Shown piece by piece: positions 1 to 64,000 of a stretch of DNA of 64,000 nucleotides. A program made the position numbers and the translations under genes. The first letter of the stretch is position 1; every line of letters begins with the position of its first letter. Under the pieces are notes generated by a model, which saw only the letters and a program-made list of their open reading frames with translations, was not told the DNA's origin and searched no databases. This DNA comes from Comamonadaceae bacterium. GTDB lineage: Bacteria; Pseudomonadota; Gammaproteobacteria; Burkholderiales; Burkholderiaceae_C. The stretch lies in the NCBI GenBank assembly GCA_947455465.1, contig CANGNS010000007.1, positions 62,001-126,000 of the forward strand. Reading direction: 5' to 3'.

Positions 1-1004
1 TCCGCGAGGCAGGCCCGGTGCAGCAGATTTTTACTCAGGCACAAGACGCTTACACCAAGGCCTTGCTCAGTTGCCGCCCCAGCCCCGAACGCTTGGGCCA
101 ACGCCTCTTAACCATCGACGACTGGATGCAGTCCGACACCTCCGGCGCCATGGCCCAGACCCTGCCGGCAGAGGTCGCCCCGCCCAGCACGCAAGCGGCC
201 AACGACGCACCCTTGTTGGAAGTGCGGCACTTGCGCAAAGTGTTTGAGGTCGGAGGCGCTTGGTTTGGCAAAAAGCAGTTTGTCGCGGTGCAGGACGTCA
301 GCTTTTCGATGTTCAAGGGCAAGACGGTCGGCCTGGTCGGCGAATCGGGCTCGGGCAAAACCACGGTAGGTTTGGCCATGCTGCGCCTGCACCAGGCCAG
401 CGGCGGCGAAGTGCTGATGGGCGGACGCAATCTACTGGCGCTGTCCAAAGCCGAATTTGCGCCCTATAAGCGGCATTTGCAGATTGTTTTTCAGAACCCC
501 TATGCCTCGCTCAACCCGCGCTTTACCGTAGCCGAGGTATTGGACGAGCCCATGCGACTGCACGGTCTGGGTGGCGATGCGGCAGGGCGCAAGCGCATTG
601 CGCAGCGCCTGCTCGACCAGGTGGGCATGCCCGCCAGCAGCATGGGGCGCTATCCATTTGAGTTCTCGGGCGGCCAGCGCCAGCGTATCGCGATTGCGCG
701 CAGCCTGAGCTTATCGCCGCAGGTGCTGGTGCTTGACGAAGCGGTCTCGGCGCTGGACGTGTCGGTGCAAGCGCAGGTGCTCAATCTGCTCAAAGACCTG
801 CAGGCCGAACTGGCACTGAGCTATTTGTTTATCTCGCACGACCTGGACGTGGTGCGCCACATGGCCGATACGCTGCTGGTCATGCACCAAGGCCAGGTGC
901 TCGAGCAAGGCGATGCAGCCACCTTGTACGCACAGCCGCAGTCCGATTACACCCGCCAGCTACTGGCCGCCGCACCGCGCTTGCAGTTCCGCCCGGCCGC
1001 TTAA
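1..1004 (+). CDS. Oligopeptide ABC transporter ATP-binding protein, C-terminal part (5' end outside window)
   Basis: The reading frame is open from base 3, so the gene begins upstream and only its last ~333 codons are visible. The first ~40 residues look like the C-terminal tail that ends an oligopeptide NBD (IF..A..AYTKALL, then RLLTIDDW). A complete second ATPase domain follows, with Walker A GESGSGKTT, Q-loop QNPYASLNP, signature FSGGQRQR and Walker B VLVLDEAVSALD. This points to a dual-NBD protein of the GsiA/YejF type that energises dipeptide, oligopeptide or glutathione uptake. The GTG at base 18 is unlikely to be the true start because the family tail continues upstream of it. The substrate cannot be read from this fragment. 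Confidence 0.9.
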   Translation, partial: REAGPVQQIFTQAQDAYTKALLSCRPSPERLGQRLLTIDDWMQSDTSGAMAQTLPAEVAPPSTQAANDAPLLEVRHLRKVFEVGGAWFGKKQFVAVQDVSFSMFKGKTVGLVGESGSGKTTVGLAMLRLHQASGGEVLMGGRNLLALSKAEFAPYKRHLQIVFQNPYASLNPRFTVAEVLDEPMRLHGLGGDAAGRKRIAQRLLDQVGMPASSMGRYPFEFSGGQRQRIAIARSLSLSPQVLVLDEAVSALDVSVQAQVLNLLKDLQAELALSYLFISHDLDVVRHMADTLLVMHQGQVLEQGDAATLYAQPQSDYTRQLLAAAPRLQFRPAA

Positions 1005-1023
1005 GCGCAGCCCACCACTGCGC

Positions 1024-3813
1024 TTAAGGCCGCGCGCCCGTAGCGGCTTTGTTTTTTGCGGCCGCGAAGTCGCCCGCGTAGACGTGCATCAGCTGCCCCG
1101 GCACGATCCATCGGGCGAAGGCGGCATGGACATCTTGCACCGTGGCGCCAGCTATCTGTGCGTATAACTTGTCAGCAAAGGCCATGGTGCGCCCTAGGCG
1201 CCCATTGTCCAACTGCATTTGCGCCAAGGCGCCGTCCTGAGACCAACGGGTCAAGCGTTGCTGGTCCAGACTTTTCTTGGCGTCTTGCAATTCGGCCTCG
1301 GTAATTCCACTGGCCAGCAAACGCGCAAGTTCCTGGGCCACCGCTTGCTCCACTTTGGCACGGTTTTCAGGGGCGAAGATGGCCCACAAAGTCAGTTTTC
1401 CCGCGGGTTCATAGGCTGACACGCTTATTTCGCTTCCTGCGCCGTAGCTGATACCTTCCTGCTGGCGCAAGCGCTCTAGCAAACGCGACTGTGTGCCGCC
1501 GCCCAGAATTTCGTTGGCGAGCAAAAGCGCTGCATAGTCAGGCATGGTGTCTTGCACCTTCAGAGGTAGGGCGGCCAGGTACAGGGCGTTGGCTTTGTCA
1601 GGCGTCTCCAATTGCACGGTAGACGGTTTGGGCTCAGCGGCCACCCTGTGCAAGCGCACAAAAGGCTGTTTGCTAGACCACCCGGCAAACAGCGTGCCCG
1701 CTGCCGTTTGCGCCCAGGCCGGGTCAAAGTCGCCCGCCATGGCGAAATGCGCCGACGCGGCGCCAGCCAAATCGGCATATGCGGCCTTGACCTGCGGCAG
1801 GCGCAGCACTTGGAGGTCGGCAATGCGTTCCTCCAAGCTGCGGGCGTAGCGAATGTCCTGGCGGCGTCCGATATTGTTCAGGCCACGCGCCAACGCGTTG
1901 ATTGCCAGCGCCTCGGGGTCGCTGCGCTGGGCGTTGACGAAGGTTAGCGCTTGGCTGCGTGCCTGTTCGAACTCGGCGGCCGAAAACGTGGGCGCGCGCA
2001 AGATATCACGCAGCAAGGGCATCAGCGCCGGCAGGCTGGCTCGCACCGTTTCAAACTGCAGCACCAGACTTTGCGCTTGCTGGCTGACCGAGAGCTTGGT
2101 TTTGAGTGCGTCCAGCGCGGTGCTGATCTCGCTGCGACTGCGTCGCCCCGCGCCACGCGGCAGCAAAGTGGCCATCAGCTCGAGCGCACTGGCGCGCCCG
2201 GACAGCGATTTTTCGTCGCCGAGCTCGATCAGGATCTGGCCCGACACCGTCTGCCCGCGTGTCTTTTTCGGAATCCATAAGAGTCGCGTTCCGCCGGGCA
2301 AGGTGCTGCGCAGCGTGTGTTCTTCGATCGCGGTAGGTGTGAGCGCAAAGACCTCGCCCTGGGCCACGGCAGGCTTGCCCTGGTAATCGGCGAGCATATC
2401 GGCCACCGCGGGCGTGGCGGGAATTTCGGTGCGTTGGGGCTTGGCAACGGGCACGAACTGGCCCAGGGTGCGGTTACTGGCTTGTAAATAGTGCAGAGCT
2501 ACGCGCTGCACGTCCGCCAGCGTCAATGCCTCTATCCGATCGCGTTGGAGAAAATACAAGCGCCAGTCGCCTTTGGCGATAGCCTCCGACAGCGCAATAG
2601 CCAGGCCCTGCGCATTGTTGATGGTGTTATCAAAATCACTAAGCAAAGACGCTTTGGCGCGCGCCAACTCGGCCGCCGTAATGGGCTTGCGCGCGACGCC
2701 TTCGATCTGCTCCAACATCGCCAGGCGCGCTTGGGACAGGGAGTGGGATTTGTCCAGCTCCAGCCAGAAAATCATGCAGCCCGGCTCGGCAAAGTCCAGC
2801 ATCCACAGCGAGCTTTGCGAAGCCATTTTGCGCTCGACCAGTTGCGTATGCAAGCGGCCCGCAGGCGGCGAGGCCAAGATTTCGCCCACTACGGCCAAGG
2901 CGGCTGTGTCAGGGTGGGCACCGGCCGATATCAAATACAGCGCAGCCAGGTAGTAACTGTCGGCGACGCGGTGGACGGTGACCTCACGGGCGCCATCGCG
3001 CGGCGCCTCGCGGGTGTAGGTCGGCTCCAGCACCCGGGTGGGCCGGGGCACAGGACCAAAGCTTTGCTCCACCATCGCTAGGGCTTGGGCAGACTCGAAA
3101 GCACCGGCAATCACCAAAACCGCGTTATCGGGCTGGTAGTACTTGCGGTAGAAGGCTTGCAGGCGCTCGATCTGCACGTTCTCCACGTCGCTGCGGGCGC
3201 CGATAGTGTCTTTGCCGTAGTTGTGCCAATCAAAAGTCGCTGCCAGCATCTGTTTGTAGAGCACCGACTCGGGGCGGTTTTCACCGGACTCCATTTCGTT
3301 GCGGACCACCGAAAACTCTTTGTCTAGGTCAGCGCGGGCAATCCAACTGTTGACCATGCGGTCCGCCTCCATGCCCAGCACCCAGCGCAAGTTCTCGGGC
3401 GAGGCGGCAAAGGTCTCAAAGTAGTTGGTGCGGTCGGTGTAGGTGCTGCCGTTGAAATCCATGCCGCGCTTACCCAGGGCGGTCATGATATTGCCCTGGC
3501 TGGGCGTGCCTTTAAACACCATGTGCTCGAGCAGATGCGCCATGCCGCTTTCACCATAGTTCTCGTGGCGGCTACCGACCAGGTAGGTGATATTGACCGT
3601 CGTGGTCGGCTTGGAGTCATCGGGCGCGAGCAGCACGCGCAGGCCATTGGGTAGCTGGTATTCGCTAATACCCTCCACACTGCGCACCCGCTGCGCCATG
3701 CCTGCACCGGGGACCTCGGGCAATTGGGCGTAGGCATTGGCCGCAAAGCCCAGACAGACGACACTTGCCAAACAAACGGCGGTGGCCCGTCGGACCCAGG
3801 TCGTGCTTTGCAT
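1024..3813 (-). CDS. Periplasmic M16 family zinc metalloprotease, two-domain (pitrilysin/PqqL-like)
   Basis: 929 aa with a signal peptide (about residues 1-29, ending ANAYAQ), so periplasmic or envelope-located. The inverted zinc motif HLLEH lies at residues 93-97 and the third ligand is expected in NEMESGEN some 75 residues later. The length fits two tandem M16 units, the N-terminal one catalytic and the C-terminal one probably a substrate-cradle half. The family cuts peptides and small proteins. It lies 16 bp downstream of the ABC/M1 fusion gene and is probably the last gene of that operon. It is very similar to the M16 protein at 16548-19292, nearly identical around the active site, so the two look like local duplicates. 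Substrate unknown. Confidence 0.93.
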   Translation of the reverse strand: MQSTTWVRRATAVCLASVVCLGFAANAYAQLPEVPGAGMAQRVRSVEGISEYQLPNGLRVLLAPDDSKPTTTVNITYLVGSRHENYGESGMAHLLEHMVFKGTPSQGNIMTALGKRGMDFNGSTYTDRTNYFETFAASPENLRWVLGMEADRMVNSWIARADLDKEFSVVRNEMESGENRPESVLYKQMLAATFDWHNYGKDTIGARSDVENVQIERLQAFYRKYYQPDNAVLVIAGAFESAQALAMVEQSFGPVPRPTRVLEPTYTREAPRDGAREVTVHRVADSYYLAALYLISAGAHPDTAALAVVGEILASPPAGRLHTQLVERKMASQSSLWMLDFAEPGCMIFWLELDKSHSLSQARLAMLEQIEGVARKPITAAELARAKASLLSDFDNTINNAQGLAIALSEAIAKGDWRLYFLQRDRIEALTLADVQRVALHYLQASNRTLGQFVPVAKPQRTEIPATPAVADMLADYQGKPAVAQGEVFALTPTAIEEHTLRSTLPGGTRLLWIPKKTRGQTVSGQILIELGDEKSLSGRASALELMATLLPRGAGRRSRSEISTALDALKTKLSVSQQAQSLVLQFETVRASLPALMPLLRDILRAPTFSAAEFEQARSQALTFVNAQRSDPEALAINALARGLNNIGRRQDIRYARSLEERIADLQVLRLPQVKAAYADLAGAASAHFAMAGDFDPAWAQTAAGTLFAGWSSKQPFVRLHRVAAEPKPSTVQLETPDKANALYLAALPLKVQDTMPDYAALLLANEILGGGTQSRLLERLRQQEGISYGAGSEISVSAYEPAGKLTLWAIFAPENRAKVEQAVAQELARLLASGITEAELQDAKKSLDQQRLTRWSQDGALAQMQLDNGRLGRTMAFADKLYAQIAGATVQDVHAAFARWIVPGQLMHVYAGDFAAAKNKAATGARP

Positions 3814-3829
3814 GAAGAAACTCTACTTT

Positions 3830-6800
3830 CTAGGGCGCAGAACCCGGCGGGTCCACTTTGACCAGATTGTCATTGGAGTTGCGGTCGATCCGCACATTAA
3901 AAGGATCTACGCCGACAAAAGCCGGTGGCTTGTCCGTCACCATATGCACTTCCTGGCTGCCCGAACGCAATGCGACGCGCTGCAAAGCCAGCACCGCCTC
4001 GGGGCCATAGCCTTTTTTGGCGGGCTCTGCGCTGAAGGCGCCGATGTCGAACGATTCGGCTAAGGGCGTCTCGGTCTCCTTGCCTTTGCCGTCAGCGTAA
4101 TACTTGTTGGCCTGCACCGTAAACCGAACGTCAAACTTGCCATCCGCGCGCACTTGTACCGAAGGCGCACTGGCCTTGAGATCATAGAGCGTTATTTTTT
4201 CGAACAAATCGGCAATCAGTGCGTGCTGCGCTGGATTCACCTCGGCGCGCAAGAGCCGCAGGAAATCCGTGCTCGCCGGATAAGGTGCGCTTTTAAAGGC
4301 AAATTGCGCCAATAGCTTTTGCAAAGCGCGGTTGACCGCTGCTTCGCCAACCTCCTCTTTGAGCGCGTACATGGCCAGCCCGCCCTTTTGGTAATGGATG
4401 TAGCCCTGATTCTCGACACGGTACAGCGGCAACTCCTCCAGCACTTCGCCACCCCGGCTGCGCAAATAGCCATCTAGCTCGTATTTCAAAAACTTGCGAA
4501 TTTGCTCGCGTCCGTACAGCTTTTCCATCACCAAAAGTGCGCTGTACTGGGCAAAGGACTCACTGAGCAAGGTCATGCCCTGCTTGTCCGCACCGATGAT
4601 CTGGTGCGCCCACCACTGGTGGGCCACTTCGTGGGCGGTGACATAGGTCACCAGATCGATCTTGCTGTCGCGCGAGGCATCCTTGAAATTTTGGATAAAG
4701 CCAATCGACTCGGAATAGGGCACCGTGTTTGCAAAGGACTGTGCAAAAGATGCATAGGCCGGAAACTCCAGGACACGCAATTGGCGAAATTGAAAAGGTG
4801 AGAATTTGTCGCTAAAAACATCCAGACTCACTTTCATGGCGTCCAGCATGCGCTGAACGTTGTGCCCATGGGGTGGATGAAAGTACACCGCCAACTCCAC
4901 CGCCGAGCCCTGCGGGCTTTTCCATTGGTCTTTTTGCACAGCGTAACGGGCCGACTGCAGGGAGAAAAAGTTGTGAATCGGCGCCTCGGTGCGGGTAACC
5001 ACGGTGCGTCGTCCATTGGCAACCGTGTCGCTCACGGTATAGCCCGGTGCGACCGGCGTCTGATCTGCATCGGTGCTCAGCGTGATATGGGCTTGTACCC
5101 AATCGCTATCGTGGCGCAGGTAATGGTGGGCGCTGGCTTGCGTATCCTCCAACTTGGCAGGCCGCAACTCGGCGGGCAATCCATATTTGCGCCGTTTGGC
5201 CCGGTCTTGCAAAAACGCGGCGCGGTTAACTCCCAACTGGGGGGTAAGCTCAAAATTATTCAAAAAACTCCCGTTGTCCACGATGCGAGTTTGGTTGTCT
5301 TCATTTCTGAACCCTGTCTGCTGCAAAGTGTTCGAGAAATGCAGGACACGTTGCTCGCCTACAGCCAGTGGCTGGTCCAGTCGGTAAATGCGGTAGCCAA
5401 AGCGCGGGTACTCTTTCTCCAAGGTCGCCCCTTGCATTTGCAAGGCCAGGTCTTGGGCATCGGGGTCCGATTGCACATGCACTTGGGTCAAGGTCGCCCC
5501 GCTGCGGTTTTCCAGAAGGTAGCTTCCGCGCGTGGTCGCCCGTTGCGACTGGGGATACAGCGCCACATCGAGGGTGACTTCAACAATGGTGGGCTGGGGC
5601 AAACTCTCAAAGCCGAGTAGCTGCTTCTCCATATCAGCTGCCAGGGTTTCCCGTTCGTCACGAATCTCGTAGCGGTTGAGCACATTGGTGTTGTAAAAAA
5701 TCCAGGCGCCAAGGCCCGCCCAGGTGACTACCGCACCCAGCAAAAGCACCATGACCGAACCGTGCAAACGCGCGGCTAGGCGCCGCCAGCGGGGCAGTAA
5801 TGCGGTATCCACGCCCCGGCGCCACATCAGATGGCTCAACACCAGCAAAATGCCTGCAAAGCTGCACCAGTACAACTGCATCCAGGCCCGGCCTACCCAA
5901 AAATGGCCTGATCCATTCATATCAGACAAAGGCACGCTCGTACTGCCGGCGTAGTTGTATAAATTGTGTTCAAAGCCCAGGTTGGCCAGCACCATGGTCG
6001 ATACGATGTAGACCAGCATGACCGCCCAGCCGCTGAACTTGTTGGGCACCAAGGTCTGCACAAAAATGGCCAGCACGGCAAGCAAGAAAGCCTCTACCAG
6101 ACGCGGCGCAATAAACCACGCGCCGTAGGCGCCAAGCTCTACGTCGGTAAAACCATGGGCCATTTGAAAGGCGATACCACCGAGCACCGCGGCAAGGTAA
6201 GTTGCCAGCAACACGCCAGCGATAGCCAGCACCTTGGGCAGCATAAATGACCAATCCGGGGCGGCACTGGCACCCACGATTTCGTGCATGCGGCGGTCCC
6301 GGTCACGCCAGACCAGCTCGCCAGCGTAAAAGACCGCGATGATGAAAGTAAACAGCGTGTATGCGCCATTGAGCGCAGCAATCACATTGCGGGTGACCGG
6401 GAAAAACTCCACGCCACGCTGCTCTACCGTGCCTGTCATTGCGCCCAAGGCATTGAATAAGCCCAGCACCAGCAAAACAATAAAAGCCGGACTGCGCAGC
6501 ACATAGGCCAGGTCAAACCGCACCAAGGCCCAACATTGCGCTAGCGCACGCCCTGCGCCAGTGCTGCCCTGCGGGAGCGGGCCCGGGGTTGGCGCTGCCT
6601 CGCCATCGTCGGCCAGTTTGTCCACTTTCTGGGCCGACGCGCCAGCCGATGCATCGAAGCGAAACACTGCATAGGCCAGCGCCAAAAATACCAAAGCCAT
6701 ACCTGCCCAGAGCAGGCGGTTGTACAAAATCAGGCCCGTCATCGCCGGCAACTGGGTGTTGCGCTCGGCAGCGGTCCAGTAGCGGGTCAGCTGGTTGAAG

Positions 6801-7441
6801 GCACTGAGTCCAAAGGGATCGGTCCACGCCGAGACCGTATCCCAGGCCGGGTCACGCAGCATCATGCGCGAGCCGATAAACAGCACCAAGAAAGCAATAA
6901 CGCCTATAAATGTCCACATGAGCGAGCGCGTCGCTGTGGCCAACGCAAAAAATGCGGCGGCGGTAAGCAACAAAGTGGGGACACCGAAATACAGAAAAGC
7001 TAGCCCGTAGTGCCGCAATACGGTGGGACCCAAAGTTTCCGGGTCGATCCAGGGCATCTGGCTGCCGATGAGCATCCCCAAGGGCACGGCCGCCATGACG
7101 GCCAGAACTGCCACAAAGGCGCCACAAAAGCGGCCTACCAAATAGTCAAATTTACCAATCCGTGTACTGCGCACCAGGGGTGCGAAACCGGTCTCGTCGT
7201 CGCGTATGACCACGTTGGCGACAAAGGCCGTCACCACAAAAAGGCCAAACAAATTGAGGATCGCAATTGTTTGCGCAATGGCGTAAGGCGCGTTGGCATG
7301 GACATTGCCGCCCGCACCGATACGTATGTTTTCAGACGCCACGCTGCCAAAAGCAAACAAAAAGAACAGGGCAAACGCCACTACAAACAAGGGCGAACGC
7401 AGTTGGTAGCGGGCCTCAAACCGGGCGATAGCGCTAAACAT
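3830..7441 (-). CDS. ABC-2 type permease fused to an M1 family aminopeptidase domain
   Basis: 1203 aa. The N-terminal ~570 residues hold about a dozen hydrophobic segments in two ABC-2-like blocks, starting with a cytoplasmic MFSAIARFEARYQLRSP segment typical of these permeases. The C-terminal ~550 residues are an M1 metallopeptidase with HEVAH at 937-941 and a downstream Glu (about E961, in LLSESFAQY), which are the zinc ligands. Its ATPase partner is the next gene upstream, 8 bp away. The architecture predicts an inner-membrane exporter with an outward-facing aminopeptidase that could trim peptides during or after export. This fusion family is recurrent in proteobacterial genomes, but I know of no defined substrate. 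Confidence 0.93.
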   Translation of the reverse strand: MFSAIARFEARYQLRSPLFVVAFALFFLFAFGSVASENIRIGAGGNVHANAPYAIAQTIAILNLFGLFVVTAFVANVVIRDDETGFAPLVRSTRIGKFDYLVGRFCGAFVAVLAVMAAVPLGMLIGSQMPWIDPETLGPTVLRHYGLAFLYFGVPTLLLTAAAFFALATATRSLMWTFIGVIAFLVLFIGSRMMLRDPAWDTVSAWTDPFGLSAFNQLTRYWTAAERNTQLPAMTGLILYNRLLWAGMALVFLALAYAVFRFDASAGASAQKVDKLADDGEAAPTPGPLPQGSTGAGRALAQCWALVRFDLAYVLRSPAFIVLLVLGLFNALGAMTGTVEQRGVEFFPVTRNVIAALNGAYTLFTFIIAVFYAGELVWRDRDRRMHEIVGASAAPDWSFMLPKVLAIAGVLLATYLAAVLGGIAFQMAHGFTDVELGAYGAWFIAPRLVEAFLLAVLAIFVQTLVPNKFSGWAVMLVYIVSTMVLANLGFEHNLYNYAGSTSVPLSDMNGSGHFWVGRAWMQLYWCSFAGILLVLSHLMWRRGVDTALLPRWRRLAARLHGSVMVLLLGAVVTWAGLGAWIFYNTNVLNRYEIRDERETLAADMEKQLLGFESLPQPTIVEVTLDVALYPQSQRATTRGSYLLENRSGATLTQVHVQSDPDAQDLALQMQGATLEKEYPRFGYRIYRLDQPLAVGEQRVLHFSNTLQQTGFRNEDNQTRIVDNGSFLNNFELTPQLGVNRAAFLQDRAKRRKYGLPAELRPAKLEDTQASAHHYLRHDSDWVQAHITLSTDADQTPVAPGYTVSDTVANGRRTVVTRTEAPIHNFFSLQSARYAVQKDQWKSPQGSAVELAVYFHPPHGHNVQRMLDAMKVSLDVFSDKFSPFQFRQLRVLEFPAYASFAQSFANTVPYSESIGFIQNFKDASRDSKIDLVTYVTAHEVAHQWWAHQIIGADKQGMTLLSESFAQYSALLVMEKLYGREQIRKFLKYELDGYLRSRGGEVLEELPLYRVENQGYIHYQKGGLAMYALKEEVGEAAVNRALQKLLAQFAFKSAPYPASTDFLRLLRAEVNPAQHALIADLFEKITLYDLKASAPSVQVRADGKFDVRFTVQANKYYADGKGKETETPLAESFDIGAFSAEPAKKGYGPEAVLALQRVALRSGSQEVHMVTDKPPAFVGVDPFNVRIDRNSNDNLVKVDPPGSAP

Positions 7442-7449
7442 GGCGCGGC

Positions 7450-8346
7450 TCAGACGGAGGCTGCCGCAGCGGCACGATGGCGGGCGCCTACGACGATCGA
7501 AAAATACAGATCCTCCAGGGAACCGGTAATCGCTTCAAAATGGGGGTCGGGTGCGTTATCGGCCAAGACATGCACAACGGTCTTGCCTGCGCGCAAGCGG
7601 TGGGCAATCACCTGATGCTCCTTGCGAAACTCGTCCAAGGCGCCCATGGCGATTTCGCGGCGCCACACCCTGCCCTGCAAACCTTGCACCAAGACCTCCG
7701 GCGCGCCTTGCAACAGCACGCGCCCGCCGACCATGACCGCCATTTGCGGGCACAGGGCGGACACATCGTCAACGATGTGGGTGGACAAAATTACGACCAC
7801 TTGCTCGCCAATTTCAACCAGCAAGTTGTTAAACCGGTTGCGCTCCTCTGGGTCCAGACCGGCGGTGGGCTCGTCCACAATAATCAGCTTGGGGTTGCCA
7901 ATGAGCGCCTGGGCAATGCCAAAGCGTTGGCGCATACCGCCCGAAAAACCGGCGACGGCTTTCTTGCGGACGTCCCATAAATTCACTTTGGCCAGCAAGG
8001 TCTCCACCGTGTCTTTGCGTGCGCCATGCCCAGTAATGCCTTTGAGTACCGCCAAGTGGTCCAGCAGCGCATAGGCACTGATGCGCGGGTATACGCCAAA
8101 GTCTTGTGGCAAATAGCCCAGCACCTGGCGCAATTTTTCAGGTTCGCGTACCACGTCAATATCGCCAAAGCGGATGCTGCCCTCGCTCGGAGTTTGCAGG
8201 CTGGCAATGCAGCGCATCAAGGTGGATTTGCCGGCGCCATTGGGGCCCAGCAAGCCAAACATGCCGGTAGGAATATGCAGGTTCACGCCGTCAAGCGCCT
8301 GGGTGCCGTTGGCATAGCGGTGCGAAAGCTGACTCAGTTCAAGCAT
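7450..8346 (-). CDS. ABC transporter ATP-binding protein (partner of the ABC-2/M1 permease)
   Basis: 298 aa, a single ABC ATPase domain with Walker A GPNGAGKST near residue 35, signature FSGGMRQRFGIAQAL and Walker B LIIVDEPTAGLDPEERNR. A C-terminal extension of ~80 residues (after MVGGRVLLQGAP) is typical of ABC-2 exporter ATPases. It is placed directly upstream of the permease/M1 fusion with an 8-bp gap, so it almost certainly energises that permease. A 59-bp gap separates it from the NatB-like gene upstream, which is compatible with one six-gene transcript. Confidence 0.93.
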   Translation of the reverse strand: MLELSQLSHRYANGTQALDGVNLHIPTGMFGLLGPNGAGKSTLMRCIASLQTPSEGSIRFGDIDVVREPEKLRQVLGYLPQDFGVYPRISAYALLDHLAVLKGITGHGARKDTVETLLAKVNLWDVRKKAVAGFSGGMRQRFGIAQALIGNPKLIIVDEPTAGLDPEERNRFNNLLVEIGEQVVVILSTHIVDDVSALCPQMAVMVGGRVLLQGAPEVLVQGLQGRVWRREIAMGALDEFRKEHQVIAHRLRAGKTVVHVLADNAPDPHFEAITGSLEDLYFSIVVGARHRAAAAASV

Positions 8347-8405
8347 GGAAAAAACCCTTTTTCATCAAAATCAGTACCCGACCACTGCCCGGCTTGCAAT
8401 GGGCG

Positions 8406-9599
8406 CTAACGCACCGCATTGCTGCGCATGGCCCGCCCCACATAGGCCAGGCCGGCCACCATCAGCAGCAAGCCGATCGCGCATGGAAGTAACCATTGCC
8501 ACGGCGCAATAGGCTCGGCGCGCAAAACATGCAGCATCAGGGTTTGTTGCGCCAAGGAGGGTACCAGGTAGTACCAATCGGGCTCAGCAGCATCATTGAG
8601 TAAAGACACCAGCGGCAACAACATAAACACCATCAACACCAGCGAATTGCCCGCTTGTGCTTCTTTAATGCTCTTGCCGCGAATGGACGAGGCCATTAAG
8701 AGCGCAGCGACCGCGCCCGCAAAAGGCAGGCAAATGAGGGCAAAAAGCAAGGCATCCGGTAGTCCATAACGGAACAGGGCTTGCAAGGCATCGCTGCGTA
8801 TAAGCAGCTGCGCCGGAATAAAGCTCAGACTGGTCAACAAGGCAATCACGGCAGCCAGCACAGCAACAGCCCCCCATTTGCCCAAGGCCAAGGCCCAGGG
8901 TGAGACCGGGTTCATCATCAAAGGTTCGAGCGAACTGCGCTCGCGCTCACCGGCCGTGGTGTCCATGGCCGCGCCCATGGCGCCGGTTAATACGGCAATG
9001 AGGACGTACAAAGGAATCATGGAACCCGTGAGCTGCGCCGCACGCGAGTTGGCATTGGCCAGATCACGCTCTTGCACCTCCAGCGGCTTGAGGCTGGCCA
9101 CGGCCACCCCGCGCAAGGCGAGGGTTAGGCCCACACGCTCCTGGGCGTAGGACTGCAACAAGTTGCGCGCGACATCGCGCGCCGTACTCGAGCCCCGGCT
9201 GCTGCTGTTCGCGTAGATTTCTACCGCTGGCATCTCTAAGGCCTGCAAGCGCTGCTCAAAATCGGCGGGCACCACCACAATGGCATCTTCCAGTTGGCCG
9301 GCCGCCAGCTTGTCCATGGCGTCGGCTGGCACAGCCTTGATGGTGTAGGCCTGGCGCTCGATAAAGTTTTGCAAACCCGGCGCGTACTGCATGCCTTGGG
9401 CATAAATTTCGCGCTTGTCGATGCGGTTTTCTTTCTCACTGGCCAAAGTGGAAATCAGCAGCAAAACGATCGGCCCCTGCACCAAACTCAGAAGCAACAC
9501 CGTGCGCAACGTGCGCCGGTCGCGCCAAGCGTCGCGGAGCTCCTTGAGGAACACCGCCACCCATTGGGCCAGAGCGCTGCTCTGTGTCGGTTGGCTCAT
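8406..9599 (-). CDS. ABC-2 type permease, NatB-like
   Basis: 397 aa. One N-terminal membrane helix (TVLLLSLVQGPIVLLLIS) is followed by a ~150-residue extracytoplasmic domain and then five to six helices, the layout of NatB/YhaP-type ABC-2 permeases. The AAMDTTAGERERSSLEPLM segment is a family hallmark. The gene overlaps the preceding NatA-like ATPase gene by 4 bp (ATGA), so the two are translationally coupled and form one exporter. Characterised NatAB proteins export sodium, but most homologues are unassigned and the cargo here is unknown. Confidence 0.92.
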   Translation of the reverse strand: MSQPTQSSALAQWVAVFLKELRDAWRDRRTLRTVLLLSLVQGPIVLLLISTLASEKENRIDKREIYAQGMQYAPGLQNFIERQAYTIKAVPADAMDKLAAGQLEDAIVVVPADFEQRLQALEMPAVEIYANSSSRGSSTARDVARNLLQSYAQERVGLTLALRGVAVASLKPLEVQERDLANANSRAAQLTGSMIPLYVLIAVLTGAMGAAMDTTAGERERSSLEPLMMNPVSPWALALGKWGAVAVLAAVIALLTSLSFIPAQLLIRSDALQALFRYGLPDALLFALICLPFAGAVAALLMASSIRGKSIKEAQAGNSLVLMVFMLLPLVSLLNDAAEPDWYYLVPSLAQQTLMLHVLRAEPIAPWQWLLPCAIGLLLMVAGLAYVGRAMRSNAVR

Positions 9600-10414
9600 A
9601 GCACGGCTCCTGGCTGAGGCGGCGCGGCCGAGAAGGCCAGGTGCACAAACGCATCCTCAAAATCGCTTTGGCCGGTTTGCGCCAACAAATCGGCAACGCT
9701 ACCGCTGGCCACATTGCGCCCGTGGGCGACCACTACCACCTGGTCACACAGGCGCTCCACCTCTTGCATGATGTGGGTCGAAAACACAATGCATTTGCTC
9801 CCGCCTGCCGGCGAGCACAAGTGACGCAATGTATCGCGCAGCGCGCGGGTGGCCAGCACGTCCAGCCCGTTGGTTGGCTCATCCAAAATGATGTTGTCCG
9901 GGTCATGGACCAGCGCACGGGCCAGGGCGGTTTTGACGCGCTCGCCCTGGCTAAAGCCTTCGGTGGCGCGGTCCAGCAAGGGGCGCAGCTCTAGTAGGTC
10001 GGCCAATTGCTCGGCGCGGGCGTGGGCCGCCGCAGCGGACAAGCCGTGCAAGCGGCCGAAGTACACCATATTTTCCCGGGCAGTAAGGCGTGGGTACAGG
10101 CCGCGCGCATCGGCCAGAATGCCCATGCGTGCCTGCGCCTTGGCACGCTCTTGCGTAACAGACAAACCGTCCACCTCCAGGCGACCGCTGTCGGGGGCGA
10201 GTAGCCCGGCCAGCATGCGCAAGGTGCTGGTTTTGCCAGCGCCGTTGGGGCCTAGCAAACCGGTGATCTGCCCATTGGGTGCATGCAAACTAATGTCACT
10301 GACGGCCTGCACCCAGGGCTGCTCCTTGCGTTGCAGGCGCCAGCCGCTGCGCTGCCAGCGCGCGCCAGTGGCCTGGGCGGCAAAGCGTTTAGATACTTTG
10401 TCGATAAAAATCAT
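9596..10414 (-). CDS. ABC transporter ATP-binding protein, NatA-like
   Basis: 272 aa from the ATG whose A lies at 10414. The longer open frame upstream only shadows the S33 hydrolase gene. The protein starts MIFIDKVSKRF, has Walker A GPNGAGKTS and Walker B NIILDEPTNGLD, and a signature reading FSQGE rather than the usual LSGGQ, as is common in NatA homologues. Its start overlaps the upstream hydrolase stop by 4 bp (ATGA) and its stop overlaps the natB-like start in the same way. The three genes are therefore tightly coupled, and it should power the NatB-like permease. Confidence 0.92.
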   Translation of the reverse strand: MIFIDKVSKRFAAQATGARWQRSGWRLQRKEQPWVQAVSDISLHAPNGQITGLLGPNGAGKTSTLRMLAGLLAPDSGRLEVDGLSVTQERAKAQARMGILADARGLYPRLTARENMVYFGRLHGLSAAAAHARAEQLADLLELRPLLDRATEGFSQGERVKTALARALVHDPDNIILDEPTNGLDVLATRALRDTLRHLCSPAGGSKCIVFSTHIMQEVERLCDQVVVVAHGRNVASGSVADLLAQTGQSDFEDAFVHLAFSAAPPQPGAVL

Positions 10415-11919
10415 GGTACCCCCTGGGCTGCAGCAACGGTCGGCCGTACGAACGCCAGGGGCCGTGGAATCGATTGGGCGCAACGGGCATCTACTGCCAA
10501 TGCTTGGGCGTCGTCGCTGGCCTGGATAAAAGCCGTCAGCACTTTGTGCATACAGGCGTGCGACAAGATTCCGTGGCCCGCCTGCGGAACCAGCACATGG
10601 CGCGCCAGCGGCCCCAGCCCTTGCAGGGCCCGCTGCGCGTGGCGTGCAGGCGTCACCGGATCGATGCCGCCGCTGAGCAGCAAAGTGGCATGCTGCGCTG
10701 GCGGTATGCGGTAGAAATCTGCCGGCACTGCGCCTTGCGGCCAATCGCGGCATGCGCTGCGGTACTGGGTTTGGGGGTCGGTGCTATCTGGCGGGGTGCC
10801 CGCAGCCGTTGGCATGCGCGGATAGTCTTCGGCGCACACCACACCCAGATGCATGCCCAGGGCAAGACGCAAATGGGGTGCGCCATTTTGCAACGCGCTT
10901 TCTAATCCAGCCAGGCCCTCAAAACGGCCGTGCGCGGCATCATGCACTGCTTGGGGCAAGGCGGCCGCAATCGCCGGCGTGTATAGCGCGCCGCGAACGG
11001 TCCCCATAACGGCTTCGCGCGTGACGCTGACTTGCAGCAACTGGCCCGTCAACGGATGTGCCAGCGTTACCGATTGGGGCAAGCTTTGCCAAAGCGATTG
11101 CCACTCGGCCGCCAGCGCGGGAAAAGCCTGCTGGCAAGGGCGTGAAGCACGGCAACTAGCCCACAAGGCATCGAGCGCCGCCTGGCTGTCCGGGCCCAGC
11201 GTCGTGGGCAGCACCATATCGGGGGGGGCGACGCCATCGAGCACGCTGCGGCGCACATGGTGGCCAAACTGGCGCATATATTCCAGCGCAGCGCGCGTGC
11301 CATACGAGGCGCCCACCACATTGATCTGTGTAGCGCCCAGGGCCTGGCGCACCGCATCCAGATCTTGCATGGCCAAGGTCGTGGTGAAAAAGCCTAAGTC
11401 TGAAGGCCGATTGATATAGGGCAAGCGCTCCAAGGCGGCGCGGCATTGGGTCAGTTCCTGGGCCTGCGCCTGGGCGCTGGCAGCACCCAAGGGCAGACGG
11501 GGCGGCGGCGGGCACATCAGGGGGGCTGACTTGCCGGTGCCGCGCTGGTCGACCAAAACCAGATCGCGCTGCAAGAGCAAACGCTCAAACCACGGCAAGA
11601 CTGCCGCAGCCAAGCCGATGGCGCTTTGGCCCGGACCGCCTGCGAGCATGAACACCGGGTCGGGCTTGCGATTGCGCGCCACCGAGCGCAGGACGACGTA
11701 GTGCACTGTGATCTGTGGGCCGCCAGGGCGCGCCGGGTCGAGCGCGCGCAGCAACTGCCCACAACGCACCTCGGTTTTGATGCCCGCAACTCGGCACGCT
11801 ACGGTAGGGTCGGCGACGGGAGTGTCAGACGCACCGGCGATTGCAGGCCAGCCCAAGAGCGCAAAAACTAGCCAGAGGCCCCACAAAACGCGGTTCCAAA
11901 ACAAAGAGGAAGGCAGCAT
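10411..11919 (-). CDS. Secreted alpha/beta hydrolase, S33 peptidase-like (tripeptidyl/prolyl aminopeptidase family)
   Basis: 502 aa with an N-terminal signal peptide (hydrophobic WGLWLVFALLGWPAIAGA). The oxyanion segment LAGGPGQSA, nucleophile elbow VGASYGTR, a C-terminal SGGIDPVTPARHA (acid) and QAGHGI (His) form the S33 catalytic set. Family members release N-terminal di- or tripeptides or proline. It is probably the first gene of the operon that runs into the NatAB-like exporter, the second ABC exporter with M1 domain and an M16 protease. That placement suggests peptide processing in the periplasm, but an esterase role is not excluded. Confidence 0.88.
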   Translation of the reverse strand: MLPSSLFWNRVLWGLWLVFALLGWPAIAGASDTPVADPTVACRVAGIKTEVRCGQLLRALDPARPGGPQITVHYVVLRSVARNRKPDPVFMLAGGPGQSAIGLAAAVLPWFERLLLQRDLVLVDQRGTGKSAPLMCPPPPRLPLGAASAQAQAQELTQCRAALERLPYINRPSDLGFFTTTLAMQDLDAVRQALGATQINVVGASYGTRAALEYMRQFGHHVRRSVLDGVAPPDMVLPTTLGPDSQAALDALWASCRASRPCQQAFPALAAEWQSLWQSLPQSVTLAHPLTGQLLQVSVTREAVMGTVRGALYTPAIAAALPQAVHDAAHGRFEGLAGLESALQNGAPHLRLALGMHLGVVCAEDYPRMPTAAGTPPDSTDPQTQYRSACRDWPQGAVPADFYRIPPAQHATLLLSGGIDPVTPARHAQRALQGLGPLARHVLVPQAGHGILSHACMHKVLTAFIQASDDAQALAVDARCAQSIPRPLAFVRPTVAAAQGVP

Positions 11920-11979
11920 GGCAAATGCAGTGAGGTGTTATGGAGTGGGCGATCCTAGTAGAAATTCTGACAAACGGCA

Positions 11980-14900
11980 TCAAGCATGTGCGCGTCGGCG
12001 CATCCACGCTAAACCGCCTGCCAGGCTGCGCCACACAAAACGCAGCAACAACAAGGTCAGCAGGGCTTCGAGGAGCGTCACCAAGAGCGCCAGCGAAGCG
12101 TGGTAGCGCTGGCTGCGCGCCCGGATTTTGGCCTGCATGCGCTCGCTGGCACTCTCAATACTGTCGTAAAAACTGGGTACCACGAGCAAAGTCAACACTG
12201 TGGAGGTGATGGTGCCGCCAATGATAGAGACGGCCAGCGGTTGGTAAAACTCGCCGCCCTCCCCCAGGCCCAGAGCCACCGGAATCATGCCGGCAATGAG
12301 CGCAAACGTGGTCATCAAAATCGGGCGCAAGCGCACGCGGCCGGCGTGCATCAGAGCTTCCTCCCGGTTGATGCCACCGGCCTCTTCCTTGCGCGCAGCG
12401 TCGAGCAGCAAGATCGCATTTTTGGCGACCAAGCCCATGAGCATGATGATGCCGATAAAACTCATCAGGTTGAGTGTTCCGCCGGTCAGCAAAAGCGCAA
12501 TGACCACGCCAATCAGCGACAAGGGCAAGGACAGCATCACGCCCAAAGGCGCGGTGAAGGAGCTAAATTGGATCACCAAAATCAGGTACATCAGTCCGAT
12601 GCCGCTGACCAGGGCGATCAACATTTCGGTAAACAGTTCTTTTTGATCCTGGCCGGCCCCCGCCAGCTCCAGGCCGTAGCCGGGCGGGTAGTCCATGGCC
12701 TGGGCCAGTTTGAGCGCATCGGCCGTGACTTCGCCGTTGGAGCGCCCCTGCGCATTGGCGGCCACAGTGACCACGCGCTTGCCCTCGCTGTGCGAAATCG
12801 TCGAGGGCGCTTTGCCCATGGTGATGGTGGCAATTTGCTCCAGCGGCACCAACTCGCCGGTGCCTGCGACGGCGATGGGCAGGCGTTCGATGTTTTCGCG
12901 CGAAAGGCGGTCCTGGGGATGAAGGCGCACGGCCACGTCACGCGTCTCGCCCGTCGGATCGACCCAGTCGCCCACCTCGATGCCTGCAAATGCGATGCGT
13001 AAGGCTTGGGCTGCATCATTGGCCGAGATGCCCATGGAGTTGGCCAGGCCGCGGTTGAGCTCGATGCGCAGTTCTTTGCTCGGGTCTTGCTCGGACAGAC
13101 CGACGTCAACGGCGCCGGGCACCTGGCGCAGTTTTTCCATAAAGCGGTTAGTAATTTCCAACAAGCGGCGCGAGTCCGGCCCGGTAAACTCGATTTGTAC
13201 CGGCTTGCGCGCGCCATTGCCCAGATCGTCAAACACGGTGAACTCGGCACCAATGAGCGGGCGAATTTTCTCGCGCAGATCAGCCGCCAACTCTTTGGCG
13301 CTGCGGCGGCGGTCTTTGCGCGGGCCGATGTCCACATAAATGCGCCCGCCGTTGGGGCCGATATTGCTATTGGTCTCCCGCGTTTCGGGCAGGGTGCGGG
13401 CGATTTCGGCGGCACGCTCCATCTTCAAGCGGGCGTATTCCAAAGACGATGAGGCGGGTGTGCGCACATCGATCATCAGATTGCCCGAATCCGCAGCGGG
13501 TAAAAAGGCCGAGCCACCATAGCGCACATGCAGCGTCAAGGCCGCGACCAAGGTGCTCAGCGCAATCAGGCCCATGGCGCGGCGGTGGTGCAGCGCCCAG
13601 GCAATCACGCCGGCATAGCGATCGGCCTGGTGGTCAAACCAGTCATTGAAAACTTGCAGGCGGCGCCCCACCGGGCCCTTGGGCGCGCTGTGGTGGTCTG
13701 GCGGGTCGCCCCAGTAGGCCGACAGCATGGGGTCCAGCGTGAAAGAAATCGCCAGGCTGACCAGGACCGAACAAGCCACCGTGAGCGCGAAGGGCCGGAA
13801 CCATTCGCCGGCGCCACCGGGCATGAAGGCCACTGGCAAAAACACCGCAATGATGGACATGGTGGTGGCCGTCACGGCCAGCCCGATCTCGGCCGTGCCT
13901 TCCAAAGCGGCGGTGCGGCGGTCCGCGCCACGTTGCATGTGGCGCACGATGTTTTCGCGCACCACGATGGCGTCGTCGATAAGCACGCCAATGGCCAGCG
14001 ACAAGCCCAGCAAGGACATGAAGTTGAGCGTAAAGCCACATAGCCACACGCCGATAAACGCGGCGATAACCGACGTGGGCAAGCTCAGCCCGGTAATCAA
14101 GGTGGAACGCCAGGAATTGAGGAAGGCGTAGACCACGACGATGGTCAGGCCAGCGCCCAGTACCAGAGAGTCGATCACGTTGTTCAGGCTGTTTTGCGCA
14201 TCCTTGCCGCCGTCGCGGGTAACCTCCAAAACGGTGCCGGGGCTGTCTTTGGCCAATTGGGCGTTGAACGCTTTGGTGGCCTCGCGCACCGCTTTGGCGA
14301 CGGACACGGTACTGGCATCACGCGCCCGCGTCACATAGATGCCGACATTGGGCTTGCCGCTGCGGGTGCTGAGGCCGTCAAGTTCGGCAAAACCATCTTC
14401 CACCGTGCCTAATTGCCCCAGACGCACCAGTTGGGCGCCCATGCGCTTGACCACAATTTGCGTGAAGTCTTGCGGCTCGGCGATGCGACCCACCAGGCGA
14501 ATGCTCTCGTTTTCATAGGGGCCGCGCAGTTTGCCCACGGGCGCGTTGGCGTTTTGGGCCCGAATGGCATTGACCACCTCACCCACGGACACGTTGTACT
14601 CGCGCAGCTTGGCCGAGCGCAGCAACACCGAGAGTTCACGCTTCAGCGAACCCGAAACATTGACGGTAGCCACGCCCGGCAAAGCGCGCAGTTTGTCGGC
14701 TAACACATCCTCGGCCAAGCGCGATATTTGGGCATGGCTTTGGCTGCTGCTAGACAGGGCCAAGTTGATGATGGGCTGGGCAGACGGGTCGTAGCGGCGA
14801 ATCACCGGCTCGCGCATCTCGACGGGCAGTTTGTAGCGCACCGAGGCGATCACTCCACGCACCTCGTCAGCCGCTTCGATCATGTTTTTGCTAAAGGCAA

Positions 14901-15183
14901 ACTGCATGTCAAAGCGGGCATTGCCTTCGGCGCTGGTGGACCAGACTTTTTGGGCGCCCGCGACGCTTTGCAGCGATTTTTCGAGGCGGTTGACGATTTC
15001 ACGCTCCACCGTATCGGGCGAAGCACCGGGATAAGCAATCGAAATAAACAGGCCCGGGTTTTCGATATCGGGAAACTGGTTGACGCGCAATTTGTTGAGC
15101 GCCATCAACCCCAGGGCCATGACGCCCAAAATAATCACCACCGTAGCAATCGGGCGGCGGATGCTGAAATCCGATAAAAACAT
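11980..15183 (-). CDS. RND efflux pump inner-membrane transporter (AcrB/MexB-like, HAE1 family)
   Basis: 1067 aa, the usual RND length, with twelve predicted helices and two large periplasmic loops. It starts MFLSDFSIRRPIATVV. The proton-relay Asp pair is visible in TM4 (GVLIDDAIVVREN), and the GGTLNLMSFIGIIMLMGLV segment is conserved in the C-terminal half. It should be a proton-driven tripartite pump for hydrophobic drugs, solvents or lipids. The adaptor gene lies 2 bp upstream on the same strand. No TolC-like outer-membrane channel gene is adjacent, so it probably borrows one encoded elsewhere. No regulator gene flanks the pair. Confidence 0.95.
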   Translation of the reverse strand: MFLSDFSIRRPIATVVIILGVMALGLMALNKLRVNQFPDIENPGLFISIAYPGASPDTVEREIVNRLEKSLQSVAGAQKVWSTSAEGNARFDMQFAFSKNMIEAADEVRGVIASVRYKLPVEMREPVIRRYDPSAQPIINLALSSSSQSHAQISRLAEDVLADKLRALPGVATVNVSGSLKRELSVLLRSAKLREYNVSVGEVVNAIRAQNANAPVGKLRGPYENESIRLVGRIAEPQDFTQIVVKRMGAQLVRLGQLGTVEDGFAELDGLSTRSGKPNVGIYVTRARDASTVSVAKAVREATKAFNAQLAKDSPGTVLEVTRDGGKDAQNSLNNVIDSLVLGAGLTIVVVYAFLNSWRSTLITGLSLPTSVIAAFIGVWLCGFTLNFMSLLGLSLAIGVLIDDAIVVRENIVRHMQRGADRRTAALEGTAEIGLAVTATTMSIIAVFLPVAFMPGGAGEWFRPFALTVACSVLVSLAISFTLDPMLSAYWGDPPDHHSAPKGPVGRRLQVFNDWFDHQADRYAGVIAWALHHRRAMGLIALSTLVAALTLHVRYGGSAFLPAADSGNLMIDVRTPASSSLEYARLKMERAAEIARTLPETRETNSNIGPNGGRIYVDIGPRKDRRRSAKELAADLREKIRPLIGAEFTVFDDLGNGARKPVQIEFTGPDSRRLLEITNRFMEKLRQVPGAVDVGLSEQDPSKELRIELNRGLANSMGISANDAAQALRIAFAGIEVGDWVDPTGETRDVAVRLHPQDRLSRENIERLPIAVAGTGELVPLEQIATITMGKAPSTISHSEGKRVVTVAANAQGRSNGEVTADALKLAQAMDYPPGYGLELAGAGQDQKELFTEMLIALVSGIGLMYLILVIQFSSFTAPLGVMLSLPLSLIGVVIALLLTGGTLNLMSFIGIIMLMGLVAKNAILLLDAARKEEAGGINREEALMHAGRVRLRPILMTTFALIAGMIPVALGLGEGGEFYQPLAVSIIGGTITSTVLTLLVVPSFYDSIESASERMQAKIRARSQRYHASLALLVTLLEALLTLLLLRFVWRSLAGGLAWMRRRAHA

Positions 15184-15185
15184 GC

Positions 15186-16319
15186 TTATTGCCCCGAAGC
15201 CGCAGCGCTGGCCTTGGCCTGCGCAGGGGTGGCCACCAGGCTGATGGCTTGGCCGTCTTTCAAATTGCCGCCGGGGTTGCGCAACAGACGGTCGCCTGTT
15301 TGAACGCCGGCCTGCACGGCAAACTGGCCGCTGCGGGCGTCACGCGCGCCCAGGGTGACGGCCACTTTATGCACCGCGCTAGCGTCCACCCGCCAGACAA
15401 AGCTGGCGTCGCCCGCGCGCTGCACTGCCGATTCGTCAACCACCGGAACGCTTTGGGCTTTGGCCCCACTGCGGATTTGGCCCTCGGCATACAAACCAGC
15501 CACCCTCGGCCGCGCCGGGCCGGTGAAGGCCACCAGGACCTCGAGTTGGCGGGTGGCTTCGTTGGCACTGGGGTCGATGCGGGTTACCTTGCCTTCAAAA
15601 CTCTCGTCACCGTAGCCATTGACGCGAAAACGGACCCCTTGGCCCAATTGCACCTGGCCGGCCTGGTCGGCCGATACGCGGCCGACAAAGCGCAGACTGT
15701 TGGGGTCAATCACTTTGAGCAGCTCTTTGCCGATGGATGCGGTGTCGCCGGGCGAGGCCTTGCGCTCGCCGATCACGCCGTCAAATGGCGCCCGCACCTG
15801 GGTACGCTGCAGCTGCTGTCGGGCCAGAACAGCGCGAGAGTTGGCAGCAGATACTTCATTTTGCGCGGAGTTGGCGCGAATTTCAGCATCATCAATGGCT
15901 TGCAAGGTGGCCATGCCGCTGGCGCGCAGGGTTTTGAGGCGTTCTAAGTTGCGCTTGGCTTGCTCGAGCTGAAAGCCGGCGTTGCGGGCGCTTTCTTCGG
16001 CTGCATTGAGGTTGTCGCGGATGGCGGTTTCGTCCAGCCGGACCAGCAAATCACCCCGGCGCACCACGTCGCCATTGTCTTTGAGCACTTCAAGCACCAC
16101 CGCCGAGGCCTCGGCGCGCAGGTCGGCCTTGCGCTCGGCGGCAATCGTGCCCGAAATTACTGGGCCGCCGCCGGCCGCGCCGTCGGCCACCGTCAGCATG
16201 TCTTCGGGCGCCACCAGCAAGGGGACGGCCGTTGCGCCGGCAGCAGCAGCCGGATCAGGCGCTTTGTGGCAAGCAGCCAAAACCAAAATAAGACTAGTAA
16301 TTAGAAGGACGCGGTTCAT
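15186..16319 (-). CDS. RND efflux periplasmic adaptor (membrane fusion protein), lipoprotein
   Basis: 377 aa. The N-terminus MNRVLLITSLILVLAAC ends in an LAAC lipobox, so the protein is expected to be lipid-anchored in the inner membrane. A lipoyl-like half (ADLRAEASAVVLEVLKDNG) is followed by a coiled-coil hairpin of alternating Ala, Gln and Arg, the second lipoyl half (RTQVRAPFDGVIGE), then beta-barrel and proximal domains. It links the AcrB-like pump at 11980-15183 to an outer-membrane channel. The two genes are 2 bp apart and must be cotranscribed. The divergent M16 gene starts 228 bp away. Confidence 0.94.
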   Translation of the reverse strand: MNRVLLITSLILVLAACHKAPDPAAAAGATAVPLLVAPEDMLTVADGAAGGGPVISGTIAAERKADLRAEASAVVLEVLKDNGDVVRRGDLLVRLDETAIRDNLNAAEESARNAGFQLEQAKRNLERLKTLRASGMATLQAIDDAEIRANSAQNEVSAANSRAVLARQQLQRTQVRAPFDGVIGERKASPGDTASIGKELLKVIDPNSLRFVGRVSADQAGQVQLGQGVRFRVNGYGDESFEGKVTRIDPSANEATRQLEVLVAFTGPARPRVAGLYAEGQIRSGAKAQSVPVVDESAVQRAGDASFVWRVDASAVHKVAVTLGARDARSGQFAVQAGVQTGDRLLRNPGGNLKDGQAISLVATPAQAKASAAASGQ

Positions 16320-16547
16320 ATAGCGGGGCTACCTCAAAGGAGAAGGCTTGGCTGGTGGTCAGCCGGAGCCGGGGCGTCTGCGTGAAAAATGGCAGGAAGT
16401 GCAATGCGCCGCGGATTCTAGGCCAGCGCTGCTGCGGCGCCCTAAATCTCTGCTGGATAGGCCTTGCAGCCACGAGGCCTACAAACTGTATGCCAAAATT
16501 ATCAGCTTAGGCGCCCCCAGGCGCCACACACTCTCTAAGGATTTTGT
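16320..16547. other. Divergent intergenic region between the RND operon and an M16 protease gene
   Basis: The 228 bases hold the 5' regions of both divergent transcription units. GGAG-like sequence lies near each start (AAGGAG-type 3-20 bases from the adaptor gene; CTAAGGA just before the M16 start). I see no confident promoter hexamers, inverted repeat or small gene here. Confidence 0.5.
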
Positions 16548-19292
16548 ATGCGTCTTATCCGCAGCGCCACCATCCTCGCCTTGGCCATCACCACGGCAGG
16601 CTTTCTGGCTCCGGCCAGCGCCCAAAACAGCCCAAGCAGCAGTTTGTACACCCAAGTTGAAGGCATCAGCGAATACCGCTTGCCCAACGGACTGCGGGTA
16701 TTGCTGGCCCCAGACGCCTCCAAGCCCACGACCACGGTCAATATCACTTACTTGGTGGGCAGCCGGCATGAAAACTACGGCGAAACCGGCATGGCGCATT
16801 TGCTGGAGCACCTGGTCTTTAAGGGAACGCCTTCGCGCGGCAACATCATGCAGGAACTGGGAAAGCGCGGCATGCGCTTTAACGGCACCACTTTTTATGA
16901 CCGCACCAATTATTTTGAGACCTTCCCCGCCAGCGAAGAGAACCTGAGCTGGGCGCTGGAGATGGAAGCGGACCGCATGGTCAACAGCTTTATCGCCCGC
17001 AAAGACCTGGAGACCGAGTTCTCCGTGGTGCGCAATGAAATGGAAATGGGCGAGAACAACCCCCGCCGCACACTGTGGAAGTACATGGCTGCGGCTGCCT
17101 ATGACTGGCACAACTATGGCAAAAATACCATTGGCGCGCGCAGCGACGTGGAAAACGTCAAGATCGAGAACCTGCAGGCCTTTTACCGCCAGTATTACCA
17201 GCCCGACAACGCTGTGCTTCTGGTGGCGGGCAAGTTTGACAGCGCCAAGACGCTGGCGCTGATTGAGCGCGTTTTTGGTACCCTGCCGCGCCCGGCGCGC
17301 AGCCTGGGCAAAACCTATACCGCCGACCCGGTGCAGCAAGGCCCACGCGAACTGACTTTGCAGCGCGTCGGTGACACCACGCTAGTGGGTGCGCTGTACC
17401 ACACGGCCGCCGCTAGCCACCCGGACGCCACTGCCATGGCGGCCTTGGCCGAAATCATGGCCGACACCCCTAACGGGCGCCTGCACAAAGCTTTGGTCGA
17501 TACCAATAAAGCCACCTCTGTCGCGCCCTGGAACTTCGCCCTGGCCGAGCCGGGCTACATCTTGTTCATGGTGGAGCTGGGCAAAGACCAGCCCGCAGCC
17601 CCGGTGCGCCAAAGCCTTTTGGACATTTTGGAAAACATCCGCAAAGCACCCATCACCGAGGCCGAACTCAAACGCGCCAAGGCCAGCATGCAGGCAGATA
17701 TCGAAAAAACCCTGAACGACCCGCAAAGCCTAGCAGTGCAACTTTCGGAGAGCATTGCTTCGGGCGACTGGCGCCTATTCTTCCTGGAGCGCGATCGTAT
17801 TGACGCCCTGACGGTGCAAGCAGTGCAAAAAGTGGCCGAAAACTACTTCAAAGAAAGCAACCGCACCTTTGGCCAGTTCATTCCGACCGCTGCGCCGGAG
17901 CGCATCACGCTGCCCGAGCCCGTCGATGTGGCGGCACTGCTGCAAGGCTACAAAGGGCGCGCTGCGGTGAGCGAAGGCGAGAACTTTGACCCCAGCCCAG
18001 CCAATATCGAAAAGCGCACCGTGCGCGCCAGCCTGCCCAACGGCATGCAAATGGCGCTCACTGCCAAGAAAACCCGGGGCGAAACGGTGAACGGCCAGAT
18101 TCGCCTGGACTTTGGCGATGCTGCAAGCCTGCAAAACCAGGCCATGGTCGCGCAAATGACCGCTTCCATGCTGATGCGCGGTGCAGGCCAACTCAGCCGC
18201 GCTGAGCTGGCCGCCCGTCTGGACGAGCTCAAAGCCAAGATGCGCGTAAGCGGCAGCGGATCGACGGTGACGCTGTCCTTTGACACGGTGCGCAAGCACC
18301 TGCCCGCCGTGCTGGACTTGGCCCGCGATGTGCTGCGTGCACCCACCTTCTCGGCCAGCGAGTTCGCCACGCTGGCCAAAGAATTGACGACGCAAATTGA
18401 GTCGCAACGCAACGACCCCCAGGCCATGGCGTCGCAGGAATTGAGCAAAGCGCTGGACACCTACCCCAAGGGCGATGTGCGCGCCTTCCTGAGCTTTGAT
18501 GAGCGTATCGCGCTATTGCAAAGCACCAAGTTGCAAGACTTACAGTCTTTTTACCAGCGCTTTTATGGCGCCAACCACGGCAAGCTGGCTCTGGTGGGCG
18601 ACCTGGACTCGGCGCAGACGCAAACCCAGCTCAATGCTTTGTTTGGCGACTGGAAGAGCGCTAGCCCTTATGCCCGCCTGACCCGCAACGCCTATGCATT
18701 TGCGCCTTCCAGCAAGACTTTGCAGGCACCGGACAAACCCAATGCGATGTTCATGGCGGTGTTGTCCGTCCCGCTGCGCGATGACGACGCCGACTATGTT
18801 GCACTAGCCTTGGGTAACAAAATATTAGGCGGCGGAGTGAACAACCGCCTGGTCGAGCGCCTGCGCCAGAAAGAGGGCATCAGCTACTACGCTGGCAGCC
18901 AGTTCTCGGCCAGCAGCTTTGAACCGGTAGGCGAAATGACACTGGTGGCCATTCATGCGCCGCAAAACCTGGAAAAACTGCAAACCGGCGTGCGCGAGGA
19001 AGTGCTGCGTATCGTTAAAGATGGTGTTAGCGCCCAAGAACTGGCAGACGCGAAAAAAGGCTTGTTGGAAGAGTCCAAAATCAGCCTGGCCCAGGACGCG
19101 GCGCTCAGCGGCACGCTGGCTGGCCAGCTGCATACAGGCCGTACCATGGCCTTTACCGCCGCACGCCTGGAGCAAATCCAAAACACCAGCTTGGACCAGG
19201 TCAATGCCGCGCTGCGCAAGTATGTGGACTACAGCAAATTGCTGCATATCCACGCCGGTGACTTTGACGGCGCCAAAAAGAAGGCGCCCTAA
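16548..19292 (+). CDS. Periplasmic M16 family zinc metalloprotease, second paralogue
   Basis: 914 aa with a signal peptide (about residues 1-26, ending APASAQ). The zinc motif HLLEH is at residues 84-88 and the third ligand is expected in NEMEMGEN. It has the same two-domain build as the protein at 1024-3813. The stretch from VEGISEY through the active site to FSVVRNEME is nearly identical between the two, while the C-terminal halves diverge more. An SD-like CTAAGGA precedes the ATG. The aminopeptidase P gene starts 32 bp downstream, so the two probably form an operon for stepwise peptide degradation, one enzyme in the envelope and one in the cytoplasm. Confidence 0.94.
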   Translation: MRLIRSATILALAITTAGFLAPASAQNSPSSSLYTQVEGISEYRLPNGLRVLLAPDASKPTTTVNITYLVGSRHENYGETGMAHLLEHLVFKGTPSRGNIMQELGKRGMRFNGTTFYDRTNYFETFPASEENLSWALEMEADRMVNSFIARKDLETEFSVVRNEMEMGENNPRRTLWKYMAAAAYDWHNYGKNTIGARSDVENVKIENLQAFYRQYYQPDNAVLLVAGKFDSAKTLALIERVFGTLPRPARSLGKTYTADPVQQGPRELTLQRVGDTTLVGALYHTAAASHPDATAMAALAEIMADTPNGRLHKALVDTNKATSVAPWNFALAEPGYILFMVELGKDQPAAPVRQSLLDILENIRKAPITEAELKRAKASMQADIEKTLNDPQSLAVQLSESIASGDWRLFFLERDRIDALTVQAVQKVAENYFKESNRTFGQFIPTAAPERITLPEPVDVAALLQGYKGRAAVSEGENFDPSPANIEKRTVRASLPNGMQMALTAKKTRGETVNGQIRLDFGDAASLQNQAMVAQMTASMLMRGAGQLSRAELAARLDELKAKMRVSGSGSTVTLSFDTVRKHLPAVLDLARDVLRAPTFSASEFATLAKELTTQIESQRNDPQAMASQELSKALDTYPKGDVRAFLSFDERIALLQSTKLQDLQSFYQRFYGANHGKLALVGDLDSAQTQTQLNALFGDWKSASPYARLTRNAYAFAPSSKTLQAPDKPNAMFMAVLSVPLRDDDADYVALALGNKILGGGVNNRLVERLRQKEGISYYAGSQFSASSFEPVGEMTLVAIHAPQNLEKLQTGVREEVLRIVKDGVSAQELADAKKGLLEESKISLAQDAALSGTLAGQLHTGRTMAFTAARLEQIQNTSLDQVNAALRKYVDYSKLLHIHAGDFDGAKKKAP

Positions 19293-19324
19293 GTATTGGG
19301 CCCGCCAGTCTGGCACGCATTCTT

Positions 19325-21106
19325 ATGACCATCATTGCCCAACGCCTCGCCACCTTGCGCGCCCAGATGGCGCTGCACCATTTAGATGCCTGGGTCCTGC
19401 CCTCCTCGGACCCGCATAACTCCGAATATGTACCGGCGCGCTGGAAAGTGCGCCAATACCTTTCGGGTTTTAGCGCTTCGGTCTCGACCATGGTGGTCAT
19501 GCGGGATAAAGCCTATGTCTGGGCGGACGGACGCTACTGGCTGCAGGCCGAGCGCGAGTTGGCCGGTAGCGGCATCGAGATCATTTACTTCGGCAAACCC
19601 GATGTACCGCAGTGGAACCATTGGCTGGCCGAGCAACTACCGGCGGGTGCACGCTTGGGTTTTTACGGCGCCACCATGATGGTCAAGGCCCTGGCAGACA
19701 TCGAGCCCCTGCTGCAGAAAAAGGGCGTGAGCGTGCACACCGCGCACGACCTGGTCGACGCCGTTTGGCTGGACCGCCCCGGCTACCCGATGGAGCCTGT
19801 TTTCGCCCATGACCTGCAGTATGCGGGTGAGACGGCGGCCCGCAAACTGGACAAAGTACGCGCCCAGATGCGCAAGAGCGAAGCCAGCGCCCATGTGCTC
19901 AATGCACTGGACGACATAGGCTACCTGCTCAATCTACGCGGCACCGACGTGCCCACCTCGCCTTACTTTCACGCCTATCTGGTAGTCACTTTGGAAGACG
20001 CCTACCTGTACGCCCACCAGGAGCGCTTTGATGCCGCACTGACAACACAGCTGCAGGAACAAGGCGTGGCGCTGCGGCCGTACACCGAATTTTTCGCCGG
20101 TCTGGCCGAACTGGCGGGTCAGCACGTGCTGGTCGATCCGGCGCAAAGCAATATATTGACTTTCCAAACCCTACGCCAACACGGCTGCACATTGGTGGAG
20201 CAACGGGCACCTTCAGTAGCGCTCAAAGCCATCAAGAACGAGACCGAGATCGCCCATTGGAAGAACTGCTTTGTGCGCGACGGGCTGGCCATGGTGCGCT
20301 TTTTGCACTGGTTTTATGCGCAGGTGGGCGGCGGCGCGCTCACCGAGCGCAGCGTCTCGGACCGCATAGACGGCGAACGTGCCAAACTGCCCCTGTTTCG
20401 GGGACTGAGCTTTACTTCGATTCCTGGCTACGGTCCTAACGCGGCCATGATGCATTACGGCCTGAAAGACGGGATAGAGACGCCCGTGTCGCCGCAAGGC
20501 TTTTTCCTTTTGGACTCCGGCGGTCAGTACGACGACGGCACGACCGACATTACCCGAACCCTGGTGTGCGGCGAGACGACGCTGGAGCAAAAAAGGCATT
20601 ACACCTTGGTGCTCAAAGGCATGTTGCGCCTGTCGGCAGCTATTTTTATGCATGGCACGCGCGGCTTACAGCTCGACATTTTGGCCCGCCAGGCACTCTG
20701 GAATGAGGGGATTAACTATGCCTGCGGCACCGGCCATGGCGTGGGCTATTTCAACAATGTGCACGAAGGCCCGCACAGCATTAGTACGGCCTTGGTTGAC
20801 CAGCCCATTTTGCCGGGCATGGTGGTTACCAACGAGCCTGGCGTTTACCTGCCTGGACGCTACGGTATTCGTATCGAAAACATCCTGCTGTGCCAGCCGC
20901 ACCAAAGCACTGAACACGGTAACTTTTACCGCTTCGAGGCGCTAACCCTTTGCCCCATTGACACCCAAGCGGTGATCAAAGACCTCTTGGGCGCCGAGGA
21001 AACTGCCTACCTCAACGCCTACCACGCGACTGTCTTAGACCAACTCGGCCCCCATTTGCAAGGGCAGGAGCGCGATTTTCTAGAGCGGGCCTGCGCGCCC
21101 TTATAA
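19325..21106 (+). CDS. pepP: Xaa-Pro aminopeptidase (aminopeptidase P, M24B)
   Basis: 593 aa with no signal peptide, so cytoplasmic. Two N-terminal creatinase-like domains precede the pita-bread metallopeptidase domain, as in the long three-domain APP1 type. Dinuclear metal ligands can be read in LLDSGGQYDDGTTDITRT (two Asp), GTGHGVGYFNNVHEG (His), TNEPGVYLPG (Glu) and GIRIEN (Glu). It removes the N-terminal residue from peptides with Pro in position 2. It follows the second M16 gene by 32 bp. The symbol pepP is used in the broad sense; E. coli PepP is a shorter protein. Confidence 0.92.
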   Translation: MTIIAQRLATLRAQMALHHLDAWVLPSSDPHNSEYVPARWKVRQYLSGFSASVSTMVVMRDKAYVWADGRYWLQAERELAGSGIEIIYFGKPDVPQWNHWLAEQLPAGARLGFYGATMMVKALADIEPLLQKKGVSVHTAHDLVDAVWLDRPGYPMEPVFAHDLQYAGETAARKLDKVRAQMRKSEASAHVLNALDDIGYLLNLRGTDVPTSPYFHAYLVVTLEDAYLYAHQERFDAALTTQLQEQGVALRPYTEFFAGLAELAGQHVLVDPAQSNILTFQTLRQHGCTLVEQRAPSVALKAIKNETEIAHWKNCFVRDGLAMVRFLHWFYAQVGGGALTERSVSDRIDGERAKLPLFRGLSFTSIPGYGPNAAMMHYGLKDGIETPVSPQGFFLLDSGGQYDDGTTDITRTLVCGETTLEQKRHYTLVLKGMLRLSAAIFMHGTRGLQLDILARQALWNEGINYACGTGHGVGYFNNVHEGPHSISTALVDQPILPGMVVTNEPGVYLPGRYGIRIENILLCQPHQSTEHGNFYRFEALTLCPIDTQAVIKDLLGAEETAYLNAYHATVLDQLGPHLQGQERDFLERACAPL

Positions 21107-21181
21107 GACCACCACCGCCGCGAGCGATCTGACGGCCTGCTCACTCCAGGGCAGCGGACTTCTTGATTTTTTAATTGCTAT

Positions 21182-21212
21182 TTCAATTATTATGTTTAAA
21201 TTAATAATTGAA
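21182..21212. promoter_or_regulatory. Perfect AT-rich inverted repeat in the promoter region of the sensor-like gene pair
   Basis: Two 11-base arms, TTCAATTATTA (21182-21192) and TAATAATTGAA (21202-21212), are exact reverse complements around a 9-base spacer that contains TTTAAA. It lies in a ~60-base AT-rich island (21161-21220) inside otherwise high-GC DNA, 82 bases before the proposed ATG of the next gene. A TTGATT at 21163 could be a -35 element, with TATTAT inside the left arm as a weak -10. The arms are AT-only apart from one C and one G, so a protein-binding operator is more likely than a terminator. The binding factor is unknown. Confidence 0.55.
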
Positions 21213-21293
21213 TATAGAATGCTTTGAGTTAGCCGCCGAGCACCCTGGTGCCCTGCGTTGCACCGTACCCACAAGCATCGAAGGTCGTGGTCC

Positions 21294-23027
21294 ATGTTCG
21301 TCTTATCGAGTCTCACCGAGCGACTGTTCATCGCATTGGGCAAAGGGCCAACTCTGGACGAACGCACGCTCGTGCAGGCGGGCCTCTGGTTTGCTATTGC
21401 CAATGCGGGGATATTTGCCCTCTTGTGTGCACCCGGCTTTGATATGCACTGGATTGTCGGGGCCATGGTGGGCTATGGCTTGCTACTCATGCTGGTGACT
21501 TGGGCTGGTGCATTGCGTTGGAGTATCCATGGCTTACTCCTGCTGCAGTTTGCGCAAATAGCCGCGTTGTCTGCACACAGCGGCGGCATCAATTCGCCCT
21601 TTATCGCCTGCATGCCCTTGTTGCCAATAACGGCAATGCTACTTTTGAATATGCGCTGGGCGCTGGTGTGGATGTTGATTATTTCAATTCATAATTATTT
21701 TCAATACCTAGCAGTGCACCGGGCCTGGATAGACGGAGCAGTCAACCCGCAAACAGTTTCTTTAAATACCATCCTGTTTGTCAAAATCAATTCGCTTTTT
21801 TTCTTGTTACTGGCACTGAGTTTGTACGACTGGACCTATCGCAGGAAAATACACAAACTCACTAATGACAACCAAGAATTAAATCGTATCGAGGCGGATT
21901 TACAGAAGGCAAGCACGGATATCGGCGCATTTACCGATTGCATCACCCACCAGATTCGTACACCGGTAGAGATGCAGCTGCGGCTCAATCCAATTCTTGC
22001 GGCAGAACTGGCGAACATACCGGGGCACAGCGATGTGGCGCTGCAACTGAGGGCCGATACAAGCACCTTATTGCAGTCCGTCAACGATGTCCTTGACCTG
22101 GCCAACCTGGAGATACGGCGCCACGCATTTTCTTTGTCATCCTTTTTCTTACCCGATGCTCTGCAGTGCGCCGCCGATGCCGTCACGCATGAGACGTTGA
22201 CCGGTCGATTGCCCGTCCAAATACAACTAGATTCTTCGGCGCAAGTGTGGGTGCACGGCGACAAAGCGCGTTTGACGCAAGCCGTCTCGCGCTTGTTAGC
22301 TTGTGCCAAGCAGCAAGCGGAGGCCGGGAACATGGAGGTCAGCGCCCGTTTTACCGATACACGCGTAAGCATTGAGGTTCAGTTTTCACCGCATAACGCA
22401 AGGGCAACAGCTGTCCCCAGCCACATGATCAGCAATGCAGCCCAAGCAGTGCAACACCTGAGCCCCGACCTCAGTCTCACCGTTTGCGAACGCCTTGCGA
22501 CAGAGGCGGGTGGGCAGTTTTGCGTCTATCGGCGTAGTCCTACCCGGTTGCTGCTTTGGTTAGAGTGGCCGCTAAGTCTGCAAGCCATGGCGGTATCGCA
22601 TCCCCTACCAGACGCCATTACCGCGCCTGCAAGCAAGCGCTTTCTGGTCATCGAACATGTGCTGTCGAGTCAATTGGAAATTCAATCGTTGCTCAAAAAC
22701 CGCTGGCCGCAATGCCATGTCGGCCTGGCCGAGAGCGCACACAATGCCTTGCTACAAATGGAGTTTTCCCGCTACGACATGGTGCTTATCAATTTAGCGC
22801 TACCACAGACAGACGGCTTTGAGGCAACACGGCAGATACGAACGCATGCACTGCCAGCCGTTCGAACGACACCGGTGATAGGACTGGCCAGCAGGGCACA
22901 GCTTAACGAGCGCCATCGCTGCCTCGCCAGCGAAATGCAATGGGTACTTTTTAAGCCTTTGGAGGCTGACACATTTTTCGCCGCTATTACGGCCCACCTC
23001 ACCAAAGAATCCAGCCTATGCATCTAG
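21294..23027 (+). CDS. Membrane-bound hybrid histidine-kinase-like protein with degenerate catalytic and receiver domains
   Basis: 577 aa from the ATG at 21294; a GAAGG precedes it, and an upstream TTG in frame is less likely. Residues ~20-180 hold five to six membrane helices without a recognisable ligand domain. A coiled coil and an H-box-like TDCITHQIRTPVEMQ follow, so a phospho-acceptor His is kept. The ATPase region lacks a recognisable N-box Asn (RLTQAVSRLLACAKQQ) and glycine-rich G boxes. The C-terminal receiver has FLVIEH where the acidic pair should be and LIN where LMD is expected, although the Lys of FKP remains. It looks like a pseudo-hybrid kinase that may sense and dock rather than phosphorylate. 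It overlaps the next gene by 10 bp. Confidence 0.8.
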   Translation: MFVLSSLTERLFIALGKGPTLDERTLVQAGLWFAIANAGIFALLCAPGFDMHWIVGAMVGYGLLLMLVTWAGALRWSIHGLLLLQFAQIAALSAHSGGINSPFIACMPLLPITAMLLLNMRWALVWMLIISIHNYFQYLAVHRAWIDGAVNPQTVSLNTILFVKINSLFFLLLALSLYDWTYRRKIHKLTNDNQELNRIEADLQKASTDIGAFTDCITHQIRTPVEMQLRLNPILAAELANIPGHSDVALQLRADTSTLLQSVNDVLDLANLEIRRHAFSLSSFFLPDALQCAADAVTHETLTGRLPVQIQLDSSAQVWVHGDKARLTQAVSRLLACAKQQAEAGNMEVSARFTDTRVSIEVQFSPHNARATAVPSHMISNAAQAVQHLSPDLSLTVCERLATEAGGQFCVYRRSPTRLLLWLEWPLSLQAMAVSHPLPDAITAPASKRFLVIEHVLSSQLEIQSLLKNRWPQCHVGLAESAHNALLQMEFSRYDMVLINLALPQTDGFEATRQIRTHALPAVRTTPVIGLASRAQLNERHRCLASEMQWVLFKPLEADTFFAAITAHLTKESSLCI

Positions 23028-23854
23028 TGCATCGCCTTCTCCAATTCTGGGCCGCACGTGCTGGTCCTGGTGCAAACGCGCAACAATTTTTTGCTTACAT
23101 CGTATTGTTTTTTGCGCTGATGACCACGGTACTCGTCGCCCTGAGTACCGAGCACCCCTATCTGAAGCAAACCAATACCCTTGCAGCGCTGTTGTGGATG
23201 GCATTGCTCGTTGCGCTACACCATGGCGTGTCCATCACGAAAATATGCCACTGGGGAACCGCCATTGCATTGATGCAAATAGTTCTGCGCTCATGGTTCT
23301 CCGGGGGGGTGTACGCCAGTGCGCTGGCTTGGTTGCCGGTCTTAGTCGTGGGCACCTACTTTTTGCTCGGGCGAAGCGTCGCACTGGTGTGGGCATTCAT
23401 CAACTTATTGGTATGGAGTGCCATGGCATTTTTGCCATCCTTGTGGGATGTGGCGCCTATGGTGCAAGGGCTAGCCCCGGACCAGGGTGTCATTACGCTG
23501 GTCGACCAGTCTTTGGCGTTTATATCCGTCACCCTAGTCATGGTTTTTTACTACCAATTTGATGAGAAAGCTTTTGCAGATCTCCTGGATCGCCAGAACC
23601 AACTTCAAACCAAAAGCGAGCAGTTAACACAGCGAGAGGCAACCCGCACCCACTTAATCGACTACGCACATACGGAGCTACAAAACTCGATTCAATCGAT
23701 CGCAGAATTAAATGGCATCATTGCAGCCAAGCTCCAAGGCAAGCCAGGGGCTTTGCTGGTGCTAGAGCACACGCAGCAATCGACCCAAGCCATGCTGCAA
23801 TCACTCCAAACGCTGCCCAAACCATCGCCCAATTTGGAGGCGCCCAAGCAGTAA
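23018..23854 (+). CDS. Membrane sensor-like protein with a kinase-like dimerisation helix and no ATPase domain
   Basis: 278 aa. The ATG lies inside the last codons of the upstream gene (10-bp overlap), so translation is coupled. About six membrane helices (residues ~25-180) resemble the layout of the upstream protein. A coiled coil follows (LLDRQNQLQTKSEQLTQ) and an amphipathic stretch HLIDYAHTELQNSIQSI that may be a worn-down HisKA helix. The protein stops ~40 residues later, before any ATPase domain could fit. It was probably derived from a histidine kinase and may pair with the upstream protein. No response regulator gene is nearby. Function unknown. Confidence 0.72.
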   Translation: MHLVHRLLQFWAARAGPGANAQQFFAYIVLFFALMTTVLVALSTEHPYLKQTNTLAALLWMALLVALHHGVSITKICHWGTAIALMQIVLRSWFSGGVYASALAWLPVLVVGTYFLLGRSVALVWAFINLLVWSAMAFLPSLWDVAPMVQGLAPDQGVITLVDQSLAFISVTLVMVFYYQFDEKAFADLLDRQNQLQTKSEQLTQREATRTHLIDYAHTELQNSIQSIAELNGIIAAKLQGKPGALLVLEHTQQSTQAMLQSLQTLPKPSPNLEAPKQ

Positions 23855-23870
23855 ACAGCGTATTTTTCGG

Positions 23871-25034
23871 CTACTGCACCAAAGCTGCAGCTTGGTCCAC
23901 AAAGCGGTAGACCTCGGCTGGAATTTTCCCATTAGGCCCTTTATCCATCTTGTTGCGTGTCTGTCCGGTGCGCACAATGACCAGCGACTGCGAGGGCACC
24001 ACAATCACATACTGACCTTGGTGCCCTTGCATTGCATAAAACGGATACTTGTAGTCCCAATCCATCCAAAGCGAATAGCCATAAAACGGCTCCAGGTCTG
24101 GCTGACGAATGCGCTGCACAAATTCTTTGTCTAGCAATTGCTTGCCAGCCCACTGACCGTCTTGCAGTAGTAACTGCCCCAATTTGGCAAAGTCCTGGGC
24201 CGTCGCGAAAATACAGCAGTAGGTGCGCTCCATGCCGCCTTCGCTCCCTTCCCGGTCGAGCGTGTAAATCGCATCGCTGCCCATCCCCATGGGCACCCAT
24301 AAACTGCGTGACAGGTGCGCGCTGATAGTCAAATCTGGCTCCTTGGCCTGCAATGCGCGCTTGAGAAAAACGCCCAATAACTGCGTGCTGCCGCTGCTGT
24401 ACTCATACGCACTGCCTGGTTCGCGCTCGAAGCCCTGGCGCAATACCAGTGCCTGTGCATCTTGGCCGAAGTACAGGTTGGTGGTTACGTTAAATGGCAG
24501 GTAGTAGTTTTCGGTCCAGTTGTGGCCTGATTTCATACTCGAGAGTTGCGAAATCCTTGCCTTGCTACCGCGCGGGTCTTTGGCGTATTCGCCTATCTGT
24601 TCGGTCAGCGGGGCATCAAAACTGCTGATGTAGCCTTGCTGCACAGCCATTTGCACCTGCAACGTGGTAATGGTTTTGGCCATAGAGAAGGAGTTGGTCC
24701 GGCTTTGTGCGTTGTAAGCGCCGAAATACGACTCATGTACCAATGCGCCTTTTTGCGCCACCAAAAAGGACGCACTGCGGTACCGTTGGTGGTAATCCTG
24801 CATGGCCGGATCCAGTGGTTTTTGGTTGTAACGTGCATCGCGGGGCCAGACTTGCTCGGTGCCTTTGGCGATGGTGCGCTGGGCAAAGTTGTCCGCGTCA
24901 TCAATATAGGCCGTACTATGGCCACGGAAATAAGTGCCACTGATAGCTTTCCAGATATAGCCGTGGCCGCTGACCTGAATGCCCGCACCAAGTACAAGCG
25001 CCAGCGCGGTGAGATACAAAAATGCTTTTTTCAC
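23871..25034 (-). CDS. Serine hydrolase of the beta-lactamase (class C/EstB) family, membrane-anchored or secreted
   Basis: 387 aa from the GTG at 25034, which is preceded by AAAGG at 8 bases and gives a classic signal sequence (KKAFLYLTALALVLGAG). An ATG at 25070 would add 12 polar residues. The catalytic SxxK is SMAK in RTNSFSMAKTI. A YSSG segment (YEYSSGSTQLL) supplies the Tyr, and HQGQ near the C-terminus stands at the KTG position. The family includes class C beta-lactamases, esterases, D-aminopeptidases and 6-aminohexanoate-dimer hydrolases. The lack of a proper KTG motif makes an esterase or amidase more likely than a lactamase. It is convergent with the sensor-like gene. Confidence 0.85.
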   Translation of the reverse strand: MKKAFLYLTALALVLGAGIQVSGHGYIWKAISGTYFRGHSTAYIDDADNFAQRTIAKGTEQVWPRDARYNQKPLDPAMQDYHQRYRSASFLVAQKGALVHESYFGAYNAQSRTNSFSMAKTITTLQVQMAVQQGYISSFDAPLTEQIGEYAKDPRGSKARISQLSSMKSGHNWTENYYLPFNVTTNLYFGQDAQALVLRQGFEREPGSAYEYSSGSTQLLGVFLKRALQAKEPDLTISAHLSRSLWVPMGMGSDAIYTLDREGSEGGMERTYCCIFATAQDFAKLGQLLLQDGQWAGKQLLDKEFVQRIRQPDLEPFYGYSLWMDWDYKYPFYAMQGHQGQYVIVVPSQSLVIVRTGQTRNKMDKGPNGKIPAEVYRFVDQAAALVQ

Positions 25035-25108
25035 GGTGAATGCCTTTGTCGTAGCCAGCCAATAGTGCATTGTGCTACAGGATAAGTGTGCAAGATAGGC
25101 GATAGGCA

Positions 25109-28100
25109 CTAGCGAAAATCGCGACTCTCGGCGCTGAGGCTGCCCAGCAGATGCGTCATATCTACCAAATGCTTGGCAATCAAGTGACACACCTGTCCCC
25201 CGTTGTCGCTGTCGCGCTGCCATACGCCATACACGGCTAACAGCCGCGCACGCAGCAGCACCGGGCGCTGCTTTTCTTTCAGGCTTTTCCAGACGATGAC
25301 ATTGGTGTTGCCAGTCTCGTCCTCCAAGGTTACGAAGACTACGCCCTTGGCGGTCTGCGGTTGCTGGCGCATGGTGACGATGCCGCAGCTGCGCACCAAG
25401 CGACCGTGCGGCAAGTCGCGCAGTTGCGCTGCGGTGCTGAGTCTTTGCGCCGCCAACTGCGCCCGCAAAAAATGCAGCGGATGGCTGCGCAGGCTCAGAC
25501 CTGTGGCGGCATAGTCAAACACCACCTCTTGGGCCTCATGTGCAGGCGGCAGATGCAGCGAAGGTTCATGGACCGGCACACCACGTAGAAGCGCGGGGGC
25601 CTGGTGCAGGGCAGAGGCATCCCACACCTGCTGGCGCCGGTGGCCGCTGAGGGAGCGCAAAGCGTCTGCACTGGCCAGGGCCTTGAGATCACCCGCATCC
25701 AGCGCGCAGCGTAGGGCCAGCGCCTCGGTACTGGCAAATGGCGCGTGCCGCCGCTGGTCGGCAATGTGCAAGCCGACATGCTCTTTCAATCCACTGACCA
25801 TGCGCAAACCTAAGCGGATAGCCGCCTGCGGCAGGGCATATCCATTCTTTTGAGCGCCATCGGCGGGCGCCTCTAGGCTGCAATCCCATTCGCTGAAGCT
25901 CACATCCACGGGCAGCACCATAAGACCATGGCGACGGGCGTCTTGCACCAGCTGGTTGGCACTATAAAAACCCAGTGGCTGGCTGTTGAGCATGGCCGCC
26001 AAAAAACAGGCCGGCTCGTGGCATTTCAACCAGCAACTGACATAAACCAGCAGCGCAAAGCTGGCGGCATGGCTCTCGGGAAAACCATATTCACCAAAGC
26101 CTTCGATTTGCTTGAACAAGGTATCGGCGTAGTCCTGGGTGTAGCCGTTGGCGACCATGGCGCCAACCAGGCGGTCATAAAAATGCTGTACGCCGCCCTG
26201 GCGCTTCCAGGCCGCCATAGAACGGCGCAGGCTATCGGCCTCGTCGCCGCTAAAGTTGGCCGCCGCCATGGCCACTTGCATCACCTGCTCCTGAAAAATC
26301 GGTACGCCCAAGGTGCGCTTGAGTACCTCTTGCAAAGCCGCACTCGCGTATTGCACTGCGTGCGGATTGGCACGCGCTTTCAGGTAAGGATGCACCATGC
26401 CGCCTTGGATGGGGCCGGGCCGCACGATGGCCACTTGCACCACCAGGTCGTAAAAGCAGCGCGGTTTGAGGCGTGGCAGCATGCTCATTTGCGCACGGCT
26501 CTCGATCTGGAATACACCCACCGTATCAGCCCGGCACACCATGTCGTACGTGGCTGGGTCCTCAGGCGGAATGTCTTGCAGGCGCAGCGGCTTGCCGCGC
26601 CACTGGCCTATCAAATCCAAACAACGGTGGATAGCGCTGAGCATGCCCAGGGCCAGCACGTCGACTTTGAGCAGGCCCACCGCGTCCAGGTCGTCTTTGT
26701 CCCACTGGATGATGCTGCGCTCAGGCATAGCCGCATTTTCCACTGGCACGATGCGTGTGAGCGGGCCTTGCGTCAGCACAAAACCACCCACATGCTGGCT
26801 GAGGTGGCGCGGAAAGCGCTGCAGTTGGTGCGCCAATGCAAGCCACTGCGCCAAGCGCGCAGGCGCCGGGATGGTTAGCGCATCGCCATGCGATTGCTGC
26901 ACGCGCTCGATGGCCGATTGCAGTCGCTCGTCGAGCACGGCGCGTGCGTGCATCCCCGGATGCTCTTTGGACAAAGCGGCCACCAAAGCGTCAGGAATTT
27001 GCAGTGCGCGCCCTACATCGCGCAGCGCGCTGCGCGGCCGGTAGCGTGTTACCACAGCGGTAATGGCGGCGCGCTCGCGGCCATATTTGGCGTAGATGTA
27101 TTGGATAACTTCTTCGCGCCGCTGGTGCTCAAAGTCCACATCGATATCGGGCGGCTCGTCACGTTCGCGCGATATGAAGCGTTCAAACAACACGCTCATG
27201 CGCGACGGGTCTACCTCGGTCACGCCCAGGCAGTAACACACCGCCGAGTTGGCCGCCGAGCCACGCCCCTGGCACAAAATGCTGCGGCTGCGCGCAAAGC
27301 GCACGATGTCATGCACCGTAAGAAAATACATCTCGTACTTCAGCTCGGCGATCAGCGCCAGCTCGTGCTCCACCTGTACGCGCACGTTCTCGGGCATGCC
27401 TGCGGGGTAGCGAACCCGCGCGCCCTCTTCGGTGTAATGGCGTAGCGTTTGCGCTGGCGTCTGGCCCGGCAACACGGCTTCCAGCGGGTAGTGGTAGCGC
27501 AAGCTGTCCAGCGAAAAATGGCACCGACGGGCAATCTCCAAGGTGTTGGCCAGATGCTCTGCGTCAAACAGGGTTACCAAACGCGCGCGACTGCGCAAGT
27601 GCCGCTCCGCATTGGCCTGCAAACCGCGCCCGCACTGCGCCACCGGCAGACCCAGGCGCACGGCGGTGAGCACATCATGCAAAGGCTTGCGCGAGCGCAC
27701 ATGCATTTGTACCGCGCCCACGGCCACCACCGGCAGGCCACACAAGTGCGCGATCTGGCGCAGGCGCACGTTGTGCAGCGCGTCCTGTGCGCCCAGGCTG
27801 CGCGTAATGCCTAACCACACCTGCGATCCATAGTGCGCGCGGGCAGCCGCTGCAATTGCACACGCTTTTTCCACTGGCAAACCATGCGGAAACAGCAAAA
27901 TAATCTCATTGCCCGCCAAGCTCGGCCAAGCCGTCCAGCCGCCCTGCACTGGCAGCCAATGCAGCGCGTACTGCCCCTTGGGCGCAGCGCGGCGCGCGCT
28001 GCTGATGAATTCACATAAATGGCCCCAGCCCTGCAAATCGTGTGGCAAGGCGACGAAGCGAAACAGCGCCTCCCCCACCACCGCACGCACGCCAAACTCA

Positions 28101-28315
28101 GCGCCCGGCAAGAATTGCAAGCCCGCCGCACGCGCCGCCTCGTGCGCGCGCACCACGCCCGCCACAGAGCACTCGTCGGTCAGCGCCAACGCCGCATAGC
28201 CCAAAGCCTTGGCCCGCACCACCAACTCCTGCGGCAGGGACGCGCCATGCTGAAAGCTGAACGCACTAATGGCGTACAGCTCGGCATAGGCGGGGGACGG
28301 GGCGGCGGTGGGCAC
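25109..28315 (-). CDS. dnaE2: Error-prone DNA polymerase, alpha subunit type DnaE2 (ImuC)
   Basis: 1068 aa, the normal size for DnaE2. The N-terminal PHP domain begins YAELYAISAFSFQHGAS. The polymerase catalytic Asp residues sit in PPDIDVDFEHQRREEV, helix-hairpin-helix and palm segments follow, and the C-terminal OB fold shows GIVTMRQQPQTAKGVVF. It is the catalytic subunit of the SOS mutasome that copies past lesions with help from ImuA and ImuB. The start is a GTG at 28315. A perfect LexA box lies 20 bases upstream (28335-28350), so the gene is damage-inducible on its own. Its usual partners imuA-imuB are not adjacent but lie at 34694-36822. Confidence 0.96.
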   Translation of the reverse strand: MPTAAPSPAYAELYAISAFSFQHGASLPQELVVRAKALGYAALALTDECSVAGVVRAHEAARAAGLQFLPGAEFGVRAVVGEALFRFVALPHDLQGWGHLCEFISSARRAAPKGQYALHWLPVQGGWTAWPSLAGNEIILLFPHGLPVEKACAIAAAARAHYGSQVWLGITRSLGAQDALHNVRLRQIAHLCGLPVVAVGAVQMHVRSRKPLHDVLTAVRLGLPVAQCGRGLQANAERHLRSRARLVTLFDAEHLANTLEIARRCHFSLDSLRYHYPLEAVLPGQTPAQTLRHYTEEGARVRYPAGMPENVRVQVEHELALIAELKYEMYFLTVHDIVRFARSRSILCQGRGSAANSAVCYCLGVTEVDPSRMSVLFERFISRERDEPPDIDVDFEHQRREEVIQYIYAKYGRERAAITAVVTRYRPRSALRDVGRALQIPDALVAALSKEHPGMHARAVLDERLQSAIERVQQSHGDALTIPAPARLAQWLALAHQLQRFPRHLSQHVGGFVLTQGPLTRIVPVENAAMPERSIIQWDKDDLDAVGLLKVDVLALGMLSAIHRCLDLIGQWRGKPLRLQDIPPEDPATYDMVCRADTVGVFQIESRAQMSMLPRLKPRCFYDLVVQVAIVRPGPIQGGMVHPYLKARANPHAVQYASAALQEVLKRTLGVPIFQEQVMQVAMAAANFSGDEADSLRRSMAAWKRQGGVQHFYDRLVGAMVANGYTQDYADTLFKQIEGFGEYGFPESHAASFALLVYVSCWLKCHEPACFLAAMLNSQPLGFYSANQLVQDARRHGLMVLPVDVSFSEWDCSLEAPADGAQKNGYALPQAAIRLGLRMVSGLKEHVGLHIADQRRHAPFASTEALALRCALDAGDLKALASADALRSLSGHRRQQVWDASALHQAPALLRGVPVHEPSLHLPPAHEAQEVVFDYAATGLSLRSHPLHFLRAQLAAQRLSTAAQLRDLPHGRLVRSCGIVTMRQQPQTAKGVVFVTLEDETGNTNVIVWKSLKEKQRPVLLRARLLAVYGVWQRDSDNGGQVCHLIAKHLVDMTHLLGSLSAESRDFR

Positions 28316-28334
28316 AGAGACTTCTTGGAAAATA

Positions 28335-28350
28335 CTGTTTTTATATACAG
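28335..28350 (-). promoter_or_regulatory. LexA (SOS) box of dnaE2
   Basis: CTGT-N8-ACAG, the proteobacterial SOS box, with N8 = TTTTATAT and flanks that extend the palindrome to 7-base arms (ATACTGT). On the minus strand a TTGACG (complement of 28368-28373) could be the -35, with the box overlapping the -10 region. LexA binding would then block RNA polymerase. Confidence 0.9.
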
Positions 28351-28463
28351 TATAAACACAGGCATTACGTCAATCAGCATCCCCGACCAACACCCCGGCG
28401 TCTAAGCTTTGGCAGGCTTAACCTGTAGCACCAAGTTTGGCCTCAAAGTCAAGCTAGTAAAGG

Positions 28464-28760
28464 TCAATAATGAAACCTGCACTGCACCACATAAATGGTG
28501 CCGTCTTCAGGTAAGTACACAAGGCGGTGTTCTTTCGTAATCCGCCGCGACCATAAACCGGTGAAATTGCCCTTGAGTGGCTCGGGCTTGCCGGTACCTT
28601 TGAATGGGTCGCGCCTGCACTCTTCTATCAAACCGTTGATTTCATCCACGATTTTGGGATCGGCCTTTTGCCACCACAGGTAGTCGTCCCACCCGTGGTC
28701 TGTCCAGGACACGGCCACATCTTTGGCCTGCTGTTTGTTCTTCGCTTTACGGTTGGCCAT
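28464..28760 (-). CDS. yoeB: YoeB-family mRNA interferase toxin
   Basis: 98 aa from the ATG at 28760; a TTG two codons upstream is less likely. The core from SWTDHGWDDYLWWQ to the C-terminal VQCRFHY matches Txe/YoeB, including the Arg-Phe-His-Tyr end that carries catalytic His and Tyr. Family members cut mRNA in the ribosomal A site. A basic, Lys/Gln-rich extension of ~18 residues (MANRKAKNKQQAKDVAV) precedes the usual start. The gene follows the YefM-type antitoxin by 50 bp on the same strand, the usual order. The pair lies between dnaE2 and a prophage remnant. Confidence 0.92.
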   Translation of the reverse strand: MANRKAKNKQQAKDVAVSWTDHGWDDYLWWQKADPKIVDEINGLIEECRRDPFKGTGKPEPLKGNFTGLWSRRITKEHRLVYLPEDGTIYVVQCRFHY

Positions 28761-28810
28761 CTTCAATCCGAGTGTGTCGTTTGGTGGCTATGAGACTGTC
28801 ACGACTTTGG

Positions 28811-29074
28811 CTAAGAAATGACGCCTTTCACAAGCGCGCGCGGCTTGACCTTACCCGCACGAAGTTGCGCGATGGACTCCATCAACCTGGTGGCGTTCTT
28901 GGCCGAACTGAGCAAGTACATGGTTTCCTGCATGCTGTTGAAGTCTTCCAGCGACAACATCACAATGTGGTCGCCGCCCACACGCGTAATGACAGTGGGC
29001 TCGTGGTCTTTGCAAACACTGTCCATTACCGACTTCAAACCGGCGCGCGCTTCTGTAAAGGAAAGGATGTTCAT
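28811..29074 (-). CDS. yefM: YefM/Phd-family antitoxin
   Basis: 87 aa. The N-terminal MNILSFTEARAGLKSVMDSV is the Phd/YefM DNA-binding fold, followed by a HEPTVITRVGGDHIVMLSLEDF core and a variable C-terminal tail that should wrap the toxin. It neutralises YoeB and represses its own operon. It is the first gene of the pair. An inverted repeat with the TGTAC/GTACA core known from YefM operators lies at 29126-29145, upstream of its start. Confidence 0.93.
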   Translation of the reverse strand: MNILSFTEARAGLKSVMDSVCKDHEPTVITRVGGDHIVMLSLEDFNSMQETMYLLSSAKNATRLMESIAQLRAGKVKPRALVKGVIS

Positions 29075-29109
29075 ATTGTTTAGCTCGATAGCAGCATGCA
29101 GGAAGCATT

Positions 29110-29145
29110 ATCAAATCGAATTTTGATGTACCGTATTCTGTACAT
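29110..29145 (-). promoter_or_regulatory. Probable YefM-YoeB operator/promoter
   Basis: Two adjacent inverted repeats overlap by two bases: ATCAAA-N6-TTTGAT (29110-29127) and ATGTAC-N8-GTACAT (29126-29145). The second carries the TGTAC/GTACA half-sites typical of YefM operators. They lie 36-71 bases upstream of the antitoxin ATG, where its promoter should be. Confidence 0.6.
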
Positions 29146-29187
29146 TTTATCCAAAGAATACCATCCCAAACTACCAGGCCCGTAAAG

Positions 29188-29748
29188 ATGTTTGTGGACA
29201 TGCCCTTGCCGCCCACACCACCCACCAGTCTGGCCCCACTGCCGCGCTTGCCACTGCCCACGCCAGTATCAGCCGATGTGCTGCTGCCCAAGGGGCTTGC
29301 GGTCAATGACTACATCGCCGCATTTATGCGCGGATTTGGCCCAGGCCCCGAGCTGGGTCCCAAAGTGTTTACTGACGTGACGGGGCAGCAGCTGGTGCTG
29401 GACAAAGAGCTGTTTTGGAGCCGTAAAGGCCCACCCGAGGCGCATGGCTACAAGATTGAAGAACAAGGCCGTGCGCCCTACATGCGCCTGCTGGCACGAG
29501 CCATTGCCGAGCCGGACGAAATCTGGGAGCGCCAAGAACTGCACGGCAAAAAGGGCAAGCCCGTCATGCGTCGCCGGTACATAGCGCGCGTGAGCATTGT
29601 TGGCTATGACCAGCCGGTCATTGGCGTGTTTGAGTGGGGGCCAGACGGCTGGAGCGGCATCACCGCATTCCAGGCCGCAGACGAGGCCAAAGCCCGGCAG
29701 ATGCTGGACCTACAGCGCTGGGGCACCCGTGTGTATGTGCGGTCGTGA
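29188..29748 (+). pseudogene. C-terminal fragment of a Mu-like head protein with PBECR2 nuclease-like domain
   Basis: 186 codons. The N-terminal 25 residues are a Pro-rich linker (PPTPPTSLAPLPRLPLPTP). The middle (SADVLLPKGLAVNDYIAAF, VFTDVTGQQLVLDKELF) and the C-terminus (RAPYMRLLARAIAEPDEIW, MRRRYIARVSI, GVFEWGPDGWSGITAFQ) match the PBECR2 (phage Barnase-EndoU-Colicin-RelE-like) domain that ends gpF-like minor head proteins of Mu-like phages. Full-length proteins are at least twice as long, so the portal-binding part is gone. The frame is intact with no internal stops, so it may still be translated. Called a fragment rather than a working phage gene. Confidence 0.7.
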
Positions 29749-29761
29749 TGTGCAAAAAGGA

Positions 29762-29785
29762 AACCCGGCGCTGCAACGCCGGGTT
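29762..29785 (+). terminator. Strong GC-rich hairpin after the PBECR2 fragment
   Basis: A 9-bp perfect stem (AACCCGGCG/CGCCGGGTT) with a CTGCAA loop starts 13 bases after the stop codon. No T-tract follows, so intrinsic termination is uncertain; it may be a relic phage mRNA structure. Confidence 0.5.
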
Positions 29786-29863
29786 GTAGGCCTTGGCAGA
29801 GTTCGGTGGGCACATGGCAGTGTGCATTCCGCGTCAAGCTTGATGCAAGTATAAGGGGGCACC

Positions 29864-30172
29864 ATGCAACTGATCATCGAATCCAACAGCGCCGTCATCG
29901 CCCAAGCACTGAGCCGCGCCGCGCAAGAGATCACCGACACCACGCCGATGATGATCAACATTGGCCAAAAGCTTGAGACCAATATCCGAGACCGCTTTAA
30001 CGGCAAGACAGACCCCGCTGGCAAAGCCTGGGAGCCGTACAAAGCCATTAGCGCCGCGATACACGAGGCCCGTACGGGCAAAGACAACTCAGGCAGGCTT
30101 TTGAGCGTGCAGACATCATCGGCCTATCCCCGCATGCACGGGGGAACCCTATTTTTTCAATATATGCATTAG
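29864..30172 (+). pseudogene. Truncated Mu gpG-like phage virion morphogenesis protein
   Basis: 102 codons. Residues 1-~84 (QLIIESNSAVIAQALSRAA, NIGQKLETNIRDRFNGKTDPAGKAWEPY) match the N-terminal part of phage virion morphogenesis/tail-completion proteins (gpG/gpS family), including the DPAGKAWEPY motif. After DNSGRLLSVQTSSAYPRMHGG the family pattern is lost and the frame ends within ~15 residues, as expected if a deletion joined it to unrelated DNA near 30115-30140. It lies 115 bp after the PBECR2 fragment, in the phage gene order. Confidence 0.7.
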
Positions 30173-30238
30173 TAGCTCGGACCTATGCCGGCACCAGCGC
30201 CAAAACAAATTACTTAGGAAACCCAATGTCCCTTTAGG

Positions 30239-31624
30239 ATGAGCCTCCAACACCCCAAGCTTTCTGTGACCCCATCCTCTGCTCCCCCTGAAACGCCCCC
30301 CGCCGCCCCCGCGCCCATCACCCTGCGCCAAGCCTGGCCGTTCTGGCTCAAAGTCGGCTTTATCAGCTTTGGCGGCCCGGCCGGGCAAATTGCTCTGCTG
30401 CACGAAGAGCTGGTAGAGCGGCGGCGCTGGATTTCGGATGCGCGCTTTTTGCATGCGCTCAATTACTGCATGGTGCTACCCGGCCCGGAGGCGCAGCAGC
30501 TGGCCACTTACCTGGGCTGGCTGATGCACCGTACTTGGGGCGGCATCGTGGCGGGGGTTTTGTTTGTGCTGCCTTCGCTGTTCATACTGATCGGCCTATC
30601 TTGGGTCTACATGGTGTTTGGCAATACGGCGCTGGTAGTGGGGTTGTTTACGGGTATCAAGCCTGCCGTGACGGCGATCGTGCTGCAAGCGGCTTGGCGC
30701 ATCGGCACGCGCACGCTGCGCCATCGTTTGTTGTGGGCGCTGGCGGCCTTGTCCTGGTTTGCGCTGTATGTCTTGCAAGCGCCCTTTCCGGCCATCGTGC
30801 TGGGTGCGGGGCTGGTAGGTGCCATCGGCGGACGCTTGGCGCCACAGGTGTTTCAAGCAGGCGGCGGCCACGCCGCCCAGGCCGGGCCGCATGCACCAGC
30901 TTTGATTGACGACAACACACCCCCACCGGCGCATGCGCGCTTTACGCTGGCTGGTTTGGTCAAGGTGCTGGTTTGGGGAGTTATTTTGTGGCTTGCGCCC
31001 ATGGCGCTGCTCATGCTGACGCAGGGCTGGACGCACACACTCACCCAAATGGCCTGGTTCTTTACCAAGGCAGCGCTGCTGACTTTCGGCGGCGCCTATG
31101 CAGTGCTGCCTTATGTGTACCAAGGCGGCGTGGAGCAGTTTGGCTGGGTGACGGCGGCGCAGATGATCGATGGCCTGGCGCTGGGCGAGACGACTCCGGG
31201 GCCGCTGATCATGGTGGTGGCTTTTGTGGGCTATGTGGGCGGGCACACCAAAGCTTTGCTCGGCCCGGACCATCTTTTTTTGGCGGGCGCGCTGGCCGCC
31301 ACGGTGGTGACCTGGTTCACCTTTTTGCCTTCATTTGTGTTCATCCTGGCCGGTGGGCCTTTCATCGAATCGACGCACCAGGATTTGCGCCTCAGCGCGC
31401 CGCTGACTGCCATTACCGCCGCCGTGGTCGGTGTCATCGTCAGCCTGGCGCTGTTCTTCGGCCAGCACGTGTTGTGGCCGCAAGGCATGGACGGGCGATT
31501 TGACATCGCCGCTGCCGTCATCGCCACAGCCGCCGCACTGGCTTTAATCCGCTTTAAGCGGCCCGTGGTGCAAGTGATTGCAGCCTGTGCGCTGGCGGGC
31601 TGGGCTTTCTCGGCACTGGCTTAA
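30239..31624 (+). CDS. chrA: Chromate transporter ChrA (CHR family, two-domain)
   Basis: 461 aa. After a Pro-rich N-terminus, the first CHR half begins ITLRQAWPFWLKVGFISFGGPAGQIALLH and carries MVLPGPEAQQLATYLG. The second half (from ~residue 240) repeats the pattern with TFGGAYAVLPYVYQGG and LALGETTPGPLIM. About ten to twelve helices are expected. The family exports chromate by the membrane potential or exchanges it for sulfate. No chrB-type regulator is adjacent, and the gene sits immediately after the prophage remnant. Substrate is assigned by family only. Confidence 0.92.
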   Translation: MSLQHPKLSVTPSSAPPETPPAAPAPITLRQAWPFWLKVGFISFGGPAGQIALLHEELVERRRWISDARFLHALNYCMVLPGPEAQQLATYLGWLMHRTWGGIVAGVLFVLPSLFILIGLSWVYMVFGNTALVVGLFTGIKPAVTAIVLQAAWRIGTRTLRHRLLWALAALSWFALYVLQAPFPAIVLGAGLVGAIGGRLAPQVFQAGGGHAAQAGPHAPALIDDNTPPPAHARFTLAGLVKVLVWGVILWLAPMALLMLTQGWTHTLTQMAWFFTKAALLTFGGAYAVLPYVYQGGVEQFGWVTAAQMIDGLALGETTPGPLIMVVAFVGYVGGHTKALLGPDHLFLAGALAATVVTWFTFLPSFVFILAGGPFIESTHQDLRLSAPLTAITAAVVGVIVSLALFFGQHVLWPQGMDGRFDIAAAVIATAAALALIRFKRPVVQVIAACALAGWAFSALA

Positions 31625-31644
31625 AACCTCTGTCCCCGCATGCT

Positions 31645-32994
31645 CTATTTATGCCCCATCACCCAGTTGGGCAAGCCGGTCGCAATTTCCGGGAAGAAGC
31701 AGAGCAAAAACACCGCCACAAACATCAGCCCCACAAAGGGCATGACGCCCCAGATGACGTCTTTGAGCGGGATATCGGGTGCCACATTTTTAATGACAAA
31801 AATGTTCAGGCCCACTGGCGGGTGAATCAGGCCCATTTCCATGACGATGGTCATGACCACGCCGAACCAGATCAGGTCAAAACCAGCGGCCTTGAGCGGT
31901 GGCAGGATGATGGGCGCGGTCATCAAAATAATGGATACCGGCGGCAGAAAAAAGCCCAGCACGATGACCATGGCCAAAATCACCGACAACAGCACCCATT
32001 TGCTCAGCTGCATCGCCACGATGGACTGCGCTGCGCTTTGGCTGATGTGCAGGTGGCTCATGACATAGCTGTAGAGCAACGACATGCCGATGATGAGCAT
32101 CAGCATGGTGGATTCTTTGAGCGTGCTAGTGAGCAGCGGCGCCACATCACGCGGGCGCCACAGGCCATAGACAACAGCCACCAGCGCCAGCGCCAGCAAG
32201 CCGCCCAGGCCGGCGGTCTCCGAAGGCGTGGCGTAGCCACCGTAGAGGGCCACCATCACGCCAATCAGCAGCACCAAAAACGGAACGACACGCGGCAGCA
32301 TTTCTACTTTTTGCGCCATGGTGAAATGCTCGACCTCCAGGTAGGCCGACTTGGGCCCACCGGCCTCGTACACCGCCAAGGCCATGCGGTACTCCTTGCG
32401 TGCGCGCAGGGATGCATAGGCGGCAAACAAGGCTACCAACAACACCCCTGGCCCAATACCGGCCAGGAACAAACGCCCCAGCGACTGCTCGGCGGCCACG
32501 GCATACAAAATCATCACGATAGACGGCGGCAGCAAAATACCCAGCGTGCCACCCGCGGCGATGATGCCCGCGGCAAAACCCGGTGAGTAACCGCGCCGGC
32601 GCATTTCCGGAATGCCCGCCGAGCCGATGGCCGAGCAGGTCGCGGGGCTAGAACCGGCCATAGCGGCAAACAGCGCGCAGGCAAACACATTGGCGATGCC
32701 CAAGCCGCCCGGCACTTTGTGCAGCCAGGCATGGATGGCGGAATACAAGTCCTGCCCCGCGCGCGACTTGCCGATGGCCGCGCCCTTGAGGATGAACAAG
32801 GGAATGGACAAGAGCGTGATCGAGGCCATTTCCTCATAGACGTTTTGCGCCACCGTCTCCAGGGAAGAGGCCGGCATCAAAAAATACATAAAAGACACCG
32901 CCACGCTGCCCAGCGCGAAAGCTATCGGCATGCCTGAGAACATCACCAGCAAAGTCACGCCGCCGTAGGCCAGGCCCAGTTGTAAGGCACTCAT
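31645..32994 (-). CDS. dctM: TRAP transporter large permease subunit DctM
   Basis: 449 aa from the ATG at 32994, which overlaps the dctQ stop by 4 bp; the longer upstream frame only shadows dctQ. About twelve helices are expected. Family segments include GMPIAFALG, FILKGAAIGKSRAGQDLY, the AGSSPATCSAIGSAGIPEM loop and the C-terminal GLIHPPVGLNIFVI. With DctQ it imports an organic acid delivered by the periplasmic DctP, driven by a Na+ or H+ gradient. Confidence 0.95.
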   Translation of the reverse strand: MSALQLGLAYGGVTLLVMFSGMPIAFALGSVAVSFMYFLMPASSLETVAQNVYEEMASITLLSIPLFILKGAAIGKSRAGQDLYSAIHAWLHKVPGGLGIANVFACALFAAMAGSSPATCSAIGSAGIPEMRRRGYSPGFAAGIIAAGGTLGILLPPSIVMILYAVAAEQSLGRLFLAGIGPGVLLVALFAAYASLRARKEYRMALAVYEAGGPKSAYLEVEHFTMAQKVEMLPRVVPFLVLLIGVMVALYGGYATPSETAGLGGLLALALVAVVYGLWRPRDVAPLLTSTLKESTMLMLIIGMSLLYSYVMSHLHISQSAAQSIVAMQLSKWVLLSVILAMVIVLGFFLPPVSIILMTAPIILPPLKAAGFDLIWFGVVMTIVMEMGLIHPPVGLNIFVIKNVAPDIPLKDVIWGVMPFVGLMFVAVFLLCFFPEIATGLPNWVMGHK

Positions 32995-33563
32995 GCCGCG
33001 TCTCCTTGGCGCTGTTCGCCGCCCACTATGCGCACGGCCGATTGCAAAAACAACTGCAGAACCAGCAAACCCATGCCCGCAGTCATCAGGCCATAAGGAA
33101 TCCACAGAGGTGGCGCAAAACTGCTGGAGGTGGTCTGGCCCTCAACCCAGGCTTCATGCAGCAGCGACCAGGACTTCCAGGTAAAAAATGCACAAAACAG
33201 CATAGATGCCACATCGACCAGCAGCAAACGCGCACTGTTAAGCGCGTCCGGCAACAAGCCGGCCAAGGCCTCGATGCCGACATGGCCGCGCAGCGACTGC
33301 ACGTAAGCGCAGCACATGAACACCGAGCCCACCAGCAAAAACACCGCCACCTCGTCCTGCCAATCGGTGGACCAGTGCAGGAAATAGCGCGTGGCCACCG
33401 ACGAGGTGAGCACCGCCGCGCCCAGCAAAAGCGCAATCATGGACAGCGTCAGCACCCCCCGGTTAATCGCCAGCAGGATCTGGTGGAGGATGGCCAGGAG
33501 CCGGTTGCGGGGCACAAGTGCACCCACCGGCGCACCCGGGTCCAATTCGAAACCGTGGCTCAC
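32991..33563 (-). CDS. dctQ: TRAP transporter small permease subunit DctQ
   Basis: 190 aa with four membrane helices and the family core YFLHWSTDWQDEVAVFLLVGSVFMCCAY...GHVGIE. Both ends overlap its neighbours by 4 bp (ATGA with dctP upstream and dctM downstream), so dctPQM is one translationally coupled operon on the minus strand. Confidence 0.94.
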   Translation of the reverse strand: MSHGFELDPGAPVGALVPRNRLLAILHQILLAINRGVLTLSMIALLLGAAVLTSSVATRYFLHWSTDWQDEVAVFLLVGSVFMCCAYVQSLRGHVGIEALAGLLPDALNSARLLLVDVASMLFCAFFTWKSWSLLHEAWVEGQTTSSSFAPPLWIPYGLMTAGMGLLVLQLFLQSAVRIVGGEQRQGDAA

Positions 33564-34576
33564 AGGGTCTGTTCCGCCAGCTTGAGCAGGTGCGCGCTGC
33601 CGGCGTTTTTCGCGGCGTAGTGCTTCCAGGCGGTCTCACGCGCCAGGTCCTGCCACTTTTTGATGGACGCAGGTGTCAGATCGACCACCAGGTCGCCGTC
33701 TTTTTTGTAGACCTTACCGACTTCGATATCGTCTTTCTTGGCTTCTTCGAGGGCAAAGGCTTCCATCTCGGCGCCCACTTGCATCAGCAAGTCGCGCTGG
33801 GCCTGCGGCAAGGCGTCAAACACCTGCTTAGACATCATGAGCGGCTCAAACATAAACCAGTACGCACCGGTGCGGCCGGTGGTCAGGGCTTTAGCCACTT
33901 CTTCGAGGCGGAAGGAAATCAGCGAGGTGGACGAGGTCATAGCCGCGTCCATGGCGCCGGTTTGCATGCCGGCGTAAATTTCGTTGGACGGCAGCGTCAC
34001 CACCGAGGCGCCAGCTTCTTTAAGAATCATGTCCATCTCGGCCGAGCCGCCGCGCACCTTCAGTCCCTTGGCGTCTTCGGGGTTGATGATGGGCTTATTG
34101 CGCGAGGCCACACCACCGGCCTGCCAGATCCAGGTGATGAGCACAATGCCTTTTTCCTGCAAGAGGCGGGTCAGTTCCTGGCCGACGGGCTTGTTTTTCC
34201 AGCCATAGGCCTGGGCGTAAGAGGTAACCAAACCGGGCATCAGACCGATATTGACCTCGGGAATTTCGCCCCCGGCGTAGGACAAAGGCACCAGCGCCAT
34301 GTCGAGCGCGCCTTTGCGCATGGAGGAAAACTGGGCCAGCGTCTTCATCAGCGAAGAGCCGGGGTAAATATCAAACTTAAGCGCGCCTTTGCTGCGCTTT
34401 TCCACTTCGGCGGCAAAAACACGCACCAGGCGGTCGCGGAAATCACCTTCTTTAATCGTGCCACCGGGGAATTGATGGGAAATTTTCAGAGTGGTCGATT
34501 GGGCCTGCGCAGCCCCAAAAGGCAAAGCACCCAATCCCAGGGCAGCAGCAGATTGCAATACATCACGTCGCTTCAT
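33560..34576 (-). CDS. dctP: TRAP transporter periplasmic substrate-binding protein DctP
   Basis: 338 aa. The signal peptide MKRRDVLQSAAALGLGALP has a twin-Arg look (KRRDVLQ) and ends GAAQAQ. The family motif IKEGDFRDRLVRVFAAEVEKRS and the central KGLKVRGGSAEMDMILKEAGA with its conserved Arg (carboxylate anchor) are present. It captures a carboxylate-type solute for DctQM. It is the first gene of the operon; the 117 bases upstream to imuB hold its promoter, but I cannot place hexamers with confidence. The substrate is unknown. Confidence 0.93.
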   Translation of the reverse strand: MKRRDVLQSAAALGLGALPFGAAQAQSTTLKISHQFPGGTIKEGDFRDRLVRVFAAEVEKRSKGALKFDIYPGSSLMKTLAQFSSMRKGALDMALVPLSYAGGEIPEVNIGLMPGLVTSYAQAYGWKNKPVGQELTRLLQEKGIVLITWIWQAGGVASRNKPIINPEDAKGLKVRGGSAEMDMILKEAGASVVTLPSNEIYAGMQTGAMDAAMTSSTSLISFRLEEVAKALTTGRTGAYWFMFEPLMMSKQVFDALPQAQRDLLMQVGAEMEAFALEEAKKDDIEVGKVYKKDGDLVVDLTPASIKKWQDLARETAWKHYAAKNAGSAHLLKLAEQTL

Positions 34577-34693
34577 GGTGTCTCCTCTTATAAATAAATG
34601 TGTCCCCGACTCTATACAAATCTGTGGCCTTTGACATTAGCACATGTACCTAGAGCCTTGATTTAAAGGGGATTTACGCAAAATTAAGCGGAT

Positions 34694-36052
34694 TTAGCCG
34701 AAAACCCCATGCAAATACCACTGCGGCTGCGGCGCTTGGACGCCAGCCAGGCGCTCGCAATAGACCCACAGCAGGCCATGCGCTTGGCTGCGGGCGATGT
34801 AGTAGTCGCGCTGCACGTCCGGCCCGGCGTCCCAGGCTTGCAGTTCGAGGCGCTGGGGGCCGGCCAGCAGATCCAGTGGGCCATGCCACAAAGGCGCGCC
34901 GTTCTGGGCCAGCCCCAGACCCTGCGGTGCGGCCAGCAGCCAGCTGGGGTAAAGCGCAGCGGCGGCGGGTAGCGCATCACTGGCCGACGCTGGCCGCTGC
35001 GCCTTGGCAGGGCTGTACCAGCGCTGCATGCACTCGGGGCGGTGGTCGCACTGCAATTGCGCAAGCAGCACGCTGGCCGGGCCCAGGCGCGCCACCACCC
35101 GCTCCAGCAATTGCTGCAGGCTGTCACCGACGTGCAGCGTATCGGGCAGCAGGCTCTGGCTTTGCCCTGGCAAAGCGCAGGTCTGCAGCGAGCGCAGTGC
35201 CAGCACCAGCACCGGGGCGGGCAGCTTGACGTGGGCCAGACGCTCGGCCAACAGCCGCTCCAGGTGGCGCGGGTCCGGGGTGGCCTGGGCGGTGCGGATT
35301 TCCAGACGGCCGTAGCCCGCGCCGCTATGGTGTGCGTCGTGGTGTTGGGCATTGGCGCGGCGCGCATCGAGCTGCCAGCGCAGCTCCAGGGCCTGCACGC
35401 CATGCTGGCGGGCGCGCAGCCAAACCTGCAGCTGCGCCAGCAAGCGGCGTGCGCCAAAGAGCAGCGCCGGGGCCGACTCCACCTGGGCGGCCAGCTCTAG
35501 GGAGGCCTCAAACACCTCGGGCAGGCGCAGCCAGGCGTAGGTCTCGGGCGCGCTGCCGTAGGCCTGGTCCAAAGTACTCAGCACGCCTGCGCCAAAGCGC
35601 CGGGCCACGCCGCCGCGCGGCAAAGCGCGCAGCTGCCCCCAAGTGCGGCAACCCAAGCGCTCTAACGTGGGCAGGTGCGCCTGCGCGGCTGCTAGGGCGT
35701 GCACTGGCAAGTCGTCAGGCGCCAACACCGGCGCTGCCAGCGCCTCAGGGGTGCGCAGCGGCGCAATGCGCAAACGCGCCAAGGCCAGCAAAGCGCTGTC
35801 GCCGTGGGCATACTGGGCCGCCAATGGCGCATGCGCCGGATCCAGAAGCACCTGCAACAAAGCCTGCCGTCCGCCAAAGAGGCGCTCGCTGGCCGAGATT
35901 TCGAGCACCAGCGCGTCCTCGATCTGCGCCACCCAGGGCGTAAATTGCAAAGACCACCAGCCCAGCGCCAGCAAAGGTGCGGTCAAGCCGGTCGCAGCCG
36001 TGCCTACGGGCACACCCAGCGCCAGCCAGCAGGGGTTGATGCCCGGGTTCAT
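34694..36052 (-). CDS. imuB: ImuB, catalytically inactive Y-family polymerase of the SOS mutasome
   Basis: 452 aa from the ATG at 36052, whose ATGA overlaps the imuA stop; the frame open upstream is a shadow of imuA. The protein keeps the Y-family fold (LALGWWSLQFTPWVAQIEDALVLEISASERLFGG; LGCRTWGQLRALPRGGVARRFG; little-finger region) but lacks the acidic catalytic triad, as known for ImuB. The C-terminus RDYYIARSQAHGLLWVYCERL...WYLHGVFG is characteristic. ImuB bridges the beta clamp, ImuA and DnaE2. It lies 6.4 kb from dnaE2, unlike the usual contiguous cassette. Confidence 0.93.
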   Translation of the reverse strand: MNPGINPCWLALGVPVGTAATGLTAPLLALGWWSLQFTPWVAQIEDALVLEISASERLFGGRQALLQVLLDPAHAPLAAQYAHGDSALLALARLRIAPLRTPEALAAPVLAPDDLPVHALAAAQAHLPTLERLGCRTWGQLRALPRGGVARRFGAGVLSTLDQAYGSAPETYAWLRLPEVFEASLELAAQVESAPALLFGARRLLAQLQVWLRARQHGVQALELRWQLDARRANAQHHDAHHSGAGYGRLEIRTAQATPDPRHLERLLAERLAHVKLPAPVLVLALRSLQTCALPGQSQSLLPDTLHVGDSLQQLLERVVARLGPASVLLAQLQCDHRPECMQRWYSPAKAQRPASASDALPAAAALYPSWLLAAPQGLGLAQNGAPLWHGPLDLLAGPQRLELQAWDAGPDVQRDYYIARSQAHGLLWVYCERLAGVQAPQPQWYLHGVFG

Positions 36053-36822
36053 GCCGCAAAACGCCGGACCGGCGGCGCAGTCGGTCCGGTGTGGTGTTGC
36101 ATCACCGGTTGCGCGATCGGTACTGGGGGCAGCCCCTGGTTGGGCCCTTGGGCCGCGAGCAGGCGCAGCAGGACCGCCGGGCGGGCGGCCAGGCGCAGCG
36201 GCGTCTCCAGCGCTGGGCCCCTGCGCTTGACGATGTGCACGCACAGCGCCGCATCCGCATCGGGCGCGATACGCAGGCGCAGAACAGCGGGCGAGGCCTG
36301 CGCCTGGGCCCGTGCCTCGCGCAGTACAAACAAAAGCTTGTTGTTCTCGGCCGCAGCGCTGTGCAGGCGGCGCAGTTGCTCGGGGCGCGCCTGGGGCAGC
36401 CAGGCCAGCACGGCGTCTATGGCAGCGCAGCGCAAGGCCTGCTCGCTGGCCCACAGTGCATCGGCCGGGCTGGCGCTGGTGGCGCACAGCCACAGCAGAC
36501 GCTGCGCGGCCAGGCCCTGGGCCTGCAACGCCGGGGCAAACGGCCGGTGCGGCGCTGCCACCAGCGCCACCGGTCCGCTGCCGCACTGCACCAGCGCAGG
36601 CAGAAGCAAGCGCCACTCGTTGTGCACACCAGGGTCTTGCAAAAGCTCGGTTAAAGCCCCGCGCGGCCAACCGCCGCCGGGCAGTTGGGCGTCCAGCAAG
36701 GTATCGCCCGTGGGCACCGTCGGTGCCGGGGCGGCGGCCAAACTGGCGGCGCGCCAAACGTCGGCGCGCAAGCTATCCAGGGGCGCGGCAGCAGCTTCTG
36801 GCAGGTGGGGCAAGGCGGACAT
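36049..36822 (-). CDS. imuA: ImuA, RecA-like/SulA-related protein of the SOS mutasome
   Basis: 257 aa. The pattern follows ImuA/recombinase-like proteins: TGDTLLDAQLPGGGWPRGALTELLQDPG (Walker-A-like region), then LLLPALVQCGSGPVALVAAP, LLWLCATSASPADALWASEQAL and VLAWLPQARPEQLRRLHSAA. It is required with ImuB for DnaE2-dependent mutagenesis. The stop overlaps imuB by 4 bp. Its ATG lies two bases from the 17-bp arms of a LexA palindrome, so there is no room for a normal ribosome binding site and the mRNA may be leaderless or nearly so. Confidence 0.9.
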   Translation of the reverse strand: MSALPHLPEAAAAPLDSLRADVWRAASLAAAPAPTVPTGDTLLDAQLPGGGWPRGALTELLQDPGVHNEWRLLLPALVQCGSGPVALVAAPHRPFAPALQAQGLAAQRLLWLCATSASPADALWASEQALRCAAIDAVLAWLPQARPEQLRRLHSAAAENNKLLFVLREARAQAQASPAVLRLRIAPDADAALCVHIVKRRGPALETPLRLAARPAVLLRLLAAQGPNQGLPPVPIAQPVMQHHTGPTAPPVRRFAA

Positions 36823-36824
36823 AG

Positions 36825-36864
36825 AGGCGCAATATACTGTATTTATGTACAGTATATTGCGCCT
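36825..36864 (-). promoter_or_regulatory. LexA (SOS) box of imuA-imuB inside a 17-bp-arm perfect palindrome
   Basis: The core CTGT-N8-ACAG (36837-36852, N8 = ATTTATGT) is a perfect SOS box. Symmetry extends much further: 36825-36841 and 36848-36864 are exact 17-base reverse complements (AGGCGCAATATACTGTA and its complement) around a 6-base spacer TTTATG. The left arm ends two bases from the imuA ATG. The dnaE2 box has only 7-base arms. Confidence 0.92.
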
Positions 36865-36911
36865 TGCGCAGCGCGTTTGGCGAGCGCTTGAATGGCCGCT
36901 GGGCGCCGGGA

Positions 36912-38144
36912 TTAGGTCTTAAGAATCTCGTTGCCAATGGCAGGCCAGCGCCGGCGCATGTACATCCAAGCCACCAGACCGATCGCCATCATGCAGATCG
37001 AGCTTGCGGCCAGGGCGACGGCCGAGTGCATTACCAAAGGCGATATCGCACCGGCCACGATGCCATTGGCCACCGAGCCAATAAAGCTTTGCAAAGACGA
37101 GGCCATGCCCCGGCGCTCGGGGTAGAGGTCCAGCACCAGCAAGGTCACTACGGGCACCATCATGGCCCAGCCAAAGGCAAAAATGCCCAGCGGAAACAAG
37201 GCCCAACTGACGTGCGCCGTAAACAGCACATTGGCCGCCAGATTGAGCACCCCGATACACAGCATGATGACAAAGCCATTGCGAATCTGCCGCTTGGGCG
37301 TGATGCGCCCGGCCACGCGCCCGCTCACCCAAGCCCCGGCCATGATGCCGCCGATGGTGAACAAGAAAAACCAGAAAAACTGCTGCGGCTGCAAATGCAG
37401 TACCTCGCCCAGAAACACCGGTGCGCTCAGCACGTACAAAAACATACCGTTAAACGGAATGCCGCTGGCCAGCGAGAGCAACAAAAACCGGGGGTCTGCG
37501 CCCAATTGCCAGTAGCCCGCCAAAAGATGGCGCACCTGAAAGGGCTGGCGCTGGCTGATGTGCAGCGTCTCGGGCAGCAGGCGGTAATTGGCCAGCCACA
37601 ACAGTACGCCAATACCGGTTAGAAACCAAAAGATCAGGTGCCAGCTCCCCAAAAGCAGCAACTGCCCGCCCATCAGGGGCGCGACAGCGGGCGCCACGCC
37701 AAAGTAAATCGTGATCTGGCTCATCACTTTTTGCGCTTGCGAGGGCGGGTACATATCGCGCACCACCGCACGGGCCACCACGATGCCCGCGCCCGTCGAG
37801 AAGCCCTGCATGGCGCGGAAAAATATCAGCTGCCCAATGCTTTGCGACAACGCGCAGCCTACCGAAGCCAGGGTAAAAACCGCCAAACCCCACAAGACTA
37901 CCGGCCGGCGCCCAAAACTGTCCGAAATAGCGCCGTGGAACAAGGACATAAAGGCAAACCCAAAAAGGTAGGCCGACAAAGTCTGCTGCATATGTACCGG
38001 CGTGGTCTGCAAAGAGGCCGAAATATCGGCAAACGCGGGCAAATACGTATCAATGGAAAAAGGCCCCAGCATGCCCAACAGGGCCAAGAGCACCGCAAAA
38101 GCCCATTGGGGAAGGCGCCACAAGGATTGGGCATCAGGATTCAT
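36912..38144 (-). CDS. MFS exporter of the Bcr/CflA family
   Basis: 410 aa, twelve helices. The N-terminal LLALLGMLGPFSIDTYLPAFADIS with the conserved Asp in helix 1, and the GAISDSFGRRPVVLWGL loop (motif A), are diagnostic of Bcr/CflA drug:H+ antiporters such as those for bicyclomycin, chloramphenicol or sulfonamides. Motif C is seen in ARAVVRDMYPPSQAQKVMSQI. Same strand as imuAB, but separated from them by the LexA operator, so it is a separate unit. Substrate unknown. Confidence 0.92.
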   Translation of the reverse strand: MNPDAQSLWRLPQWAFAVLLALLGMLGPFSIDTYLPAFADISASLQTTPVHMQQTLSAYLFGFAFMSLFHGAISDSFGRRPVVLWGLAVFTLASVGCALSQSIGQLIFFRAMQGFSTGAGIVVARAVVRDMYPPSQAQKVMSQITIYFGVAPAVAPLMGGQLLLLGSWHLIFWFLTGIGVLLWLANYRLLPETLHISQRQPFQVRHLLAGYWQLGADPRFLLLSLASGIPFNGMFLYVLSAPVFLGEVLHLQPQQFFWFFLFTIGGIMAGAWVSGRVAGRITPKRQIRNGFVIMLCIGVLNLAANVLFTAHVSWALFPLGIFAFGWAMMVPVVTLLVLDLYPERRGMASSLQSFIGSVANGIVAGAISPLVMHSAVALAASSICMMAIGLVAWMYMRRRWPAIGNEILKT

Positions 38145-38218
38145 GAAGGGTTCAGAGTGAGGATTAACCCGCTATTGGAACATGCGGGAACCTGCGCACC
38201 TGTAGGAGCCTGACGCGT

Positions 38219-39166
38219 TCAAGACTGCCCAGGCAAGTCGCTGGGCCGTTTGCGTGCAAACAAAGGCGCACCCAGCACATTGAGCAGCAAGCCGGCCATG
38301 AGCAATGCGCCGCCGGCAAAGTGCACCGCTTGCATGGCCTCGCCAAACACCAGCCAGCCGCTGCTCAAACCCACCAGCGGCACCAGCAGGCTAAAAGGGG
38401 CAACGCGGTTGGCCGGATAGCGCGAGAGCATGCGCGTCCACACGCCGTAACCAAACAAAGTGGCCGCCCAGGCCAGATAAGCGAGCGCCGCCAAAGAGGG
38501 CCAGTGAAAATTGCGCAAAGCCGCCTCCATGGCCTGCGGCCCTTCGATGGCGTAGGACAAAGCCAAAAACGGCAAGGGCGGCACCAGGCAGGCCCAGACC
38601 ACGAAGGCCTGCTGGTCCATCGGGCCAAAGCGGCCCAGGGCGCGGGTCACGATATTGCCGGCAGCCCACATGCTGGCAGCGGCCACCGTCAGCGCAAAAC
38701 CGGCCAGCGGCATCTGCACGCCATGGGCGCTGCCAATCAGCGCCAGTCCGCAAGCGGCCAAAACTAAACCGGCCAGTTGGTGTAGCTGCCAACGCTCTTG
38801 CAGCCACAGCGCGGCAAAAAACATGGTGAAAAATGCTTGCGATTGCAAGACCAGCGAAGCCAGGCCCGAAGGCATGCCGACATGGATAGCGCTGAACAAA
38901 AACGCAAACTGCCCGACCGAGATCGTCATGCTATAGAGCAAAAACCAGCGCAGCGGAACGGCCGGCCGGCGAAAGAAAAGTACCGCCGGAAAGGCGGCCA
39001 GCGCAAAGCGCAATGCCCCCAGCAAAAGCGGCGGCATACCGGCGACGCCTACTTTGATAGCGGCAAAGTTCAGCCCCCAAACGACCACCACGACCAAGAG
39101 CATCACGATGTCGCTAAGCGCCATCGCGGGCGGCGCATCGCCAGACGACGAATGATCAGCGGCCAT
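38219..39166 (-). CDS. EamA/DMT-family permease
   Basis: 315 aa with ten helices in two EamA repeats. The first starts VVVVWGLNFAAIKVGVAGMPPLLLGALRF and the second LAGFALTVAAASMWAAGNI. The family exports amino acids or metabolites (RhaT/YdcZ-like). It lies 74 bp upstream of the Bcr-type gene and 15 bp downstream of the rcnA-like gene, so it is probably cotranscribed with the latter. Substrate unknown. Confidence 0.92.
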   Translation of the reverse strand: MAADHSSSGDAPPAMALSDIVMLLVVVVVWGLNFAAIKVGVAGMPPLLLGALRFALAAFPAVLFFRRPAVPLRWFLLYSMTISVGQFAFLFSAIHVGMPSGLASLVLQSQAFFTMFFAALWLQERWQLHQLAGLVLAACGLALIGSAHGVQMPLAGFALTVAAASMWAAGNIVTRALGRFGPMDQQAFVVWACLVPPLPFLALSYAIEGPQAMEAALRNFHWPSLAALAYLAWAATLFGYGVWTRMLSRYPANRVAPFSLLVPLVGLSSGWLVFGEAMQAVHFAGGALLMAGLLLNVLGAPLFARKRPSDLPGQS

Positions 39167-39181
39167 AGAAAGTACGCGGCC

Positions 39182-40009
39182 TTAGTGCAGCGGCACACCC
39201 CAGCCACGCCAGGCGTCCCAGGCCATGGAAGCGGCCAACACCAGCATCAAAGCACTAGAGAGATAAGGCGCCCGCCCGGCCCAATGGCCCCATCCGGACC
39301 AGCGCGCTTGCACCTGGCGCACACTCCACGCGGCCAGCACCCCCGAGGCCACCATGGTCAGCGCCAAGCCCACACTAAACCCCAGCACCAGCGTCGCCCC
39401 CAAGGCCACCTGCTTGAGTTGCAGGCACAAAAGCAAAACGGTAATAGACGCCGGGCACGGAATCAGCCCACCGGTCAGGCCAAACACCACAATTTGGCCG
39501 GTGCTGGCTTTCCCGTCGTGGAAGCGCTCCTGAATTTCTTGGGCATGCGCGCGCGCATGGTCGTCCATCGGTACGCCGTCATCGTGGTGATGGTCATGAT
39601 GGTGACCATGGTCGTGATCGTGGTCGTGCCCATGATGATGATGATGGTGATGGTGGTGCGGGTGCGCCTGGCGCCAAGTGCGCTGCGCCATCCACAGTGC
39701 GGTGGCAGCGATCAAGACCGCAGAAATCAGCTGCAGCCAAGACCCGCTTTGCGCCAGGTCCCACTGGTCGCCGAAATACAAGCCGCCCATGGCCACGGCC
39801 CAAACCACGGCCGTGTGCGACAGGGTGGCCGACAAGCCCAGCAGCACCGCCTGCCCCACCGTGCCCCGCACAGCGATGATGAAGGCAGCCATCATGGTCT
39901 TGGAGTGGCCCGGCTCCAAGCCGTGCAGCGCCCCCAGGGCGATGGCGCTGGGGAGGAACCACCAGGCATTTCCGTTGCTTTCTTGCAACATTTGAGCGAA
40001 TTCAGTCAT
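39182..40009 (-). CDS. rcnA: Nickel/cobalt exporter, RcnA-like (NicO family)
   Basis: 275 aa. The start resembles E. coli RcnA closely, with ALGALHGLEPGHSKTMMAAF (HX4DH-like metal motif variant) followed by LGLSATLSHTAVVW. A cytoplasmic loop around residues 118-150 is almost pure His/Asp, the metal-binding loop of this family. Six helices are expected. It removes Ni(II) and Co(II). No rcnR/dmeR repressor gene lies in the window. It is divergent from rpoH and shares the 107-bp intergenic region that holds the CIRCE element. Confidence 0.92.
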   Translation of the reverse strand: MTEFAQMLQESNGNAWWFLPSAIALGALHGLEPGHSKTMMAAFIIAVRGTVGQAVLLGLSATLSHTAVVWAVAMGGLYFGDQWDLAQSGSWLQLISAVLIAATALWMAQRTWRQAHPHHHHHHHHHGHDHDHDHGHHHDHHHDDGVPMDDHARAHAQEIQERFHDGKASTGQIVVFGLTGGLIPCPASITVLLLCLQLKQVALGATLVLGFSVGLALTMVASGVLAAWSVRQVQARWSGWGHWAGRAPYLSSALMLVLAASMAWDAWRGWGVPLH

Positions 40010-40058
40010 GGGCAGACTATACGCGCTGGGGGCGACCGAGGGAGAAATCGCTCATTCG

Positions 40059-40085
40059 TTAGCACTCTCCGTCGTTGAGTGCTAA
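40059..40085. promoter_or_regulatory. CIRCE element (HrcA operator) upstream of rpoH
   Basis: TTAGCACTC (40059-40067), a 9-base spacer, and GAGTGCTAA (40077-40085) match the CIRCE consensus exactly. It ends 31 bases before the rpoH ATG, where it can block the promoter or the start of transcription. It also lies 49 bases upstream of the divergent rcnA-like gene. Confidence 0.95.
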
Positions 40086-40116
40086 TATTGCTCCATCGGA
40101 CCCAAGGAGTTCCACT

Positions 40117-41055
40117 ATGTCATTTGCAATCGCTTCGAATACCGCCCTGGCCCCGGCCAATCCCTGGTCTTTGGTGCCCCCGCTTGGCAACCTGGACGCC
40201 TACATCTCGGCGGCCAACCGCCTGCCCATGCTCACGCTGGAAGAAGAGCAGCTGTTCGCCCGCCAATACAAGAACGACAACGACCTAGAGGCAGCCGGGA
40301 AGCTGGTGCTCTCGCACCTGCGTCTGGTCGTGTCTGTAGCGCGCCAATATCTGGGTTACGGCCTGCCCCATGGCGACTTGATTCAAGAAGGCAATGTCGG
40401 ACTGATGAAAGCAGTCAAGCGCTTTGACCCGGACCAGGGCGTACGCTTGGTAAGTTACGCGCTACATTGGATCAAGGCCGAAATCCACGAGTACATCCTC
40501 AAGAACTGGCGTATGGTCAAGGTCGCCACGACCAAGGCCCAGCGCAAGCTATTTTTCAATCTGCGCTCCATGAAGCAGCGCTTCAAATCGGAAGACGCGG
40601 CCGCCGACCTGGCCACGCACCGCGACACGCTCAGCCCGGCACAGGTGCGCGCCATGGCCGATGCGCTGCACGTGGACACCCAAGATGTACTGGAAATGGA
40701 AACACGGCTCTCGGGCGGCGACGTGATGCTCGACCCCATGGCCTCGGACGACGGCGAAGAAGTCTACGGCCCGATCTCCTACCTGACCGACAGCAAGCAT
40801 GAGCCCCTGGCCATGATCGAAGCGCACCGGCGCGATGTGCTGGCCTCGGACGGCATTGCCAGCGCGTTAGAGGTGCTCGACCCACGCAGCAGGCGCATCG
40901 TCGAAGAACGCTGGCTCAAGGTCAATGACGACAACAGCGGCGGCATGACGCTGCATGATTTGGCTGCCGAATACGGCGTCAGCGCCGAACGCATCCGCCA
41001 AATCGAAGTGGCGGCCATGAAAAAAATGAAAACCGCACTGGCCCAATACACCTGA
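40117..41055 (+). CDS. rpoH: Heat-shock RNA polymerase sigma factor RpoH (sigma-32)
   Basis: 312 aa from the ATG at 40117, which has AAGGAG at 8 bases; a start 14 codons earlier would lie across the CIRCE element. Region 2 (LVLSHLRLVVSVARQYLGYGLPHGDLIQEGNVGLMKAVKRFDP) and region 4 (LHDLAAEYGVSAERIRQIEVAAMKKMK) are clear. The RpoH box QRKLFFNLRS identifies it as sigma-32 rather than a housekeeping factor. It directs transcription of chaperone and protease genes. Control by HrcA through the perfect CIRCE site is predicted. Confidence 0.97.
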   Translation: MSFAIASNTALAPANPWSLVPPLGNLDAYISAANRLPMLTLEEEQLFARQYKNDNDLEAAGKLVLSHLRLVVSVARQYLGYGLPHGDLIQEGNVGLMKAVKRFDPDQGVRLVSYALHWIKAEIHEYILKNWRMVKVATTKAQRKLFFNLRSMKQRFKSEDAAADLATHRDTLSPAQVRAMADALHVDTQDVLEMETRLSGGDVMLDPMASDDGEEVYGPISYLTDSKHEPLAMIEAHRRDVLASDGIASALEVLDPRSRRIVEERWLKVNDDNSGGMTLHDLAAEYGVSAERIRQIEVAAMKKMKTALAQYT

Positions 41056-41064
41056 GCCACCAGA

Positions 41065-41102
41065 GCCTGCTGCGCAGCAGGCCCGATGCGCGCTAGCGCA
41101 TC
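41065..41102. terminator. Two tandem hairpins between convergent rpoH and sco
   Basis: GCCTGCT-GCGC-AGCAGGC (41065-41082) and GATGCGC-GCTA-GCGCATC (41085-41102) are perfect 7-bp stems with 4-base loops. They lie between, and slightly into, the convergent 3' ends. Neither has a T-tract, so they may be weak terminators or mRNA 3'-end structures. Confidence 0.55.
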
Positions 41103-41710
41103 AGCTGCGCCAAATCGGCGGCCAGCACCGCCGCACCGCTGCCGTAGCGGGTAAACAAGCGCAAATGCCCCTGGGTATCAAATACATAGCTGCCGGCCGA
41201 ATGGTCTAGCGTGTAGTTATTGGCACCTGCGCCTGGCACTTTTTTGAAATAGATTTTGAACGCTTTGGTTAAAGTCGGCAGCTGTTCGGGCGTTGGCCGC
41301 AAGGCGACAAAAGTGGGGTCAAAGTTCGTCATGTAGGCTCGGAGCAACTCGGGCGTATCGCGCTCGGGGTCCAGGGTGACGAACAGGGCTTGGAGCTTAT
41401 CGCCATCAGCGCCCAGCAGCTTTTTGACTTCCACCAACTCCAGCATGGTGCTGGGGCATACGTCGGGGCATTGCGTATAGCCAAAAAACAGCACCACCAC
41501 CTTGCCAGCAAAATCGCCCAGCGTGCGTTGCTGACCGTTGTGGTCTGCGAGTGCAAAACCCTGGCCGTAATCAGCGCCAGTGATGTCCACCGAATTGAAA
41601 TGTGGCTTGTTCTGCCCGCAGCCAGCCACGCAGAAGATGCCTGCTGCGCCCACCAGCTGCAAGACGCGGCGCCGCGCGGACATGAAGGCCAAGGCGGGGT
41701 GCATGCTCAT
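41093..41710 (-). CDS. sco: SCO1/SenC-family copper chaperone for cytochrome oxidase
   Basis: 205 aa. The start chosen overlaps the ctaB stop by 4 bp; the frame open further upstream is a ctaB shadow. A hydrophobic N-terminus ends in a lipobox-like VAGC, so it is probably membrane-tethered in the periplasm. The thioredoxin fold carries the copper ligands in [12 protein letters not shown] (CxxxC) and a His in YTLDHSAG. It delivers copper to the CuA site of subunit II (coxB at 49071-50255). It is the last gene of the ctaA-ctaB-sco group. Confidence 0.95.
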
Positions 41711-42615
41711 AAGAGGTAATGGTCTAAAAGCAATGCGGCAAACAAAACACTCAAATGAATCAGCGAAAACCGGAAAGTCGCCCGCGCCAAGGCATCTGAG
41801 TAATTGCGCAGCAAGCGCCAGGCGTACGCGCAAAACCACAGGCTCAGCACCATGGCCGTCAGCAGATACAGCCATGAGCTCATGCCGTACACAAAGGGCA
41901 GCAGGCACGCAGCAAACAGCACGCCGGTATAAAGCAGGATTTGCAGGCGTGTAAATTCACTGCCGTGGGTGACGGGCAGCATAGGCAGGCCGGACTTGCG
42001 GTAATCCTCGACGCGGTAAAGCGCCAGGGCCCAAAAATGTGGCGGCGTCCACAGAAAAATAATCAAAAACAAAATCAGCGCTTCAGGGCCGACATCGCCC
42101 GTCATGGCCGCCCAACCGAGCACCGGCGGCATGGCGCCCGATGCGCCACCGATCACGATGTTTTGGGGCGTGAGCGGCTTGAGGATGACGGTGTAAATGA
42201 CGGCATAGCCGACAAAGGTGGCAAAGGTCAGCCACATGGTCAGCGGGTTCACCCAGATATACAAAATAGCCGAACCGGCTGCGCATAAGAGTGCGGAAAA
42301 CACCAGGGTCTGCAAATTGCTGAGCTGCCCGCGCGCCGTGGGGCGCCAGGCGGTGCGCTTCATCTTGGCGTCGATGTGTTGCTCGACGATGCAGTTAAAC
42401 GCCGCCGCCGCTGCCGAAACCAGCCAAATGCCCAGACAAGCGATCGCTGCCAGCCCGACCTGCGCCAAGCTGGGCATGCCGGGCACTGCCAACACCATGC
42501 CGATCAGCGCGCAAAAAACAATAAGCTGTATGACGCGCGGTTTGGTCAGCGCGTGGAACTGACGCACCACCGACATCGTGGGCAGCAGGGAGGCGGGAAT
42601 GGCTTCTTGGTTCAC
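41707..42615 (-). CDS. ctaB: Protoheme IX farnesyltransferase (heme O synthase)
   Basis: 302 aa from the GTG at 42615, which overlaps the ctaA stop and has GAGAGAAG upstream. UbiA-type prenyltransferase with nine helices. [18 protein letters not shown] opens the domain. The Asp-rich site is degenerate, as usual for COX10 ([24 protein letters not shown]), and the second motif is [15 protein letters not shown]. It converts heme B to heme O, which CtaA then oxidises to heme A. Confidence 0.96.
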
Positions 42616-43778
42616 GTCGCTTCTCTCAGGGTTGTGTGCGCGGGCAGATGCAAAGAGGGGTGGGCCTGTCCATGCACCAGCATCCAGACCAGGGTGGCGA
42701 CCATCGCGCCAGCGCCGCCAGTGTGTAGCACGGCCCCGGCCAGCGGCCAGCCCAGCACGACATTGGACAAGCCCGTGGCCAGTTGCACAAGCAGCAAAAG
42801 CGCCAGCACGCGCCGTGCCGTCCTCAGCCCGGGAAGCGCGCGCAAATACCAGACTACCGCGATCAAGGCCACGGTGAGCAAACCTGCGCCCCAGCGGTGC
42901 ACCATGTGAATCGCTGTCAGTGCCGCAAAACTGATGGGGCTGCCGTCCGCTTGGAGGCCCAATGGGCGCCACAGCGAAAAACCACCCGCAAAATCCATTG
43001 TTGGCCAATAACTGCCTTGGCAGGTCGGGAACTCCATGCATGCCAGAACGGCGTAATTGGTACTCACCCACGCGCCGCAAGCGGCCTGCACCAGCACCAG
43101 CAGCAATGCACAAAACAGCACTGTGTTCGCGCGCAGGGGCAGCGCTTGCAAAGGCGCCGCAGTGCGCAGGCGCGCCCACTGCGCAGCCTGCACCGTCAAC
43201 AGCGCCAGCAGGGTGTAACCGCCAAGCAAATGCAAACTAACAATGGCAGGAAACAACTTCATCGTGACCGTCAAGGCGCCGAACAATCCTTGAACACAAA
43301 CCCACACCAAGCTAGCGCCTGCCCAGGCCGGATGCGGCACGAGGCCGCCCTGCCCGCTTCGGGCCTGGCGGTGCGCACGCCACGCAGCAAAGGCGAGCAC
43401 CAGTATCAAAAAGCCCACGCCGGTGGCCAGGTACCGGTGCACCATCTCGATCCAGGCTTTGCTGTGGGTGACAGGGCCCTCGGGCATGCGCTGCACGGCC
43501 TGCGTGATGTCATCGTGCGCACCCAGCGGGCTGGCTTGACCATAGCAACCCGGCCAATCCGGGCAACCCAGACCGCTGTCGGTCAGGCGGGTAAAGGCGC
43601 CAAAGAGCACCAAATCAAAAGTCAAAAACAAGGTGGTCAGCGTCAGCGCAGAAACCAGCGCGCCTGAACTGCCCGCACGGCCTTGACGCAACAGGGCCAG
43701 CAGGGGAAGCGCTGCCACAGCCATACCGATCAGCAGCACGCTGCCTACCGGCGAAAGGTTCCAAAGCGGAGTTTGCAT
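42612..43778 (-). CDS. ctaA: Heme A synthase (COX15/CtaA)
   Basis: 388 aa from the ATG at 43778; a TTG 4 codons earlier is the alternative. Eight helices are expected. The N-terminal half has [23 protein letters not shown] with the conserved Cys pair, then [14 protein letters not shown] with a heme-ligating His. The second half has [25 protein letters not shown] and [13 protein letters not shown]. It oxidises heme O to heme A for subunit I. Its stop overlaps the ctaB start. Confidence 0.95.
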
Positions 43779-43799
43779 GGCGCTGTGCAACTAAGGGGC

Positions 43800-44480
43800 T
43801 TAACGGCCCGCGGTGTCCCAGAAGGCAGAGGCGCGCAGCAGGCGCTCTAAGTCGCGCTTGATTTTGGGTGCCTGGTCGAGGTCGGTTCCCGGGGGGAATC
43901 GCATCATCCAGTTGCCCAGCGGGTCGACCAAGTACAAATAGCTTTGTAAGGGCAGTGCACCATCGGCTTGCAGCCAGGTTTGCAGTTGGGACTCGGGCAG
44001 ACGAAGGACGGTTGCGCTGGCCAGCGCAGGCGTCAATGCAGCCGGTACGGGCGCCTCATCGCTGACGAGCCAGACCCAATCGAGCCGATCTTTTTCCTTG
44101 CCCAGGCCTTCGCGTAATTGGCGTTGCAAATACAGATGTTTTTGGCACAAAGCGTCGCAGGCGCCGCCCGCCACGCTGATGAGCAGCCACTGGCCCTTGA
44201 GCGCGCGCAAATTGCTGCTCGCGCCAGTCAGGTCGCGCACTGGCATATCGGGCAAAGGCCGCTGCGGGTCTATCAAGGTCCCAAAATTTTGCCGGGCCTG
44301 CGGGCGCACAAAGTAGTAGGTGACGTAAGAGGCCACCACGGGTGCGGCGCACAAGAGCAAGACCATGAGCATCTTCCAGCGCCCGCTGCGGGTGACCGAC
44401 GGATCCAGATCCTGCGGCGCGGGCATGCTGTGCACGGTCAGCCCGAGCACATGGTCTTGAGAGGGGTCACTGGGTGCCAT
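43800..44480 (-). CDS. Membrane-anchored protein of the cytochrome oxidase assembly locus, thioredoxin-like
   Basis: 226 aa from the ATG at 44480 (44489 is a close alternative). One membrane helix (KMLMVLLLCAAPVVASYVTYYFV) near residue 45 is followed by a periplasmic domain with a SCO-like pattern: GQWLLISVAGGACDALCQKHLYLQRQL has a CxxxC, then YLVDPLGNWMMRFPPG. This protein is regularly found between surf1 and ctaA in Burkholderiales. I infer a redox or copper role in oxidase assembly. It overlaps the surf1 3' end by 14 bp, or more with the alternative start. Confidence 0.8.
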   Translation of the reverse strand: MAPSDPSQDHVLGLTVHSMPAPQDLDPSVTRSGRWKMLMVLLLCAAPVVASYVTYYFVRPQARQNFGTLIDPQRPLPDMPVRDLTGASSNLRALKGQWLLISVAGGACDALCQKHLYLQRQLREGLGKEKDRLDWVWLVSDEAPVPAALTPALASATVLRLPESQLQTWLQADGALPLQSYLYLVDPLGNWMMRFPPGTDLDQAPKIKRDLERLLRASAFWDTAGR

Positions 44481-45225
44481 GAGGTGCATTGTCCTGGGAG
44501 GGTGCCGAAGGCCGGCGAAAAAACTCAAACCACACGTAGAGCGCGACGATCAATGCTGACAGTGCAAACCACTGAAACGCATAGCCGTAGTGCTTCTCGG
44601 TACCGAAGTTGATCTGTGGCCATTGCCTGCGCAAGCCCTGGGACGGCGCACCCAACTCACGCACCGTGAACGCCTCCAAGGGCAGACCGGTTTGCGCACG
44701 GTACTGATCGAGGTCTAGATTTTGCCGTATCACCCCTGCGCCCGCCTGGCCGGGCTCATAGAGCTTGGAAGGTGCAAGGGCAATGTCACCGTCAATGTCC
44801 ACCTCGCCCGAAGGCGTTTGGATAGCGGGCAATTCCTCGCGGTGCGTAAAGTTGCGTCCCACCCAGCCTCGCTGCACCATGATGACCAAGCCTTCGGGTT
44901 GTAAACGCAAAGGGGTCAGCACAAAAAAACCGACCTGGGCCTGCATTTGACGGTTATCCAGGTAAACCGTGTGCTCTGGCAGCCAGCGTCCGTGCAAGCG
45001 GGCGGGGCGGTAGAGCACATCAGGCGCCTGCATGCGCCCGGCGGCGGCCAAATCCCGCACCTGTGGGTTGTTGAGCGGCGTTTGATTCGCCTGGGCATGC
45101 ATGGCCGATTGCAAAGCCTCTTTTTGCGCTGCACGGTTGAGTTGCCAGTTGCCCAGAAACAAACCCAAGGCCGCGAAAAAGATAGCAGCCAGGGTACTGA
45201 GCAGGCGTTTTCGGCCAGTATTCAC
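44467..45225 (-). CDS. surf1: SURF1-family cytochrome oxidase assembly protein
   Basis: 252 aa from a GTG with AAGGA 7 bases upstream. Two helices, one at each end (LLSTLAAIFFAALGLFLGNWQLNRA and FQWFALSALIVALYVWFEFF), enclose a periplasmic domain with RPARLHGRWLPEHTVYLDNR and VQRGWVGRN, the standard SURF1 layout. It helps place heme A in subunit I. The divergent DUF2909 gene starts only 15 bp away. Confidence 0.94.
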   Translation of the reverse strand: MNTGRKRLLSTLAAIFFAALGLFLGNWQLNRAAQKEALQSAMHAQANQTPLNNPQVRDLAAAGRMQAPDVLYRPARLHGRWLPEHTVYLDNRQMQAQVGFFVLTPLRLQPEGLVIMVQRGWVGRNFTHREELPAIQTPSGEVDIDGDIALAPSKLYEPGQAGAGVIRQNLDLDQYRAQTGLPLEAFTVRELGAPSQGLRRQWPQINFGTEKHYGYAFQWFALSALIVALYVWFEFFRRPSAPSQDNAPHGTQ

Positions 45226-45240
45226 AAGATAATCCTTGGC

Positions 45241-45462
45241 ATGAGCTATTTGGTAAGTTTGGGTTTTCTGGCCATTTTGGCCTGCCTGGCGGCGGCCTTG
45301 TTTTTTATGCTGCGCGGCGGTGAAGGGGGATCAGCCAAATCCCGTCGCATGGCACGGGCCTTGGGCGCGCGGGTGGGAATATCCATTTTTTTATTCGCCT
45401 GTCTTTTGCTGTCATGGAAAGCGGGCTGGATACAGCCTACCGGCATCCCTGCGGGCGCTTAG
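45241..45462 (+). CDS. DUF2909 family twin-transmembrane protein
   Basis: 73 aa with two helices (LVSLGFLAILACLAAALFFML and VGISIFLFACLLLSWKAGW) joined by a basic loop with SRRMARALGARVG, ending WIQPTGIP, which matches DUF2909. It regularly accompanies oxidase assembly genes in betaproteobacteria. It is the only plus-strand gene in the oxidase locus, starting 15 bp from the surf1 start. No ribosome binding site is evident, and its promoter must lie within surf1 unless the mRNA is leaderless. Role unknown. Confidence 0.88.
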   Translation: MSYLVSLGFLAILACLAAALFFMLRGGEGGSAKSRRMARALGARVGISIFLFACLLLSWKAGWIQPTGIPAGA

Positions 45463-45488
45463 GCGCAAAGCTTGCGTCCAGGACAATG

Positions 45489-45514
45489 AAAAAGGCACCT
45501 CGCGGTGCCTTTTT
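45489..45514. terminator. Bidirectional intrinsic terminator between DUF2909 and ctaE
   Basis: AAAAAGGCACC-TCGC-GGTGCCTTTTT forms an 11-bp stem with A- and T-tracts on both sides, between convergent genes. It can stop transcription from either strand. Confidence 0.93.
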
Positions 45515-45532
45515 GTTGTGCGCACAGGGCTC

Positions 45533-46414
45533 TTACATCCAATACACCAGGAAGTACAAACCAAGCCACACCACATCCACGAAATGCCAATACCATGCCG
45601 CGCCCTCAAAGCCAAAATGGCTATCGGGTTTGAAATGGCCTTTTTGCAAACGCAAGGTGATGAACAAAAGCATCAGCATGCCGACAAATACGTGGAATCC
45701 GTGGAAACCCGTCAACATAAAGAAAGTCGAGCCGTAAATGCCAGAGGTCAGCTTCAGGTTGTACTCGGTGTAGGCATGGTGGTACTCATAGCCCTGAACA
45801 ATCAGGAAGGTGACGCCCAAGAGCACCGTCAGCCACATAAAGCTGATGGTTTTGCTGCGGTTGCCATCCACCAAAGCATGGTGGGCAATCGTCAGTGTCA
45901 GGCCCGAGCTCAGCAGCAGCGCCGTATTGATGGTGGGCAACCAGAACGGGCCCATGGTGGTGAAAGGCTCAATGATGCCCGCAGGCGACGCCGTCGCACC
46001 AGCTGCCAAAGTGGGCCAGACCGCCTTGAAATCAGGCCACAGCAGGGCATTGTCCAGGCTGCCCAGCGCAGGCACTGAGTGTGAACGCGCCCACCACAGT
46101 GCGCTGAAAAATGCGCCAAAGAACATCACTTCCGAAAAAATGAACCAGCTCATGCTCCAGCGGAACGACAGGTCGATCTTGCGGCTGTACTGCCCGCCTT
46201 CGCTCTCTGCGATGGCATCGCCGAACCACTGAAACAGCACATAAGACAGAAACAGCATCCCAAAGGCCAAGGAATACTTGCCCCATTGGGCATCGTTAAT
46301 CCATTGCCCGGCGCCCAAAATCACAAAGAACAAAGCCAAAGAGGCCATGACCGGGTGACGCGAAGCGTGGGGAACAAAATAATACGGTTTTGCGCCGTGT
46401 GCAGTGCTACTCAT
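45533..46414 (-). CDS. ctaE: Cytochrome c oxidase subunit III
   Basis: 293 aa with seven helices. Family segments include YYFVPHASRHPVMASLALFF, RWSMSWFIFSEVMFFGAFFSALWWAR with the conserved Glu, and TGFHGFHVFVGMLMLLFITLRLQKGHF near the C-terminus. It is the non-catalytic core subunit that stabilises subunit I in the inner membrane. It is preceded in the operon by the DUF2970 gene, 54 bp away. Confidence 0.97.
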   Translation of the reverse strand: MSSTAHGAKPYYFVPHASRHPVMASLALFFVILGAGQWINDAQWGKYSLAFGMLFLSYVLFQWFGDAIAESEGGQYSRKIDLSFRWSMSWFIFSEVMFFGAFFSALWWARSHSVPALGSLDNALLWPDFKAVWPTLAAGATASPAGIIEPFTTMGPFWLPTINTALLLSSGLTLTIAHHALVDGNRSKTISFMWLTVLLGVTFLIVQGYEYHHAYTEYNLKLTSGIYGSTFFMLTGFHGFHVFVGMLMLLFITLRLQKGHFKPDSHFGFEGAAWYWHFVDVVWLGLYFLVYWM

Positions 46415-46468
46415 TTCAGCTCCAGTTTTCCAAATTCCAGTCCAAGATCGCTGCGCATTGCTGCGCGC

Positions 46469-46690
46469 TCACTTACCGACAACCCAGGTGGCCAGTGCAA
46501 TAAGACTGCCCACCAGTACCACAACGCCCAAAGCACCTGCCAAAAGCACATGCAATGGGTTGACCTTGACCGCGTCTTCCTGAAAGCCGGCGCGGCTACG
46601 AATTCCTATAAACGACCATGCCACCGCCTTGAGGCTGCCGCCCAGCGTGGGCTTGGATGCAACTGCGCTGGTCTCGGGCGTGTTGCTCAT
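46469..46690 (-). CDS. DUF2970 small membrane protein
   Basis: 73 aa with one C-terminal helix (VLLAGALGVVVLVGSLIALATWVV), preceded by SLKAVAWSFIGIRSRAGFQEDAVKVNPLH, which matches DUF2970. It sits at the standard place between ctaG and ctaE, and its start overlaps the ctaG stop by 4 bp. It is thought to be an oxidase-associated accessory, but no activity is known. Confidence 0.88.
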   Translation of the reverse strand: MSNTPETSAVASKPTLGGSLKAVAWSFIGIRSRAGFQEDAVKVNPLHVLLAGALGVVVLVGSLIALATWVVGK

Positions 46691-47277
46691 ACGCCCACCC
46701 TTGGCAGCGTTGTGTTTGCCACAGGGGCAGGCGGGGTTTGGCCACCCACTTCGAAGAACGTGTAGGACAAGGTGATGGTCTTTACGTCTTTCGATAATTT
46801 CGAATCAATCACAAACGCCACAGGCCAGGACTTTTTTTCTCCCGGATTGAGCGTGTATTGATTAAAGCAAAAACATTCCAGCTTGTTGAAATGCGCGGCC
46901 GCTTGCTGGGGTGCATAGCTGGGAAAGGCCTGTGCAGACATGCGGCGATTCTGGGTGTTTTGGAACTCATACACCACCGTGGTGAGCTCACCGGGGTGCA
47001 CTTGCACCGAACGCTGCTCAGGCTTGAAATGCCAGGGACCACTGGTGTTCGCGTCAAACTCCACCGTGACTGTGCGCGACAAATCGACCTGGGTATTTGC
47101 CGCCAAAGTAGCGCGCTCCCCAGGTACCGCCTGCTCGCCGAGGGCCAAGATGTTCACGCCCGTCATCTCGCAAATCGTCTTGTAAATCGGCACCAAAGCG
47201 TAGCCAAAGGCGAACATAGCCGCGGCAACCACGGCCAGCTTGCCAAACATCTGCGCGTTGGAGTGACTCAGGTTCAT
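46687..47277 (-). CDS. ctaG: Cytochrome c oxidase assembly protein CtaG (Cox11)
   Basis: 196 aa. One N-terminal helix (GKLAVVAAAMFAFGYALVPIY) leads to a periplasmic domain with VEFDANTSGPWHFKP, QAFPSYAPQQAAAHFNKLECFCF (the copper-binding CFCF motif) and PVAFVIDSKLSKDVKTITLSYTFF. It inserts CuB into subunit I. Typical Cox11 length. It is coupled to the downstream DUF2970 gene by a 4-bp overlap. Confidence 0.96.
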   Translation of the reverse strand: MNLSHSNAQMFGKLAVVAAAMFAFGYALVPIYKTICEMTGVNILALGEQAVPGERATLAANTQVDLSRTVTVEFDANTSGPWHFKPEQRSVQVHPGELTTVVYEFQNTQNRRMSAQAFPSYAPQQAAAHFNKLECFCFNQYTLNPGEKKSWPVAFVIDSKLSKDVKTITLSYTFFEVGGQTPPAPVANTTLPRVGV

Positions 47278-47284
47278 TGCAGAT

Positions 47285-47395
47285 TCAGTGGCCGAGCACG
47301 ACCATTTTGATCATGAAACCCACAAAAAACACCACGGCCACCGACGCCAGGCTCAGGGCCAGGCGCAGGTTGGCTTTCTTTTGTTCAGGCGTCAT
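47285..47395 (-). CDS. Cytochrome oxidase small assembly protein, 36 aa
   Basis: A 36-codon frame from ATG at 47395: a polar start (MTPEQKKANLRLA), then one helix (LSLASVAVVFFVGFMIKMVVLG) and stop. It lies 5 bp after the ctaD stop and 7 bp before the ctaG start on the same strand. Very short single-helix proteins with an EQKKANLRLAL start are found at this exact place in Burkholderiales. Its role is unproven. Confidence 0.82.
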   Translation of the reverse strand: MTPEQKKANLRLALSLASVAVVFFVGFMIKMVVLGH

Positions 47396-47400
47396 AGTGC

Positions 47401-49020
47401 TTACGCAATCACCTTATTGGCTGCCGCATTGAGCTTGGGCGGCGTCTCAAAGGTATGGAAAGGCGCGGGCGAAGGGACTTCCCACTCCAGGCCTTCTGCC
47501 GCTTCCCAGGGGCGCTGGGGGGCTTTTTCGCCATGGCCCAGCATGGTGGGTAACACGATAAAGAAGAAGAAATACACCTGCGCCAAACCAAAGGCAAACC
47601 CACCGACGCTAGCGACCGCATTGAAGTCCGCAAACTGCATGGGGTAGTCGGCATAACGACGCGGCATACCGGCCAGACCCAAGAAGTGCATAGGGAAGAA
47701 AGTGACGTTAAACGCAATCAGCGACCACCAGAAGTGGATCTTGCCGCGTGTTTCGTTGTACATGACACCGGTCCACTTGGGCGCCCAGTAGTAGTAGCCG
47801 GCAAACATGGCGTACAAAGAGCCCGCGACCAATACGTAGTGGAAGTGGGCCACGACATAGTAAGTGTCCTGCAACTGAATGTCGATGGGCGCCATGGCCA
47901 AAATGAGACCCGTGAAACCACCCATGGTGAACACAAAGATAAAGCCGACCGCAAACAGCATCGGCGTCTCAAAAGTCATGGAGCCTTGCCACATGGTGGC
48001 AATCCAGTTAAACACCTTCACGGCGGTAGGAACCGCGATCAGCATGGTGGCGTACATGAAGAACAACTGACCGGTCACCGGCATGCCGGTGGTAAACATG
48101 TGATGCGCCCACACGATAAAGGACAAGATGGCAATGGACGACGTTGCATACACCATAGAGGTGTAGCCAAACAAGCGTTTACGGGCAAAGGCCGGGACGA
48201 TTTGGCTGATGATGCCAAAAGCCGGCAAGATCATGATGTAGACCTCAGGGTGCCCAAAGAACCAGAAAATGTGCTGGTACAACACCGGGTCACCGCCGCC
48301 GGCGGGGTTGAAGAAACTGGTGCCAAAGTGGCGGTCGGTCAGCGTCATGGTGATCGCCCCGGCCAAAACCGGCATCACAGCGATCAGCAAATAGGCGGTA
48401 ATCAACCAGGTCCAGGCAAACATCGGCATCTTCATGAGCGTCATGCCAGGCGCGCGCATATTGAGAATGGTCACGATGATGTTGATCGAACCCATGATCG
48501 AGGACGCGCCCAAAATGTGCATCGCGAAAATACCGGCGTCCATGCTGGGACCTTGCTGCAAGGTGAGGGGCGCGTACAGCGTCCAGCCTGCTGCGGGCGC
48601 GCCGCCCGGCATAAAGAAGGAGCCTGCCAGCATAGCGCCTGCAGGAATCAACAGCCAGAAGCTGAAGTTATTCATACGGGCAAAAGCCATATCGGCCGCG
48701 CCAATTTGCAAAGGAATCATCCAGTTCGCAAAGCCGACAAAGCCGGGCATGATGGCGCCAAACACCATGATCAGTCCGTGCATGGTGGTCAGGGAGTTGA
48801 ACAGCTCCGGGTTGACAATTTGCAAGCCTGGCTGGAACAACTCCGCGCGGATCAGGAGCGCCAATATGCCGCCGATGATGAACATCGTGAAGCTGAACAA
48901 CAAATACAAGGTGCCGATATCCTTGTGGTTGGTCGCGTAGACCCAGCGGCGCCAGCCGGTGGGCGCATGCTCGTGGTGATCGTCATGGGCGTGATCATGG
49001 TGGTCTAAAACTGCGCTCAT
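47401..49020 (-). CDS. ctaD: Cytochrome c oxidase subunit I (aa3-type)
   Basis: 539 aa with twelve helices. The binuclear centre is seen in [20 protein letters not shown] (His and its cross-linked Tyr), the two CuB His in [10 protein letters not shown], and the heme a/a3 His pair in [16 protein letters not shown]. The N-terminal His-rich segment ([14 protein letters not shown]) is a common betaproteobacterial feature. It reduces O2 to water and pumps protons in the inner membrane. It lies 50 bp downstream of coxB. Confidence 0.98.
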
Positions 49021-49070
49021 ACGGATTTCCTTCTCAATACTTCAATATTTTTGATCTATCGGGGCCGCGC

Positions 49071-50255
49071 TTATTTGCGCAGGGCCGCCACATCAGCGGG
49101 CTGCACCACTTGCTCAGTCTTGTTGGACCAGTGGTTTTTCGTAAAGCTGATCACGGCGGCGATATCGGTATCGCTCAGCGCCTTCCACGAGGGCATGGCT
49201 CCATTGTTTTGGCCATTGAGCAAGACCTTGATTTGCTTGGTCTTGTCGGCATCGAGCACCACAGCGGCGCCGTCCAAAGGCTTGATTGCACCGCCGCCCT
49301 TGCCGTGGGCTTGGTGGCAAGCCACGCAGTTTTGGGCGTACACCTTTTCACCACGCTGGGTAATTTCGGCCAAGGTCCACACTTTGGAAGGGTCATCGGC
49401 CAAGGCAGCCATTTTCTTTTTCTGCTCCTCGACCCATTTGCTGTAGTCTTCGGCGGAGAGCACTTTCACGTGGATCGGCATGTAAGCATGCTCTTTGCCA
49501 CACAGTTCCTGGCACTGGCCGTGGTAGTCACCCACTTTTTCGGCGCGAAACCAGGTGTCGCGTACAAAACCAGGAATCGCGTCTTGCTTGATTCCGAAAG
49601 CAGGCACTGCAAAAGCGTGAATCACGTCATTGGCGGTGGTAATGATGCGGATTTTTTTGTCCACCGGCACCACCAGCGGGTTGTCCACCTTGAACAGGTA
49701 ATCGTCCACGGCCTCGCCCTTTTTGGGGCCACCGTTATTGGACATTTCGCGCTGCTCAGCATCCAAGGTAGAGAGAAAGCCGATGCCCTCGCCCTCGCCC
49801 TTGAGGTAGTCATAACCCCATTTCCACTGCATGCCAGTGGCTTTAATAGTCAGGTCGGCATTACTGGTGTCCTTCATGGCCACAACCACCTTGGTAGCAG
49901 GCAAGGCCATCAAAATGACGATGATGAAAGGAATCACCGTCCAGATGATCTCCACCGTCACCGAGTCGTGGAAGCTGGCGGGCACATGCCCTTTGGACTT
50001 ACGGTGTTTCAAGATGGAATAAAACATCACGGCAAACACGCCCACAAAAATAACCACGCAAATAATGAGCATGAACCAGTGCAACCATTGCTGCTCACGG
50101 GCAATCGCCGTGACCGCTGGCGGCAGATTGAGCTGACGCACCGCAGGGCCGCCGGGGAGGTCGTGAACCGCTTGCGCCCAGCTCCATGCGCCGACACCCA
50201 GCCACAAACCTGCTGTTGCCAACAGTGAAGCCAATTTGTTCCAAATGCTCTTCAT
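49071..50255 (-). CDS. coxB: Cytochrome c oxidase subunit II with a fused C-terminal cytochrome c domain
   Basis: 394 aa from the ATG at 50255. A signal peptide (to SWAQAVHD) is followed by two helices (HWFMLIICVVIFVGVFAVMFY; VTVEIIWTVIPFIIVILMALPA). The CuA domain has its His in VIHAFAVPAFG and CQELCGKEHAYMPIHV for the Cys/Glu/Cys/His/Met set. A cytochrome c domain with heme site CVACH and a probable Met ligand in NGAMPSW is fused at the end, the caa3 layout. It accepts electrons from cytochrome c and passes them to subunit I. First gene of the oxidase run. Confidence 0.96.
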   Translation of the reverse strand: MKSIWNKLASLLATAGLWLGVGAWSWAQAVHDLPGGPAVRQLNLPPAVTAIAREQQWLHWFMLIICVVIFVGVFAVMFYSILKHRKSKGHVPASFHDSVTVEIIWTVIPFIIVILMALPATKVVVAMKDTSNADLTIKATGMQWKWGYDYLKGEGEGIGFLSTLDAEQREMSNNGGPKKGEAVDDYLFKVDNPLVVPVDKKIRIITTANDVIHAFAVPAFGIKQDAIPGFVRDTWFRAEKVGDYHGQCQELCGKEHAYMPIHVKVLSAEDYSKWVEEQKKKMAALADDPSKVWTLAEITQRGEKVYAQNCVACHQAHGKGGGAIKPLDGAAVVLDADKTKQIKVLLNGQNNGAMPSWKALSDTDIAAVISFTKNHWSNKTEQVVQPADVAALRK

Positions 50256-50316
50256 CGTTTTCACTTTCAATGCCTCAAAGTTTGCAAAATAACTTGTACC
50301 GCCGCAAAAAGCCTTT

Positions 50317-50793
50317 TCAGGCCAGCTGCACCGCTCTGCGCAATGCCCGGGCCAGGGCTTCGCGCGACTCTGGACGCACGTAGCGGCCCACTTGGATTGA
50401 CTGGCCCTGTCCGGACACCGCAATCAAGGAGCGCTCGCCGCCCAAAGGTTCAATCCTGACCCATTCCCGGCGGAACTGCGCACGCTCGCGAACACCGCCC
50501 TGCTCATGCTCCACCACCACCTGCATGCCGTCGACCACGATGCGCTCTTGGTCCAGCACATGTTTGGCAAAAACCAGAAAGCACACGCCCACCACCAAGG
50601 TCTCCAAAACCGCAAAGGGCAGCACCAACAACGCGCCTTGCAGCCAAAAAAACAAGCCCACACACAAGGAAACCATACTCAAACACCCGAACAACACCAG
50701 CATTTGCGCCGGTGTGATCGGGCAGGTGCGACGCAAGACCCACTCCAAACGGGGCTCTTGGGCGCTAGACGGGCTGAGATGATTGGGATTCAC
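50317..50793 (-). CDS. DUF2244 family membrane protein
   Basis: 158 aa from a GTG at 50793. Two helices (MLVLFGCLSMVSLCVGLFFWL and LLVLPFAVLETLVVGVCFLVF) are followed by a soluble tail, RIVVDGMQVVVEHEQGG...QFRREWVRIE...LIAVSGQGQSIQVGRYVRPESREALARALRRAV, which matches DUF2244. It often precedes oxidase subunit II genes, as here (61 bp). It may be an integral membrane accessory. Function unknown. Confidence 0.87.
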   Translation of the reverse strand: MNPNHLSPSSAQEPRLEWVLRRTCPITPAQMLVLFGCLSMVSLCVGLFFWLQGALLVLPFAVLETLVVGVCFLVFAKHVLDQERIVVDGMQVVVEHEQGGVRERAQFRREWVRIEPLGGERSLIAVSGQGQSIQVGRYVRPESREALARALRRAVQLA

Positions 50794-50945
50794 GCGAATT
50801 AAAAGGCTTCGAACAACGCCCCAATGGGGGCCCGCACAGGGGTAAAAATCAGATCAATTAAAGCCACAGATTGTAGCCGAACAACCCCAGTGGACCTGAG
50901 GGTAAACCCTCCGCTGGGTAGTGCCTTGGCCCATTGGGCGGGCGC

Positions 50946-51863
50946 TCAGGGCGCGCGGTGCTGGCGCAAGCTGTCGCGCATCTGGTCCAAAGAAATGGTG
51001 GTCTGCGCCTGCACTGGGACGCGCGGCGGCGGCTTAAAGGCGTGGCCGTAGATGATTTCAAAGCGCAGGCGCAGGCGCCCCGGGCTGCTCGGATCGGCCT
51101 GGGTTCGGGCCAGCGCCTCCTCAAGCCCCCTCCGCCAGGCCCGACCCCGCAGTCCGGCAAAGCGCTGCGGGTGCAAATTGCGGCCCAGGGTGCGCAATTC
51201 GGCCAAAAGCGTCTGCGGTGATGAAAAATTGAGCGTAATGCGCTCCATGTCCATGACCGGTTCGGCAAAACCGGCCTGCACCAGCATGTCGCCCCAGTCG
51301 TGCATATCGGTGAATTCATGGGACGGCGCACCCCAGCCCTGCTGGGCGTACAAGGTGCGAACTTCTACCAAAGTGTCAGGACCCAAGCAAGAAAACATCA
51401 AAAAACCATCGGTTTGCAGTAATTCATACCAACGGTTGATCAAGGCCTGCGGATCGGCCGCCATATGCAAGGCCATATTGGCCCAGACCAAGTCAACCGG
51501 TTCAGGCGGGGCGTGCAGGCGCGGCAGGTTTTTCCAGCGCGCGGGCGACCACCAGGGCTGCGCGAGTGCCTGGCGCAGGGCAGGCGCGGTGGCGGGCGGC
51601 TCTTGGAGGAGATAGCACAGCGCCTTGGGGTAGCGCCTGCGCAACAACTGGTGGCCCTGCAAACCGCCGCGCAGCGCCTGCCAGTGCAGCCAATGGCGTG
51701 GCTCTTTGACGATCCACTGCAAGCGCTCTTCCATGCGCCGGGCCACCTCTTCGTGCAGCCAAGGTGAGGTCATGGCTGCACCGCCTTCAGAGGCACTGCC
51801 GGCCAGGGCGGCCCAGCGGTCGGCGGCCAATGGGTCGATGGTGGGCGGGCGTTGGGTGTTCAT
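50946..51863 (-). CDS. BioC-like SAM-dependent methyltransferase
   Basis: 305 aa from the ATG at 51863. Central motifs (VDLVWANMALHMAADPQALINRWYELLQTDGFLMFSCLGPDTLVEVRTL and FTDMHDWGDMLVQAGFAEPVMDMERITL) match BioC malonyl-ACP methyltransferases. The N-terminal SAM site is weak: the region expected to hold the glycine-rich loop reads RYPKALCYLLQE, without GxGxG. No other biotin genes are adjacent. It is either a divergent BioC or a related methyltransferase with altered SAM binding. Divergent from comF, 70 bp apart. Confidence 0.78.
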   Translation of the reverse strand: MNTQRPPTIDPLAADRWAALAGSASEGGAAMTSPWLHEEVARRMEERLQWIVKEPRHWLHWQALRGGLQGHQLLRRRYPKALCYLLQEPPATAPALRQALAQPWWSPARWKNLPRLHAPPEPVDLVWANMALHMAADPQALINRWYELLQTDGFLMFSCLGPDTLVEVRTLYAQQGWGAPSHEFTDMHDWGDMLVQAGFAEPVMDMERITLNFSSPQTLLAELRTLGRNLHPQRFAGLRGRAWRRGLEEALARTQADPSSPGRLRLRFEIIYGHAFKPPPRVPVQAQTTISLDQMRDSLRQHRAP

Positions 51864-51933
51864 GGGGGAAATTTGCGTGGCGCGCGAGCACAAAAGCCTG
51901 GAGCCAAGCGCGCCGGACAAGTATATTGGCAGC

Positions 51934-52635
51934 ATGTTTGCGCCCTTGCTGCGCGCCTTGGTGCGGCGCCTGCCGAGTCAATGTGCGGTCTGCCACGCCT
52001 GGCCGAGCGCACCCTTGTGCGAGGCCTGCGTCGCTTTATTTGCCCAGCCCCTGCCGCGTTGTCCGCGCTGCGCTTTGTCCACGCCCGGTGGCGTACTGTG
52101 CAACGCCTGTCGCCAAAACCCGGGGCCGTGGGACGCGGCGCTGGCCGCCGTGAGTTATGGCTACCCCTGGGCGCGGGTGGTGCAGGACTTCAAATTTCAC
52201 GAAAACCCGGCTTGGGCCCGCAGCTTGGCCTTGCTTATGCGCAGCGCGCCCTGGGTGGAGCCCGCCCTGGAGGCGGCGGATTTGGTGCTGCCTATGCCGC
52301 TGTCGCGCGAACGCTTGCAATGCCGCGGCTACAACCAGGCCTGGCTGCTGGCCAAGGCTTTGGCACCGCACAAAGCGCAGGCAAATTGGCTGCTGCGCCT
52401 GCGCGATACGCCGGCCCAAAGCGGCCTGCCCCGGCACGAGCGCCTCTCTAATGTGGCGCAGGCTTTTGCAATAGATCCGCTGTGCCAAACGCGCCTGCAA
52501 GGTCGGCGCGTGGTATTGGTAGACGATGTCATGACCAGCGGCGCCTCGCTGCGCGCTGCGGCAGCGCCCCTGCGCCAGGCCGCGGTGCGCCACATCACCG
52601 CGCTGGTATTTGCCCGGGCCGAGGAAGACACCTAG
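51934..52635 (+). CDS. comF: ComF family phosphoribosyltransferase-like protein
   Basis: 233 aa from the ATG at 51934; the frame upstream overlaps the divergent gene. An N-terminal Cys cluster (CAVCHAWPSAPLCEACVALF, then CPRCALSTPGGVLCNAC) is a zinc-ribbon pair. A PRTase domain follows, with VVLVDDVMTSGASLRAAA as the PRPP-binding motif and RLQCRGYNQAWLLAKAL as a family mark. ComF is linked to DNA uptake in competent bacteria, and the gene is widespread even in species not known to be competent. Confidence 0.92.
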   Translation: MFAPLLRALVRRLPSQCAVCHAWPSAPLCEACVALFAQPLPRCPRCALSTPGGVLCNACRQNPGPWDAALAAVSYGYPWARVVQDFKFHENPAWARSLALLMRSAPWVEPALEAADLVLPMPLSRERLQCRGYNQAWLLAKALAPHKAQANWLLRLRDTPAQSGLPRHERLSNVAQAFAIDPLCQTRLQGRRVVLVDDVMTSGASLRAAAAPLRQAAVRHITALVFARAEEDT

Positions 52636-52669
52636 GCCTGCTTACCCGATGCCACGCGACAATCAGGGG

Positions 52670-53137
52670 ATGCTGCATATCGTTCTGGTCCACCCCGAAA
52701 TTCCGCCCAACACCGGCAATGTCATCCGCCTGGCGGCCAATACCGGCTGCACTTTGCACCTGATCGCCCCGCTGGGGTTTTCTATGGACGATAAACACAT
52801 GCGCCGCGCCGGCCTGGATTACCACGAGTACGCCAGCGTGCAATTGCACGCCCAATGGGCCGACTTTTTAGCGAGCGTGCCGGTTGCGCCCGAACGCATG
52901 TTTGCACTGACTACGCGCGGCACGCAAAGCCCCTACGGGGTGCGCTTTATGCCGGGCGATTGCCTGGTTTTTGGCTCGGAAACCCAGGGCCTGCCCCCCG
53001 CTATTCGCGCGCAGTTTGCGCCAGCGCAGTGCCTGCGCCTACCCATGCGCGAGGGCCAGCGCAGCCTCAACCTGTCCAATGCCGTGGCAGTAACGGTGTT
53101 TGAGGCCTGGCGCCAGCTCGGGTTTGTGCAGACTTAG
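52670..53137 (+). CDS. trmL: tRNA (cytidine(34)-2'-O)-methyltransferase TrmL
   Basis: 155 aa from the ATG at 52670, which matches the family start (MLHIVLVHPEIPPNTGNVIRL) and length. The AGGGG before it is too close to be a good SD, so an ATG at 52649 is possible. SPOUT fold with the knot region LVFGSETQGLPP and LPMREGQRSLNLSNAVAVTVFE. It methylates the wobble base of tRNA-Leu isoacceptors. Its stop overlaps the convergent MaoC gene's stop by 4 bp. Confidence 0.94.
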   Translation: MLHIVLVHPEIPPNTGNVIRLAANTGCTLHLIAPLGFSMDDKHMRRAGLDYHEYASVQLHAQWADFLASVPVAPERMFALTTRGTQSPYGVRFMPGDCLVFGSETQGLPPAIRAQFAPAQCLRLPMREGQRSLNLSNAVAVTVFEAWRQLGFVQT

Positions 53138-53592
53138 GGGTACAGGCGCGAGATCGACTCGGCAATACACACCGGCTTGGCCACGCCCTCGCGCTCGGTG
53201 GTGACCTCCCAGGTGAACTGCATGCCCCCGTTGTCGATCGGCTCGGCTTGGAGCAACTTGATGCTGGCGCGCAGGCGGCTATTGACCGGCACCGGGCCCA
53301 TGAAACGCACCCGGTTGAGCCCGTAATTGACGCCCATGCGCACCTGGGCAATATGCACCGCCGAGGCAAAAAACGTGGGGATGAGCGACAAAGTCAAAAA
53401 CCCATGCGCAATCGGCGCGCCAAACGGCCCGGCCTTGGCGCGCTCGACGTCCACATGGATCCACTGGTGATCGCCCGTGGCCTGGGCAAATTGTTTGATG
53501 TGCTCTTGCGTGACGAGCACCCAGTCGCTGGTGGATACGGCCTGGCCGACCAGGGCGGCAAGTTCTTGCAGGGTTTCGAAGTTTTTCATCAA
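53134..53592 (-). CDS. MaoC/NodN-like hotdog-fold hydratase
   Basis: 152 aa. Hydratase motif WVLVTQEHIKQFAQATGDHQWIHVDVERAKAGPFGAPIAHGFLTLSL carries the catalytic Asp (TGDHQ) and His (IHVD) of the R-hydratase family. It probably hydrates an enoyl-CoA, but the exact substrate is unknown. Starts MMKNF, so the start may be one codon later. Convergent with trmL. Confidence 0.92.
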   Translation of the reverse strand: MMKNFETLQELAALVGQAVSTSDWVLVTQEHIKQFAQATGDHQWIHVDVERAKAGPFGAPIAHGFLTLSLIPTFFASAVHIAQVRMGVNYGLNRVRFMGPVPVNSRLRASIKLLQAEPIDNGGMQFTWEVTTEREGVAKPVCIAESISRLYP

Positions 53593-53621
53593 GTGGTCTC
53601 GTGCAAAGTCGGGGTTAGTGC

Positions 53622-54239
53622 TCAGGCCTTAAGCCATTTAGCGATGGATTTCCACTGCTCCAGGTCGCGCTCCATGCGCGCGGTGTGCACATCGAACACA
53701 GTCAGGCCATTGGCCGCCACCTGGACGTAGTTTTGGGTGTCGCGCAAGATGCCGACCGTGGGCAATTCCAGGGACTGCACAAAGGCGCTCAGCTGGTCAG
53801 CGGCCAGCGTGCGCTCGTCCACGCGCATGCCGACGATGCCCACTTGGACACTCTCGGCGTGGCGGCTTTGGGCCAGCTCGTCCAAAAAGCTGCGGGTGGC
53901 GTAAATATCAAAAATACTGGCTTGCAGAGGCACCAAAATTTTGTCCGCCCACTTCATCACGTCTTTCAACTGGCGCCCGGACAAGCCGGCGGGCGTGTCC
54001 AGCACGTAATGGTCTGCGCCTTTGGGCGGCTTGCTAAATTCCTGCGGGTCGACCTCCCAGTGGGCGATGGCCGCAGCGCCGGGCGGGCGCAGCGACAGCC
54101 ACAGGCGCGAGGACTGCTGCACATCGGCGTCGCCCAGCATCACGCTGTGACCCTGGTTAGCGAAATAAGCGGCCACGTGCGTAGACAGGGTGGATTTTCC
54201 GACCCCGCCCTTGGGGTTGGCTATGGCAAAGCGTGTCAT
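53622..54239 (-). CDS. ParA-family ATPase (orphan, MinD/VirC1-like)
   Basis: 205 aa from the ATG at 54239, with AGAGGAAA 7 bases upstream. It begins MTRFAIANPKGGVGKSTLSTHVA, a deviant Walker A with the signature Lys (KGGVGKST). DTPAGLSGRQLKDVMKWAD is the Walker B/switch region. No parB partner or centromere-like repeats are adjacent, so it is not an evident plasmid or chromosome partition locus. It may position a cellular cargo. Specific role unknown. Confidence 0.9.
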   Translation of the reverse strand: MTRFAIANPKGGVGKSTLSTHVAAYFANQGHSVMLGDADVQQSSRLWLSLRPPGAAAIAHWEVDPQEFSKPPKGADHYVLDTPAGLSGRQLKDVMKWADKILVPLQASIFDIYATRSFLDELAQSRHAESVQVGIVGMRVDERTLAADQLSAFVQSLELPTVGILRDTQNYVQVAANGLTVFDVHTARMERDLEQWKSIAKWLKA

Positions 54240-54333
54240 ATGCGGTTTCCTCTGACTGGTAGAAAGGAGGGGCCTGGGAATCGCCATTATCGGATTGCCC
54301 GGCGGCGCCCGGACCTGCGCCGGCCAGAAAATT

Positions 54334-55092
54334 TCAGGCCAGCCCGTCCCACAGCAGCTTGAGTCCGGTCAGCAGCATGCCGACGTAGACCAGCCGGTAA
54401 AACAGCTGCGGACTCACGCGCCGGGCCAGGCGCACGCCCAGCCACACGCCGACCGGGGCCAACGGTAGCAGCACCAAGGCGGTGGCCATATTGCGCATGT
54501 CCAGCAAACCCAGGTAGCCATAGGGCAGCCATTTGCACAAGTTGAGCGCAAAAAAGAAGAACGACATGGTCGCGGCAAACCGGACCGGCGCGAGCCGCAA
54601 GCCAATGAAATAGGCATTGATCGGTGGGCCGCCCGCGTGCGCCACAAAGCTGGTAAAGCCCGAGGCTGTGGCCAAAATACGTCCCAACCAATGGGGCGGC
54701 GGCGCGTCCGTGGCTTGAACCGGCCGCAGCCTCTGGGCCAGAAAGACCAGGGTGAGCGCGCCCACAGTGGCCGAAACCACCGGGGCCGGCACCAGCCGAA
54801 ACATCAGCGCCCCCAACCCGATGCCGGCGATCCCAAAGGGCAGGATGCGGCGCAGCAGCACCGGGTCAAAATCTTTGCGAAACGCCGCCATGCCCAGTAC
54901 ATCCATCACGAAAAGCAGGGGCATCAGGATCGCAGCGGCCTCGCCCACGCTGACGGCCATGGCCATCATGGGCACTGCCAAGGAGCCAAAACCGGCACCA
55001 AATCCGCTCTTGCTCACCCCCAAAAGCAGCACGGCGGGCACGGCCACCAGGTAGAAAAAGGGGTCGGTTATCAGGGGCAAAGAAGCGTTCAT
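54334..55092 (-). CDS. TauE/SafE family membrane transporter
   Basis: 252 aa from the ATG at 55092. About eight helices. The SKSGFGAGFGSLAVPMMAMAV segment, in the first repeat, and TSFVAHAGGPPINAYFIG, in the second, are the two family motifs. The family exports sulfite, sulfoacetate or related anions. Ligand unknown. Divergent from the DUF1841 gene, 53 bp away. Confidence 0.92.
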   Translation of the reverse strand: MNASLPLITDPFFYLVAVPAVLLLGVSKSGFGAGFGSLAVPMMAMAVSVGEAAAILMPLLFVMDVLGMAAFRKDFDPVLLRRILPFGIAGIGLGALMFRLVPAPVVSATVGALTLVFLAQRLRPVQATDAPPPHWLGRILATASGFTSFVAHAGGPPINAYFIGLRLAPVRFAATMSFFFFALNLCKWLPYGYLGLLDMRNMATALVLLPLAPVGVWLGVRLARRVSPQLFYRLVYVGMLLTGLKLLWDGLA

Positions 55093-55145
55093 GGTGCAAG
55101 CCAGAGCGGCCACAGCGGCGAAAATGGCCATGGTAACCTTGCTCG

Positions 55146-55580
55146 ATGTTTAACCCATCCCAAGAGGATGTGCGCCGTTTTTTCTGTTCGGTGTACGCCA
55201 AATCCCGCGATCAGCAGCCCATGGACGCTATGGAAACCCTGGCCGGCCAGTGGATCGCAGAGCACCCCGAGTACCACGCCGATTTAGCGGACGAGGCGGC
55301 CGCCATCAGCCGGATTTACCCCAGCGACACCGGTCAGACCAATCCGTTTTTGCATTTATCCATGCATTTGTCCATTAGCGAGCAAAGCAGCATCGACCAG
55401 CCGCGCGGCATCCGCCAGGCGATTGAACTGTTGGCGCACAAAAACCAGTCCTTGCACACCGCGCACCACGCGGCCATGGAGTGCCTGGGGCGCATGCTTT
55501 GGGAGAGCCAGCGCGCCGGGCGCCCGCCCGACGGCAACGCCTACATCGCCTGCGTCCAGCGCCACGCCACGCACGACTAA
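55146..55580 (+). CDS. DUF1841 family protein
   Basis: 144 aa, no membrane segment. It begins MFNPSQEDVRRFFCSVY and has FLHLSMHLSISEQSSIDQPRGI, then HHAAMECLGRMLWESQR, matching DUF1841. The His/Glu pattern in the middle is conserved in the family, but no function is known. It often neighbours cytochrome c4 genes in betaproteobacteria, as here. Confidence 0.88.
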   Translation: MFNPSQEDVRRFFCSVYAKSRDQQPMDAMETLAGQWIAEHPEYHADLADEAAAISRIYPSDTGQTNPFLHLSMHLSISEQSSIDQPRGIRQAIELLAHKNQSLHTAHHAAMECLGRMLWESQRAGRPPDGNAYIACVQRHATHD

Positions 55581-55594
55581 GACGCAGCGGGCAT

Positions 55595-55623
55595 AAAAAA
55601 ACCGCCTCGGGGGCGGTTTTTTT
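55595..55623. terminator. Bidirectional terminator between the DUF1841 gene and the cytochrome c4 gene
   Basis: Seven A, CCGCC, a 5-base loop, GGCGG, seven T. The 12-bp stem is flanked by the A/T tracts on both sides, between convergent genes. Confidence 0.95.
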
Positions 55624-55640
55624 GACAAAACATGGTCGGC

Positions 55641-56306
55641 TTAGCGGAAACGGTCTTGCGGGACCGTCTTGAGCACGCCGGGCATGCTGGCTACGTAATT
55701 GGCCAATTCTTTGAGCTCTGCGTTCGAAAACTGCTTGGCCACGCCGCCCATGATGGCGTTGCCACGGCCGACCTGGGCGTTGGGCTCCGCTTTGTAGGAC
55801 TTCAGGGCGACATACAGATAGTCGTTGTACTGGCCGGCAATCATCGGGTAGCTGGGGTCGATGGGCTTGCTCAGGCTCTCGCCATGGCAGGAGGCGCAAG
55901 CGCCTTTGGTCACCAGTTCTTGGCCTTTGGCGCTACCGCCACTGATTTTTTCCAGGGGTTTGGCATTAGCGTCCACGCCCAAGGCGCTGAAATAGGCGGC
56001 TACATCAGCCATGTCTTGGTCCGACATGGAGCCGGCAATACCGCGCATGGTGGGGTGCTTGCGCTCGCCTTTTTTGTAGGCATTGAGGGCCGAAACAATG
56101 TACTTTTCACCCTGACCCGCGATTTTTGGCACCTTATGCACCTCGGGGAAGCTCGCTTGGTAGCCAACGATGGAGTGGCAGCCCAGGCACATTGCATTTT
56201 TCTTCTCACCGGCCTTTGCATCACCTTTGATGTCCTGGGCAAAAGCGGGTGCAAGGGTCACAGAAGCGACAACTAGAGCAAGGAAGGAGCGAAGCAATTG
56301 GTTCAT
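55641..56306 (-). CDS. Diheme cytochrome c4-type protein
   Basis: 221 aa from the ATG at 56306. Signal peptide MNQLLRSFLALVVASVTLAPAFAQ. Two cytochrome c domains carry heme sites CLGCH (near residue 40) and CASCH (near 135), each with a distal Met (HPTMRGIAG and NAIMGGVAK). It is a soluble or weakly anchored periplasmic electron carrier and probably feeds the oxidase encoded at 47401-50255, which is about 5 kb away. Divergent from the MoxR gene. Confidence 0.95.
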   Translation of the reverse strand: MNQLLRSFLALVVASVTLAPAFAQDIKGDAKAGEKKNAMCLGCHSIVGYQASFPEVHKVPKIAGQGEKYIVSALNAYKKGERKHPTMRGIAGSMSDQDMADVAAYFSALGVDANAKPLEKISGGSAKGQELVTKGACASCHGESLSKPIDPSYPMIAGQYNDYLYVALKSYKAEPNAQVGRGNAIMGGVAKQFSNAELKELANYVASMPGVLKTVPQDRFR

Positions 56307-56457
56307 TTTGCGCGGACAATCGGGTGGAAATTGGTATAAATCGATTCGCGAATTATATCGACCCAACTCCCGTGCCCCGGCCATCGCGCTTGGCGGCCTG
56401 CACAAGCCGCAGGCAAAGCGCCAAACCGGCCCAAGGGCCTGGCACGGCGCACTTGAA
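56307..56457. other. Divergent promoter region of the cytochrome c4 and MoxR genes
   Basis: 151 bases between divergent starts. An AT-rich patch (ATTGGTATAAATCGATTCGCGAATTATA, 56331-56358) holds TATAAA- and TTATAT-like -10 candidates for each direction. No clear operator is seen. Confidence 0.45.
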
Positions 56458-57324
56458 ATGAATGAGACCATGAAATTTACCGGCTCCCAAAACTACATCG
56501 CCACCCAAGATTTGATGCTTTCGGTCAACGCGGCAGCCACTTTGCAGCGCCCGCTGCTGGTCAAAGGCGAGCCGGGCACCGGCAAAACCATGCTGGCCGA
56601 GGAAGTGGCCACGGCGCTGAATCTGCCGCTGCTGCAGTGGCACATCAAATCGACCACCAAAGCCCAGCAAGGTCTGTACGAGTACGACGCCGTGAGCCGC
56701 CTGCGCGACTCGCAGCTCTCGGACATAGACGGCGGCGAGCGGGTGAAAAACATCCACAACTACATCGTCAAAGGCGTGCTCTGGCAGGCCTTTACCTCGG
56801 ACACGCCGGTGGCGCTGCTGATTGACGAGATCGACAAAGCGGATATTGAGTTTCCCAACGATTTGCTGCGCGAGATCGACCGGATGGAGTTTTATTGCTA
56901 CGAAACCCGCGAGCTCATCCGCGCCAAACACCGCCCGCTCGTGTTCATCACCTCCAACAACGAAAAAGAGCTACCCGACGCGTTTTTGCGCCGCTGCTTT
57001 TTCCACTACATCAAGTTTCCGGACCCGGCGACCATGCAAAGCATTGTAGATGTGCACTTTCCCGGCCTCAAAAAAGAGCTGCTCAGCGCGGCCATGAAAA
57101 CCTTTTACGAAGTACGCAATCTGCCCGGCCTGAAGAAAAAGCCCTCCACCAGCGAGCTGCTGGACTGGCTCAAGCTGCTGCTGGCCGAGGACATTCCGCT
57201 GTCAGCGCTACAGTCCAAGGACGACAAGATGGCCGTTCCGCCACTGGTGGGCGCGCTGCTGAAAAACGAGCAAGACGTCACCTTGTTCGAAAAACTGATG
57301 TTCATGCAACGTAACAACCGCTGA
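56458..57324 (+). CDS. MoxR-family AAA+ ATPase
   Basis: 288 aa from the ATG at 56458 (an ATG 4 codons later is possible). Walker A is KGEPGTGKTMLAEE, Walker B VALLIDEIDKADIE, sensor 1 PLVFITSNNEKELPDAFLRRCFFHYI (with Arg finger). MoxR ATPases act as chaperones that activate metalloenzymes or complexes through a partner VWA protein. That partner is the CoxE-like gene three ORFs downstream. The four genes 56458-59387 run in one direction with gaps of 1, 11 and 8 bp. Confidence 0.94.
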   Translation: MNETMKFTGSQNYIATQDLMLSVNAAATLQRPLLVKGEPGTGKTMLAEEVATALNLPLLQWHIKSTTKAQQGLYEYDAVSRLRDSQLSDIDGGERVKNIHNYIVKGVLWQAFTSDTPVALLIDEIDKADIEFPNDLLREIDRMEFYCYETRELIRAKHRPLVFITSNNEKELPDAFLRRCFFHYIKFPDPATMQSIVDVHFPGLKKELLSAAMKTFYEVRNLPGLKKKPSTSELLDWLKLLLAEDIPLSALQSKDDKMAVPPLVGALLKNEQDVTLFEKLMFMQRNNR

Positions 57325-57325
57325 T

Positions 57326-57559
57326 ATGGCACGCAAAAGCCGCGTTAACTTCTTGGCCGTCGGCTTTTCCGACGCCATTGGCTTTGTCGGAGGCTGCCTG
57401 ATCGCTTACTGGCTGGGCAAATTGATCGGGCTGGATGTGTTTGCGCCGGGCTACGACAAGGCCAGTATGGGTGGCATTGTGCTGGTCGGGCTGGGCGGCG
57501 GGCTGGGGCTGCAATGGGCGCGGCGCTGGCAGCAGGGCCGCCGCGACCACGAAGAATAA
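57326..57559 (+). CDS. Small two-helix membrane protein
   Basis: 77 aa starting 1 bp after the MoxR stop. Two helices (FLAVGFSDAIGFVGGCLIAYWLG and GGIVLVGLGGGLGLQWARRW), a Gly-rich second one, and a basic C-terminus RRWQQGRRDHEE. Not assigned to a family I can name. Its tight spacing to MoxR and the GNAT gene indicates one operon. Confidence 0.78.
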   Translation: MARKSRVNFLAVGFSDAIGFVGGCLIAYWLGKLIGLDVFAPGYDKASMGGIVLVGLGGGLGLQWARRWQQGRRDHEE

Positions 57560-57570
57560 GGAACACCACC

Positions 57571-58164
57571 GTGGCATTTGTTGAACCTGTGGACCTGGCT
57601 GGCTACGGCGTAGCCATCACCCCGCTCGCACTGGAACACGAGGCAGGCCTGCGCGCGGCAGCGGCCGACGGCGAACTCTGGAACTTGCGCGTCACCTCGG
57701 TCCCAGAACCGGAAAACACCCGCCAGTACATCCAAGACGCGCTGGCTATGCGCGCTGCGGGCAACCGTTTTGCCTTTGCGGTGCTAGACCAAGCCGGCGG
57801 CCAGGTGATCGGCAGCAGCAGCTACCACGACATCCTTGCAGCGGTAAAGCGTGTAGAGATTGGCTACACCTGGTACGCCAAAAGCAAGCAGCGCAGCCAT
57901 GTCAATACCGCCTGCAAATTGCTGTTAATGACGCACGCTTTCGAAACCCTGGGCTGCCATGTGGTGGGCTGGCGTACCGATAATTTCAATTTCGCCTCGC
58001 AAGCGGCCATCGAACGCCTGGGTGCACGCAAAGACGGCGTCATCCGCGGCCATGCGCTGCGCCGCGACGGCACGATCCGAGACACAGTGATGTACAGCCT
58101 GCGCTCGGGCGAGTGGCCCGAGGTCAAGGCGCAACTGCTTTATTCGCTGCGCAAGCCGCGCTGA
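57571..58164 (+). CDS. GNAT-family N-acetyltransferase (RimJ-like)
   Basis: 197 aa from a GTG at 57571 with AAGGA 8 bases upstream. RimJ/RimL-like domain: LEHEAGLRAAAADGELW near the start, VEIGYTWYAKSKQRSHVNTACKLLLMTHAFE is the acetyl-CoA-binding region, and GWRTDNFNFASQAAIERLGARKDGVIRGHALRRDG the C-terminal signature. It acetylates an amine, perhaps a protein N-terminus. Its position between MoxR and the VWA gene suggests a modification linked to this group, but that is inference. Confidence 0.9.
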   Translation: MAFVEPVDLAGYGVAITPLALEHEAGLRAAAADGELWNLRVTSVPEPENTRQYIQDALAMRAAGNRFAFAVLDQAGGQVIGSSSYHDILAAVKRVEIGYTWYAKSKQRSHVNTACKLLLMTHAFETLGCHVVGWRTDNFNFASQAAIERLGARKDGVIRGHALRRDGTIRDTVMYSLRSGEWPEVKAQLLYSLRKPR

Positions 58165-58172
58165 GGTCGCCT

Positions 58173-59387
<1,215 letters not shown>

Positions 59388-59439
59388 GCTTTTTCACCCG
59401 CCGCCAGCGCACCGAGTGCGCTCCTAAAATGCCGCACCC

Positions 59440-59514
59440 CTCGCCGTAGCACAATGGATAGTGCGCATGCCTCCTAAGCGTGAAATACAGGTTCGATTCC
59501 TGTCGGCGGGACCA
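59440..59514 (+). tRNA. tRNA-Arg (anticodon CCT)
   Basis: 75 bases with encoded CCA. Acceptor CTCGCCG/CGGCGGG (one T-G pair), D stem GCAC/GTGC, anticodon stem CATGC/GCGTG with loop CTCCTAA (anticodon CCT at 59473-59475), variable AAAT, T stem ACAGG/CCTGT with loop TTCGATT, discriminator A. It reads AGG codons. A terminator lies at 59567-59591. Confidence 0.95.
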
Positions 59515-59526
59515 ACGCGGCAGCCC

Positions 59527-59554
59527 AGCCCCTAGCCCCCAGCCCCCAGCCCCT
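59527..59554 (+). repeat. Heptanucleotide tandem repeat, four copies
   Basis: AGCCCC(T/C) repeats four times: AGCCCCT, AGCCCCC, AGCCCCC, AGCCCCT. It lies between tRNA-Arg and its terminator, outside any coding region. Confidence 0.85.
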
Positions 59555-59566
59555 CTGTCAGCGGCA

Positions 59567-59591
59567 CCGGCAAGCCATTGCCGGATTTTTT
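59567..59591 (+). terminator. Intrinsic terminator after tRNA-Arg
   Basis: CCGGCAA-GCCA-TTGCCGG (7-bp stem, 4-base loop) followed by ATTTTTT. Confidence 0.88.
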
Positions 59592-59703
59592 GGCATGAAT
59601 ATTGCTTTTATTCCCGTGAGCGGCAACGCTGTCGGTAAAAAGACAGCGTGTCCATCCCGGTTAGATAGCGTCTTTGGCGCATTTTTCAGAACGGACTACG
59701 GCA

Positions 59704-59892
59704 ATGCAAATCTTCAACGCAAATCTAGGCACAGCCCAGACCCCAAGCAGCTCTGCCAGCGCTGGCAACACCGGCGTGCGCGCCGCCATGGTGGAAAACC
59801 TGAAAAACCAGGCCGGCCACCTGGACCAGGCCGTGCAAAGCTTGTCGGTATTAATCCGCCAGCACTGCCAATCGGTGCCGACGCTGGGTTAA
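59704..59892 (+). CDS. Small hypothetical protein, 62 aa
   Basis: From the ATG at 59704, an Ala/Ser-rich start (MQIFNANLGTAQ), then a predicted helix (VENLKNQAGHLDQAVQSLSVLIRQH). An ACGGA lies 7 bases upstream. It is convergent with the zinc-ribbon methyltransferase, 7 bp away. No family is recognised. It may not be real; coding potential rests only on the open frame and a plausible start. Confidence 0.4.
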   Translation: MQIFNANLGTAQTPSSSASAGNTGVRAAMVENLKNQAGHLDQAVQSLSVLIRQHCQSVPTLG

Positions 59893-59899
59893 ATCCCGG

Positions 59900-60769
59900 C
59901 TATTGGCGCTCGGCAACGACAAACATGATGTCGGCCGGCAAAAGCCGCAAAGCCGGATAAGCGGCCACGATAGCAACAAACATGGCAGCCGAAATAATCG
60001 GGTGCGTGTCGCCCGTATAGGTCAGCCGCCCCCACAAACCTCGCAAGCTAAGGGCGGGCAAGTTTCGGTGAAGCCGCACGGTAAACCCGTTGCGCTCCAG
60101 CATTGCGCGCGTATTGTCTAAATTTAAATAATGCACGTGGGGCGATGGCAGCCCCTCCTGCCACATCCGGTTAAACGAACCTGGAAAACCCATCTTCGCG
60201 AGCCATTTAGATAACCGGTAAAAAATACCCTGGCTACTGGGTAAATTCAAAGCGAGCAAGCCGCCTGGGGTTAAGTGCATCCGGCAATCGATAATCGTTT
60301 TTTGAATATCAGGAATATGTTCAATCACGTCATTAAATACGATGACATCGAACATTTCGGTGGCGGCCAGCGCATCAGGGAAATACCCCATCTGCACCCT
60401 GTTTCCCTGGTAATCGGACGACTGGTAAATACCCCTGTCAGGCTCCAAGCCCACAACCCCAAAATATTGGGATGCCAAGCCCAGAAACCATCCGTGCGCG
60501 CAACCAACTTCCAGCAAATGGCCGCCTTTGGGCCGTAGTTGCTGGAGATTTTGAATAATTTTCTGAAAGTTCGAAATCCGAATAGCCTGCAAAGCAGATT
60601 TTCGCGACGACTCGTCAATCAATCCCCGCCTTGCGCTGCTATTGATGGCCGGCTGCAAAGTGGATTGCTCGTAAGCGCATTGAGGGCAACGAAAATGCCA
60701 TGGCGCATGGGATTGCGACATTTCATGCTGGCAATTAGGGCAAGTGTGGGCTAACAATTTCAAATCCAA
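59900..60769 (-). CDS. SAM-dependent methyltransferase with N-terminal zinc ribbon
   Basis: 289 aa. An N-terminal zinc ribbon (CPNCQHEM...FRCPQCAYE) is followed by a class I methyltransferase domain with motif I LLEVGCAHGWFLGLA, an acidic loop LEPDRGIY, and FDVIVFNDVIEHIPDIQKTI. The type is common in surface-polysaccharide loci and acts on sugars or lipids. A stop codon lies directly upstream of base 60769, so the start is a TTG (60769, or one at 60763 or 60757) because the next ATG would cut off the ribbon. Substrate unknown. Confidence 0.88.
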   Translation of the reverse strand: MDLKLLAHTCPNCQHEMSQSHAPWHFRCPQCAYEQSTLQPAINSSARRGLIDESSRKSALQAIRISNFQKIIQNLQQLRPKGGHLLEVGCAHGWFLGLASQYFGVVGLEPDRGIYQSSDYQGNRVQMGYFPDALAATEMFDVIVFNDVIEHIPDIQKTIIDCRMHLTPGGLLALNLPSSQGIFYRLSKWLAKMGFPGSFNRMWQEGLPSPHVHYLNLDNTRAMLERNGFTVRLHRNLPALSLRGLWGRLTYTGDTHPIISAAMFVAIVAAYPALRLLPADIMFVVAERQ

Positions 60770-60822
60770 TCATGAAACAAGCAGTCATACGCCCCCAATG
60801 GCGCCCCTCTGGCAGCCTGCTG

Positions 60823-60854
60823 TTGCCCGCAGCCCTCGGCTGTGATGTTACAAT
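60823..60854 (+). promoter_or_regulatory. Probable promoter of tRNA-Phe
   Basis: An extended -10, TGTTACAAT (60846-60854), lies 10 bases before the mature tRNA 5' end. A TTGCCC at 60823 may be a weak -35 at a wide 20-base spacing. Confidence 0.55.
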
Positions 60855-60864
60855 TTCCGGCTCT

Positions 60865-60940
60865 GGCCCGGTAGCTCAGTCGGTAGAGCAGAGGATTGAA
60901 AATCCTTGTGTCGGTGGTTCGATTCCGCCCCAGGCCACCA
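60865..60940 (+). tRNA. tRNA-Phe (anticodon GAA)
   Basis: 76 bases with encoded CCA. D stem GCTC/GAGC, anticodon stem GAGGA/TCCTT with loop TTGAAAA (GAA at 60898-60900), T stem GGTGG/CCGCC with loop TTCGATT, discriminator A. The acceptor GGCCCGG faces CCAGGCC, giving a C-A mismatch at pair 5-68. Confidence 0.95.
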
Positions 60941-60948
60941 GAGACATC

Positions 60949-61740
60949 TCAAAAACCACCTTCGGGTGGTTTTTTCATGGGCGCTTGGCCCAGGTGCCAC
61001 AGCTTGAGGTACTTGTAATAACTGGCCTGCGCGTTGGAAATCGCCAGCGCCACGCCGTGAGCACCGTCCAAAAACCCCGCCCGAAGCAGGTATGTGCGCA
61101 CGAAGGCCCACAGGCCATGCCCTAAGGCCTTGCCCAAACCAGAGCGCTTGCCGTTGGCGAAGGCTTGCTGCGCTGCAGCGGTCGAGTAAGCATCGGTTTT
61201 GCGCAAAACCTGCGAAAAGTCCAGGTAACTGTAATGCAGCAGGGAGTTGCGCAAAGCCTTGACCGGCACGGTGGGCAACAGTTGTTCATGGACCAAATCG
61301 TCCGAAAACCGTGCCTGCCCGCGCCGGAAAAGCCGGACCACGTAGTCTGGCCGCCAACCAGAATGGCGGATAAAGCGCCCGCAGTACCAGGAAAGACGGG
61401 GCATTTTGTATGCTATGTCGGGCGCATCGGCAGCCAAAACGGCGGCAATCTCACGGGCCAAATCGGTCGGCACACGCTCGTCAGCGTCAATAGAAAGCAC
61501 CCATTTGCCGGTCGCCAGGTCCAAAGCGCGGTTTTTCTGGGGGCCAAATCCGGGCCAATCGGACGGACTGGCCAGCACAGCGCCGTATCGGCGGGCAATG
61601 TCCAAGGTGGCGTCGGTGCTGGCGCTGTCCACAATGACGATTTCCCCCGCCAAAGCACGCACCGATTGCAGGCAGTCCTCGAGGTTGTGGGCCTCGTTGC
61701 GGGTGATCAAAATCACGGAAAGCGTGGGTTCTGGGGGCAT
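60949..61740 (-). CDS. Family 2 glycosyltransferase, WaaE/KdtX-like (LPS core)
   Basis: 263 aa. GT-A fold: LSVILITRNEAHNLEDCLQSV at the start, VIVDSASTDATLDIARRYGA, the nucleotide-sugar DxD in VLSIDADERVP, and QVLRKTDAYSTAAAQ near the C-terminus. The pattern matches WaaE-type LPS inner-core beta-1,4-glucosyltransferases. It acts on the cytoplasmic face of the membrane. Its last codons (PPEGGF and stop) are formed by the terminator of the convergent tRNA-Phe gene. Confidence 0.88.
   Translation of the reverse strand: MPPEPTLSVILITRNEAHNLEDCLQSVRALAGEIVIVDSASTDATLDIARRYGAVLASPSDWPGFGPQKNRALDLATGKWVLSIDADERVPTDLAREIAAVLAADAPDIAYKMPRLSWYCGRFIRHSGWRPDYVVRLFRRGQARFSDDLVHEQLLPTVPVKALRNSLLHYSYLDFSQVLRKTDAYSTAAAQQAFANGKRSGLGKALGHGLWAFVRTYLLRAGFLDGAHGVALAISNAQASYYKYLKLWHLGQAPMKKPPEGGF
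60951..60975. terminator. Terminator of tRNA-Phe, overlapping the glycosyltransferase 3' end
   Basis: AAAAACCACC-TTCG-GGTGGTTTTTT: a 10-bp stem with tetraloop and T-tract, 11 bases after the tRNA. The minus strand also has a T-tract, so it may stop both transcripts. Confidence 0.92.
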
Positions 61741-61823
61741 GCTCAGGGCGTCGTTAGGGGCCGGTCTGGGTGCCGCACTCTAGCAAACTTACGCCGCCAG
61801 GCCCCAAACAAGCCCTCGTATCC

Positions 61824-61955
61824 TATAATGGAAGGCTTCGCAGCGATTGAGTGGTTCCGCGGCGAAGCTTGAAAACCCCACCTAAGAGGCTCCCGATAGT
61901 GGAGCGCCGACCGTGGAAAAGAGCCCTACAAACCTTCTTTTTAAAGAGAAAACTC
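61824..61955 (+). promoter_or_regulatory. Promoter and long structured leader of rplM-rpsI
   Basis: A perfect -10 TATAAT lies at 61824-61829, without a clear -35. It gives a leader of about 120 bases. GCTTCGC (61835-61841) can pair with GCGAAGC (61862-61868). CTCC/GGAG further down could form a second stem. In E. coli L13 represses its own operon at the leader, so a regulatory role is plausible here. Confidence 0.6.
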
Positions 61956-62399
61956 ATGTCAACTTTCAGCGCAAAACCCGCTGAGGTCGTGCACGAGTGG
62001 TTTGTGCTTGACGCGACCGATAAGGTCCTCGGACGAGTAGCCAGCGAAGTTGCTCTCCGTTTGCGCGGCAAACACAAGGCCATTTACACGCCTCACGTCG
62101 ATACCGGCGACTATATTGTCGTCATCAATGCAGCCCAGCTGCGTGTCACGGGCGCCAAGTCCCTGGACAAGGTGTACTACCGCCACTCGGGTTATCCCGG
62201 CGGTATCACAGCCACCAATTTCCGCGATATGCAAGCCAAACACCCTGGCCGCGCTTTGGAAAAAGCCGTCAAGGGCATGCTGCCCAAAGGGCCGCTTGGC
62301 TACGCCATGATCAAAAAGCTCAAGGTGTACGGCGGTGCCGAGCATCCCCACACCGCACAGCAGCCCAAAGTGCTTGAAATCGCAGGAGTCGCAAAATGA
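61956..62399 (+). CDS. rplM: 50S ribosomal protein L13
   Basis: 147 aa from the ATG at 61956, with AAAGAGAAAAC upstream; E. coli L13 has 142 residues. It begins [20 protein letters not shown]. Family motifs: [34 protein letters not shown] and [25 protein letters not shown]. An early-assembly 50S protein. The stop overlaps the rpsI start by 4 bp. Confidence 0.98.
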
Positions 62400-62788
62400 T
62401 CGGTGATTGGAACAACGGAACCGGTCGCCGCAAATCCAGCGTTGCCCGTGTTTTCCTGAAAAAAGGCTCTGGACAAATCGTCGTGAACGGCAAGCCCATT
62501 GATCAATTCTTTGGCCGCGCCACTTCCATCATGATTTGCAAGCAACCCCTGTTGCTGACTAACCACGCTGAAACGTTTGACATCATGGTCAACGTCGCCG
62601 GCGGCGGTGAGTCCGGCCAGGCCGGTGCAACTCGCCACGGCATTACGCGCGCGCTGATCGATTACGATGCAACGCTCAAGCCTATGCTCAGCCAAGCAGG
62701 CTTCGTGACGCGTGATGCGCGCGAAGTGGAACGTAAGAAGGTCGGCTTCCACGGCGCTCGCCGTCGCAAGCAGTTCTCCAAGCGTTAA
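62396..62788 (+). CDS. rpsI: 30S ribosomal protein S9
   Basis: 130 aa, the standard length. [32 protein letters not shown] at the start and the C-terminal RRKQFSKR that reaches the P-site tRNA are diagnostic. Translationally coupled to rplM. Confidence 0.98.
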
Positions 62789-62812
62789 TCCTTTTTGGAT
62801 TTACCACAATGG

Positions 62813-62826
62813 CCGCCCTCGGGCGG
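62813..62826 (+). terminator. Short GC hairpin after rpsI
   Basis: CCGCC/GGCGG with a CTCG loop, followed by TCTTTGTGTTT. A weak or partial terminator; reading into the DUF6776 gene is likely. Confidence 0.4.
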
Positions 62827-62853
62827 TCTTTGTGTTTGTGGGAGGTCATCAGT

Positions 62854-63576
62854 ATGCGATTCAGATTATTAAGACGCAGACTCACTATCAGCGCGCCGCG
62901 TATGGCGGTGCGCAGCGCAATGCCCTGGCCGGTGCGCTGGGCGGTTGCGGCCATCATGCTGGGCTTTTGTGCAGCCATCGCGCTATGGGCCTTTGAGTTC
63001 GGGCGTGATATTGCCGGCTTAGAAAACGGCTCCCAAGGCGAATTGCTCCAGTTGCGCGCGCAAGCGATTGCGCTCAAGGCCGAGGTGGAGGCAGCCCGCG
63101 AGCAGCGCGACCAGGCCCAGTCCATCGCCAATACCGCGGGCACCCTGGTCGCCGCAGAAAAGGCCTCCAGCGAGCATGTGGCCCTGCAAGTGAAACAACT
63201 CGAGGCCGAAAACCGCAAGCTCAAGGACGATTTAGGCTTTTTTGAGAAGCTGATTCCCGCAGATTCCACCGATGCGGTTGCAATTCGCGGCCTTCAAGCC
63301 GATACTTTTGACAATGGCAAAGTGCGCTGGCAGGTTCTGGTCATTCAGAACAAAAAGAACGCACCGGAGTTGCAAGGCCGTCTGGAAATCGCGTTCAATG
63401 GCGTCCTTAACGGCAAACCTTGGAGCGGGCCGGTGACTACCTTGCCGATCAAAGTGCAGCAATATGGGCGTTTTGAGGGCGCCGCTGACATTCCGGCGCA
63501 GGTGAGCCTCAAAGGTTTGGCCGCTAAAGTCATCGACGGCTCCACCGTCAAGGCGAGCCAGACGACCAAGCTGTGA
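62854..63576 (+). CDS. DUF6776-type membrane protein with coiled coil
   Basis: 240 aa from the ATG at 62854, with GGGAGG 8 bases upstream. A basic N-terminus (MRFRLLRRRL) and one helix (WAVAAIMLGFCAAIALWAFEF) anchor it. A coiled coil of about 80 residues follows (AIALKAEVEAAREQRDQ to LEAENRKLKDDLGFFEKLIPAD), and then a beta-rich tail. It is regularly found with the bactofilin gene between rpsI and erpA in Burkholderiales. It may help position the bactofilin. Function unproven. Confidence 0.86.
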   Translation: MRFRLLRRRLTISAPRMAVRSAMPWPVRWAVAAIMLGFCAAIALWAFEFGRDIAGLENGSQGELLQLRAQAIALKAEVEAAREQRDQAQSIANTAGTLVAAEKASSEHVALQVKQLEAENRKLKDDLGFFEKLIPADSTDAVAIRGLQADTFDNGKVRWQVLVIQNKKNAPELQGRLEIAFNGVLNGKPWSGPVTTLPIKVQQYGRFEGAADIPAQVSLKGLAAKVIDGSTVKASQTTKL

Positions 63577-63610
63577 CGCACTGTTGCAGCCCCTTTTTTG
63601 GAGGATCTTT

Positions 63611-64000
63611 ATGTTTAATAAGAAAAAACAACCGCCGCTCAAGAGTCTGATCGCCCAAGGTGCGCGGGTCACAGGCCATATTTTTTTCGCCGACGGCATT
63701 CGGGTCGAATGCGAGATCACCGGCAATATCAGCCCGGTAGACCACAACGCCAGCATTTTGGTGATTGCGGAATCGGCTGCGGTGACCGGCGACGTGACAG
63801 CGGACCACATCATCATCAATGGCTCGGTCACCGGCATGGTGACCGCCCGCCTGATGCTCGAATTGCAGCCCAACGCCCGCATCACCGGCGACGTGGCCTA
63901 CGGCGCCTTAGAGATGCACCAAGGCGCACTGATTGCCGGGCGCCTCACGCCCATCCTGCCCGAGGCGGAAAAAGCCCCACTGGCAACGGAGGCATATCCG
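63611..64000 (+). CDS. Bactofilin-family cytoskeletal protein (3' end outside window)
   Basis: The first 130 codons are visible from ATG 63611 (GAGGATC upstream). After a basic tail (MFNKKKQPPLKSLI) the bactofilin beta-helix repeats begin: GARVTGHIFFADGIRVEC, GNISPVDHNASILVIAE, AAVTGDVTADHIIINGSV, RITGDVAYGALEMHQGALI. Bactofilins polymerise without nucleotide at the membrane. The gene runs out of the window in a Pro/Glu-rich C-terminal tail. It starts 34 bp after the DUF6776 gene. Confidence 0.93.
   Translation, partial: MFNKKKQPPLKSLIAQGARVTGHIFFADGIRVECEITGNISPVDHNASILVIAESAAVTGDVTADHIIINGSVTGMVTARLMLELQPNARITGDVAYGALEMHQGALIAGRLTPILPEAEKAPLATEAYP

Follow-up and report, generated by a model that had tools for sequence, protein, structure and literature searches.

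An apparently clade-specific assembly of separable peptidase and ABC-2 exporter units in a Comamonadaceae bacterium

Within a 64,000-nucleotide stretch of DNA from a Comamonadaceae bacterium (hereafter the window), six consecutive minus-strand genes encode three peptidases and two ABC-2 exporters, and were originally predicted to form a single system. Comparison with related genomes points instead to a clade-specific assembly of separable units: an S33 hydrolase with a NatA-like ATPase and a NatB-like permease (S33-NatA-NatB), an ABC ATPase with an ABC-2 permease fused to an M1-type peptidase (ATP2-ABC2/M1), and a stand-alone M16 protease (M16a), all positioned behind an RND pump, a reading that we consider modestly probable. 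Overall, we favour two self-contained peptidase-coupled ABC-2 exporters lying side by side in one clade, with a moderate sign that their tasks are related. The ABC-2/M1 fusion is a protein of an already known kind; S33-NatA-NatB is a conserved trio for which we found no description in the open-licence literature, a body of text that leaves most subscription journals outside.

Organization of the gene row

The original prediction described six minus-strand genes separated by short overlaps and gaps, with a second M16 copy and a peptidase P gene close by, and the coordinates agree with it on each of these points. The genes and the one longer gap are as follows.

1024..3813, minus strand: M16a, a two-half M16 protease with HLLEH and a signal-like N-terminus
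3830..7441, minus strand: ABC2/M1, an ABC-2 permease (13 hydrophobic helices) with an M1-type zinc peptidase domain starting near residue 618
7450..8346, minus strand: ATP2, the ABC ATPase partnering the ABC-2/M1 fusion
8347..8405, minus strand: NatB-ATP2 gap, 59 bp
8406..9599, minus strand: NatB-like ABC-2 permease, whose sole NCBIfam match is the permease part of an ABC/CPBP-protease fusion model, under the cut-off
9596..10414, minus strand: NatA-like ABC ATPase (272 aa), start ATG at 10414
10411..11919, minus strand: S33 alpha/beta hydrolase with a TAP-like C-terminus, a signal-like N-terminus, and candidate Ser 205 in GASYG plus Asp and His motifs
11980..15183, minus strand: RND efflux permease, the upstream neighbour of S33 on the same strand
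15186..16319, minus strand: RND periplasmic adaptor (MFP)
16548..19292, plus strand: M16b, a second two-half M16 protease, divergent
19325..21106, plus strand: M24 aminopeptidase P-like gene (PepP), without a signal-like N-terminus

S33 and NatA share a 4-bp ATGA overlap, NatA and NatB overlap by 4 bp, and the remaining gaps are 59 bp (NatB-ATP2), 8 bp (ATP2-ABC2/M1) and 16 bp (ABC2/M1-M16a); a longer NatA reading frame, to 10753, is an upstream extension of the gene starting at 10414. The labels of the six genes are backed by Pfam, with NCBIfam in agreement and the catalytic motifs present. For the ABC2/M1 protein Pfam shows no ABC-2 match, and its permease part rests on the helices and the predicted structure. 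Values of dN/dS measured against one relative (L002) are 0.04-0.13 for all eight minus-strand genes, so that the gene row is no chance reading and purifying selection is apparent. ABC2/M1 gives a single match in the window's own 3.06-Mb genome. We also observe that the RND permease and adaptor, which did not feature in the original prediction, lie upstream on the same strand, with 60 bp between S33 and the RND permease.

Two nearly invariant units

The closest 80 of 436 ABC2/M1 relatives found were sampled, and these 80 loci therefore carry little information on distant subfamilies. At all 80 of them ATP2 lies directly upstream of ABC2/M1 on the same strand with a median gap of 11 bp, the count including two loci (L051 and L069) at which the genes overlap slightly. 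An ATPase gene also precedes the fusion on Sphingomonas and Hymenobacter plasmids, and the fusion is found in Pseudomonadota, Bacteroidota and Acidobacteriota. Caulobacter endophyticus is one of the carriers of ATP2-ABC2/M1 (L037 and L049). Plasmid cargo was considered as an origin and rejected, the plasmid collection containing nothing close to 3830-8346, though distant relatives of the fusion are plasmid-borne.

The trio is similarly constant. In a draw of 250 genomes from the family (16 with ABC2/M1, 77 with NatB and 81 with S33 matches, at E limits of 1e-50, 1e-30 and 1e-30 respectively), S33 and NatB lie no more than 5 kb apart in 74 of the 76 genomes holding both, the window's own genome being left out; in the other two (G507 and G636) they are on separate contigs, and four genomes of the draw have S33 without NatB. 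Apart from the window clade and L006, 27 trio loci were retrieved (L202, L220-L233, L236-L240, L244-L247, L250, L253 and L254), and in each of them NatA sits between S33 and NatB, as it also does in L006. S33 is matched by both PF00561 and PF08386, as expected of a TAP-like hydrolase, and all 16 relatives examined retain its candidate Ser, Asp and His. NatA and NatB resemble exporters of the NatAB and DrrAB types in that the ATPase adjoins the permease, and differ from them in having S33 as a near-constant partner and in falling below the curated NCBIfam cut-offs; the NatA/DrrA equivalog level is not reached, the drrA scores being 179 and 194 bits against the 312 required. No clear partner of the trio emerged from clustering of the genes around it, a clustering that holds many spurious frames.

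Given the close spacing of S33 and NatB, the position of NatA between them, and the constant adjacency of ATP2 and ABC2/M1, we treat S33-NatA-NatB and ATP2-ABC2/M1 each as a unit, nearly invariant across the loci compared. The coupling of exporters to peptidases proposed in the original prediction thus survives in two forms that extend beyond this genome – S33 with NatAB, and M1 fused to the second permease – and what falls is the joining of all six genes into one system.

An ABC-2/M1 fusion has been described for Myxococcus xanthus (Q1D520) as TCDB 3.A.1.145, and ABC2/M1 shares the domain make-up given in the available text of that report (PMC3924187), a likeness of architecture. The ABC-2 N-terminus with ∼13 TM helices has its counterpart in the 13 hydrophobic helices seen here, and the C-terminal M1 domain in a match to PF01433 (E 3.6e-11) and in phmmer and Foldseek matches to M1 enzymes; the loop charges mostly fit an M1 domain on the outside. 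Set against what that text describes, the amino-end anchor of M1 enzymes is absent from view in the sequences here. A search of the open-licence literature, outside which most subscription journals lie, found no study assigning the fusion a substrate.

The M1 domain of the fusion

In the predicted structure of residues 1-1197 (pLDDT 85, pTM 0.80) 13 long hydrophobic helices are followed by an M1-like domain. The 50 best PDB matches shown by Foldseek are M1 aminopeptidases (IRAP, ERAP, PepN and others; best E 1.5e-17), with identities of 12-14% and modest TM-scores of 0.40-0.52 by target length. We aligned 34 of the 81 sequences available (the window plus the 80 loci), having dropped L010 and L019, which have a stop codon in the stretch, as well as L034, L040, L058 and L070. 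The residues H937, E938, H941 and E961, which constitute the HEXXH and downstream Glu of a zinc site, are invariant in 34 of 34, as is Y1017, presumably the catalytic Tyr of M1 enzymes. The zinc motif of the M1 family has a spacing of X18, and the distance from HEXXH to Glu in ABC2/M1 is one residue longer. The zinc ligands are lost in two distant paralogues (L096 and L099); L100-L108, which entered the same comparison of distant relatives, are other M1 enzymes and not fusions.

In M1 aminopeptidases the free amino end is held in place by the exopeptidase motif GXMEN. None of the 34 aligned sequences contains it, and a FAQ[SA]F-type sequence stands at the expected place in a comparison that relies on a single ungapped phmmer alignment covering this region and may be off by one column; in L016 and L036 there is a Glu one column ahead of that place. 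The motif is missing also from four plasmid records (L274-L277: Sphingomonas, two of Hymenobacter, and Granulicella, L277 being poorly aligned). Without the motif that would anchor a free amino end, classical aminopeptidase activity is the less likely role for the M1 domain, and the label 'aminopeptidase' is doubtful. The predicted secondary structure shows no large helical domain after the catalytic part, and the cleft may accordingly be less enclosed than that of classical M1 aminopeptidases. The lack of GXMEN gives a direct prediction about the chemistry of the fusion.

The M16 and M24 peptidases

M16a lies near ABC2/M1 at 6 of the 80 loci (L002-L005, L008 and L022), and in one of these relatives (G663, locus L005) the gene is broken: one matched stretch contains four stop codons, and the 3′ end forms a piece of its own. 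Two other genomes (G696 and G672) have M16a relatives with 62-64% identity, and ABC2/M1 does not adjoin these in the stretches retrieved. Membership of M16a in one system with the exporters, as originally proposed, is not upheld by this distribution, and M16a appears from its genomic contexts to be a stand-alone protease that is not coupled to them.

HLLEH is kept in both M16a and M16b, phmmer links M16a to PqqL, and the best solved match of M16a is 3amj, a zinc peptidase in which some subunits are active and others inactive. The Fus/PqqL systems are protease-associated import systems (PMC6793856), which, in the available text of that report, likewise encode a two-half M16 protease of the periplasm alongside a transporter; their clusters include a FusA-type outer-membrane receptor, and there is none among the window proteins scanned. 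Import of the Fus/PqqL type was rejected on this ground, no TonB-dependent receptor being found in 36 window ORFs scanned with Pfam. The M24 protein, lacking a signal-like N-terminus, is probably cytoplasmic.

The full row as a local assembly

The full row is seen only in one Rhodoferax-like clade, comprising L002, L003, L004 and L008, together with L005 as far as its contig reaches, with ∼83% identity in ABC2/M1. Gene order and strand are the same in these four loci and in the part of L005 available, at ∼76-96% amino-acid identity. S33 and NatB are near ABC2/M1 at 6 of the 80 closest loci (L002-L006 and L008), adjacent at five and at a distance of 6.5 kb at one. Elsewhere the two units are mostly apart, and the row consequently looks like a local assembly: among the 14 family genomes with both units (the window's own excluded), 12 have them on different contigs and two on the same contig at least 448 kb apart. 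Many genomes in the draws are MAGs or drafts, so that neither a single absence nor a single split across contigs (12 of 14) carries much weight.

Close relatives display the separation directly. The DNA identity between L003 and L022 is 92.4% over MFP-RND (5.4 kb) and 94.4% over ATP2-ABC2/M1-M16a (7.2 kb), and within one contig of L022 the 3.6-kb S33-NatA-NatB cassette is absent with ATP2-ABC2/M1-M16a kept; at E 1e-20 neither NatB nor S33 has a match in the 3.0-Mb L022 assembly. A congener (G661, 86% complete) has NatB-NatA-S33 beside a relative of M16b, with the M24 gene further along, and no ABC2/M1 match at E 1e-50. The missing cassette in L022 and the unlinked units in the 14 family genomes led us to reject one fixed six-gene system, and the original prediction is not supported in that respect. 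The separability of the units guides which genes to delete jointly and which singly.

A cassette that is present or absent between such close relatives is also what would be expected of plain crowding, in which a variable site downstream of an RND pump gathered envelope and efflux genes that are unrelated and have no common purpose. The broken M16a of G663 fits the same picture, as do the mostly different neighbours at other ABC2/M1 loci, as judged from a neighbour clustering with many spurious frames. We nonetheless find crowding unlikely, for order and strand are kept across the clade at the identities given above, and the two units are found near one another again in other lineages.

Association of the two units

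Genomes with ABC2/M1 contain NatB more often than others do: 14 of 15 versus 62 of 234 in the family draw (p 2.8e-7; by genus 9 of 10 versus 35 of 130, p 1.2e-4), 15 of 18 versus 23 of 380 in an order draw with fusion E <1e-50 (p 1.8e-14; by genus 6 of 9 versus 11 of 149, p 4.4e-5), and 7 of 8 versus 10 of 53 in a genus draw (p 3e-4), where the counts come from draws that overlap slightly, the genera are hand-counted, and the p-values ignore the tree and genome size. As a control we used the RND gene (at least 76% identity), which is unlinked to NatB outside the clade; it co-occurs with NatB in 16 of 17 genomes of the genus draw, and common descent alone can therefore yield strong co-occurrence.

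Nearness provides a second kind of evidence. In family f8 the trio and ATP2-ABC2/M1 have the same order and strand and are ∼1.9-2.6 kb apart in five genomes of two genera (G056, G269, G298, G354 and G380); the interval contains an OsmC-like gene, a coq7-like gene and one further gene (names read from sequence, without a family search), the last two antisense. In L006 the order is reversed, and 6.5 kb separates the pair from the trio. The chance of at least two such near lineages among 16 is ∼0.002 under a rough uniform model, applied post hoc to hand-counted lineages. The f8 arrangement, which comes from the order draw, weakens the reading of the two units as strangers, and they are associated more strongly than would be expected of unrelated modules.

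This association could reflect a single functional pathway of five or six genes that exports and processes a peptide; its genes would usually occupy two separate loci and have been united in this clade. Co-occurrence by genome in three draws and the nearness in f8 and L006, with its low chance value under the rough model, speak for such a pathway, and set against them are several instances of one unit without the other: L022 retains ATP2-ABC2/M1-M16a with no S33 or NatB match, G661 holds the trio without an ABC2/M1 match, and ABC2/M1 occurs without NatB in G449 of the family draw, in G308, G337 and G393 of the order draw, and in G697 of the genus draw. Moreover, two of the three intervening genes in f8 are antisense, M16a is not part of the association, and descent alone can mimic such numbers, as the RND control shows. 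We therefore regard a single pathway as somewhat unlikely. It seems to us that the two units, each of which occurs without the other, probably serve related peptide or envelope tasks, and such related tasks would account for their repeated nearness. The expectation that the peptidases would co-occur with the exporters in other genomes is thus borne out for each unit, and for the two together by genome, and fails for the full row and for M16a.

Possible functions

As separable units, S33-NatA-NatB would be an ABC-2 exporter with a dedicated serine hydrolase that is probably periplasmic, and ATP2-ABC2/M1 an ABC-2 exporter whose permease bears a tethered M1-type zinc peptidase, also probably periplasmic. 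Both exporters may carry or draw a substrate, peptide-like or anchored in the membrane, to the periplasmic face, where the coupled enzyme would then cleave it.

An analogy for the extraction of anchored proteins may be offered by AyrBC, a Staphylococcus aureus ABC transporter whose overexpression bypasses signal peptidase, and whose authors speculate on the extraction of signal-peptide-anchored proteins from the membrane (PMC5013292, PMC5727409). AyrBC is similarly an ATPase and permease of a type 2 ABC transporter; it differs in that its partners are AyrR and AyrA, and a fused peptidase is not mentioned for AyrBC in the available text of those reports. A bolder proposal joins both peptidase-coupled ABC-2 machines in a single dispersed envelope pathway that extracts signal-peptide- or lipid-anchored polypeptides and clips them at the periplasmic face, with M1 as a tethered endopeptidase, the two loci usually being separate, repeatedly drifting together, and fully adjacent in this clade. 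This is speculative and, in our estimation, quite improbable.

Immunity to antimicrobial peptides or bacteriocins, with the exporters expelling or extracting peptides and the peptidases destroying them, would be in keeping with the resemblance of both ATPases to drug and lantibiotic-protection ATPases, which is below the NCBIfam cut-off. On two Hymenobacter plasmids a histidine kinase and a LytTR regulator are neighbours of the ATPase-ABC2/M1 pair, an arrangement typical of peptide-sensing systems. Inside the window row there is no histidine kinase or LytTR-type regulator, and PADLOC identifies no specific system, giving for the six proteins generic ABC-ATPase matches, one TAP-like match, three proteins without matches, and no system-specific anti-phage model; we judge immunity to be distinctly unlikely.

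Transcription across the boundary between the units

Separate promoters for the two exporter parts had been named beforehand as a sign that would count against a single system, and the evidence for them differs between the window and its relatives. Six relatives have 119-137 bp before ATP2, and five of these carry a promoter-like TTG[GC]CC-N17-CACAAT at the same place; in L022 the promoter-like boxes are not the best match. The 59 bp before ATP2 in the window contain no good match to this sequence, and a consensus promoter scan of the window found none before ATP2. Over 110 bp before ATP2, similarity among the four relatives compared does not consistently exceed that at fourfold sites, so that a conserved promoter at this position is no more than suggested. 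The short 59-bp gap in the window implies that the two units may be one transcript here.

Two M16 paralogues, about 52% identical to each other, flank the row of genes formed by the RND pump and the two exporter units, one at each end and in opposite orientation:

1024-3813, minus strand, two-half M16 protease (M16a)
16548-19292, plus strand, two-half M16 protease (M16b)

Several congeners carry a relative of M16b without the pump-exporter row. In the related locus L005 (genome G663) several stop codons break the copy of M16a, at approximately 8348-10703, and the adjoining gene for the ABC-2 permease/M1 peptidase fusion remains open.

Two distant relatives of this fusion (loci L096 and L099) lack the zinc ligands, which suggests that the M1 domain may be non-catalytic in role in some lineages. 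On Hymenobacter plasmids (L275 and L277), the pair of ATPase and fusion genes is adjoined by genes for a histidine kinase and for a regulator of the LytTR type. Five loci of another family, f8 (L236-L240), keep three genes between the two exporter units: an OsmC-like gene, a coq7-like gene and one further gene.

Two other adjoining genes of the window are:

23871-25223, beta-lactamase-fold gene
25109-28315, DNA polymerase III alpha-type protein with a PHP domain

The latter product could, at a guess, be DnaE2-like and error-prone.
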